A stretch of 39,491 nt of DNA from Bacillota bacterium (GTDB lineage Bacteria > Bacillota > Limnochordia > DTU080): the NCBI GenBank assembly GCA_012840225.1, contig DULU01000001.1, forward strand, positions 1-39,491. The letters are read 5' to 3'. Both the position numbers and the translations under genes were made by a program. The notes below the pieces were generated by a model. That model did not search any database and was not told where the DNA came from. It was given only the letters and a program-made list of their open reading frames with translations. Positions 1 through 39,491 of this stretch are shown here, piece after piece (positions within the stretch are counted from its first letter, which is position 1; every line of letters begins with the position of its first letter).

Positions 1-489
1 CGGTCTCTGCTGAGCTGGCCTTTTCCTTTTTGTGGCCCATTTTTTCTGATCACCCCTTTATGCCAATATTCAAAACCGCCCCTCATCTCTCGCCACATAT
101 CACTCTGTTGACACTCCCACCTCCGGCCACTCAGTGGACAGTTGAGCTTCCAGTCGCTCCATGGAATCCTCGGCTGCCTTCTCTAATTCCAGTTCACCCT
201 TCACCGCCGGGGCCAAGTTGGTTTTGCCGGATATGGCATATGAGAGGTGGTGAAATAACATTGATAATGTCGCAGCTGAAGGAGACCAAAACGCGGACTA
301 ATAGGTTCTACCTGGACCTTTCGTCCATTACATAATGTAATTGTCACATTACATAATGTAATTGAGCACTATTAATATTAAAGTCGTATTAAATACTTCC
401 TTTATAATTTTTGTTTTGGAGCGGCAGGATTCTAGTGGCAAGTGGAGAAACATGAAGGGAACGCTTGTGCGTAGGTGTCTTGAGAGGGA
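1..489. other. Gene-poor leader region
   Basis: No recognisable gene lies here. A plus-strand open frame at 30-335 is Pro-rich and has no ribosome binding site or family resemblance. On the minus strand, 261 down to 100 holds a 53-codon frame (ATG to TGA) whose C-terminal half is Glu/Leu-rich and reads like a short amphipathic helix. It has no Shine-Dalgarno sequence and could be the remnant of a decayed gene. The right half contains the twin palindromes at 327-362 and an AT-rich stretch with a TATAAT at 403-408, the likely promoter area for the gene starting at 499. Confidence 0.5.
327..362. promoter_or_regulatory. Twin 15-bp palindromic operator
   Basis: ATTACATAATGTAAT occurs at 327-341 and again, identically, at 348-362. 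Each copy is a perfect palindrome around a single central base. The start-to-start distance is 21 bp, two helical turns, so two dimers would bind the same DNA face. The sites lie 41 bp upstream of a TATAAT hexamer (403-408) and 137 bp before the start at 499. This geometry is typical of operators. The regulator is unknown; the downstream protein, which has winged-helix domains, could be autoregulatory (inference). Confidence 0.6.
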
Positions 490-498
490 GTGGGGACT

Positions 499-2262
499 AT
501 GGCATGCAAAATCACCGATGTTAACAAAGTGATATGGGTGCCGGCAGCTCTTTTTCAGGATAAATCATTGCTGGCCTCCGCAAAATTGGTCTGGCTCGCC
601 ATAGTCCTTGATATCTGGGATTTAAGCAACGACCTTGCCGTGCTTTTTTCCCCAGATAGAATAGCCGAACGGATCGGACTCTCCAAGCCGACTGTCAAGA
701 CAGCCCTTACTCAGCTTTTTAACCGAGGATGGTTGGTACAGCCGAAAACCCAGGGCAGCACGTCTGTTCACTCTGCCTCTTCCCAGACGCAGACCATACC
801 TCCGGCATATCATTTGCCACCAAGCAATCCACAGGCTCATATTCAAAATAACATTCCGCCTTACAACCAACCCTGCATTCTGCCAATCCAACCACCTTGC
901 CAGGCTCCGCCCCCCAATTCACAACTGCCAAATATGCAGCAACCACCGTCCATGCAGGCACAGGCAATGATGCCGCCTGCCTCAGCCTCATCGACCCAGC
1001 CACACCCTCTTCCTCCTAACAACAGCGCAAGTGGCCATGGTTATGCCCAGCATCCTCCCATACAAACCATACAGACTCCACCCCATACACACCCCAACAA
1101 CTACTCCCAAGGCTGGACCCAAGCACATGCTTATGCCCAGAGCCGAACCCAAGCATATCCCCTGCCCCAACCCCAGCTCCATCCACAGCCTCAGACACCT
1201 CCACAGTACCAGGCGCACCCGCAATTCCAGTCACACCCGCAATTCCAGCCACACCCGCAATTCCAGCCACACCCGCATTTTCAGGTTCAGCCTCAGCCTC
1301 AATTCCAGCCTCAACCGCAGTTCCAGCCTCACCTGCAATATCAAACTCAGCCGCAGTTCCAGCCCCACCCGCAGGGACGGGTCCCGAGCGAGGCTGAGAT
1401 AGATGCTCAGATAGCTATGATCAAGGCAAAAATTCAAAAGGAGGCTGAAGAAAAGCGTCGGGCTTTGGTGGAATCGATCCTGGCCCCAAATTACCGCTAT
1501 AGCTATATGGTCGTAATACCGGTCGATTTACTCACCGCCACACACATAAGCCCGCAAGCCAGAGTGATTTATGGCTCCTTGCAGACCTTGCCCGGATACT
1601 ATAAAAAGCAGCTGAAGGGCTATCATACATACACCAAAATAGCCAAGCTTCTGAAATTGAATGTCAAGACGGTACGCCGGGCTTTATTCAAGCTGCAGGA
1701 TGAAGAGTGGATAGTCATCCAGACCTTGAAAAAGACGAAAAACAAGCTGTTTATTAATGGTAATCCGGTGTGGATCAAAAGAAGAAAGGCGGAACACAAC
1801 CTATATAGAGCTAAATACCGTGGCGAAGCTCTGATGCGGGAGGCTCTAAACCTGGTCCTGGAGTGGGATAACGGCGTCGACAATGCCACACCGGATTATC
1901 TGAAGAATCCTTATACGCATGAGCAGATGCATTTCGACCGCCACTATGAAAAGCAGAATGTGGCGTTCGAGTTCAACGGAGAGCAGCATTATCGTGCCAC
2001 CAAAATGTATAACAATTCGGTCGTCGCCAAGCAGAAGCAGCTGGATAGGATCAAACAGAAAATATGCACCGAAAGAAACATAACGCTCCTGATCTTCAGG
2101 CGTGAGGAACTGAGCCTGACCTATATCATAGAGAAGATAAAACAGGTTATCCCATGGGCGCCTTTGCGTGACCTGACAGGTTACGATGACCTGATTAATT
2201 TCCTGGAAACTGAGTTGGAGAATTACCGGAAATGGAAAATCGCCGAACAGTCACAAAAGTAA
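499..2262 (+). CDS. Two-winged-helix protein with Pro/Gln-rich linker and C-terminal VSR-like nuclease domain
   Basis: Not a named family that I recognise. An N-terminal helix-turn-helix domain (about residues 25-80) is followed by about 200 residues of Pro/Gln/His-rich repeats. A second winged-helix domain follows (nt about 1500-1780, with an AKLLKLNVKTVRRALFKL-type recognition helix). The C-terminal segment (nt 1900-2150) has D-x(n)-AFEFNGEQHY, then a D-R-I-K helix and a hydrophobic strand. This pattern is seen in VSR/homing-endonuclease-like PD-(D/E)XK proteins. ATG at 499 is preferred over GTG at 490 because AGGGAG at 485-490 is spaced 8 nt from it. The gene is monocistronic and convergent with the BMC operon. 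It could be a replication- or mobile-element-type protein, a regulator, or a defence or homing nuclease. Confidence 0.6.
   Translation: MACKITDVNKVIWVPAALFQDKSLLASAKLVWLAIVLDIWDLSNDLAVLFSPDRIAERIGLSKPTVKTALTQLFNRGWLVQPKTQGSTSVHSASSQTQTIPPAYHLPPSNPQAHIQNNIPPYNQPCILPIQPPCQAPPPNSQLPNMQQPPSMQAQAMMPPASASSTQPHPLPPNNSASGHGYAQHPPIQTIQTPPHTHPNNYSQGWTQAHAYAQSRTQAYPLPQPQLHPQPQTPPQYQAHPQFQSHPQFQPHPQFQPHPHFQVQPQPQFQPQPQFQPHLQYQTQPQFQPHPQGRVPSEAEIDAQIAMIKAKIQKEAEEKRRALVESILAPNYRYSYMVVIPVDLLTATHISPQARVIYGSLQTLPGYYKKQLKGYHTYTKIAKLLKLNVKTVRRALFKLQDEEWIVIQTLKKTKNKLFINGNPVWIKRRKAEHNLYRAKYRGEALMREALNLVLEWDNGVDNATPDYLKNPYTHEQMHFDRHYEKQNVAFEFNGEQHYRATKMYNNSVVAKQKQLDRIKQKICTERNITLLIFRREELSLTYIIEKIKQVIPWAPLRDLTGYDDLINFLETELENYRKWKIAEQSQK
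1216..1380 (+). repeat. In-frame 18-bp repeats encoding a Pro/Gln/Phe tract
   Basis: Three near-identical 18-bp units (1216-1233, 1234-1251, 1252-1269; consensus CACCCGCAATTCCAGCCA) are followed by a degenerate unit at 1270-1287 and more diverged copies to about 1380. They encode His-Pro-Gln-Phe-Gln type hexapeptides in the linker between the two winged-helix domains. The unit length keeps the frame open, so copy number could vary without inactivating the protein. Confidence 0.8.
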
Positions 2263-2382
2263 GGTGAAAGGAGTTTTGGATACTCCCCTATATGAGCGAG
2301 CATACGGTTTTGCAGCTCGTCTGCAATTAGCTCCAGCCGGCCAACCCTTTGTCGCTCCGGCCGCCACCGGCTGCGGCCGCTA

Positions 2383-2997
2383 CTAGCTCAGCAGGGCTTC
2401 CCAGACGGAGTGGTGGGGGTTGGGCAGAAGCTGAACAGTGCATATACCGCCGTTGCTGGTGATGGCGCTTTCGGCAGCTTTGAGGGCGGTCTCGACAGCG
2501 GTCACTGTACCTGTAAGATAAGCTATCCCTTTTCCGGCGAGGCCTTGAGCCAAGCGCAGATCGATCACTTCGACGGGAGCTGCTTTAACCGCAGCGTCGG
2601 CGCCGTTGATGGCCCCGGCGGCGGTGAAGGTTTCTATTATGCCCAGCGCCCCGCCCTTTTTCATATGCGGGTCGGGACCTCTGAAGGCCTGGAGGACGGC
2701 GGTGGAAATCCGGCCTAATACGCCGCCGTCGATTAAGCAGCCGGCGCATACCTGCTCCGCCCGGCGATATGCCTCATGGACGGCGGCCAACTCGCCGGTG
2801 AAGATTAACAGAAACTTCCCGGGACAAATAGTGTCCCCTTTTAGCAACTTGGTGGGTGAGGTTTTTAATATGGCGTCGGCGGCAGCGAAGCCGGCGGCGG
2901 GCCCGGACAATTCCAGCAAACCCAGGGCTATATGCTTAGATTCGGATTTAGCCATAGTATTAGTATTGGTTTTGGCTTCAGCTTTAGCTTCAGTCAC
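2383..2997 (-). CDS. BMC-T shell protein, PduT-like with Cys pore
   Basis: A tandem BMC-domain (pseudohexameric trimer) shell protein. The first BMC domain spans about residues 22-105 and the second about 115-203. It keeps the TICPGKF motif (Cys58), which in PduT provides the Cys ligand for a [4Fe-4S] cluster at the trimer three-fold axis, so it probably conducts electrons across the shell. The GTG start at 2997 overlaps the stop of the pduS-like gene by 8 nt, so translation is coupled. About 20 N-terminal residues (Thr/Glu/Ala/Lys/Asn-rich, simple-sequence) precede the first domain and are absent from typical PduT. ATG at 2955 is an alternative start but lacks a ribosome binding site. This is the last gene of the minus-strand shell operon. 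Confidence 0.9.
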   Translation of the reverse strand: MTEAKAEAKTNTNTMAKSESKHIALGLLELSGPAAGFAAADAILKTSPTKLLKGDTICPGKFLLIFTGELAAVHEAYRRAEQVCAGCLIDGGVLGRISTAVLQAFRGPDPHMKKGGALGIIETFTAAGAINGADAAVKAAPVEVIDLRLAQGLAGKGIAYLTGTVTAVETALKAAESAITSNGGICTVQLLPNPHHSVWEALLS

Positions 2998-4414
2998 GGC
3001 TGATCACCACTTCCCCTGCGGCATTGATCGCAGTGACCTTGCCGCTGATGCTGGCATGATGGCGGGCACCAAGCGCTCCGGACGGGATCTCCGCCACCAC
3101 CCGACCGCGCTCCACCTGCTCACCTACCTGGACTACCGGTGTAGCCGGCGCCCCGGCATTCTGTTTGAGAGGGATGCGCACCTCCGCAGGCCGGAGCAGT
3201 AGATCCAGATCTTCGACCAGCGGGGCGGCGACATCATAAGCAGTCAACCCCAACCGCCAGATCAGCCGGCTGGTAGGCACCCTGTGTTCGGCTATGGCCG
3301 ACCTGGGGGTGTCGGCGTCATGGTGCGGATTTTTCACCCCAGCCGCTGCCAGCCTATTTTTGACCGTTTTATATAACAGCCTTGGCGACAGGCTGGCTGT
3401 ACAGGCAAAATGCTCGCATACGCCGCATTCGCTGCACAGGAAGGCGGTGGTCCAGGCAGTGGTGTCCCCTATCAAGCCGTAACCCGCCGCCCGCATCATC
3501 ATATGCGGCGCCAGGCTGTGTCCCAGTAAATATCTTGGGCATAAATCCGTACACTGTCGGCACTGGCAGCAGGAGGACGCCGCCCGGCTGAAAGCGGCTG
3601 TGGCCGGCTGCTTCATCTTCCGCACCAAGGGATGATCTCCCGGCAAGACGATCAGGCCTTTGGTCAGTTTACTAACCGGAGTATCCAAGGTGGCCAGGAG
3701 GCTGCCCATCATCGGCCCGCCGTGGATTATGGCTACATTATTGGTAGTATTATCGCCATCGCCATCGCCATGGCCAACATGGCTGCCATCATCACCGTCT
3801 GCGGATATGCCGCCGGCGGCCTTTATCAACTCCCGCACCGGGGTCCCGATGGCGGCTCGCACCGTGATGGGCTGCCGTACCGCTCCCGTCACCGTCACAT
3901 AGGTGTCGACCACCGGGACCCCTTTGACAGCCTGGTGTATGTTCCACAAGGTCTCCACATTGACCACGACGGCTCCCACATGTAAAGGCAGCCCTCCTTC
4001 CGGCACTGCCTTTCCGGTCACCTCATATACCAGGAGCTGTTCGTCGCCGGCAGGATAATAATCTCCTAAGATGGCAAGCTGAATGGGGTTGGGTGGAGAT
4101 GTGGACATGGAGGCTGAGGCAATGGCGGCGGAGAGGGCCTCACATGCGGCTTGATTCTTCTTTTTGACGGCGAAGACCCCTCTTTTGGCACCGATGGTCG
4201 ATACGCACAAGGCCAAAGTCTCCACCAACTCGGCGGCGTGCATTTTGATCAGCTCCTGATCTACCCGGAGAAGAGGCTCGCACTCCGCCCCGTTGACTAT
4301 GACGGTATCCAGGTTGCCCCGCACGTCGAGCTTGACATGGGTGGGAAAGCCGGCGCCTCCCGCACCCACCACACCTGCCTGCCTTACGACCTCAATCAAA
4401 CTTCGCAAATCCAT
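2990..4414 (-). CDS. PduS/RnfC-like flavo-iron-sulfur oxidoreductase
   Basis: 474 residues, RnfC-like. The N-terminal half carries the Gly-rich nucleotide-binding region (VGAGGAGFPTH at about 14-26) and an NGAECEP motif (41-47). An SLBB-like segment follows. Two ferredoxin motifs are visible: C282-x2-C285-x2-C288-x3-CP292 and C327-x2-C330-x2-C333-x4-C338. In the Pdu system PduS oxidises NADH and reduces cobalamin, and it partners with PduT. Here no B12 enzyme is in the window, so electron export or NAD+ regeneration is a more likely role (inference). A 24-residue Gly/Asp/His-rich insertion (about 204-227) interrupts the conserved core. The gene lies 35 nt after pduL and overlaps the downstream PduT-like gene. 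Confidence 0.88.
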   Translation of the reverse strand: MDLRSLIEVVRQAGVVGAGGAGFPTHVKLDVRGNLDTVIVNGAECEPLLRVDQELIKMHAAELVETLALCVSTIGAKRGVFAVKKKNQAACEALSAAIASASMSTSPPNPIQLAILGDYYPAGDEQLLVYEVTGKAVPEGGLPLHVGAVVVNVETLWNIHQAVKGVPVVDTYVTVTGAVRQPITVRAAIGTPVRELIKAAGGISADGDDGSHVGHGDGDGDNTTNNVAIIHGGPMMGSLLATLDTPVSKLTKGLIVLPGDHPLVRKMKQPATAAFSRAASSCCQCRQCTDLCPRYLLGHSLAPHMMMRAAGYGLIGDTTAWTTAFLCSECGVCEHFACTASLSPRLLYKTVKNRLAAAGVKNPHHDADTPRSAIAEHRVPTSRLIWRLGLTAYDVAAPLVEDLDLLLRPAEVRIPLKQNAGAPATPVVQVGEQVERGRVVAEIPSGALGARHHASISGKVTAINAAGEVVISRD

Positions 4415-4449
4415 AGCCCATTCATCGCTTTCATCTTCATCCGCAGTCT

Positions 4450-5133
4450 TTACCGGGCTGGGGGAATGACGATCCGGGCCGCGGCACCGCAGGTAATCCC
4501 GGCGGCATTGGCATCATCGGTATCCAGATGCATGTTCAGGACCCAGCCTTCCTTCACCCGCACCTGCACCTGATGGAACACCAGGCTTTTCTCGCCGGTC
4601 ACTTCCACCGACACTAGGTCTTGATCCTTTACCCCGAACCGCCCGGCGTCGGCAGGAGACATGTGTATGTGCCTGTTGGCGATGATACAACCTTGGGGTA
4701 AGGAGAGAACCCCCTTCGGCCCGATCAGCGTGATCGGTGCTGAACCGGCCAGATCACCGGAACAACGGACCGGCGGATTAAGGCCTAGCACAACAGCGTC
4801 GGTGCGGGCTATCTCTACCTGGGTCTCCTTGCGGCATGGGCCGAGAATACGCACGTTTTCAATCGTGCGCATGCGGGGGCCGACCAACGCCACCACTTCC
4901 TCGGCGGCGAATTCTCCCGGTTGCAATAGATTCCGCTGCACGGTTAGGGTGTGACCGGGGCCATAGAGCAGTTCCAGGTGTTCGGCAGTTATATGAACAT
5001 GCCTGACCGATACACCTACCGGTATTTCCAGGGGATCACGTTCCGCCCTGTACCGCTCAAGCAGCTTGCTCATTACCCTGGCTGATATTTCCTCTATCAG
5101 CCGGTTTTCATCTACTCTCACTCCCACTCCCAC
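4450..5133 (-). CDS. pduL: Phosphate propanoyltransferase PduL (BMC phosphotransacylase)
   Basis: It converts acyl-CoA plus phosphate to acyl-phosphate inside the compartment and so recycles CoA. The likely substrate here is lactyl-CoA. The Zn-binding His motifs are present: VRHVH (H45, H47), NRHIH (H155, H157) and MHLDTDDAN (H202). Residues about 8-30 form a predicted amphipathic helix before a short linker, matching the N-terminal encapsulation peptide seen in PduL. Length (about 227 residues) is normal. GTG codons at 5133, 5127 and 5121 in a GGGAGT repeat are all possible starts. It sits between the BMC-H pair and the pduS-like gene. Confidence 0.93.
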   Translation of the reverse strand: MGVGVRVDENRLIEEISARVMSKLLERYRAERDPLEIPVGVSVRHVHITAEHLELLYGPGHTLTVQRNLLQPGEFAAEEVVALVGPRMRTIENVRILGPCRKETQVEIARTDAVVLGLNPPVRCSGDLAGSAPITLIGPKGVLSLPQGCIIANRHIHMSPADAGRFGVKDQDLVSVEVTGEKSLVFHQVQVRVKEGWVLNMHLDTDDANAAGITCGAAARIVIPPAR

Positions 5134-5171
5134 TCCGACACCTTCCGTTTACCATAAATCTGTCTTCAGGT

Positions 5172-5450
5172 CTACTTCTCATCCTTAAAGAACACTTCGG
5201 CAGTGCTGTTGTCCGGACGAGGAATGATGTGCTGGCTGATAACTTCGCCAACCCGGCCGGCTGCCGCACTGCCGGCATCCACAGCCGCCCTGACGGCACC
5301 CACATCTCCGCTCACGATGACGCAGACCAAGCCGCTACCTACTTTTTCATATCCCACCAGGCGGACGTTAGCCGCTTTCACCATGGCGTCGGCGGCCTCG
5401 ATAGCTGCTACCAAACCTTTGGTTTCAATAAAACCCAATGCCTCTCCCAT
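5172..5450 (-). CDS. BMC-H hexameric shell protein (PduA/PduJ-like), copy 2
   Basis: 92 residues covering one complete BMC domain. It begins with [12 protein letters not shown], has the [11 protein letters not shown] segment and the pore-loop motif KVGSGL, and ends with HIIPRP. The hexamer forms flat shell facets and the Gly-Ser pore passes small polar metabolites such as lactaldehyde or propanediol (family knowledge). It is about 80% identical by eye to the BMC-H 57 nt upstream in the operon, which points to tandem duplication. The C-terminal tail is acidic and diverges from the other copy. The ribosome binding site is weak (AGGTG). Confidence 0.96.
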
Positions 5451-5506
5451 AAATGCACCTGCTTCCGGTTTATTAATTTTCCAGCTCTTGCTACTCTACT
5501 CAACCT

Positions 5507-5779
5507 TTACTTGTTCAAAAAGCATTTTTCGATATCGGCGTGGGGGCGAGGAATGATATGGGCAGCCACTACTTCGCCCACCCTTTGCGCTGCGGCGGCT
5601 CCGGCTTCTACGGCCGCTTTTACTGCTCCGACATCGCTCCTCACCATCACGCATACCAAGCCGCTACCTATCTTTTCATAACCGATCAGGCGGACGTTGG
5701 CCGCTTTCACCATGGCGTCGGCGGCTTCCACCGCTGCCGTCAATCCTCTGGTCTCCACCAATCCCAATGCTTCTCCCAT
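5507..5779 (-). CDS. BMC-H hexameric shell protein (PduA/PduJ-like), copy 1
   Basis: 90 residues, a single BMC domain with pore-loop motif KIGSGL and the conserved HIIPRPH end. It is preceded by a strong AGGAGG ribosome binding site, stronger than that of its duplicate downstream, so it may be the more abundant facet protein (inference). The tail after the domain (about residues 80-90) contains a Cys and Lys and differs from that of copy 2. It is transcribed after the three pentamer genes and before the second hexamer gene. Confidence 0.96.
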
Positions 5780-5809
5780 AGTAATTCCTCCTCGTTATAA
5801 ACTCTCGCT

Positions 5810-6160
5810 TTACTTCACCGTGTGTTGCGGCTGCGATTTAGTCATATATTGGTTTGTGTCCTCTTCCCTGTCGACAATGGCCATCACCCAGGTGCTGATG
5901 GGAGCCCGGTCCAATCCGTAAGAGGCGCCCAATCCAGGGGGACCGCCCGCTATCACTACATCTCCAGGTCCGGCGCCGACGCAATCGACAGCCAGATTAT
6001 ATTCTTTGCCCCCGGTGCCGGAGCCGGCAGCACCCCCGCCGCCCGCTCCGCCGCCGCCCTCGAGGGAAGAGAGCGGTTTGATGAGGAGCAACGCCTTGCC
6101 GGTCAGGGATTCATGCTTTATGGAGCAGACAACCGGAGCTATCACTTTTGCCAGAAACAA
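5810..6160 (-). CDS. EutN/CcmL pentameric vertex protein, copy 3
   Basis: A BMC-P protein that caps shell vertices. The TTG start at 6160 gives MFLAKVIAPVVCS, which matches the family N-terminus and the sister protein at 6829; GGGGTG lies about 7 nt upstream. An upstream ATG at 6247 would add 29 residues with no family match and overlap the previous gene. The domain includes LTGKALLLIKPL, a DCVGAGPGDVVIAGG core and a C-terminal VDRE segment. Odd feature: a Gly/Ala-only insertion of about 15 residues (nt about 6010-6062) replaces the short loop after the second strand. About 116 residues, longer than the usual 85-100 because of this insertion. Confidence 0.88.
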   Translation of the reverse strand: MFLAKVIAPVVCSIKHESLTGKALLLIKPLSSLEGGGGAGGGGAAGSGTGGKEYNLAVDCVGAGPGDVVIAGGPPGLGASYGLDRAPISTWVMAIVDREEDTNQYMTKSQPQHTVK

Positions 6161-6230
6161 GCTATACACCCCGCAATGGGAACCGGACGACCTATAGAAC
6201 TCCCGCTCCGTCCCGGCGCCAACTACCTCA

Positions 6231-6530
6231 CTATCCTTCCATCGCACTCGCCATCAGCAGCTGCTGGATGGAGCTTTCATCAACTATGCCGATGATGCTG
6301 GCGTCGACCGGCACACCGTCCCTGGCGAAAGCCAGGGGAGCATCGCCTTTATGCACCACCACCACCGTGTCGCCCCGCCCGGCCTGGCCGGTACCGTCGG
6401 CGGCGATATATAAAGGTCCATCGGCTCTCAAGGCGGCATCCAAAGGCTGCATAACCATGAGCTTGATCCCCTGCAGAGCCGCCTCTTTTTGCACACAGAC
6501 CACTGTGCCTACCACTCGGGCTATTTTCAT
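6231..6530 (-). CDS. EutN/CcmL pentameric vertex protein, copy 2
   Basis: 99 residues, one BMC-P domain. It starts MKIARVVGTVVCVQK, contains GIKLMVMQPLD, a GTGQAGRGDTVVVV core and an IIGIVDE end. The ATG overlaps the stop of the preceding pentamer gene (ATGA at 6527-6530), so translation is coupled. Together with copies 1 and 3 it gives three diverged BMC-P proteins, as in several aldolase-type loci. The three are clearly paralogous but not recent copies. Confidence 0.93.
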   Translation of the reverse strand: MKIARVVGTVVCVQKEAALQGIKLMVMQPLDAALRADGPLYIAADGTGQAGRGDTVVVVHKGDAPLAFARDGVPVDASIIGIVDESSIQQLLMASAMEG

Positions 6531-6829
6531 AGGCCGGCATTCCCCTTATATACCATCCGGCCCGCCACTTCCACATTATCGACAATGGCCACGATGGTGG
6601 CATCGGTAGGAGCGCTGCGAGTAAGGGTGGTGTTGCGGGCGGAGCTGCCGGTGACCACCATAACCACGCTGCCTTCGCCGGCACCTACGCTGTCCACGGC
6701 AATCAGGGGTTTCCCTTCAGGCTGTAAGGTCTCCACATTCACAGGCTGCACGACGAGCATTTTCAGCCCGACGAGGTTTTTGTCTTTCTGCGTGGATACC
6801 ATTGATCCTAATACCTTTGCCAGGAACAC
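6527..6829 (-). CDS. EutN/CcmL pentameric vertex protein, copy 1
   Basis: About 100 residues, BMC-P fold: MFLAKVLGSMVSTQK at the start, GLKMLVVQPVN, a SVGAGEGSVVMVV core and a VAIVDNVEV end. GTG at 6829 is preferred because it gives the same MFLAKV start as copy 3 and has GGGGGAA about 7 nt upstream; a TTG three bases earlier (6832) is also open. It lies 27 nt after the PduT-like trimer gene and has a 4-nt overlap with the next pentamer gene. Confidence 0.93.
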   Translation of the reverse strand: MFLAKVLGSMVSTQKDKNLVGLKMLVVQPVNVETLQPEGKPLIAVDSVGAGEGSVVMVVTGSSARNTTLTRSAPTDATIVAIVDNVEVAGRMVYKGNAGL

Positions 6830-6855
6830 CAATCTTCCCCCTCATATTTCTACAC

Positions 6856-7521
6856 CTACACCAGAGCCCACAATTCCGGATGGGGATGCGGGATGATGCG
6901 CAGGTCGGCCAGCATGTCGCCTATACTTTTCATGGCGGCCTGTCCGGCTTCCCGCAGATCGGCCACCTTGCCGCCGGCGACGATCAGTCCCTTGCCGCTC
7001 AAGCCCGAAGCCATCCTGATGCGCAGCAGGGTGATGGAGGCTGCCTTAGCCATGGCATCCGCCGCTTCCAGCACCGAGGCAACACTGTAGGTCTCCACAA
7101 GAGCCAGCCCGCAGTCCATATAGTTTGGGGAGAGCGGGGTTACTCCTGTCATGGCCGGCCACAGGCTGTTGTGCACCGCCGGCAAAAAGAGGCTGGTGAT
7201 CAGCATCCCGCCGGCTTCACCTGTCTGGTCGGTTGCCGTGGCCTCTGTCATTGTCATTGCCTCAGCCTTTACCTCTGCATCTGTAATCGCCTTGGCGGCT
7301 GCAATGGCCGTCTGCACGGCAGCAGCACTTCCATATATAAATAAAAGCATTTTGCCGGGGCAGACAAACCTGCCGTATGTTTCCCGGAGCGGCGCGCTTT
7401 TCGCCGCCAGATCAAGCAGCCGACACCCAAATGCCTCTCCCTTCACTTCCAGCAGACCCAGGGCGTCGGCGGCTTTTCTCTTTGTTTGTGGTTGTGCGGC
7501 ATCCGCATCCATCATGATCAT
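6856..7521 (-). CDS. BMC-T shell protein, second PduT-like trimer with Cys pore
   Basis: A tandem BMC-domain protein of about 221 residues. The first domain (about 18-125) has the FVCPGKM motif with Cys54 at the position of the PduT cluster ligand. The second domain (about 133-220) starts CGLALVETYS and ends IIPHPHPELWAL. The first domain carries an insertion of about 25 residues rich in Ala/Glu/Thr/Met (nt about 7205-7285) between two strands, encoded by short imperfect repeats. It is only distantly similar to the trimer at 2383-2997, so this is an old duplication. It starts 6 nt after the upstream stop; ATGs at 7521, 7515 and 7512 are all possible. Confidence 0.9.
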   Translation of the reverse strand: MIMMDADAAQPQTKRKAADALGLLEVKGEAFGCRLLDLAAKSAPLRETYGRFVCPGKMLLFIYGSAAAVQTAIAAAKAITDAEVKAEAMTMTEATATDQTGEAGGMLITSLFLPAVHNSLWPAMTGVTPLSPNYMDCGLALVETYSVASVLEAADAMAKAASITLLRIRMASGLSGKGLIVAGGKVADLREAGQAAMKSIGDMLADLRIIPHPHPELWALV

Positions 7522-7527
7522 AATGCC

Positions 7528-8520
7528 TCACAACAAGTTCTTCTCGGCCAGCACTTCACATACGGCTTCGGCCACTATCAGCGCCAGTTCCTCTTCGGAG
7601 AGGCGGCTTATTATCTGCGACACGGCTTCGATTTGTGCGGAGGGCAGTGAGCCGCCGCTTTTGGTACACCGGCCGCATTCATTACAATCCCGATCCCGGA
7701 CGGGCCGGCTTTTCCCGCCGGCAAATATGCTGTTGCCGACATAGCCGCCGATGGTGTATAGGCTGCCGGCCGGGGCGATACCACCTTGGCCGTCTTGGTC
7801 AGCTTGGCGAGGTTGGCTAGGTTGGCCGCCTTGGCCGATCCGGCAGGTTTGGCAAGTTGCTCCCAAGCCCGCCGGCGCCGGCGCTGCCGCCGAAACCGCC
7901 GGTGCCGCCGAAGAGGTTGGAGCGGCGGAAGTGGCCGAAGCCACCGCAGCGGCGGAAGCGGCAGCTAGACTCTCCGAGCTGAGAAACAGCCCGGCCCTGC
8001 TGCTGTATAAACCTGATATATCCGGCTTTATCTGCACCTTCAGCTCCTCCAGCTTCTCCGGAGTAATGGAGTCAAGGGCGTCGGCTGCAACGACGAGCAC
8101 CTTATAGCCGCCATATTCCACTGTCTGCCAGGATCCGGCTCCCAGGGAGCGGCTCAGGCGGTCAAGCTGCTCATCCACTTCCGGGGCGGCCTGAAAGACC
8201 GCTGTCACGGCCGGACCCAATGCTCTATATAATGCCAGATGGGCAGGTAAAACAGGAGTGGGTTTCCCACCGCCAATTAAGGTCCCATCTTTGATGCGCA
8301 CCTTCACCAGGTCCGACACCCGGAGCTTCTCCAGATCGGTGGCGGAGGCCGACGTGCACAAGATGAGCCCTTCATCCAGTTTGGCCGAAAGGCTGCCCTT
8401 CTTGAATGCGGGTTGCCTCGCTGCCAATTGTCCTGCACATTTGACCATATCCCGGCGCAGGGCCGGCTCCAGCTGCAGCATATAAATACGATCACCCGGT
8501 TCAAAGCCAACTCGACTCAA
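7528..8520 (-). CDS. Degenerate class II aldolase-like BMC protein with Cys-rich linker and C-terminal helix
   Basis: First gene of the shell operon. Residues about 20-170 follow the class II aldolase/adducin pattern of the intact aldolase at 8758-9549 (KGSLSAKLDEGL..., PAHLALYRAL...). However, the catalytic Glu motif SSE is TPV (88-90), the metal motif HAH is QAA (110-112), and the third-His motif NHG aligns with AAD (146-148). A long Ala/Ser/Pro linker (about 185-220) leads to CxxC (C223, C226), a Gly/Gln-rich stretch, then C279-x2-C282-x2-C285. The last 35 residues form an amphipathic helix sharing LSEEEL with the tail of the real aldolase, so it is probably encapsulated. The TTG start has GGAGAAG 9 nt upstream. 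Aldolase activity is unlikely; a scaffold or redox role is possible. Confidence 0.7.
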   Translation of the reverse strand: MSRVGFEPGDRIYMLQLEPALRRDMVKCAGQLAARQPAFKKGSLSAKLDEGLILCTSASATDLEKLRVSDLVKVRIKDGTLIGGGKPTPVLPAHLALYRALGPAVTAVFQAAPEVDEQLDRLSRSLGAGSWQTVEYGGYKVLVVAADALDSITPEKLEELKVQIKPDISGLYSSRAGLFLSSESLAAASAAAVASATSAAPTSSAAPAVSAAAPAPAGLGATCQTCRIGQGGQPSQPRQADQDGQGGIAPAGSLYTIGGYVGNSIFAGGKSRPVRDRDCNECGRCTKSGGSLPSAQIEAVSQIISRLSEEELALIVAEAVCEVLAEKNLL

Positions 8521-8757
8521 CTCATATTACTTCTCCATTTTTCTGGCTGCGCGGGCAATCTCCTTCCTCTTCATCCTTTGTTTTTGTTTTTTTCTTACCA
8601 AGATCTCGTTGGAATTTAAATCAAACTCAAAGGATTCTGGGTATCACCGGAGAAAACAAAGGAGGAGATACCGTGATCATATAAAGAAAAAGGCGAAGCG
8701 TCCTGATCCTGATAGAAGGATTATGAAATGAGGAGCCTTTTTTGGAGGTTCGGTTAG
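8521..8757. promoter_or_regulatory. Divergent control region of the two BMC operons
   Basis: 237 bp separate the divergent first genes (TTG at 8520 on minus, ATG at 8758 on plus). The region is AT-richer than its surroundings and includes a T-rich tract at about 8576-8596. An ATCACCGG (8643-8650) and CCGTGAT (8671-8677) pair forms an imperfect inverted repeat that could be an operator or a leader hairpin. GGAGG at 8744-8748 is the ribosome binding site of the aldolase gene. I find no convincing -35/-10 pair on either strand by eye. A shared regulator for both operons is expected from the arrangement but is not shown. Confidence 0.5.
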
Positions 8758-9549
8758 ATGCAGTCTGAATTTCAATTGCGCAAGGATATTTGTGAAGTGG
8801 GCCGCCGTATATGGACGCGTGGCTTTGTAGCCGCCAACGACGGCAACATCTCTGTCCGCCTCGCTGACGGAAACTTCCTCACCACGCCCACAGGGGTGAG
8901 CAAGGGGTTTATGACACCTGATATGATCATCAAGGTGAACAGCGCCGGGCAGAAGATTGCCGGTGATCTGAAACCCTCTTCCGAGCTGAAAATGCATATG
9001 GCGGTCTACCAGATGAGACCTGATGTGGGCGCTGTGGTGCATGCTCACCCGCCGGTGGCTACCGGCTTCGCCGTCGCCGGCATACCCATCAACAAACCGA
9101 TCATTCCCGAAGTGGTAATAAGTTTGGGTTGGATCCCCGTGGCTAAATATGGCACGCCGTCCACCGACGAGTTGCCGGCGGCGATAAAAGAATTTCTTGG
9201 CTGCCATGACGGTCTCCTGTTGGAGAACCATGGGGCGCTTACCGTGGGTACCGATCTGTTTAATGCTTATTTCAAAATGGAGACCATCGAGCTGGCGGCC
9301 CAGATCAGCCTGGCGGCCCGGCAGTTGGGCGGCGAGCGGGAGATCAGCCCGGAGAACGTGCAGAAGCTGATGGAGGTCCGGCAAAAACTGTCCGTCAAGG
9401 GCAGCCACCCGGCCCTGGACCCGAGCTGCGACATTAGTTCCCTGGGAATCGGCGGCGGCAAAGTGGCCAACCTCAGCGAAGAAGAGCTGGTGCGTTTGAT
9501 TACCAAGATAACCACGGAAGTTTTGCGGTATAAAGCCGCCCAGTCATAA
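8758..9549 (+). CDS. Class II aldolase, fuculose/rhamnulose-1-phosphate type, BMC-targeted
   Basis: It cleaves a 6-deoxyketohexose 1-phosphate to DHAP and lactaldehyde (family role). The active-site set is complete: GNIS (29-32), TPTGVSKG, Glu76 in SSEL, metal ligands His95 and His97 in HAHP, and His158 in ENHGAL. After the catalytic domain (about 1-215) a Gly-rich linker leads to an amphipathic helix at 238-258 that begins LSEEEL, a likely C-terminal encapsulation peptide. Strong GGAGG ribosome binding site. First gene of the plus operon, followed 28 nt later by the aldehyde dehydrogenase. Whether the substrate is rhamnulose-1-P or fuculose-1-P is inferred from the adjacent rhamnulokinase. 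Confidence 0.9.
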   Translation: MQSEFQLRKDICEVGRRIWTRGFVAANDGNISVRLADGNFLTTPTGVSKGFMTPDMIIKVNSAGQKIAGDLKPSSELKMHMAVYQMRPDVGAVVHAHPPVATGFAVAGIPINKPIIPEVVISLGWIPVAKYGTPSTDELPAAIKEFLGCHDGLLLENHGALTVGTDLFNAYFKMETIELAAQISLAARQLGGEREISPENVQKLMEVRQKLSVKGSHPALDPSCDISSLGIGGGKVANLSEEELVRLITKITTEVLRYKAAQS

Positions 9550-9577
9550 GAAATGACCAAAAGCGGAGTGACAAAAT

Positions 9578-11011
9578 ATGGATGAAAAACAAATTGCCCA
9601 GATAGTAGCCCAGGTGGTAGCCAGGTTGGCGGAAAGCAAGCAGCAGGCACAGGCATCGGCACCGGCTTCGGCACCGCCCGCCACCGCCCCCACTGCCGTG
9701 GGACGGGGGATTTATCGGAGTGTGAACGAGGCGGCGGAGAGGGCGGCCAAAGCCCAGAAAATATTAGCCGCCATGAGCCTTGACGAGCGGGAGCGCCTGA
9801 TAGATGCCATAAGGCAGACCGCCATCGCCCATGCCGAGGAGCTGGCCGGAATGGCCGTCACCGAAACCGGCCTCGGGCGCTATGAAGATAAAATAGTGAA
9901 AAACAAAAATGCCGCCCGGCTCACTCCGGGGACGGAGGATTTGCCGCGCCACTTTATTTCCGGGGCGCAAGGCTCCACCCTCACCGTGGGCGCTCCTTAT
10001 GGGGTGATCTGCAGCGTTCTGCCGGCCACCCACCCCACGGCCATCGTCATCAATCACGCCATCATCATGATCGCCGGGGGCAATGCCATGTTCGCCTGCC
10101 CTCATCCGAGAGCCGCCAACAGCTCCCGCTATACCATCAGCTTGCTCAACCAGGCCATCACGGCGGCCGGTGGGCCTGAAGACCTACTTGTCGCCCTGGA
10201 TAGAGTCAGCATGGATCTTGTGGCCGAAGTGATGGCTCACCCGCTGGTGGCCATGGTGACTGTGGCCGGCGGACCGGCAGCGGTGAGGGCAGCGCTCACC
10301 TGCGGGAAGAGAGCGGTGGCCGCCGGTCCGGGTAATCCCCCGGTGCTGGTAGACGACACCGCCGATCCGGCCAAAGCTGCCCGGGATATTGTCAATGGGG
10401 CGGTATTCGACAACAACATCCTTTGCATAGCCGAAAAAGTGGTCTTCGCCACACCGGGCATCTACGACGCCCTGCTGATGGAGATGAAGAAAGCCGGCTG
10501 CTATCTCGCCAATGCCCAGGAAGCCGAAGCCATCACCAGGCTGGTGGTCAAAGACGGCCACATCAACGGGGAATTCGTCGGCAAAGATGCCGCCGTTATA
10601 CTAAAGGCAGCTGGCATCGCTGTTCCCGGCCCGGCGGCGGTGCGTGGAGTGGTGTTCGCCGCACCGTTCACCCATCCGCTGGTTAAGATCGAGCAGATGA
10701 TGCCCGTGCTGCCGGTGGTGAAAGTGGATAATTTCGAGCAGGGTATGGCCCTGGCCAAAGAAGCGGAGTGCGGCTTCAGGCACACGGCGCTGATCCACAG
10801 CAACAATATAGAACATATCGATGCTTATATTAAAACCATGAGCACTTCCATCGTCGTGGTAAACGGCCCTTGTTATGCCGGGCTGGGCATCGACGGAGCG
10901 GCTGTGTTTACCCACACCGTGGCCAGCACCACCGGGGAAGGTGTATGCACACCCCGCACCTTTACCAAGCAATCCAACGCCACCTACTGCGGCTGTTTGA
11001 CCAAATATTAA
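9578..11011 (+). CDS. CoA-acylating aldehyde dehydrogenase (PduP/EutE-like), BMC-targeted
   Basis: It oxidises an aldehyde, here probably lactaldehyde, to acyl-CoA with NAD+. Residues 2-20 form an amphipathic helix followed by an Ala/Pro/Ser linker (21-42), the classic N-terminal encapsulation peptide arrangement. The catalytic domain has the cofactor region SVLPATHPT (about 146-154) and the nucleophile Cys283 in DNNILCIAEK. The C-terminus CTPRTFTK is typical of the PduP/EutE branch. 477 residues, normal length with the tag. It lies 28 nt after the aldolase gene and 32 nt before the LarA-like gene, so one operon. Confidence 0.94.
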   Translation: MDEKQIAQIVAQVVARLAESKQQAQASAPASAPPATAPTAVGRGIYRSVNEAAERAAKAQKILAAMSLDERERLIDAIRQTAIAHAEELAGMAVTETGLGRYEDKIVKNKNAARLTPGTEDLPRHFISGAQGSTLTVGAPYGVICSVLPATHPTAIVINHAIIMIAGGNAMFACPHPRAANSSRYTISLLNQAITAAGGPEDLLVALDRVSMDLVAEVMAHPLVAMVTVAGGPAAVRAALTCGKRAVAAGPGNPPVLVDDTADPAKAARDIVNGAVFDNNILCIAEKVVFATPGIYDALLMEMKKAGCYLANAQEAEAITRLVVKDGHINGEFVGKDAAVILKAAGIAVPGPAAVRGVVFAAPFTHPLVKIEQMMPVLPVVKVDNFEQGMALAKEAECGFRHTALIHSNNIEHIDAYIKTMSTSIVVVNGPCYAGLGIDGAAVFTHTVASTTGEGVCTPRTFTKQSNATYCGCLTKY

Positions 11012-11043
11012 CCGGTATGATATGAGCGGGAGTGAGTTACAGC

Positions 11044-12327
11044 ATGTTGGTAAATCTGGCGTATGACCGCGGCTGGCTGCCGCTGGAGGCTCCGCCGCAG
11101 GCGGTGGTGATCGAGCCCCGCTATAGCCCACCTCTGCCTTCTCCCCTCGCCGCCCTGCGGGAAGCATTGGCTCACCCCATCGGCACCAAGCCCTTGGCGG
11201 AGATCCTGAAACCCTGGCATAAAGTGACCATAGTGCACTGCGACGGCACCAGAGCCATGCCCAACGCCCTGGTGATAGCGGCGCTCTCCGAAGTCCTGGC
11301 GGCGGCAGGCATCCCCGACTCTCAAATTACACTGCTTAACGCCCTCGGCACCCACCGCCGGAACACCCCGGAAGAACTGGAGGCATTGCTGGGTGCGGAG
11401 GCAATAAAGCGGTATAGGTGCGAGCAAGCGGTAGCCGCCGACACCGACGCCCACGTGCCGGTGGGCCAACTGCCGGACAATACCCCCGTTAAGCTGCACA
11501 AATGCTATGTCGAAGCCGACATACGCATCCTGCTCGGCTTCATCGAACCGCATTTCTTCGCCGGCTTCAGCGGCGGTCCCAAGCTGATAGCTCCGGGCAT
11601 CTCCTCTCTGGAGACCATCTTCCACCTGCACTCGCCCGCTCTGGTAGGGCATCCCAAGGCCACCTGGGGCATTACTGCCGGAAATCCTTTGTGGGAGACC
11701 TTGCGGGCCGTTGCCGCCCTGGCTCCGCCGACCTTCATCGTCAATGTCGCCTTGAATCGGGACAAGGAAGTGACGGCCGTATTCGCCGGCGACCTGGATC
11801 AGGCTCACCAGGCAGGGATCGCCTATGTGCGGGAGCGTTCCATGTGCCGGGTGCCTCATCTATTCGACATCGTGGTCACCACCAACAGCGGTTTTCCCCT
11901 GGATCAGAATCTATACCAGTCGGTGAAGGGGATGTCGGCCGCCGCCCGCATCGTCAAGCCGGGCGGGGCTATCATCATCGCCGCCGGCTGCGCCGATGGC
12001 ATCCCCAATCACGGAGCCTTTTTCGATATCGTCAGGGAGGGAGGCTCTCCCGACGGTATATTGCAGGTGATCAGCCGGCCGGGCTACCACCGCTGCGACC
12101 AGTGGCAGGCGCAAGTGTTGGCACTGATCAGGAAAAAGGCCAGGATTCTCATCTATACCGCCGGGGTGGATGAAGAGGCGGCGCGGGCGATGATGCTGGA
12201 ACCGATAAGCGACATCGGGCAGGCCATCGACCGGCTGGCCAAGGAAATGGCCGGCGCGGTGGAAAAGGCCTCCATCTGCATCATGCCGGAAGGGCCGCAG
12301 ACCATTCCTTATGTAACAGAATTATGA
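11044..12327 (+). CDS. LarA-like nickel-pincer racemase/epimerase (DUF2088 family)
   Basis: Lactate racemase LarA and its paralogues interconvert 2-hydroxyacid stereoisomers with a Ni-pincer nucleotide bound covalently to a Lys. The key residues of L. plantarum LarA all appear with one constant offset of four: His104 (LGTHR), His170 (EPHFFAGFSGGPK), Lys180 and His196 (FHLHSP). ATG at 11044 is chosen because GGGAG lies 11 nt before it; GTG at 11032 has no site. 427 residues, normal length. No larB, larC or larE cofactor genes are in the window. The position between aldehyde dehydrogenase and rhamnulokinase suggests a lactate, or another 2-hydroxyacid, derived from deoxysugar. Substrate not determinable from sequence. 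Confidence 0.85.
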   Translation: MLVNLAYDRGWLPLEAPPQAVVIEPRYSPPLPSPLAALREALAHPIGTKPLAEILKPWHKVTIVHCDGTRAMPNALVIAALSEVLAAAGIPDSQITLLNALGTHRRNTPEELEALLGAEAIKRYRCEQAVAADTDAHVPVGQLPDNTPVKLHKCYVEADIRILLGFIEPHFFAGFSGGPKLIAPGISSLETIFHLHSPALVGHPKATWGITAGNPLWETLRAVAALAPPTFIVNVALNRDKEVTAVFAGDLDQAHQAGIAYVRERSMCRVPHLFDIVVTTNSGFPLDQNLYQSVKGMSAAARIVKPGGAIIIAAGCADGIPNHGAFFDIVREGGSPDGILQVISRPGYHRCDQWQAQVLALIRKKARILIYTAGVDEEAARAMMLEPISDIGQAIDRLAKEMAGAVEKASICIMPEGPQTIPYVTEL

Positions 12328-12349
12328 GGCTGAGGAGGAGGTATCCCAG

Positions 12350-13882
12350 ATGGGCGGCGGAGCATTTTTGGCGATTGATTTGGGGGCATCCAGCGGGCGG
12401 GCCATTCTGGCGACCATCGACGGCGACGGCCGCGGCCACGGCCCCGGCCACGGCGGGAGCAGCCGGATGCAGCTGGAAGAGGTGCACCGCTTTCCCAACC
12501 AGCCTATCCATCTGCCCGGCGGATATTTCTGGAATGCCCCGCAGATATATGAAGAGATAAAAGCCGGGTTGGCCAAAGGCTTTCAGCTGGCGGCCGCCAA
12601 AGGTTATCCCTTGCTTGGAGCGGGCATCGACACCTGGGGAGTGGACTATGGCCTGATTACCCGCTCAGGTGCTCTTCTGGGCCTGCCGAGGCATTACCGG
12701 GATCCACGCCACGTAACTGTCTACGACCGCATCATGCAGCAGCAGGCACCGGAAGAGATATATATGGAGACGGGCATCCAGTTTATGGCTCTGAACACCC
12801 TCTACCAGCTGCTGGCGGTGCAGGAATTTGAGTCGGGCTTGTTGGAGCTGGCCGACAGCCTGCTGATGATGGGCGCCCTCTTTACCTATTTCCTCACCGG
12901 GGAGCGCCTGAGCGAGGAGACCACGGCCAGCACCACGCAGTTTTTGAATCCATATACCAGGAATTGGTCGGAAACCTTATTAAAGCGTTTCGGGCTGCCG
13001 GCCTCCATTTTGCCGCCAGTCGTGGAACCGGGAAAGGTGGTCGGCCCGCTGCTCAAGAGCGTGGCTGAGGAGATTGGCTGCGGCGGCGGCGGTGACGGCG
13101 GTTTCAAGATCATTCTGCCCGCCGTGCACGACACGGCCTCGGCGGTGGCGGCTGTACCGGCCGAGGGCGAGAGCTGGTGCTATCTGAGCTCAGGGACCTG
13201 GTCGCTCCTAGGGCTGGAGACGGCGGCGCCGGTCATCAACCGCCAGAGCTTGGCCTTTAACATCACCAATGAAGGCGGGGTCTTCGGCACCACCCGGCTG
13301 TTAAAGAATGTTACCGGCCTGTGGATTCTGCAGGAATGCAAAAGGCAGTGGGATGCCGAGGGCGAAACAAGCTGGGATGAATTGATGCGGGAAGCGGCGG
13401 CGGCACCCCCGGCGGGAAGCTGGTTAGATCCCGATCACAGGCTCTTTGCCGCCCCGGGAGATATGATCGGCCGGCTAAAGGAATATTACCGGCAGACCGG
13501 GCAGGAGATGCCGGCTACCCGCGGCAGCCTCACCCGCTCCATCCTGGAGAGTCTGGCGCTGAAATACCGCTATGTGCTCAACCAACTCGAAACCTTGGTA
13601 GGCCGACGCTGCGAAGTGATCCACATTGTCGGCGGCGGCGCCCAAAACGCCCTGCTCAACCAGATGACGGCCGATGCCTCCGGGCGGACGGTGCTCGCCG
13701 GGCCGGTGGAAGCCACAGCCATCGGCAATGCTCTCATGCAAGCCATCGCCCTGAGATGGCTCGACTCCCTGGCCGACGGGCGCTCCCTGGTCAGGCGATC
13801 CTTCCCCGCAGCACAGTATCAGCCCAGGGAGACAGGCCGCTGGGACGAAGTATATGAGACCTTCGTCAAGCTGTTGGGCTGA
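12350..13882 (+). CDS. rhaB: Rhamnulokinase (FGGY kinase)
   Basis: It phosphorylates L-rhamnulose to rhamnulose 1-phosphate, the aldolase substrate. The N-terminal ATPase motif AIDLGASSGRAIL is the rhamnulokinase form, followed by the family's EVHRFPN segment, GIDTWGVDYGL, a PAVHDTASAV motif with the candidate base Asp, and a C-terminal GGGAQN ATP-binding motif. 510 residues, slightly long owing to a Gly/His-rich insertion (nt about 12420-12468) in the first loop and a Gly-rich loop at nt about 13078-13102. AGGAGG precedes the ATG. An alternative deoxyketose such as fuculose cannot be excluded. A rhamnose isomerase gene is not in the window. Confidence 0.9.
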   Translation: MGGGAFLAIDLGASSGRAILATIDGDGRGHGPGHGGSSRMQLEEVHRFPNQPIHLPGGYFWNAPQIYEEIKAGLAKGFQLAAAKGYPLLGAGIDTWGVDYGLITRSGALLGLPRHYRDPRHVTVYDRIMQQQAPEEIYMETGIQFMALNTLYQLLAVQEFESGLLELADSLLMMGALFTYFLTGERLSEETTASTTQFLNPYTRNWSETLLKRFGLPASILPPVVEPGKVVGPLLKSVAEEIGCGGGGDGGFKIILPAVHDTASAVAAVPAEGESWCYLSSGTWSLLGLETAAPVINRQSLAFNITNEGGVFGTTRLLKNVTGLWILQECKRQWDAEGETSWDELMREAAAAPPAGSWLDPDHRLFAAPGDMIGRLKEYYRQTGQEMPATRGSLTRSILESLALKYRYVLNQLETLVGRRCEVIHIVGGGAQNALLNQMTADASGRTVLAGPVEATAIGNALMQAIALRWLDSLADGRSLVRRSFPAAQYQPRETGRWDEVYETFVKLLG

Positions 13883-13913
13883 TGGGGCCGAGGCTATTAA
13901 GGGAGGGTCCCGC

Positions 13914-14957
13914 GTGAAAGCTTTGGTTTTGCATGGACCGCTCGATCTGCGCTGGGAAGAACGCCCGCTTCCCGAACCGCAAATGGGCGAAGCGCTGGTG
14001 CGCATCACAGCTGTCGGTATCTGCGGTTCGGACCTGCATTATTACCGCCATGGCCGGATCGGCCGCTTCGTGGTGGAGAAGCCGCTCATATTAGGCCATG
14101 AATGCGCCGGCGAGGTGGTAGAGGTGGCGGGGCCGGCGGCAGGAAACATAAAACCCGGCCGGCGTGTAGCTTTGGAGCCGGGCATCCCTTGCTGGAGCTG
14201 TCCGGAGTGCCGGACGGGACAATATAATCTTTGTCGGTCCGTGCGTTTCTTTGCCACTCCGCCCATCGACGGGGTGTTCTGCGAATATGTGGCGCATCCC
14301 GTCAATCTGCTCTACCCCCTTCCCGACCAGGTCGGTGAGGAAGAAGGGGCGCTCTTGGAGCCTTTATCGGTAGCCGTGCAGGCTTGCCGCAAAGCCGCAG
14401 TGCCCCCCGGAGGCAGCGCTCTCGTTTCCGGTGCCGGTCCCATCGGCCTGGTCACCATGCTGGTGCTCATAGCCTCGGGAGCAAGCCGGGTCTTTGTGAC
14501 CGAGCCGTATTCCTTCAGGCGCCGGCTCGCCGCCAAGCTGGGTGGCTACCCGCTGGATCCGTTTTCCACGGAGGGAGACATCTTGGATGTAATCAACGAC
14601 CTCACCAAGGGCCGCGGCGTGGATGCGGCCATAGAATGTGCCGGAAATGCAGCCGCCTTGGCCGCTTGCCTCCGGGCGACGAAGCCGGGAGGACGAGTGG
14701 TGGTGGTCGGCTTGGGCGAGAGCATCCCTCAGGTACCTATGCAGGAGGTCATCGATAAAGAACTCGGTGTGTTCGGCGTATTCCGCTATGCCAACACCTA
14801 TGAACAGGCTCTGGAGCTGGTTTGCTCAGGGCGGGTGGATGTCAAGCCTCTCGTCACTCACCGTTTTCCCTTTGCCGATGCCATTGCGGCCATGCAACAA
14901 GCGGCGACAGGGGGCGAAGAGCGGATGAAGACGCTGATCCTGATGCCGAAATATTAA
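13914..14957 (+). CDS. Zinc-dependent medium-chain alcohol dehydrogenase (sorbitol/threonine dehydrogenase-like)
   Basis: An NAD(P)-dependent MDR enzyme. Catalytic Zn ligands are in GICGSDLH (Cys) and GHECAGEV (His-Glu), the structural Zn lobe is in PCWSCPECRTGQYNLC, and the Rossmann motif is SGAGPIGLVT. GTG at 13914 follows GGGAGGG at 13901-13907; an upstream in-frame start at 13854 overlaps rhaB and lacks family similarity. 347 residues, normal. In this operon it could reduce lactaldehyde to 1,2-propanediol and regenerate NAD+, or oxidise a sugar alcohol. No encapsulation-type tail is visible, so it is probably cytosolic (inference). Confidence 0.9.
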   Translation: MKALVLHGPLDLRWEERPLPEPQMGEALVRITAVGICGSDLHYYRHGRIGRFVVEKPLILGHECAGEVVEVAGPAAGNIKPGRRVALEPGIPCWSCPECRTGQYNLCRSVRFFATPPIDGVFCEYVAHPVNLLYPLPDQVGEEEGALLEPLSVAVQACRKAAVPPGGSALVSGAGPIGLVTMLVLIASGASRVFVTEPYSFRRRLAAKLGGYPLDPFSTEGDILDVINDLTKGRGVDAAIECAGNAAALAACLRATKPGGRVVVVGLGESIPQVPMQEVIDKELGVFGVFRYANTYEQALELVCSGRVDVKPLVTHRFPFADAIAAMQQAATGGEERMKTLILMPKY

Positions 14958-15013
14958 ATGAACTAAACCCCGGCGTGTTAGCTTGCCGGAAGGCAACGGG
15001 AGTGAATGCAAAA

Positions 15014-15820
15014 ATGTATGCCATCGCCATATGGAATTATTGTCGTGAGGATTCCAAGTTACCGGTATGGATTCATGAATTTGCAGATCAGGGGTTTGAC
15101 ACCATCTCGTTCAACACCGGGTTATTTACCCGTATATCATCCGAGCATCTGCGGGCGGCAAACGCTGCCATGGATGAACGCAATCTCATGGCCACCGCGC
15201 ATGGGTCGAGCGCTATGACAAAAGATGCCATGGAGGCCACTCTGAATGCCTTGGGTGACAGGCTATATGCATTTACAATGGATCCGGTGAAGCGCGAAGA
15301 CTCACGGGGAACACTATACGACGGGCGGAAAATGGCGGAAGCTTTAGCGACAGTGCTTGATTTGACCGACGGAACGAACATTAAAGTGGCCATTGAAGAT
15401 TTTCCGCTGGACGACTTGGCATTAACCTATTATCAGAGCGAATTTAGCGGCCTCTATAGCCATCAGCGGGCGGGCATTCTTATCGACGTAGGTCACATGC
15501 ACATGAGGATGAAGAGATCGCCCTACTTTAGCAGCCTTTCAATTGAGGAATACTTTCGCCGCCTTCCATGCCCTTTGGTTGAAGTGCATGTACACGACAA
15601 CCACGGCCTGAAGGATGAGCATGGTCACCTGGGGCTTGGAACAGTACCTTTTGCTGAAGTTGCAGCTGCGCTGACTAAAGTTAACTTCCGAGGGGTCTCC
15701 ACAATAGAAATTGCTCCCTCGTTTCATGGAAGTACACCTGAAGAGTCGAAGCCAAAAGCGTTTGAGAGTCTACGCCTATGGAAAGCCCTGTTCACCACCG
15801 TAAATCAACAGGGCTCATAA
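15014..15820 (+). CDS. TIM-barrel sugar phosphate isomerase/epimerase family protein
   Basis: A protein of the AP-endonuclease-2-like TIM-barrel family. Metal-site motifs: AIEDFP (Glu), IDVGHMHMRM (Asp/His), EVHVHDNHG (His-x-His) and STIEIAP (Glu). About 268 residues from ATG at 15014; GTG at 15002 is an alternative start. It lies 56 nt after the alcohol dehydrogenase and ends the plus operon. The coding sequence is visibly poorer in G+C than the neighbouring BMC genes and lacks their simple-sequence insertions, so it may be a later addition to the operon. The exact sugar substrate cannot be told. Confidence 0.8.
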   Translation: MYAIAIWNYCREDSKLPVWIHEFADQGFDTISFNTGLFTRISSEHLRAANAAMDERNLMATAHGSSAMTKDAMEATLNALGDRLYAFTMDPVKREDSRGTLYDGRKMAEALATVLDLTDGTNIKVAIEDFPLDDLALTYYQSEFSGLYSHQRAGILIDVGHMHMRMKRSPYFSSLSIEEYFRRLPCPLVEVHVHDNHGLKDEHGHLGLGTVPFAEVAAALTKVNFRGVSTIEIAPSFHGSTPEESKPKAFESLRLWKALFTTVNQQGS

Positions 15821-15869
15821 TGTCCGCAGACTATTTGCGCAATTCACTCCAATCCCTTTGGTCCCAGCA

Positions 15870-17039
15870 CTAGCTTCCCAACTCCTCGCGAGCTTTGGCG
15901 ATCATTTGTGGTATCTGCAGTTTATATTCGCACCAGGGCAGGCACTCACCGCACTCGATGCATTTTTCGGCATCGGCGGCAAGCTCGGCAAATCGTTCTT
16001 TATATTCAGCCACCTCTTTACCCAGCGCATTTTTGATCAGGTAGCGGGAATATAAAGCCAGAATAGCCGGGAAATCCACTTCTTGCGGACAGCTGAATTT
16101 TTCCACACAATGGAGGCAATCCCGGCATAAATGCCGTAAGTGCGGAGCAATTATATCGGCTTCCTGCTTCAACCTCTCAAGCTGCGCCTGATCGGGACGC
16201 TCCCCAAGCGCCGTTTCCAAATCCTCCCGGAATTCGTGTATATAGCGGGCGCCGGCATCGACGGTGGAAATATAGGGATTAGCCAGGCAGAAGTTGAGCA
16301 TAGCCCGGTGATCGATATCAACACATTCCTGGATGGCGCCGAACACCGGAGCAAGCCCGTTGCCGCCGAAAGCCTTCATATTGATGACGCCCAAGCCCCG
16401 CTCATAGGCATAGGCCAGTAAATTGATCTCCCCGTCCTCTCCCAGAATGCGGTTGAAGATGTTATAAGGCAACTCGACGACTTCAAATACTCCTGTATCG
16501 ATGGCTTCCTTTATCTCTTTCCTACTATAATAATGGCTGGAAAAGCCGGGGATATTGATCAAACCTTCCTCTTTCAGCTCCCGCAGGCGGTCGAGGGCGC
16601 CGGAGGACTTCACCTTAGCCCAGCGCTCTTCATTGATCCCGTGCAGAAAGTAGACCAGTATGATGGGGTTATTACCGATCCGCAATGCGCCCCGGCCGGT
16701 GATGCCGAGCTTCTCCCGGCTGATGCGCAGCTCTTCCTCAAGCTCCGGGACGGTATACCCGTGTCCTTTGGTCACCACGATCAGCGGCTCCTTCAGATCG
16801 GTGCGGCTGCGGATCACCTCTCCCACAATCACTTCGCTTTCCACCGGCTCACCGCTTTTTGTCAGCCCGTTATATGCCCTGGCCGTATCGATCAGGTTTA
16901 TTCCCTGATCGAGGACATAGTTGACCAGTTGGTAGCCTTCTGTCGCATTGTCCAGCAGGCGCAGATTCATGGCGCCGAAGCTCAACTCGGTCACTTGCAA
17001 TCCTGTAGCACCAAATTTTCTTCTTTTCAATTGTTTCAC
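15870..17039 (-). CDS. Aldo/keto reductase with C-terminal ferredoxin domain
   Basis: An AKR barrel (about residues 1-280) followed by a 4Fe-4S domain (about 300-380). The catalytic set is present: Asp and Tyr in LIDTARAYNG, Lys in VVTKGHG and His in VYFLHGIN. The Fe-S motifs are CRDCLHCVEKFSCP and CIECGECLPWC. Such proteins are common in anaerobes and are thought to couple carbonyl/alcohol chemistry to ferredoxin-like electron transfer (inference). The GTG start at 17039 has AAAGGTGG 9 nt upstream. It is monocistronic and transcribed towards the BMC operon end. Confidence 0.9.
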   Translation of the reverse strand: MKQLKRRKFGATGLQVTELSFGAMNLRLLDNATEGYQLVNYVLDQGINLIDTARAYNGLTKSGEPVESEVIVGEVIRSRTDLKEPLIVVTKGHGYTVPELEEELRISREKLGITGRGALRIGNNPIILVYFLHGINEERWAKVKSSGALDRLRELKEEGLINIPGFSSHYYSRKEIKEAIDTGVFEVVELPYNIFNRILGEDGEINLLAYAYERGLGVINMKAFGGNGLAPVFGAIQECVDIDHRAMLNFCLANPYISTVDAGARYIHEFREDLETALGERPDQAQLERLKQEADIIAPHLRHLCRDCLHCVEKFSCPQEVDFPAILALYSRYLIKNALGKEVAEYKERFAELAADAEKCIECGECLPWCEYKLQIPQMIAKAREELGS

Positions 17040-17083
17040 CTTCGCCAGCCACCTTTTTCAGTTTCCAGCAACTTTCAGCACAC

Positions 17084-17112
17084 ACCATACCATATTGGCT
17101 GTTGACCGTCAA
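17084..17112 (-). promoter_or_regulatory. Promoter of the Fe-S aldo/keto reductase gene with overlapping palindrome
   Basis: Minus strand: TTGACG at 17112-17107, a 17-bp spacer and TATGGT at 17089-17084. An 11-bp perfect palindrome, TTGACCGTCAA (17102-17112), overlaps the -35 and may be a repressor site. The gene begins 45 bp downstream of the -10. Confidence 0.5.
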
Positions 17113-17128
17113 TTTAGCTAGTTTCGCC

Positions 17129-17150
17129 GGCCGCTATCAGGCCGCTATCA
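17129..17150 (+). repeat. Two tandem 11-bp repeats in the divergent intergenic region
   Basis: GGCCGCTATCA occurs twice in tandem (17129-17139 and 17140-17150), immediately upstream of the aldo/keto reductase promoter. The spacing is one helical turn, so it could be a regulator site, or it is another of the simple-sequence duplications common in this window. Confidence 0.6.
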
Positions 17151-17239
17151 GGCAGGATTTATGTTGGGAGGCAGGAAATATCGACGGGCATCAAAACTTA
17201 TCAATATAAATATGGTCCATGGAAAGGTTGCTTTTTGCG

Positions 17240-19429
17240 ATGGCCGGCTCTTCTTTTTTGACTATTGCCCTGGCGCAGATGGAAGTGTTGCCGGGCAGAC
17301 CTGATCTGAACACGGCTAAAATGTTGGCGATGATGAAGAAAGCTCGGTGGGAGGGAGCCCAGATGATAGTCTTCCCGGAAATGGCCATTCCCGGCCGTCT
17401 TCTTGGAGATGTCTGGAAGCAGACGGCTTTCCTGCGTGATTGCGAAGAGTACGGCCGGCAGGTGGTAGCCGCTTCCCGCGAAATCTGCGTGATCTTCGGC
17501 AACGTCGCCGTGGAATGGCAAAAGAAGAATGAAGACGGACAGGTGAGGAAATATAATGCCTGCTTCGTCGCCAAAGACGGCAGCTTGTGCGGCGCTGGCA
17601 GCTGCGGCGACAGCGGGGCTGGCAGCGCTGGCAACTGCGGCACCTGCAACGGCGGCAGTAACAGCGCCGGCAGCCATTTCCCCTACCCCTACCCCTTCCG
17701 TGTCAAGACTGTCCTCGCCACCAACCATGGTTTGGATGAGCGGCGCTATTTTTGCAGCGGACGCTTCCTGGCAGCGGAGTTGGCGCTGCCGGTGGCGAGC
17801 TTGGCGGTACCGGTGGAAGTGGAGATCGGCGGTCGCCTGTGGCGCCTTGGTTGTATGATAGGTAAAGGTGACCTGGATTGTCCAGGTACCGAGGAGGATT
17901 ATCCAGGCGGCATTGATTGTCCAGGTGACCGGGAGAATAATAGCGACAAAGACCCGGCATTGAAAAAGGACGATGTTGATCTATATATCAATATTGCCGG
18001 CCTGCCATTCACTTTGACCGACAGCCGGATGAGACACCGACGCCTCTCCTCCCTCGCCGGGAAATGCGGCAAACCGCTAATCTACCTCAACCATACCGGC
18101 ATCCAAAACTGCGGCAAGACCATCTACGTTTTCGACGGGGCGAGCGCCGTCTTTGACGGGGAGGGGAAGGCTCTCTGCACCTGCCCTTCTTTCCAGGAGA
18201 CTCTGGCTTTCGTCAAATTGTCGCCGTCCGGGGCGCCGGCGGCTCCTGCTACCACCCCGGCGAGCAGCAGCGGTTTGCGTTCCGGCAACCACGCCGCCGG
18301 GAGCGACATCGCCACTGGGAGCGACATCGCCACTGGGAGCGACATCGCCGCCGTCTATGAGGCCCTCACCTACGGCATCGAGCGTTTTATGCGCTCCATC
18401 GGGGTGAGCCGGGTGGTGATCGGCCTGTCGGGAGGGATAGACTCCGCTGTGGCCGCCTGCCTTTATACCCAGGTGCTGGGTCCGGAAAACGTGCTCCTGG
18501 TGAATATGCCCAGTGCATATAATTCGGCCACCACCAAAAATCTGGCCGCCCGCCTGGCGCAAAACCTCGGCACCCTCTATGCCGTAATACCTATCCAGGA
18601 AGCTGTAAACTACACCGTCTCCCAGGTGAACAGCGCCACTATCACCAATCTCTCCACAGGGGCATCCTTCAGCCTGGAGCTCACTCCCTTCATGATCGAA
18701 AATGTCCAGGCGAGGGACCGCTTCAGCCGGATCCTGGCGGCTTTGGCGGCGGCTTTTCACGGCGTGATCAGCTGCAACGGCAACAAATCGGAGCTGACCA
18801 TCGGCTATTCCACCCTCTACGGCGATCTCTGCGGCTTCTTAGCCGTGCTGGCCGACCTCTGGAAACACCAGGTATATGAGCTGGCCACCTACCTGAACGA
18901 CACCGTTTACCGGCAGGAAGTGATTCCCACCGGCATCATAGAGATAGTGCCCAGTGCCGAACTATCCCCGGCGCAGGATGTGGATAAAGGCCTGGGAGAT
19001 CCGCTGGTCTATCCCTATCACGATTTCCTTTTTAAAGCTTTTGTGGGGCAGCCGGAAAAAGCCACCCCGGAAGATATTCTGACCTGGTATTTAGGCGGAG
19101 AACTGGAAAAGCGGATCGGCTGCCGGATAGGTTTAGTGGAGAGTATCTTTAAAACGCCGGCCGCCTTTGTTGCCGACCTGGAACGGTGGTGGCGCTCCTA
19201 TTGCGGTCTGGGGGTGGCCAAACGCCTCCAGGCGCCGCCGGTGCTGGCGGTAAGCGGGCAGGCCTACGGCGGCGACCATCACGAGGCGCAGAATGGCGAA
19301 GCCTATTTCACCTCCCGCTATTATAAATTAAAGGAGCAAATACTGGCATTGGCGGCTCATCCGGCCCACCCGGCACATCCGGCTAACCCGGCTCCTCCCC
19401 TTCCCCTTTCGCACCACCGGGAGAAATAA
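17240..19429 (+). CDS. nadE: Glutamine-dependent-type NAD+ synthetase with unusual glutaminase domain
   Basis: The N-terminal nitrilase-like (glutaminase) domain and C-terminal ATP-dependent synthetase domain make NAD+ from deamido-NAD+. The synthetase has SGGIDSA, NGNKSEL and STLYGDLCG. In the nitrilase domain Glu (FPEMAIPG) and Lys (RVKTVLATN) are present. The expected ICED nucleophile motif instead reads IGKGD and is followed by an insertion with repeated DCPG units, so the Cys seems missing. Other insertions: a Gly/Ser/Cys stretch (nt about 17580-17690), triple GSDIAT before the synthetase domain, and a His-Pro-Ala tail. 730 residues. ATG at 17240 is favoured over 17219. The domain order is certain; glutamine use is doubtful. 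Confidence 0.88.
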   Translation: MAGSSFLTIALAQMEVLPGRPDLNTAKMLAMMKKARWEGAQMIVFPEMAIPGRLLGDVWKQTAFLRDCEEYGRQVVAASREICVIFGNVAVEWQKKNEDGQVRKYNACFVAKDGSLCGAGSCGDSGAGSAGNCGTCNGGSNSAGSHFPYPYPFRVKTVLATNHGLDERRYFCSGRFLAAELALPVASLAVPVEVEIGGRLWRLGCMIGKGDLDCPGTEEDYPGGIDCPGDRENNSDKDPALKKDDVDLYINIAGLPFTLTDSRMRHRRLSSLAGKCGKPLIYLNHTGIQNCGKTIYVFDGASAVFDGEGKALCTCPSFQETLAFVKLSPSGAPAAPATTPASSSGLRSGNHAAGSDIATGSDIATGSDIAAVYEALTYGIERFMRSIGVSRVVIGLSGGIDSAVAACLYTQVLGPENVLLVNMPSAYNSATTKNLAARLAQNLGTLYAVIPIQEAVNYTVSQVNSATITNLSTGASFSLELTPFMIENVQARDRFSRILAALAAAFHGVISCNGNKSELTIGYSTLYGDLCGFLAVLADLWKHQVYELATYLNDTVYRQEVIPTGIIEIVPSAELSPAQDVDKGLGDPLVYPYHDFLFKAFVGQPEKATPEDILTWYLGGELEKRIGCRIGLVESIFKTPAAFVADLERWWRSYCGLGVAKRLQAPPVLAVSGQAYGGDHHEAQNGEAYFTSRYYKLKEQILALAAHPAHPAHPANPAPPLPLSHHREK
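18301..18352 (+). repeat. Three in-frame 18-bp repeats within nadE
   Basis: GAGCGACATCGCCACTGG is present at 18301-18318 and 18319-18336, with a third partial copy at 18337-18352. It encodes repeated Gly-Ser-Asp-Ile-Ala-Thr in the linker between the glutaminase and synthetase domains. Confidence 0.9.
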
Positions 19430-19530
19430 TGAAATGACCGGCAACAGGTATTTATGTGCGACAGGCGTATCATTACTTATACTGAATTTATGCTTTTGCC
19501 ATTTTGGCGAAGCGTGGAGGTTAATGCCAG

Positions 19531-20538
19531 ATGAGCAAACCCACAGTGGCAGTATTGACAGGAAAAGCCAATTACGCTCGCATTTTCGAACCTCAGGTAA
19601 CTGCCCGGTTGGCAGAATTGACCAATATGGTCGTTCACGACGGGGAACGCCCCCCCACCCCGGAGGAGGCCGGTAAACTGTTGGCCCAGGCCGACATCGC
19701 CATCACTTCGTGGGGCTCTCCGAAGTTCAATGCCGCCCTCCTCGATAAAGCCCCGTCTTTGAAATTGGTGGTCTATGCAGCCGGTTCGATAAAGCCCATT
19801 GTGACCGACACCCTATATGAGCGCCAGATCACCATCACCAGCGGCGCCTGCGTCATCGGCATAGGTGTGGCCGAAACCGCTCTGGGGTTAATTATCATGG
19901 CCATGAAGAATATCTTCGAAATCTCCGCTGCCGTCAGGGAAGGTGGTTGGAAAGTCGATCCGGCCATCAGAAGCCGGGTGAAGGAAATGATCTGCACCAC
20001 GGTGGGTGTGGTGGGTGCCGGTCATGTCGGCCGCTACCTCCTGAGCCTCTTGCGCCATTTCGATGTGCGCATCCTTCTATACGATCCAACCCTCACTCCC
20101 GAACAGGCCGAAGCGCTCGGCGCCACCCTGGTGGATCTGGACACCCTGATGAAGGAGTCCGACGTCGTCACCCTGCATGCTCCTTCCATTCCGGCCACCC
20201 GTCATATGATCAACGCCCGTAACCTGGCTCTGATGAAGGACGGCGCTGCGCTGGTCAACACCGCCCGGGGCTCCCTCATCGACGAAGATGCCTTGTATAA
20301 GGAATTGGCGACAGGTCGCCTTAAAGCGTTTCTGGATGTCACCGACCCCGAGCCTCCCAAAGAAGACAATCCCCTGCTCAAGCTGCCCAATTGCATCGTC
20401 ACCCCGCATATCGCCGGCGGCGTGACTACCGGGTTATATAGACTGGGACGCTATACACTGGAAGAAGTGGAGCGTTTCATCGAAGGCCGGCCGCCGCTCA
20501 ATCCTGTGCGCCAGGAGCAGTTGGGGCAACTGGCATGA
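19531..20538 (+). CDS. D-2-hydroxyacid dehydrogenase (SerA/D-LDH superfamily)
   Basis: An NAD-dependent D-isomer-specific 2-hydroxyacid dehydrogenase. The Rossmann motif is GVVGAGHVGRYLL (about 155-167). The catalytic Arg is in VNTARGSLID, Glu in DVTDPEPPKEDN and His in TPHIAGG. 335 residues, with no C-terminal ACT domain, so it is not a full SerA. The ATG at 19531 follows a GGAGG. It lies about 100 nt after nadE and is probably cotranscribed with the downstream Gfo/Idh gene. It could act on D-lactate, D-glycerate or a sugar acid; the LarA-like protein in the BMC operon makes D-2-hydroxyacids a reasonable guess. Confidence 0.88.
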   Translation: MSKPTVAVLTGKANYARIFEPQVTARLAELTNMVVHDGERPPTPEEAGKLLAQADIAITSWGSPKFNAALLDKAPSLKLVVYAAGSIKPIVTDTLYERQITITSGACVIGIGVAETALGLIIMAMKNIFEISAAVREGGWKVDPAIRSRVKEMICTTVGVVGAGHVGRYLLSLLRHFDVRILLYDPTLTPEQAEALGATLVDLDTLMKESDVVTLHAPSIPATRHMINARNLALMKDGAALVNTARGSLIDEDALYKELATGRLKAFLDVTDPEPPKEDNPLLKLPNCIVTPHIAGGVTTGLYRLGRYTLEEVERFIEGRPPLNPVRQEQLGQLA

Positions 20539-20546
20539 TGCTCGCT

Positions 20547-20579
20547 GGTTAATGGTTAATGGTTTTACGGTTAATGGTT
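20547..20579 (+). repeat. GGTTAAT heptamer repeats
   Basis: GGTTAAT occurs at 20547-20553, 20554-20560 and 20569-20575, followed by GGTTG, in the 67-bp gap between the dehydrogenase and the Gfo/Idh gene. This is a microsatellite-like array with no recognised function. Confidence 0.7.
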
Positions 20580-20635
20580 GGCTGATAATAAATGGTGACT
20601 GAATTATGGTAATATCAGGAAGGTTGGTTGGCAAG

Positions 20636-21556
20636 ATGAAAAGACTGCGCGTTGGTCATGTGGACTTGGACACCTCGCATCCGAATGCCTGGATTCCCAT
20701 CATCAGGGAGTTGGGTCACGAGGTGGTCGGTGTCTATGACGGAGGGACGGTTTATCCTGCCGGGTATGCCGCTACCTTTGCTGCCGAGCGGCAGATCCCG
20801 CGGCATTACGACGACCTGGAGGAGATGGCCGCCGATGTCGATCTGGCCATCATCCACAGCTGCAACTGGGATTTGCACATTTCCCGGGCCGAACCCTTCG
20901 TCAAGGCCGGGAAGGCGGTGTTTATCGACAAGCCGATGGTGGGTAATCTCCGCCATATGAACCAATTGCTGGAGTGGAGCAAAAAGGGCGTGCGCATCAC
21001 CGGCGGCTCCTCCCTGCGCTATGTGGCCGAAATTCAAGATTTCAAAAAGGGACTGGAGCCTGGGGAGACAATCAATTATGTCTATTCCGGCACCGGGGTG
21101 GATGAATTCAACTACGGCATACACGCCTATGCCACGGTTCAGGGCCTCCTGGGGGCCGGCATCATGTGCGTCCGCCATCTCTCCGGCACGCCCATGCACC
21201 AGATCGAGATCAAGTGGAAGAGCGGGGCGACGGGGATCATCACGGTGGGAGCGGTCACCAAATGGCTGCCTTTCTTCGCCACCGTCGTCACCGACAGGCG
21301 CATCGCGCAGATCTCCGTAAACAATCGCAACCTTTATAGAAGCATGCTGGAAGCGGTGCTGCCCTATCTCGCCGGCGAAGCCGCTCCTCCGGTGCCCATG
21401 GAGGAATTGCTGGAATGCGAGATGGCCGCTTTGGCCGCCCGGGCTTCCTGGCAGGCCGGCGGGAAAACCGTCTACCTGACGGATCTGAGGCTGGATGATC
21501 CCGGCTATGACGGTGCGGCCTTCGGCGAGGCTTATCGCTTGTCCAAGATCAAGTGA
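20636..21556 (+). CDS. Gfo/Idh/MocA family oxidoreductase
   Basis: A sugar-type NAD(P)-dependent oxidoreductase of 306 residues. The N-terminal Rossmann-like half contains IIHSCNWDLH and the FIDKPMV motif (the family's EKP position with Asp for Glu). The C-terminal half has the metal- or substrate-site-like YGIHAYATVQGLLG. ATG at 20636 is chosen because AGGAAGG lies upstream; an earlier ATG at 20606 has none. It is the last gene before a strong terminator. The usual Gly-x-Gly-x-x-Gly at the N-terminus is replaced by a GHVDLDTSHP segment, as in several sugar-catabolic members. Substrate unknown. Confidence 0.82.
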   Translation: MKRLRVGHVDLDTSHPNAWIPIIRELGHEVVGVYDGGTVYPAGYAATFAAERQIPRHYDDLEEMAADVDLAIIHSCNWDLHISRAEPFVKAGKAVFIDKPMVGNLRHMNQLLEWSKKGVRITGGSSLRYVAEIQDFKKGLEPGETINYVYSGTGVDEFNYGIHAYATVQGLLGAGIMCVRHLSGTPMHQIEIKWKSGATGIITVGAVTKWLPFFATVVTDRRIAQISVNNRNLYRSMLEAVLPYLAGEAAPPVPMEELLECEMAALAARASWQAGGKTVYLTDLRLDDPGYDGAAFGEAYRLSKIK

Positions 21557-21584
21557 GTGAGAGCCGCTGTCCAAGTAAAGCAGG

Positions 21585-21617
21585 GTTAGTTAAGGTAAGG
21601 GTTAGTTAAGGTAAAGG
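21585..21617 (+). repeat. Tandem GGTTAGTTAAGGTAA repeat
   Basis: Two near-identical units of GGTTAGTTAAGGTAA lie between the Gfo/Idh stop and the terminator. They resemble the heptamer array at 20547 in composition, another non-coding simple-sequence expansion. Confidence 0.6.
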
Positions 21618-21641
21618 TGTTATTTCGCCGATTATCGACCA

Positions 21642-21667
21642 GGCCGGCCGCCGTGCCGGCCTTTTTT
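21642..21667 (+). terminator. Intrinsic terminator after the Gfo/Idh gene
   Basis: GGCCGGC (21642-21648), a 6-nt loop, GCCGGCC (21655-21661) and then six T residues. A textbook rho-independent terminator on the plus strand. It ends the nadE/dehydrogenase/Gfo transcript before the convergent UroD-like gene. Confidence 0.9.
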
Positions 21668-21721
21668 ATTTAGGTCACCCTTCCCCATCCCCATCCCCAT
21701 ACCCATGCCATTCCATACCAC

Positions 21722-22732
21722 TCATACATAGTTTCCTTCCCGCCGCCAGACGTCGAGAATAAGCTCATAGCGGGAGAGGCGCATGCCGGTATAGATGCAG
21801 TTGCTGGTAGAAAAGATATACCCTCCGCCCGGCATGCCGTGCTTTAGGGCATATGACGCGAAAGCTATCACTTCCTCATCGGTGCCGGTGTCCATCAAGC
21901 CGCAGTTCACGTTGCCGATCAGACACACCCGGTCACCATACTTGCGTTTCACTTCGGCTATATCCACCCCACCCTGCGGATCGAGGGAGTGCAGGGCATG
22001 GGGCCGGCAGGAGAGCAGGTCTTCAATGATGGGCATTATATTGCCGTCTGTATGCTTTATAGTATAAAAATTCATCTGGCGGTAGCCGGCAATCAGCTCT
22101 TTCAGATATGGGGTGATAAACTCCGAGAACATCGCCGGCGGCAGGAACGGCCCTGTGTTAAAGCAGTAATCCGAACAGAGGGCTAAGCCGTCCAACCCGC
22201 CGTGACGCTGCAATTTTTCCGCCCGCTCCAGGACCTTGGCCAACCTCGTGGCGGCATCCTGATGCACTTTCTCCGGCTCGTCATAAAGCCTGGCGCAGAA
22301 GGCCATCATCTGCTCACCGCTCGGGATGCTAAAGGTGGCGTCGCCGTGCAGCATTAGGAAATAACGGTCACCGGACAACTCCCGCACTTTGTCGATCAGA
22401 CGACAGACGACGTCCAACTTGTTGGGATTGGGATGGAGCAGGATGGCGCTGTGCTCGAAGCGCTCGGCGGTATCGATATAGAGGCGGGCCATATCCAAAA
22501 TGTGCAGGTTCTGTTCTTGGGGGCTCATCTGGTCCCATTGGTGATATTGCCTGTGGTTGGGATGTACCTTGCCGAAAACCTCCATCGTGAGAAAGAATAC
22601 AAGCTCAAAATGGGGCACCCGGCCTTTCAAAGGCCGGCGTTCCAGGGCGGCTATGAAGCGTTCCCGTGGCGTGGCAGGTGAAATGGCGGGCGGTGCGGTG
22701 GCCGCTGTGGGCGGTATGGCTCTCTCTGTCAT
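21722..22732 (-). CDS. Uroporphyrinogen decarboxylase (URO-D)-family protein
   Basis: A URO-D-fold TIM-barrel protein, 336 residues. Such paralogues in sugar or methyl metabolism clusters are usually not haem enzymes but methyltransferase-like or unknown. Visible landmarks are the N-terminal RERFIAALERRP, KHTDGNIMPIIEDL (His/Asp site), HSLDPQGGVDI and IGNVNCGLM. An Ala/Pro/Thr-rich N-terminal tail of about 20 residues precedes the domain and looks like a simple-sequence extension. It is divergent from the TIM-barrel epimerase at 22850, separated by 117 bp. True haem synthesis is unlikely because no other hem gene is nearby. Confidence 0.8.
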   Translation of the reverse strand: MTERAIPPTAATAPPAISPATPRERFIAALERRPLKGRVPHFELVFFLTMEVFGKVHPNHRQYHQWDQMSPQEQNLHILDMARLYIDTAERFEHSAILLHPNPNKLDVVCRLIDKVRELSGDRYFLMLHGDATFSIPSGEQMMAFCARLYDEPEKVHQDAATRLAKVLERAEKLQRHGGLDGLALCSDYCFNTGPFLPPAMFSEFITPYLKELIAGYRQMNFYTIKHTDGNIMPIIEDLLSCRPHALHSLDPQGGVDIAEVKRKYGDRVCLIGNVNCGLMDTGTDEEVIAFASYALKHGMPGGGYIFSTSNCIYTGMRLSRYELILDVWRREGNYV

Positions 22733-22849
22733 TGGCGATCCTTCCCCCTGTTTGCGGTGCCGGATAAGTTCTATTACGGCACACGCAGGAACTACACCTT
22801 TTGCGGTGAAGGGAATGGTGAACTATTGCTTCTTAGGAGGTTCAATAAG

Positions 22850-23683
22850 ATGAAGATCGGCTTTATGAGTTCCACCTGTCCCAATTTTACCGTTGATGAA
22901 GTAATACAACTGGCGCAGAAATTGGGTTTCGCCGGTTTTGAACCGCGGGTGGACTGGCAGCACAAACATAAGATTGAGACCAGCACCGACCCGAAAACCG
23001 TGCGTGAACTGGGCCGGAAGATAACCGAAGCCGGCATCGAAATACCCTGCGTGGCCACCAGCGTGATCACGGCTGTAAAAGGATCTGAACAAAAGGCGCA
23101 ACTTGATCTGGTCAAGCGCATGATCGATCTGGCTCAGCTGGTAGGTGCCCCCAATATCAGGGTGTTCTGCGGGGGAGCACGTGAGCTTGAGGAGACGGAA
23201 CGCCTGAAGCTATGCATCGATACCCTGGCTGCCGCCGCCGACATAGCCAAGGGATCCGGCGTCACCCTTTGCCTGGAGACGCACGACTATTTCCGCCTGG
23301 GCCGCCTGGTGGGCAAAGCGGTCGATGAGGTCAATCGCCCTGAGGTGCAGGTGCTCTGGGACATCACCCATGCCGTCGCCGCCGGGGAAAAGGTGGCCGA
23401 CACCGCCAACTTCCTAAAACCATCCCGGGTGAAGCATAGCCATGTGCGTGACCTCTGGCTCACCCCCAAAGCCGACGGTTCCTACGACCAGAAACCTTGT
23501 CACGATTTCGGGCAGGGCGATGCGGTGCCTTTCCTCAAAGAAGCGGCGCAAATCCTGAAGGACTCCGGTTTCAACGGTGTCTTCTCGCTGGAAGTGATCT
23601 TCAAGGTGGATGATACCAGCCACGATCCGGTAGCCTTCCTCACAAAAGTCGCCAAAGGGATGAAAAGCGTATTTAACGTCTAG
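22850..23683 (+). CDS. Sugar phosphate isomerase/epimerase (TIM barrel)
   Basis: An AP-endonuclease-2-like TIM-barrel protein of 277 residues. Metal-site candidates are Glu in LCLETHDYF, Asp/His in LWDITHAV, His in KHSHVRDLW and Glu in FSLEVIF. AGGAGG at 22835-22840 is spaced 9 nt from ATG at 22850, which rejects the longer frame from 22757. It resembles the barrel protein at 15014 only in fold. It probably isomerises or epimerises a sugar or keto-sugar, working with the Gfo/Idh and UroD-like neighbours; the substrate is unknown. Confidence 0.88.
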   Translation: MKIGFMSSTCPNFTVDEVIQLAQKLGFAGFEPRVDWQHKHKIETSTDPKTVRELGRKITEAGIEIPCVATSVITAVKGSEQKAQLDLVKRMIDLAQLVGAPNIRVFCGGARELEETERLKLCIDTLAAAADIAKGSGVTLCLETHDYFRLGRLVGKAVDEVNRPEVQVLWDITHAVAAGEKVADTANFLKPSRVKHSHVRDLWLTPKADGSYDQKPCHDFGQGDAVPFLKEAAQILKDSGFNGVFSLEVIFKVDDTSHDPVAFLTKVAKGMKSVFNV

Positions 23684-23750
23684 TCAACTATAGCACGAAG
23701 CAATAGAGGATTATTGCGAACCAATCAATAAATATATAGACAAGCCTCCA

Positions 23751-23789
23751 CACCCCCACGCTTGACCTGGCGGTCGGCCGGCGGGGGTG
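23751..23789 (+). other. Long hairpin downstream of the epimerase gene
   Basis: CACCCCC (23751-23757) pairs with GGGGGTG (23783-23789) around a GC-rich loop. Only a short T run follows, so it is at best a weak terminator. The rest of the 260-bp gap before the solute-binding protein gene has a possible -35/-10 (TTGAAG at 23891, TAGATT at 23915) of low quality. Confidence 0.4.
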
Positions 23790-23943
23790 GTTTATGAGGC
23801 CAATGGTCAGAAGGTTAGCAGGTTGAGTGAATTGAGCAGTGAATAGAAGGAGGTGCCATACAGACTGTAACGGGGGGAATTGATCGACTTTTGAAGGCTG
23901 TTTAGGAATTTGACTAGATTATGTCCTTGGAGGTGACGTTTAG

Positions 23944-25230
23944 ATGAAAAAGATAGCATGGCTCATGCTGCTGTGCAGTGTAGTTCTCATCATCCCCGCT
24001 ATGGCCTTCGGCGAGACTGTGGTCACCCATCTGACTTATATCAGCCATGGACAAAACTACAACGACTGGATAATGAAGCAGGCCGAGGCCTTTAACAAGG
24101 CTAATCCCGGCATCAGAGTGGAAGTGATCATCGGTAACCAGGAAAAAATGAAGACCATGATGGCCGCCGGAGTAGCGCCTGATGTTCTCGACATGCCGGA
24201 CTTCGACTACCTCGGCCGGGAAGGCGGGCTGGTCGACATCAGGCCGTTCCTGGTCAGAGACAATCTCTGGAACTCCTTTAACCCTGCCTTGCTGAATCTC
24301 TTGATCAAGCAGAACGGCGCCATATATAATGTCCCGTTTGAACTGGGGGTCGTCGCCGTCTATTTCAACCGGGATATGTTCAACGAAGCCGGCCTAAACA
24401 CTCCCGACCGTATGGGTGCCAACTGGACCTGGGACGCCATGGTGGCTGCCGGTAAAAAACTGACCCATGACGCGGACGGCAACGGTATCCCTGAAAAATT
24501 CGGCATAGACCGGCCGTGGGGCTACTGGCGGACCGCCATTTATCAAGCCGGCGGCACCTTCTATGAATTCGACGAGGACGAGCTACCGGTGCGGAGCTTG
24601 TGGAACACCCCGGAAGTGCTGCGCGGCGTGGAGTACACCTTGAGCTTCTACAGGGAGGGCATTACCCCCCATAAATACCATTTGGCCGGCGCCTTGAACC
24701 AGGTGGATTACTATTTCTGGACCGGCAAGACCGCCATCGATGTCACCGACGGCTTGGGCATCATCGACACCTATCTCAGCCAATCCGATTTCAACTGGGA
24801 TTTTGCCTTGCAGCCTGCCGGCCCGGCCGGACCGGTGGCGGGATCTGCCGGTATGACAGGACCACTGATCCTCTCTTCCAGCAAGTGCATAAATGAAGCC
24901 TGGGAATGGGTCAAGTTCTACGCCATGGATAAGGAGCGGATGGAAGACTGGATCCGTAGCGTGGGTCGTATACCGGCTCTGGCCAACGCTCAAGCCGCCT
25001 ATGCCACCATCAAAGGTCTCACCCAGAAAAACTTCCGCGCCATCATAGAACAGGCCAATTATCCTCCCAAACCGCAATATCCTGTCGACAACTTCCTCGC
25101 ACCCCGTTTAATCAGCCTGGACCCGGTGTGGAAGGAGCAAAAATCACCGGCTATCTTCCTGCAGGAAGTGCATGAGAAAATGACCGGTTACATCGCCGAG
25201 CTGAGAGCCTCGAAAGGCGCCGCCAAATGA
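23944..25230 (+). CDS. Extracellular sugar-binding protein of an ABC transporter
   Basis: A family 1 solute-binding protein of 428 residues. The signal peptide comprises MKK, a hydrophobic run to about residue 20 and a probable signal peptidase I site after AMAFG; no lipobox Cys is obvious. The mature part has the family-typical FNKANPGIRVEV, NVPFELGVVAVYFNRDMFNEAGL and TWDAMVAAGKKLT segments. It would bind an oligosaccharide or sugar outside the membrane. It has a GGAGG site before ATG. No permease or ATPase gene accompanies it; a strong hairpin (25274-25310) and then a DUF4838 gene follow. Confidence 0.92.
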   Translation: MKKIAWLMLLCSVVLIIPAMAFGETVVTHLTYISHGQNYNDWIMKQAEAFNKANPGIRVEVIIGNQEKMKTMMAAGVAPDVLDMPDFDYLGREGGLVDIRPFLVRDNLWNSFNPALLNLLIKQNGAIYNVPFELGVVAVYFNRDMFNEAGLNTPDRMGANWTWDAMVAAGKKLTHDADGNGIPEKFGIDRPWGYWRTAIYQAGGTFYEFDEDELPVRSLWNTPEVLRGVEYTLSFYREGITPHKYHLAGALNQVDYYFWTGKTAIDVTDGLGIIDTYLSQSDFNWDFALQPAGPAGPVAGSAGMTGPLILSSSKCINEAWEWVKFYAMDKERMEDWIRSVGRIPALANAQAAYATIKGLTQKNFRAIIEQANYPPKPQYPVDNFLAPRLISLDPVWKEQKSPAIFLQEVHEKMTGYIAELRASKGAAK

Positions 25231-25273
25231 CGGTAGGATAAGGTTTATAGGTAATAGCGAAATAACGACCAGG

Positions 25274-25310
25274 CAGGCTTCCCGGATCAAGTGGGCCGGG
25301 AAGCCTGTTT
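25274..25310 (+). terminator. Strong hairpin between the solute-binding protein and DUF4838 genes
   Basis: CAGGCTTCCCGG (25274-25285) pairs perfectly with CCGGGAAGCCTG (25296-25307), a 12-bp stem with a 10-nt loop, followed by TTTG. The short T run suggests partial termination or mRNA 3' protection of the binding-protein transcript rather than a complete stop. Confidence 0.75.
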
Positions 25311-25373
25311 GCACAATAGCCCGCCGCTTTTTATAACTGCAAAACCAGAAATCGCCCAGGAGGTCACGCGGCT

Positions 25374-27434
25374 ATGAACTTGACTGTTTTCCCTCTCTCT
25401 TCATCTCCCGTGATCACTTTTGCTGCAGAGGAGTTGTGCAAATATATTAAGCAGATAACCGGCGTCACCCCAAAGGTGATATATCGGTCCGCCTATTGTC
25501 CGGCGGAAAAGGCGGAAGATAAGGAAAGCGCCGGCACCGGCACCGGCCCCTGCACCGGCCCCTGCACCGGCCACGGCACAGGCACCGGCAATTCCGGCAG
25601 CATCTGGCTTGGTCCGGCAGCATCCTTCGCCGAGGCCGGAGTGTTCCCACAGCCCGACGCCGCCGCCCACCCTCTTGACGACGCCGTCATGATCAAATCC
25701 GCCGGCCAAAGCAGCCTCCTCATCTCCGGACCAAATGAGCGCAGCGTGCTCTTTTCCGTATATGCCTATCTGGAGAGCCTGGGTTGCCGCTTCTTGCGCA
25801 TCGGTGAAGATGGAGAAGTGGTGCCAAAAAGCGTCCCGCTCAAGCTCGACGGCTATCATATTGAGGAATATCCCAGCTATCGCTACCGGGGCATTTGCAT
25901 TGAAGGCGCCGTTTCCATTGAGCATGTAAGACAGATAATCGATTACATGACCAAAAAGCGCTTCAACACCTATTTTCTACAGTTTATGAACGCCTATATA
26001 TTCTGGAGCCGCTGGTACGACAGGAAAGTGGGAAAACCGGAGATGCCGATAGAGGTGGCCGAGGAGTATACCAGGGAAGCTGTGGCCGAGGTTCAGAAGA
26101 GAGGTTTGGCCCTGCAGATGGTGGGTCATGGCTGGACATGTGAATGCCTGGGCGTGCGGGGCTTGGGCTGGCATCCCACCAGCGAGCCCGTGCCGAAAGG
26201 CAAAGAAGCCTGGCTGGCTGAACTGAACGGGCGCCGGGAGTGGTTCCACGGCATACCGATCAACACCGAATTATGTCTTTCCAATTCAGAGGCCTTTAAC
26301 GGGCTCGCCGCTTACATCGCCGATTACGCCGCCCGCCATCCCGAAGTGGATCTGCTGCACATCTGGATGTCCGACGGCGCCAACAATCGCTGCGAATGCC
26401 CGGCCTGCGCCGCCAAGTTGCCTGCGGATCAGTATGTCGAGCTGCTCAATGCGGTGGATGAACGGCTCACGGCCCTCGGCTCGCCGGTGAAACTGGTCTT
26501 TCTGGCTTATTGCGATTTGCTGTGGGCTCCCGAAAAAGCCCGCTTCAGGAATCCCGAGCGCTTCGTGCTGATGTTTGCCCCCATCTCCCGCACCTATCGC
26601 CGTTCGCTGCTGGCCGATCACTCCCCGGAGGAGGCGGAAGCGCAGGTTGAGCCTCTCCCCTATCGCCGCAACCGCAACACCTTCCCCAAAACTGCCGCCG
26701 GCAATATATATTTCCTGCGGCAGTGGCAGAAAATTTTCTCCGGCGACAGCTTCATCTTTGATTATCACCTATTGTGGAAGCATTCCATCCTGGAGCCGAC
26801 AGGCTTGTTCAACACCGGCGTATTGCACAAGGATATTCAGGATATCGTCCGGCTGGGCCTGAACGGTATGGTGAACTGCCAGGTACAGCGCTACTTCTTC
26901 CCCACCGGCGTCACCATGGAAGTGAGCGGGAAGACCCTCTGGAACAAGGATGCGGATTTTGCCCACCTTGTGGCCGACTATTTTAAAGATGCCTTTCACC
27001 CCCACGGTGATTACATTTACGAGCGGGTGAAGCGGATCAGCCGGCTGATGGACGCCGAGGTGCTCTTCATGCCGGAGTCGGCCATTGCCTCCGCCGTACC
27101 CGACGAAGATTACCAAAACCGACTGGCGGAAGCGGCCACAGAGCGAGACGCCTTGCTTCGCTTCCTGGATGCTTTGCCTCCGGCCGAACTATCTCCCGTT
27201 ACCCGAGCTTCATGCCAATACCTGCGCCATGGGATGCAACTGGCCACCATCTTCCTTCAGGGAATGCAAGGCTTGGCCGCCGGGGATATACAAAAAATGG
27301 CGGAAGCCTACCGGGAAGCGGCCGCCTATCTGCTGGCGCATGAGGAGGAACTGAACCCCGTCTGCGACGTACAGATGTGGCATCAATATATCACGGCATA
27401 TGCCGCAAATATGAGCCGCGCTGCCCGCCGCTGA
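25374..27434 (+). CDS. DUF4838-domain protein (glycoside-hydrolase-like)
   Basis: 686 residues. The N-terminal region (about 1-150) resembles the alpha-glucuronidase N-terminal-like domain (AAEELCKYIKQITG; IRIGEDGEVVPK). The central DUF4838 TIM-barrel-like part contains HIWMSDGANNRCECPACAAKL. The biochemical role of DUF4838 is not established. There is no signal peptide, so the protein is probably cytoplasmic, unusual for a carbohydrate-active protein paired with a binding protein. AGGAGG precedes ATG. A Gly/Thr/Pro/Cys simple-sequence insertion at residues about 53-76 breaks the N-terminal domain. It lies downstream of the solute-binding protein hairpin. Confidence 0.8.
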   Translation: MNLTVFPLSSSPVITFAAEELCKYIKQITGVTPKVIYRSAYCPAEKAEDKESAGTGTGPCTGPCTGHGTGTGNSGSIWLGPAASFAEAGVFPQPDAAAHPLDDAVMIKSAGQSSLLISGPNERSVLFSVYAYLESLGCRFLRIGEDGEVVPKSVPLKLDGYHIEEYPSYRYRGICIEGAVSIEHVRQIIDYMTKKRFNTYFLQFMNAYIFWSRWYDRKVGKPEMPIEVAEEYTREAVAEVQKRGLALQMVGHGWTCECLGVRGLGWHPTSEPVPKGKEAWLAELNGRREWFHGIPINTELCLSNSEAFNGLAAYIADYAARHPEVDLLHIWMSDGANNRCECPACAAKLPADQYVELLNAVDERLTALGSPVKLVFLAYCDLLWAPEKARFRNPERFVLMFAPISRTYRRSLLADHSPEEAEAQVEPLPYRRNRNTFPKTAAGNIYFLRQWQKIFSGDSFIFDYHLLWKHSILEPTGLFNTGVLHKDIQDIVRLGLNGMVNCQVQRYFFPTGVTMEVSGKTLWNKDADFAHLVADYFKDAFHPHGDYIYERVKRISRLMDAEVLFMPESAIASAVPDEDYQNRLAEAATERDALLRFLDALPPAELSPVTRASCQYLRHGMQLATIFLQGMQGLAAGDIQKMAEAYREAAAYLLAHEEELNPVCDVQMWHQYITAYAANMSRAARR
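25531..25590 (+). repeat. In-frame ACCGGC-type repeat in the DUF4838 gene
   Basis: Imperfect hexamers and dodecamers (CACCGGCACCGGCCCCTG and relatives) encode alternating Gly-Thr and Pro-Cys-Thr residues in the N-terminal domain loop. Confidence 0.8.
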
Positions 27435-27471
27435 CATAAACTATCGGGAAAATCTGATCGCCCGTGATACC

Positions 27472-27888
27472 CTACTCGCCGATGATCTTCACCAGCACTC
27501 TCTTCCGGCGACGGCCGTCGAACTCGCCGTAGAAGATTCTCTCCCAGGTGCCCAGGTCGAGGCGGCCGGCGGTGACAGCCACCACCACTTCCCGGCCCAT
27601 GATGGTCCGCTTCAGGTGGGCATCGGCGTTGTCTTCATAACCATTGTGCCTGTACAGGGAATACGGTTTTTCGGGGGCGAGCTTCTCCAGCCACACCTCG
27701 AAGTCCTGATGCAGGCCTTCTTCGTCGTCGTTGATAAAGACGCTGCTGGTGATATGCATGGCATTGCAGAGGCAGAGGCCTTCCTTTATGCCGCTTTTGC
27801 GCACACACTCCTCCACCAGAGGAGTGATGTTTATAAAGGCCCGCCGTTCCTTGGTCTGAAACCACAATTCCTCGCGGTAGCTTTTCAC
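27472..27888 (-). CDS. YjbQ/UPF0047 family protein
   Basis: About 138 residues, the full UPF0047 (YjbQ) domain; some members have thiamine-phosphate synthase activity in vitro. Motifs are [40 protein letters not shown] and [13 protein letters not shown], with the conserved His and Glu residues. GTG at 27888 is preferred because AAGGAGGG lies 6 nt before it and the resulting N-terminus matches the family; upstream starts add about 20 unconserved residues. Last gene of the minus-strand glp-like cluster, convergent with the DUF4838 gene. Confidence 0.93.
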
Positions 27889-28021
27889 TGTGTACCCTCC
27901 TTCAGCAGCCATTAAGCCGCCGGCCGGCGGCCGCAAGATCACACTCAAGCTGGAGCTCGTTCCGGGAGGAACGGTGCCGGCTGCTGATTATGGTTCGCCA
28001 CGGATTATGGTTCGCAGCTGG

Positions 28022-28885
28022 TTATGATTCCACGTGCACTATTTCCGCCACACTGCGCAATATGTGCGTCGGCCCCCGGCCGCCCATCTTCCTTCTGTAA
28101 TCCTCGGCTTCTTCCCTGGTGCTGACGCCGCTTAAAACGGCCGCCGTGTCCATACCGGCTTCTATGCCCATGCGCATATCGGTTTCCAGGCGGTCGCCGG
28201 TCATCAGGCATTCGGCAGGGTCTGCTCCCAAGCGCTCGCAGGCCACCTGCAACATGAGGGCATTGGGCTTGCCGGCCACGAATTCCAGCTTTCGCCCGGT
28301 GGTAGCTTCCAGGAAAGCGATCACCCCAGCGGCGTCGGGGAGTTCGCCGCCATCCACCGGACAGGTGCGGTCGGCGTTGGTAGCCAGAAAACGGGCGCCC
28401 TTCTTCAGAGCCTGAAAGGCCGTATCCAACTTTTCATAATTAAGAGTGCGGTCGAAGGCGGCAATCACCGCATCCACCGGGCCGGCCAGAGCCTGGGCGC
28501 TGGTCAGTACCTGCAGGCCGTTTTCAGCCAGCTCGGCGAGGAGAGGCGGCTCACCGGTTACATATACCCTGGCCCCCGGCGTCTCTTTAGCCAAAAGCTG
28601 GGCCAGGACATAGGCGGAATTGATCACATCCTGCGGCGGGGTGACGATGCCGAGCTTCGTCAGCTTGCGGGCATAGGTCTCCCTTCTGTCCAAAGGTTTG
28701 TTGGAAAGAAAAACCACCCGCCGGCCTTCCCGGCGCAGGGTCTCCACCACGGCGGCGGCGCCCGGGATCAATTTGTCACCCAGGTAGATGGTACCGTCCA
28801 GATCAAAAATAAAACCTTTATATTTTTGGAATTCCTCTTTTATGGTTCCCACCGCCAACGGCGGTGCGCTTCCCTGTCTGCTCAA
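28022..28885 (-). CDS. HAD-superfamily hydrolase, subfamily IIA (NagD/AraL-like)
   Basis: A sugar-phosphate or glycerol-phosphate phosphatase type. Motif I is FIFDLDGTIYLGD, motif II is VVFLSNKP and motif III/IV is the GKPNALML Lys with MTGDRLETDMRMGIEAGM. A C2 cap lies between about 95 and 200. 287 residues; the TTG start at 28885 is uncertain, and GTG at 28852 is possible. In B. subtilis, AraL (same family) dephosphorylates sugar phosphates. The location behind the glpA/glpB-like genes suggests glycerol phosphate or dihydroxyacetone phosphate handling (inference). Confidence 0.9.
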   Translation of the reverse strand: MSRQGSAPPLAVGTIKEEFQKYKGFIFDLDGTIYLGDKLIPGAAAVVETLRREGRRVVFLSNKPLDRRETYARKLTKLGIVTPPQDVINSAYVLAQLLAKETPGARVYVTGEPPLLAELAENGLQVLTSAQALAGPVDAVIAAFDRTLNYEKLDTAFQALKKGARFLATNADRTCPVDGGELPDAAGVIAFLEATTGRKLEFVAGKPNALMLQVACERLGADPAECLMTGDRLETDMRMGIEAGMDTAAVLSGVSTREEAEDYRRKMGGRGPTHILRSVAEIVHVES

Positions 28886-28985
28886 CTCCAGATCAACCTT
28901 TCAATGTGTAAACTGCCGGGCGTTCGGGGCGACAAGTGTCCCCTGCCATTTGTTCAGTGTCCAAGCGTTCAGTGGGGGCAAGTTC

Positions 28986-29357
28986 TCAGGAAGTCGCCAC
29001 ATGGCGGGTGGCCACCACATTGATGCCGTCGCTGGTGGCTCCGGGCAAAACCACCTGACCTATCCGCACCGGCGCCTGCACCACCATATTCTGTAACTTT
29101 TGGCAGATCACCGGCACTTCACTTTTGCGCACGGGTTTTTCCGATTTCACCGGCAGTCGGGCAATGTTTTGACCACCGGCCAATGTCACCGTGGTGGTCA
29201 CCACCCGGCGGGGATCAGTATGCTCCTTTTCAGCGAAATCCCGGCCCCGCCGGCAAGCGAAGCCCGTGATATCTTTGATCTGTTCGCCTTCATGCTCCAC
29301 CGTCAGCCGGCAGCCAATCGGACAGCCGATGCATAAATAATTGGTTACCTCGCTCAT
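28986..29357 (-). CDS. DUF1667 protein (glp-type Cys-rich oxidoreductase subunit)
   Basis: 123 residues. N-terminal CIGCPIGCRL (C-x2-C-x3-C) and a further Cys in GFACRRG suggest an Fe-S or Zn site. DUF1667 proteins regularly follow glpA- and glpB-like genes in Firmicutes and are thought to be a small electron-transfer subunit, playing the role of GlpC's cluster part. GGAGGAG precedes ATG with 8-nt spacing. It lies 45 nt after the FAD oxidoreductase gene. Confidence 0.9.
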   Translation of the reverse strand: MSEVTNYLCIGCPIGCRLTVEHEGEQIKDITGFACRRGRDFAEKEHTDPRRVVTTTVTLAGGQNIARLPVKSEKPVRKSEVPVICQKLQNMVVQAPVRIGQVVLPGATSDGINVVATRHVATS

Positions 29358-29402
29358 CCGAATTCTCCTCCATTCAACTGTCCATCCACCTGCTTGTCGC
29401 CT

Positions 29403-30647
29403 TTATTCCGATAAATAGACAGTCAGATCGCCGTCGGGAAATTCCGCCAACACTTCCGGTTTGATGGTCACCCTGACGGTCTCCGCCGGAAAAGCATAGC
29501 GCAGCCGGCGCTCGAACACCTCGCCGAAATGCAGGCGGCAGTTTTCCATCGGCTGCCTGACCCGGAGATATATCACCTGTTCCCTTTCCACCCGGTTGGA
29601 GAGGGTATGCGGCACGCAGCTGGCGATGCCCGGCCCCCGCACCAGGCGGATGGTGTCCGGGCGGCGACCGTCGACGGCACCGGCTGCATACCAGCCCGCC
29701 ACCATCGCCTCCTCAGTCACATAGTCCACCAGGTCGTGGATGTGCAGCACATTGCCGCAGGCATAGATGCCCGGCACGGTGGTTTCCATGGTGCTGCTCA
29801 CCACCGGCCCGCCGGTGGCGGGATCGAGTGCGAGGCCGGTCTGCAGCGAGAGTTCGTTTTCCGGGATCAAGCCCACAGCTAAAAGGAGAGTGTCGCAGGA
29901 GATAAAGCGCCCCTTGGCGCCGGGCACCGGCTGCAGGCGGCTGTCTACGGGAGTGACGGTAACCCCTTCCACCCGGTCCCGGCCATGCACCCAGGAGACG
30001 GTGGTGGAAAGATGAAGGGGAATATCATAATCGTGGAGGCATTGGACTATGTTGCGGTTCAGGCCGCCGGGATGGGGCATGATCTCATAAACCCCTTCCA
30101 CCTCCACCCCCTCCAGGGTCAGCCGGCGGGCCATGATCAGGCCGATATCTCCCGAGCCGAGGATGACGGCTCGCCGCCCCGGCAGAAAACCCATGATATT
30201 AACCAGTTTCTGCGCCAGTCCGGCAGTCATCACCCCAGCCGGACGGGTGCCGGGAGTATGGATGGCCGGGCGGGTGCGCTCCCTGGCCCCCATGGCCAGC
30301 ACTACCGCCTTGCACTCCCAAACCTGCATGCCGTGGGCCGGCGAGAGAGTCCTCACCCGGCGGTCGGCGTCGATACCCAGCACAAAGGTTTCCGTCATGA
30401 TTTCCACCCCGGCCGCTCGGGCCTGATCGAGAAACCTCTGGGCATATTCCGGGCCGGTGAGTTCTTCCTTAAAATGATGTAAGCCGAAGCCGGCATGAAT
30501 GCACTGCCAGAGGATGCCACCCGCTTCCTTTTCTCTGTCGAAAAGCACCACCCGGGCGGCTCCACCTTCCTTGGCTCCCAGCGCCGCCGCCAATCCTGCC
30601 GGTCCGCCGCCCACTACCGCCACATCACATGCGCATGTGGTTTGCAC
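29403..30647 (-). CDS. FAD-dependent NAD(P)/FAD oxidoreductase (GlpB-like partner)
   Basis: A pyridine-nucleotide-disulfide-oxidoreductase fold. FAD motif [13 protein letters not shown] at the N-terminus, NAD motif [15 protein letters not shown] in the middle, and a [19 protein letters not shown] flavin-contact segment. 414 residues. The GTG start at 30647 has GGAGAG 7 nt upstream and overlaps the end of the glpA-like gene by 23 nt, so the two are translationally coupled. With the GlpA-like and DUF1667 proteins it likely forms a three-subunit anaerobic glycerol-3-phosphate dehydrogenase complex. Confidence 0.92.
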
Positions 30648-32193
30648 TGCTCATCTCTCCTTCCGCGCCTTGATCGCCGACCGGCACCGGCCGCCCGGTC
30701 ACTATCCAGGAGCCGCCGCCCCTTTTGGTGATGGCGGTCATTGGTATCCCGAGTTCCCTGGACAATAGCTCCATGCACCTCGTCGTGCAAAAACCGCCCT
30801 GACAGCGGCCCATGCCCGCCCTGGTGCGGAACTTCAGGCCGTCCAGGGTGCGGGCCCCGGCTTTGATGGCCGCCACTATTTCCCCTTCGGTCACATTTTC
30901 ACAGCGGCAGACGATGCACCGGTATTCCGGGTGGGCAGCGGCGAGGGCGGCTTGTTCCTCGGGTGAAAGCTGCCCGAAGCGGACCGGAGGCGGCAGTGTG
31001 GGCCGGAAATCGTCCTTTTCCGTCAGGCGTAACCCTTCGTCCTCAAGGAGAGAAGCTACCATCCTGGCGATGGCCGGCGCCGCCGTCAGGCCGGGCGACT
31101 GGATGCCGGCCACCTGCACAAAACGGCCTATAGGAGCTGTCTCAATGATGAAATCTTCGCCCTCGGCCACAGTGCGCAAGCCGGCAAACTGGGCGATGCA
31201 ATCTCTCGGGGAGATAGCCGGCACCAATTTCTGCACGAAGGCAAAAACCTCGGAAAAACCATCAAAGGTGGTGGCCCGGTCGTCGCTATGCCGGGTTTCA
31301 TGGGCTGTGGGTCCTACCATGATGGTGCCGTCGCAAGTGGGGATCACCAAAATCCCCTTGGAGGTGGGGGTCGGGCAGGGGAAGATGGTGCGCTTGACGA
31401 TGCCGACCAAACGCTTGTCGAGCAAATATTCCTCGCCCTTGCGCCAGATGATGGGCGGCAGGGCGGCACCGGCCATGGCCGCCACCTGGGCGACGGCAGT
31501 CCCGGCGGCATTCACCACATAGCGGGCGACCACTTCCCTTACTCTTACTCTTTCCGCTTCCCCTTCCCCGCCTTGGCGGCGGGCCCGGATGACGAACAAG
31601 GGACCATTTCCTGTATCCCCGTTCCCGTCTACGTCTCTGTCCTCCACCTTGGTGATGGAGACCACTTCATGCTCGAGGAGAAGCTCTGCCCCGTTCATGG
31701 CGGCGTTTTGCGCCAGGGTGAAGCAGGCTTCATACGGATTGACCACCCCGGAGGTCGGGGCATATAAAGCCACTTCGATAGCCGGATGGAGGTTGGGCTC
31801 TTCCCGGCGAATCGTTTCCTTGTCCCAAAAGGCGAGGCCCGGAACGCCTCTGGCTTCTCCCTGCTCTTTGAGCTGCTGCAACACCGGCAGATCCTCAGGC
31901 CTGAGAGCCACGGTTAACTCGCCGCAGCGGCGAAAACCAAAGCCCAGCTCGGCCGCCAGCTGATCCCACATCTGGTTGCCTTCCCATTCCAGGCGGCCTT
32001 TAAGCGTCCCGGCGGCTCCATGGTGGCCGGCGTGTATGATACCGCTGTTGGACTTGCTGGTACCGAAACCCACCTCAGCTTCCTTTTCCAGCAGCACGAG
32101 ACGCAGGCGGTACCGGCTGAGCTCCCTCAAGATGGCACAGCCGACCACCCCGCCTCCGATCACCGCCACATCATAAACCTTCTGCCTAGTCAA
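30625..32193 (-). CDS. GlpA-like FAD-dependent glycerol-3-phosphate dehydrogenase with BFD-type [2Fe-2S] domain
   Basis: The N-terminal DAO domain has FAD motif [14 protein letters not shown] and [16 protein letters not shown]; the C-terminal BFD-like domain has [11 protein letters not shown] and [10 protein letters not shown] (four Cys). It oxidises glycerol 3-phosphate to DHAP (family role). 522 residues; TTG start at 32193 with a weak site. Two Asp/Gly-rich and Arg/Glu-rich loops (nt about 31550-31650) look like simple-sequence insertions. The leader upstream holds a promoter and an intrinsic terminator, consistent with GlpP antitermination. The substrate could be another 2-hydroxy- or glycerol-phosphate compound. 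Confidence 0.9.
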
Positions 32194-32228
32194 TAGCCAT
32201 CACCACGCCTTTATCGCCTCATTGTTCC

Positions 32229-32275
32229 GCAAAAAAATAAAGAGAGCCCCCAGCATTAGCGGGGGAACTCTCTCT
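32229..32275 (-). terminator. Leader terminator ahead of glpA (predicted GlpP-controlled)
   Basis: On the minus strand AGAGAG-TT-CCCCC pairs with GGGGG-C-TCTCT around a 9-nt loop, followed by TTATTTTTTT. It lies between the promoter (32350-32323) and the glpA-like start at 32193, inside the leader. In B. subtilis GlpP plus glycerol 3-phosphate prevents termination in the glpD leader, so this is likely the same logic. An ATTAG just before the hairpin can pair with CTAAT in its loop, a possible antiterminator stem (inference). Confidence 0.85.
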
Positions 32276-32322
32276 AATACGCTCGCTCCCTGTGGTTACC
32301 ATATTTCGTTGTCCAAATACAG

Positions 32323-32350
32323 ATTATGCCTCCGGCCTACCACTTGTCAA
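32323..32350 (-). promoter_or_regulatory. Sigma-A-type promoter for the glpA leader
   Basis: Minus strand: TTGACA (32350-32345), 16-bp spacer, CATAAT (32328-32323), overlapping the last codons of glpP. Transcription would start near 32316 and yield a leader of about 120 nt containing the terminator at 32275-32229. It explains why glpP and glpA need not share a transcript. Confidence 0.75.
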
Positions 32351-33113
32351 GGGCGGTCGCATCCCGGGGTGGCCGGGCGGTTGGGGTGGCCGGGGTGGCC
32401 GGGGTGGCCGAGGTGACAGGGGTGGCCGGAGAGCGGGAAGGGGGCGTGTGGCCGGGTGGCATGCTTTGATCGGGGGGCACGGGTCGCCTCCTTCGGCCTT
32501 TCACCGGCTGCTTCCAGACGCTCGGCCGGCTGGCGGAGACAGCCACCACCGGGGTTTTAAGTATGGTGCGCACCATCTCCTGGTTTTCCAGCAGTCCGCC
32601 GGCGATCACCGGCGGCAGGCGATCAAAGGGCAGACGATGGGCGATGGCCGGAATGACCAGAGCAGGAAGGATCTCCAAAGCATCCGGGGCAGCTGAATGC
32701 ACCGTCTCCAACCCGGTCTTCAGGGCTTCCGAATCCACGGCAAACACCCGCAGGATGGTGATCAGCCCCTCTTTCTTCCCGGCTTTGATCAAGGCGCTGC
32801 GGGTGGTGAGAATCCCGTTGATGCCGATTTCGCTGGCCAGATAGCGCAACCCCTCATTGTCTTTGCCGATCCCGGTCAAGAGATCAATGTGTGCAAAAAG
32901 CAGGGCCCGATCGGGCCCATTATGCTCCTGGTTATATTGCACCGCCTCCCGCAGGCTGAAAATGCTGCCTGTCAGGATAAAGATGATCTGCGCTCCCTGG
33001 TCGACCGCCATCTTCAGATCGACCCGGCTCTTCACACCGGGAATGACCGGTGTCTCCTGCAGCCGCTCCACAAATTGCTTCCGTGCCTTTTCCATCCTGT
33101 CCGGTGTCTCCAT
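32337..33113 (-). CDS. glpP: GlpP glycerol-3-phosphate-responsive antiterminator
   Basis: An RNA-binding TIM-barrel antiterminator activated by glycerol 3-phosphate. The recognised run includes NGPDRALLFAHIDLLTGIGKD, ASEIGINGILTTRSALI and LPALVIPAIAHRLP. The core (about residues 1-195) is normal; residues after about 205 form an Arg/Pro/Ala/Thr tail encoded by 9-bp repeats, absent from typical GlpP. The ATG lies 8 nt after the stop of the enolase-superfamily gene, with AAAGG spaced 11 nt, so the two are coupled. Its likely target is the terminator at 32229-32275. Confidence 0.93.
   Translation of the reverse strand: METPDRMEKARKQFVERLQETPVIPGVKSRVDLKMAVDQGAQIIFILTGSIFSLREAVQYNQEHNGPDRALLFAHIDLLTGIGKDNEGLRYLASEIGINGILTTRSALIKAGKKEGLITILRVFAVDSEALKTGLETVHSAAPDALEILPALVIPAIAHRLPFDRLPPVIAGGLLENQEMVRTILKTPVVAVSASRPSVWKQPVKGRRRRPVPPDQSMPPGHTPPSRSPATPVTSATPATPATPTARPPRDATALDKW
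32383..32427 (+). repeat. 9-bp tandem repeats at the 3' end of glpP
   Basis: Five units of GGGGTGGCC (one degenerate, GAGGTGACA) encode an Ala-Thr-Pro repeat in the GlpP tail on the minus strand. Confidence 0.85.
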
Positions 33114-33121
33114 CTTGTTCT

Positions 33122-34654
33122 TTACCTTTCGCTATAGGCCACAGGCTCAGGCAGCTCGCGTCTGATCTCTTCATATCTATAGCCGAAGCCGGGGCCTCTT
33201 AAACTGGTCAGATCCACCACTCCCTGGCGGCGCCTGTATAACCCCGGGTGTACCTCTTCCTCGGGTTTGGAAGCTTCGGGATAAAACTGGCAGGCGTTGG
33301 TCTCCACTCCCATGATGGTGCCGACATGGGCAGCCAATTGCACATGCGGTATCTGCGCCAGCATGGGGTTGGTCAGGTCCTGCACCATCAGGGTCATGCC
33401 ATGGGCTTTGGCCCAGCAGGCGGTCAAAAGCGCCCCGGTTTGCGTCTTGCAGGTCTTCAGGGCTACTCCCGTCCAGCCCAACTCCCGGCCGAGGCGCACC
33501 AGATGCCAGTCATGAGCGCTCTCGTCCATAAAAAGCGGCTTGCGGGCCGAGACCGAATGCACGTCGATGCGATTATTCTCCAGGTCATATGGGAAGGGCT
33601 GCTCCACATATAGAATCATACCGTAGATGCGCGGGTGTTCCACCACCAGGCGGTCGAGGATGTCGTTTACATATGCCGGATCGGTCACCGTGCAGTTGAA
33701 ATCGGTGGTCAGCCAATCTACCCGGTTCTCTACAGCAATCCGTCCGACGGAGACCAGCCGCTGGTAATCCCACTTGGCATCATTGCCGCGCAGCTTCACC
33801 TTCAGGCACTTCAGGCCGTCTCTTTTGATCCAATCCGCCAATAGGACCGGGTAACCATCATCCGGCTCGCTGCCGGTGAGCTCTTCCTCGGCCAGAGGAT
33901 CAAGACCGCCCACCAGGTGCCAGGCCGGAAGGCGCTCCAGGCGGGGACGGATCAGATAATCTTCCGGGTATTTCCCGGCAAAGGAGACGGCGGCTCCGGT
34001 GGTGCCTGCGGCCCCTGTCTCCCCTGCCGCCTCTGTCGCCCCTGCCGCCTCTGTCGCCCCTGCCGCCTCTGTCGCCCCTGCGGCCCCTGCTACTCCTGCC
34101 ACTCCCACCGCCCCGCTCGCCGGCTCAATCATCGTCGCGAGGTCGCGGCTCATATATTCGGGTCCATACATGTCGTAGATGGGACGGCCATGCAGGTTGC
34201 CATAGGCGTCGTGCAGGGCAATATCAAACAAGGAACAGCAGACCAAGGCAGCAAGCCACGGCATGGGCTCTTTGCCGGCTCCGGCACGAGCCTGATTGAA
34301 CTCCCGCCAGAGGACCGGTAACACCTGTTCCTGGAAATCATATCCTATCTCCATGGGATGCCCGGTCAGGCGGCAGCCGGCCCAGGCGTCCACCAGCTTG
34401 AAGCAAAACTGCCGCAGAGCTTGTTCTCTTTCCTCATATGAGAGGCTGCTGGGCCACACCCACTGTACGCTGAGGGGAGTCTCCCCCCACCCTTCAGCCT
34501 TCCGCCCGTCGGCGCTGCAGGCCACCGTCAGGCGCACCCGGGCGCAGGTGACGGAAGTCAGCACTTCAGGGCCAAACTTCAATGGTACTCTGGTCTTTAC
34601 CGGCAGCATGTATAAAGCGGCGGCTATGGGTGTGATGTCTGTTCTCTTGCTCAT
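33122..34654 (-). CDS. Enolase-superfamily enzyme (mandelate racemase/muconate lactonizing type)
   Basis: A capping domain (about 1-180) and barrel with KxK (LKVKLRG), Asp (TTDFN), Glu (YVEQPFP), Asp (FMDES) and Lys (ALKTCKT), the MLE-subgroup set. It would dehydrate, racemise or cycloisomerise a carboxylate, perhaps an acid sugar; substrate unknown. 510 residues, long because of a roughly 43-residue Gly/Ala/Thr/Glu insertion with three 18-bp repeats (nt 34021-34074) in the cap-to-barrel region. The ATG follows GGAGG with 10-nt spacing. It is coupled to glpP, so it may be expressed with the glp regulation gene. Confidence 0.85.
   Translation of the reverse strand: MSKRTDITPIAAALYMLPVKTRVPLKFGPEVLTSVTCARVRLTVACSADGRKAEGWGETPLSVQWVWPSSLSYEEREQALRQFCFKLVDAWAGCRLTGHPMEIGYDFQEQVLPVLWREFNQARAGAGKEPMPWLAALVCCSLFDIALHDAYGNLHGRPIYDMYGPEYMSRDLATMIEPASGAVGVAGVAGAAGATEAAGATEAAGATEAAGETGAAGTTGAAVSFAGKYPEDYLIRPRLERLPAWHLVGGLDPLAEEELTGSEPDDGYPVLLADWIKRDGLKCLKVKLRGNDAKWDYQRLVSVGRIAVENRVDWLTTDFNCTVTDPAYVNDILDRLVVEHPRIYGMILYVEQPFPYDLENNRIDVHSVSARKPLFMDESAHDWHLVRLGRELGWTGVALKTCKTQTGALLTACWAKAHGMTLMVQDLTNPMLAQIPHVQLAAHVGTIMGVETNACQFYPEASKPEEEVHPGLYRRRQGVVDLTSLRGPGFGYRYEEIRRELPEPVAYSER
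34021..34080 (+). repeat. Three 18-bp repeats in the enolase-superfamily gene
   Basis: CCCCTGCCGCCTCTGTCG three times from 34021 to 34074, followed by a degenerate unit. On the coding (minus) strand it gives repeated Ala-Thr-Glu-Ala-Ala-Gly. Confidence 0.9.
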
Positions 34655-35008
34655 CAGAATCCAACCTCCATAAAGCGCAACCGGTCCCTCGGCTGCGTCT
34701 TATCTTACGTCTTCTCGGCATGGTCTCTTCCCGGCGCCGGCGCATCCATACCATATCCATATCATAAGCCTTTTTCGCCATCAGACCATGCCGACCTGCC
34801 TATTTCCGCAAACAAAACAAAGGACTCGCCGTTATATAACCTTACGGCTCCAGAACCCCCCGCATAATAACCCCTTATCCTCTCGCTTAAGGTTGATAGC
34901 TGCGGACATTATTTATATACTGGTGCTGATTGATGATTCCCCGGGTGGCTGAAGTTTCCCTGGAGCCGGAGCCCAACCCCGGTTATGTAAGATTTGGAGG
35001 TTATATTC
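34655..35008. other. Intergenic region with lpd promoter
   Basis: 354 bp between divergent genes. Its right part holds the promoter for the dihydrolipoamide dehydrogenase gene (34893-34921). GTTATATAAC (34831-34840) is a palindrome flanked by GCCGT (34828) and ACGGC (34844). A minus-strand frame from 34781 overlapping the neighbouring gene is Arg-rich and not convincing. No promoter was found for the minus-strand gene. Confidence 0.6.
34893..34921 (+). promoter_or_regulatory. Sigma-A-type promoter of the dihydrolipoamide dehydrogenase gene
   Basis: TTGATA (34893-34898), 17-bp spacer, TATACT (34916-34921). The expected start point is near 34928, giving an 81-nt leader to ATG at 35009. GGAGG at 34996-35000 is the ribosome binding site. 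Confidence 0.7.
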
Positions 35009-36451
35009 ATGATCAGTCCGCATGCATCAGAGTCGCACACCACGCCGCAAAAAGTAGCCGTGATCGGTGCCGGACCGGGCGGATACGCCGCCGCTTTTGC
35101 CGCTGCCGATCTGGGTTTGCAGGTGACCTTGATCGACAGGCAGATCAATCCCGGCGGCACTTGCTTATACCGGGGATGTATCCCCTCAAAGGTCCTGCTT
35201 CATGTGGCCAGGGTGATTGAGGAGGCGGAGCGGGCGGCAGCCTGCGGTGTGCGCTTCTCTCGGCCGGAAATCGATCTGGATGCCCTGCGCACCCATAAAA
35301 ACGGTGTCATCACCAAGTTGACCAAGGGGCTGCAGACCTTGTGCAACCAGCGCCGGCTGGAGTATATCCAGGGAAAATGCCGCTTCGTGGATTCTCATAC
35401 CTTATCTATTCAAAAGGGGCGCGGCCACACCGAGGAGCGCACTTTCGATTATATAATCATCGCTACCGGCTCGGTGCCCTCCATCCCGCCGGCTTTGGCC
35501 GTCGACTCCCCGCGGGTGATGGATTCGACGGATGCCTTGGCTTTGGCGGATATCCCAGGTACACTCCTGGTGATCGGTGGCGGGTATATCGGCCTGGAAA
35601 TCGGTTCCATCTATGCCGCCCTTGGGAGCAGGGTGTCGGTGGTCGAGTTGACCTCGGGCCTCCTGCCCGGTGCCGACCGCGATCTGGTCACCTTCCTCTC
35701 CAAGCGGCTGGCGGAGAGTCTGGAAGCTGTCATGCTAAACACCCAGGTAGCCGCCCTGCGGGCCGACGATGATAAGGTGACGGTGACCTTTGAGGGGGCT
35801 GTACAGGAAGAAAGTAGTTATGACCGGGTTTTGATCGCCGTGGGCCGGAAGCCTTATCATCAGGGGCTTGGATTGGAAAACACCAAGGTGGAGCTGGATG
35901 GAAAGGGTTTCATAAAGGTGAACGGCGAGCGGCGTACCACAGATCCGGCCATTTTTGCCGTCGGCGATGTGACCGGGGAACCGATGCTCGCTCACAAGGC
36001 CTCCTGCGAAGGGAAAGTGGCGGCGGAAGTGATCGCCGGCAAGACCGCCACCTTTGCCCCGGCAGCCATTCCGGCCGTGGTCTATACCGATCCGGAAATT
36101 GCCTGGTGCGGGTTGACGGAAAGTCAGGCCCGGGCAGGTAAAATTGACGTGAAGACGGTGCGCTTCCCTTGGGCGGCCTCCGGCCGGGCGGCCACGGCGG
36201 GGCGGAGCGACGGGGTGACCAAGCTGATCGTGGATGCCGGAAGCGGCAGGATTTTAGGCGTAGGCCTGGCCGGACCCGGTGCGGGCGAGTTGATCGGCGA
36301 AGGAGCTCTGGCCATCGAGATGCAGGCGCTAGCTGCTGATCTCAAGATGACCATCCACCCGCATCCCACTTTGTCGGAAACACTGATGGAGGCGGCAGAG
36401 TTGGTCTACGGCAGCAGCACCAATCTCTACCGCCCCCCGCGCCGGCGCTAG
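35009..36451 (+). CDS. lpdA: Dihydrolipoamide dehydrogenase (E3)
   Basis: A flavoprotein disulfide reductase of about 480 residues. FAD motif VIGAGPGGYAAA, redox disulfide in GGTCLYRGCIPSK (C-x4-C), NAD motif VIGGGYIGLEIG, and the C-terminal HPHPTLSE with the catalytic His-Glu pair. It re-oxidises lipoamide in 2-oxoacid dehydrogenase or glycine cleavage complexes. No E1, E2 or GcvH gene is in the window, so it stands alone. ATG at 35009 with GGAGG 8 nt upstream is clearly better than TTG at 34994. The stop codon lies in the inverted repeat at 36444-36461. Confidence 0.95.
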   Translation: MISPHASESHTTPQKVAVIGAGPGGYAAAFAAADLGLQVTLIDRQINPGGTCLYRGCIPSKVLLHVARVIEEAERAAACGVRFSRPEIDLDALRTHKNGVITKLTKGLQTLCNQRRLEYIQGKCRFVDSHTLSIQKGRGHTEERTFDYIIIATGSVPSIPPALAVDSPRVMDSTDALALADIPGTLLVIGGGYIGLEIGSIYAALGSRVSVVELTSGLLPGADRDLVTFLSKRLAESLEAVMLNTQVAALRADDDKVTVTFEGAVQEESSYDRVLIAVGRKPYHQGLGLENTKVELDGKGFIKVNGERRTTDPAIFAVGDVTGEPMLAHKASCEGKVAAEVIAGKTATFAPAAIPAVVYTDPEIAWCGLTESQARAGKIDVKTVRFPWAASGRAATAGRSDGVTKLIVDAGSGRILGVGLAGPGAGELIGEGALAIEMQALAADLKMTIHPHPTLSETLMEAAELVYGSSTNLYRPPRRR

Positions 36452-36482
36452 CACTAGCGCCATAATGCGGCATTAGCATTAT
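36444..36482. repeat. Two inverted repeats between convergent lpdA and gltX
   Basis: GGCGCTAG-CA-CTAGCGCC (36444-36461) has perfect 8-bp arms and contains the lpdA stop codon. ATAATGC (36462-36468) pairs with GCATTAT (36476-36482). Neither is followed by a T run. They could act as a bidirectional termination or mRNA-end structure. Confidence 0.6.
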
Positions 36483-36509
36483 TAAGACTATCGGCGTATC
36501 AGTGCCACG

Positions 36510-36560
36510 GCACCATCAGCGCCATAGCACCATCAACGCCATAGCACCATCAACGCCGGC
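36510..36560. repeat. Three tandem 17-bp repeats
   Basis: GCACCATCARCGCCATA units at 36510-36526, 36527-36543 and 36544-36560 (the last ends in GGC). They lie between lpdA and gltX, outside coding sequence; 17 bp is not a multiple of three, unlike the coding repeats. Confidence 0.85.
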
Positions 36561-36571
36561 GCCGCCGCACC

Positions 36572-38128
36572 CTACAGTTTACCCAGTTTTCCCAGAGCTT
36601 TGGCCAGGCGGGCCCTGGTTTTGTCCCGGCCCAGTATGGCCATTATATCGGTGACGCTGCCCGGGCTGACCGGGCGGCCGGATACAGCTACCCGCAGGGG
36701 CAGGAACATCTGCCCCGCTTTTACGCCCAGCCGCTCGGCGGCTTCCTTCAGGACGGCGTGGAGGTGTTCTCCCGTAAAGGGCTCGGCGGCCGCCACCACC
36801 TCAAGGGCGGTCTGCAATATGCGACTCGCCTCCTCGGCGCTCACCTTTTGCATGAGCAAGGCGGCTTCATATTCCGGCGGCTCCTCATATAAAAAGCGCA
36901 CCAGCTCAGGAGTGTCGCTCAGCAAAGTGATCCGCTCCTGGATGAGCGGGACGATCTGCTTCAGGTAGTCTCTCTCGCCGGCATCGGCCGGATCTTTAAG
37001 CAGACCGGCCTCCTGCATATAGGGTGCCAAGCGCTCCGCCAGCTCTTCGGTGGACAGATTCCGGATATACACCCCGTTCAGCCAATCGAGCTTATCAGTC
37101 CTGAAGGCGGCCGGCGATTTGGAGATGCCTTCCATGGTAAAGGCGGCAATGGCTTCCTCCAGGGAGTATATATCCTGATCGTTTTTCCCCGACCAACCCA
37201 AAAGCAGGATAAAATTGCGCAAAGCCTCCGGCAGATAGCCGGCTTTCAGGAATTCGCGCACGGCCGTCGAGCCTTCCCGCTTGGCCATCTTCCCTTTACC
37301 GCTTGGGGAGAGAATCACCGGCAAGTGGCAAAAGACGGGCGGCTCCCAGCCAAAAGCTTTAAACAGCAGCACATGGCGGGGAATGGAAGGAAGCCATTCA
37401 TCTCCCCGCACGATGTGGGTGATCTTCATCAGGTGATCGTCGATGGGTGCCGCCCCGTGGTAGGTCGGCCAGGCCCATTTCTCCCCCGGCTGCTTCTGCT
37501 TCAGCAGCACATGATCGTCCAGGAGCGAGTTGTCGAAGGTGATATCGCCCCGCAGAGCGTCATGGGCCACCGTGGTACCGCTCAAAGGCATTTTGAAACG
37601 GATGGCATAGGGCTCCTTTTCCATGCGGCGCCTGGCTTCCTCCGGGGGGATACTCCGGCAGGTCCGGTCATAGCCGGTGGCGACGGGGGTGGGGGCGGAG
37701 CCGGAGCCGGAGCCAGAGGCGGCGGAGCCGGAGCCGGAGGCGGAGTCGGAACCTTTTTTGTCCCCCTTATGCTGGGAGGCCGCCGTCTTCTCGCCGGAGC
37801 AGAAACAGGGATAAGCATGTCCGGTCTCTATCAGCCTGTGCAGGTATTCATGATATATCGGCAGGCGCTCCGACTGGCGATAGGGACCATATGCCCCACC
37901 TTTGTCCGGCCCTTCGTCCCAGTCGATACCCAAGGCGTGCAGGCTGGTGACGATGTCGGCGACACTTTCCTCCATATACCTGCGGCGATCGGTATCCTCA
38001 ATGCGCAGGATGAAATCCCCGCCGAGATGGCGGGCCAAAAGGAAGTTGTATAAAGCGGTGCGCGCCGTGCCGATGTGTGCATATCCGGTCGGACTGGGCG
38101 CAAAGCGAAGCCTTGCTCTCTCTGCCAA
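36572..38128 (-). CDS. gltX: Glutamyl-tRNA synthetase
   Basis: A class I synthetase that charges tRNA-Glu. HIGTARTALYNF (HIGH-type motif) near the N-terminus, KMAKREGS (KMSKR-type motif) in the middle, and a C-terminal helical anticodon-binding domain. TTG at 38128 is chosen because GGAGG lies 8 nt upstream; TTG at 38143 would leave the site inside the gene. About 518 residues, roughly 30 more than usual, because of a Gly/Ser/Ala insertion (nt 37690-37770) in the Cys-containing zinc-binding-type loop between CFCSGEK and YDRTCR. A GAGGCTTT repeat (38222-38246) lies upstream. Confidence 0.95.
   Translation of the reverse strand: MAERARLRFAPSPTGYAHIGTARTALYNFLLARHLGGDFILRIEDTDRRRYMEESVADIVTSLHALGIDWDEGPDKGGAYGPYRQSERLPIYHEYLHRLIETGHAYPCFCSGEKTAASQHKGDKKGSDSASGSGSAASGSGSGSAPTPVATGYDRTCRSIPPEEARRRMEKEPYAIRFKMPLSGTTVAHDALRGDITFDNSLLDDHVLLKQKQPGEKWAWPTYHGAAPIDDHLMKITHIVRGDEWLPSIPRHVLLFKAFGWEPPVFCHLPVILSPSGKGKMAKREGSTAVREFLKAGYLPEALRNFILLLGWSGKNDQDIYSLEEAIAAFTMEGISKSPAAFRTDKLDWLNGVYIRNLSTEELAERLAPYMQEAGLLKDPADAGERDYLKQIVPLIQERITLLSDTPELVRFLYEEPPEYEAALLMQKVSAEEASRILQTALEVVAAAEPFTGEHLHAVLKEAAERLGVKAGQMFLPLRVAVSGRPVSPGSVTDIMAILGRDKTRARLAKALGKLGKL
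37691..37750 (+). repeat. GGAGCC hexamer repeat within gltX
   Basis: Runs of GGAGCC and variants encode, on the minus strand, a Gly-Ser-Ala loop in glutamyl-tRNA synthetase. Confidence 0.9.
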
Positions 38129-38261
38129 AACTTTTTCCTCCAAACCTGATATCCTATTTTACCAACCAACTGTTTCCTTTTATTATTAGCCCACTATAAG
38201 CTCTCGCCGCACATGAGGCATTGGAGCTTTGAGGCTTTGAGGCTTTTGCAGTTTATTTTAC

Positions 38262-39443
38262 TCACTGCGGCGGTTTGTATAAATCACGTTTCGCCGCGCC
38301 ATCGTCTCTTTGATATAACACCCCGGCGCGCATCACCCCGGCGCATTCCAGATAACGGTCGGCTTCCCGGACCTCGCCGTAGCAGTCATATAGAGAGATG
38401 CTCTCCTCCCGCCATCTCAAAAGGGTGATATCCGCCGTGCTGCCGGGCAACAGCGAGCCGATCTCCTTTTCCCGGCCGAGCACGGCAGCGGGAGCGGCAG
38501 TGCAGCGGGCTATCACTTCAGGGAGCGACAGCCCCAAAAGGATAAACTTAGTCATGGTGAGAGGCAGGTTGCCTACCGGCTGTTTCAGGCTGTAATAGTG
38601 CAAATCCGTGCTGATCACCTGGGGCAGGAAGCCTTGCTCTATGGCCTGCGCCGCCACCTCCCAACCGAAGCTGCCGGCGCCGTGACCTACATCGAAAATA
38701 ATCCCGGCGGCTGCCGCCTCTTTGAGGGCCGGCCAGACCCGGCCGTGTTCGTCCAGCACTTTGTGACCATATGGGCCGCCTTTATAGCAATGGGTGATCA
38801 CATCGCCCGGAGCGAGTTCGGCAACTAGTTCGGGTAGGGACATCGGCGTGTTGCCGACATGCACCATCAGCCAGGTACCTGTGTCGCGGGCGAGCTTCGC
38901 CGCCCGGCGCAAAAGCTGCCAGGCATGATCACCCTCTCCCAAGAGGTGGGCTCCGGCACGCAATTTCACGCCGACAGCCAAAGCTCTCTCGTTCAGAAGC
39001 ACCTGGGCGGCTCCTTCCGGATCGGCCAGAATGGGACTAAGGAGTTCGCCGGTGAAATCGGAGGCGGCCAGACCGATGGCCGAAAGATGAATCAGGGACA
39101 GGATCTGCGGCTTAGCCTTTAGCACCACCTGATCACGGAGTCCCGGCCAGTTGGACGAACCGGCGCTCCCGGCATCCACCATGGTGGTCACCCCGCCTAC
39201 CAGCATCACCTCGTCGGGGTCGATACCGAGCGGTGTGGCTCCCGGATAGACATGCACATGCAAGTCGATCAGCCCCGGAGTGATGATCAGGCCCCGGCAG
39301 TCGACCACCTTGGTCCAGGGCGACCTGGCGAGTTCCTTACCGAGGGCGGCAATCCGGGTGCCTTTTACGCCCACTTCCATTTCTTCATATATATTTTGCG
39401 CCGGATCCACCACCGTACCGCCGGTGAAGATGGTGTCGAACAC
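38262..39443 (-). CDS. Amidohydrolase/deacetylase-type metallohydrolase (dihydroorotase-like)
   Basis: An amidohydrolase-superfamily enzyme. Metal ligands: HVHVY (first His pair), VGVKLRAG (likely carboxylated Lys), MVHVGN and THCYKG (His), and STDLHYY (Asp). 393 residues. The GTG at 39443 gives a family-like start, MFDTIFTGGTVVDP, but there is no ribosome binding site. The upstream bases, a Pro/Ala-coding simple repeat, remain open in frame to the window edge, so the true start may lie outside. Related enzymes deacetylate N-acyl amino acids or act on hydantoin-like rings. Transcribed towards gltX. Confidence 0.85.
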   Translation of the reverse strand: MFDTIFTGGTVVDPAQNIYEEMEVGVKGTRIAALGKELARSPWTKVVDCRGLIITPGLIDLHVHVYPGATPLGIDPDEVMLVGGVTTMVDAGSAGSSNWPGLRDQVVLKAKPQILSLIHLSAIGLAASDFTGELLSPILADPEGAAQVLLNERALAVGVKLRAGAHLLGEGDHAWQLLRRAAKLARDTGTWLMVHVGNTPMSLPELVAELAPGDVITHCYKGGPYGHKVLDEHGRVWPALKEAAAAGIIFDVGHGAGSFGWEVAAQAIEQGFLPQVISTDLHYYSLKQPVGNLPLTMTKFILLGLSLPEVIARCTAAPAAVLGREKEIGSLLPGSTADITLLRWREESISLYDCYGEVREADRYLECAGVMRAGVLYQRDDGAAKRDLYKPPQ

Positions 39444-39491
39444 CGGCCTGGGGGCGGGTACCGGTGCGGGGGCAGATGCGGGGGCAGGGGC

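Follow-up and report, generated by a model that had tools for sequence, protein, structure and literature searches.

The first gene of the BMC shell operon in the window, a 39,491-nucleotide stretch of Bacillota DNA, encodes a 330-residue protein that is, judged from its alignments, a catalytically dead FucA-type aldolase with its zinc-binding and catalytic residues lost. The best reading, which holds a slight balance of probability, is that this protein is a pseudoenzyme cargo in which a dead aldolase is the carrier of a BMC cargo tail module, CxxCGxC followed by an encapsulation peptide (EP), with a putative metal site. The part that needs explanation is the tail module, because BMC operons also encode 12 working class II aldolases and two PF01116-type aldolases that have such a tail.

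The gene occupies 7528-8520 on the minus strand in the list of open reading frames and diverges from a live class II aldolase gene at 8758-9549 on the plus strand. Its start codon is ambiguous, either TTG at 8520 or ATG at 8481; back-reading of the ortholog protein (L050) would place a GGAGG ahead of the Met aligned with residue 14 of the window protein. A search of the interval between the divergent genes for a consensus promoter or terminator found none. Membership of the class II aldolase/adducin superfamily (PF00596 fold) is assigned from sequence and predicted structure, and the aldolase pattern noticed in the sequence-only reading is supported by Pfam, AlphaFold, and Foldseek. The Pfam Aldolase_II profile (PF00596) matches residues 41-109 above the gathering threshold (E=1.4e-7), and BLASTP aligns the protein with its live neighbor at 29% identity over 103 residues (E=9e-7), with the LSEEEL tail in common. 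AlphaFold, Foldseek, and alignment delimit an aldolase-fold core of residues 14-198 (7927-8481, minus strand). The AlphaFold model, for which the input alignment had four rows, has pLDDT values mostly of 70-87 over residues 21-150 and lower values beyond. Foldseek matches the core to YgbL, FucA, and AraD, with E values down to 1.1e-8 and a target TM of about 0.6; the ortholog, modelled likewise, has a better core with target TM up to 0.74.

Active class II aldolases have a catalytic glutamate and three zinc-binding histidines, a set that is incomplete in both the dead paralogue and its ortholog. In the alignment, the columns of the SSE, HAH, and NHG motifs are occupied in the paralogue by T88-P89-V90, Q110-A111-A112, and R175-A176-G177. 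The changes from SSE to TPV and from HAH to QAA had been recognized from the sequence alone; the proposed change from NHG to AAD was a misalignment, the real counterpart being R175-A176-G177, and the histidine is gone either way. The glutamate and three histidines are also absent from elsewhere in the protein, and the claim of a dead site stands. The ortholog has SSE, HAL, and GLG at these columns, in which the catalytic glutamate and the first histidine are retained and the other two histidines are lost. A different catalytic activity that does not need the zinc site would be compatible with this retention and with the versatility of the fold, for which the Foldseek matches include epimerases, decarboxylases, and oxygenases; the columns nevertheless differ between the orthologs (SSE/HAL/GLG versus TPV/QAA/RAG), unlike a conserved new site, making such an activity quite improbable.

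The core is followed by a low-confidence linker rich in Ala, Ser, Pro, Gly, and Gln at residues 199-278 (7687-7926, minus strand; from pLDDT and alignment), which contains C223 and C226 in the sequence CQTC. The motif CNECGRC (C279, C282, C285; 7666-7686, minus strand) corresponds to the conserved CxxCGxC that is kept in the ortholog. AlphaFold pLDDT is below 50 for residues 199-292, and helices are predicted at 294-305 and 309-326. The second of these, an EP-like C-terminal helix of the LSEEEL type (7543-7596, minus strand), shares its LSEEEL core with the live aldolase. The short terminal helix, the flexible linker, and the BMC operon together form the layout of EP cargo. A helix of this type had also been read from the sequence alone; the amphipathicity that was claimed with it is weak in this copy: the hydrophobic moment is 0.21 (shuffle p=0.29), compared with 0.44 (p=0.05) for the live aldolase and 0.46 (p=0.05) for the aldehyde dehydrogenase of the same locus. 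The cysteines of the dead paralogue are at positions 28, 55, 223, 226, 279, 282, 285, and 321, and about 2 in 10,000 composition-preserving shuffles of the protein yield both a CxxCxxC and a further CxxC.

The single ortholog recovered by whole-genome search comes from the MAG Clostridia bacterium DTU080 (G001; LFTP01000267.1). Searches of genome contigs for further orthologs returned none with a single-protein query and only DTU080 with an alignment query, and a class-wide search of 73 genomes with the tail gave a strong match in the two known dead copies and no third. Only two dead copies are known, both from draft genomes. The ortholog belongs to a different genus and has the same position in the shell operon, first of the shell genes and facing a live aldolase. 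It retains CNACGTCTNSGGSVPSAQ and RLSEEEL and is without the C223/C226 pair, so that the conserved cysteines are the three of CxxCGxC; a conserved site of four or five cysteines that includes C223 and C226 was rejected on this ground. The four-cysteine set of a [4Fe-4S] ferredoxin, typically CxxCxxCxxxC(P), is also not present, as an aligned fourth cysteine is absent in the ortholog alignment. The retention of the CxxCxxC cysteines bears on the sequence-only reading, which would have been contradicted by homologues lacking them.

The tail, CNxCGxCTxSGGSxPSAQ followed by the EP, is 58% identical between the two proteins over the last 54 residues, against about 33% for the aldolase core. Consistently, dN between the window and DTU080 is 0.43 for the tail, 0.78 for the core, and 1.02 for the linker, with dS near saturation. 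In these sequence comparisons the tail is the part of the dead paralogue that selection holds best. A functionless duplicate heading for loss would account for the fast-evolving core, the long branch, the low-complexity linker, and the occurrence in two genomes only. Such decay is very improbable given that the frame is open at the same place in two genera, heading the shell genes in both, and that the tail has 58% identity and a dN far lower than dS. Phylogeny failed to place the dead proteins, whose branch lengths of 10 and 2.4 changes per column make their position in the tree unreliable, and transfer of the motif from a live to a dead copy is for that reason a matter of parsimony only.

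In the window, the dead paralogue heads a minus-strand shell operon that continues with a BMC-T, three BMC-P, two BMC-H, PduL, PduS, and a further BMC-T; its place as first gene, together with PduS (2990-4414) and two CPGK-bearing BMC-T trimers (6856-7521 and 2383-2997), agrees with what had been read from the sequence. Both trimers are PduT-like and have two PF00936 domains, with TIGR02526 matches below cut-off (E=1e-15 for 6856-7521 and E=2.3e-24 for 2383-2997). The BMC-P (EutN/CcmL) genes at 6527-6832 and 6231-6530 match PF03319; the third BMC-P-like frame at 5810-6247, with a real start probably at about 6160, matches the CcmL model below cut-off (E=1.1e-8), and a frame resembling it is the first on the DTU080 contig (G001:C173). 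The BMC-H genes (5507-5779 and 5172-5450) match PF00936, and the PduL phosphotransacylase (4450-5133; PF06130) has an N-terminal EP-like helix by sequence reading. The PduS-like flavin/Fe-S protein contains Complex1_51K, SLBB, Fer4_17, and RnfC_N domains and the Cys motifs CCQCRQCxxLCP and CSECGVC.

On the plus strand, the live class II aldolase (8758-9549; PF00596, E=6.3e-50, supported by alignment and tree) has SSE, HAH, and NHG intact and an EP tail without CxxCGxC (SHPALDPSCDISS). It is followed by an acylating aldehyde dehydrogenase (9578-11011; NF011927 above cut-off) with an N-terminal EP-like helix by sequence reading, a LarA-type lactate racemase homologue (11032-12327; NF033504, 444 bits against a cut-off of 460), and a rhamnulokinase-like kinase (12350-13882; TIGR02627, 443 bits against a cut-off of 528). 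As PF00936 has no match elsewhere in the genome, this is the only BMC locus seen in it. The class II aldolase, acylating aldehyde dehydrogenase, PduL, shell genes, and nearby rhamnose/fucose kinase are those of PVM-like or GRM5-like deoxysugar BMCs; the gene content points to what is probably a sugar-phosphate metabolosome for L-rhamnose or L-fucose. The GRM5 marker genes, glycyl radical propanediol dehydratase and its activase, were not apparent on reading the ORF lists of the window.

The CxxCGxC tail extends to live enzymes of other BMCs. A search of 399 genomes of the phylum for [HN]PGCxxCGxC returned 12 matches, versus two for a backward control, and those inside aldolase frames are live class II aldolases in which the aldolase domain is followed by CxxCGxC and then the EP. 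The presence of CxxC and CxxCxxC in the dead paralogue, reported from the sequence alone, is real, but the description of these cysteines as gained is probably wrong; their new acquisition by the dead protein was abandoned as an explanation once live BMC aldolases with HPGCxxCGxC at the matching place had been found. Pattern and profile searches together identify 12 live-aldolase loci with C-x2-C-x2-C in 11 genomes, seven genera, and five families; 11 have CxxCGxC and one has CHDCEIC, and all 12 lie in a BMC operon that also encodes PduS and a PduT-like BMC-T of the CPGK type. Among 31 aldolases of known setting, the motif is present in 12 and absent from seven of those in BMCs and present in none and absent from 12 of those outside BMCs, where the non-BMC scoring of some neighborhoods rests on short contigs (L079, L120, L121). 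Counted as independent pairs, the association is 3:0, for which the sign test is underpowered (p=0.25). In the window and DTU080, the motif is on the dead paralogue and the live aldolases align without it (HPALDPSC, HPAVTESC), while in the closest live outgroup, G391, it is on the live enzyme.

Some BMCs with PduS and PduT are without the motif (G143 and two related members of the class, G010 and G014), so BMCs can do without CxxCGxC. PduS/PduT are encoded in nearly all BMC loci examined, with or without the motif, and its link to electron transfer is therefore inseparable from its link to BMCs; for the same reason it could not be tied to PduS/PduT rather than to BMCs generally. The class II aldolase BMC of Acetoanaerobium noterae shows no PduS and no motif within the stretch covered, with a PduS-like gene elsewhere in the record. 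The G010 locus (L074; G010:C123) contains two PduS genes, a BMC-T with CPGY rather than CPGK, and a live aldolase with an EP and without CxxCGxC. Two further aldolases were seen apart from shell genes. One (L111:9740-10642; G018:C34) has an EP-like tail in a genome that is 96% complete with zero PF00936 matches, which suggests a relic or detached cargo; the other, the second aldolase of G267 (L124:9494-10249; G267:C1), ends inside the Cys motif (HPGCTGYGG) in a 19-kb stretch in which no shell genes were matched.

A tail of this kind is found on two aldolases of another fold. In the BMC operon of DTU080, a PF01116 (fructose/ketose-bisphosphate) aldolase has CDSCGAC...LSDEEIARMVASVVRGIL at its C terminus (L139:1688-2713; G001:C173), and in G072, a member of another family, a PF01116-type aldolase beside shell genes ends in CQTCGAC...CKSC...ISQEEITKLVSEVLRRL (L171:9493-10539; G072:C91). 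No FucA-type class II aldolase was seen within the BMC stretch covered in G072. Both PF01116-type proteins are apparently BMC cargo. Among the plasmid matches listed for the DTU080 protein, most end with the aldolase domain. Since the same kind of tail is found on the unrelated FucA-type and PF01116 folds, the CxxCGxC-EP tail may have spread as a mobile module or arisen by convergence. Its occurrence on two unrelated aldolase folds and one dead protein separates the role of the tail from catalysis, and encapsulation tails may have roles beyond targeting. Right after the BMC aldehyde dehydrogenase, DTU080 also encodes EtfB, EtfA with an N-terminal ferredoxin-type domain, and a GlcD-type FAD oxidase (L139:7522-7998 and L172:251-2903; G001:C173). 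These genes have a likeness to a lactate dehydrogenase/Etf operon and would fit with lactate production and electron flow around the BMC.

In the pseudoenzyme cargo reading, the FucA-type core would have lost its zinc site and catalysis and become a carrier, probably an oligomeric one, and the EP that follows CxxCGxC would hold it against the lumenal face of the shell. The tail is borne by the live enzyme in sister BMCs and by the dead paralogue in the window/DTU080 family, whose live aldolase is without it. Metal binding is the most likely chemistry of the tail, with an Fe-S site near the PduS/PduT shell path the leading candidate, zinc ranked next, and a disulfide the least likely of the three. 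Fe-S is favored because the motif resembles the opening of the PduS cluster motif CSECGVCxxxAC and because every live-aldolase locus with the motif encodes PduS and PduT-like trimers; against this, nearly all BMC loci examined encode them, and the conserved cysteines number only three.

A more specific and tentative proposal is that CxxCGxC-EP is a portable redox module, grafted onto unrelated aldolase folds, whose linker Fe-S site would act with PduS/PduT in carrying electrons to the shell from NADH in the lumen, and which in the window/DTU080 family is kept on a dead aldolase. A Cys motif in a cargo encapsulation linker addresses the question of how electrons enter and leave metabolosomes, for which PduS and the PduT cluster are known but no lumenal partner is. 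If real, a portable redox module would be an additional kind of BMC Fe-S component, as yet unrecognized, and could be the encapsulated mediator of electrons that a published BMC model invokes as an unconfirmed element (PMC6325248).

The same cysteines could have a purely structural use, in which the dead subunit would either join oligomers of the live aldolase or gather cargo and, as BMCs form, its Cys triad would hold zinc or cross-link tails by disulfides, with no electron transfer. Class II aldolases are oligomeric, which is compatible with mixed assembly, and the three cysteines are in a low-confidence linker. EPs promote shell attachment or core assembly (PMC6325248), and BMCs are known to contain inactive enzyme copies, namely the second aldehyde dehydrogenase of GRM1 loci (PMC4207490) and the N-terminal region of GRM2 GREs (PMC6325248). 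Such a scaffold is less likely than the pseudoenzyme cargo reading but a serious rival to it; the resemblance of CxxCGxC to the PduS cluster motif CSECGVC speaks against it, as does the presence of PduS and PduT-like trimers at 12 of 12 motif-bearing live-aldolase loci, though most loci without the motif have them too. The GRM1 and GRM2 examples are likewise enzyme-derived domains without catalytic residues that have been proposed as scaffolds or organizers; their folds differ from that of the dead paralogue, and a Cys-motif tail is not mentioned for them in the passages covered.

The nearest known relatives of the dead paralogue are the class II aldolases (PF00596) of PVM, PVM-like, GRM5, and ACI BMCs, an EP-bearing member of which is reported for ACI-type compartments (PMC8217296). 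They share with it the fold, the order of core, linker, and C-terminal helix, and the company of aldehyde dehydrogenase, PduL, PduS, and PduT-like genes; the paralogue differs in its lost zinc and catalytic residues, long linker, and diverged core (29% over 103 residues). Its possession of CxxCGxC beside a live neighbor without the motif is a further departure from the class II aldolases of known BMCs. Fe-S shell proteins are known in BMCs (PMC6325248), and PduS, PduT, GrpU, and PduK have Cys motifs that hold or possibly hold clusters at or near the shell, as the dead-paralogue tail may. PduK has a tetracysteine on a C-terminal extension, comparable to the cysteines on the C-terminal tail here. 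PduT, GrpU, and PduK are, however, shell proteins and PduS is a flavoprotein, whereas the dead paralogue is putative soluble cargo with its motif in the EP linker and three conserved cysteines rather than four. Among the papers listed in literature searches, none was evidently on a Cys motif in BMC aldolase tails or on CxxCGxC in EP linkers, an absence that is weak evidence.

Other genes of the window have features of their own. An aldo/keto reductase-like protein at 15870-17039 on the minus strand has C-terminal ferredoxin-type Cys motifs, CRDCLHC and CIECGEC. Genes at 17219-19429, 33122-34654, 36572-38143, and 490-2262 contain low-complexity insertions that derive from tandem DNA repeats. 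Examples, with the genes named by sequence reading, are an 18-bp repeat at 18299-18349 in a NadE-like gene and tandem repeats at 34005-34100 in an enolase-superfamily-like gene and at about 37696-37750 in a GltX-like gene.
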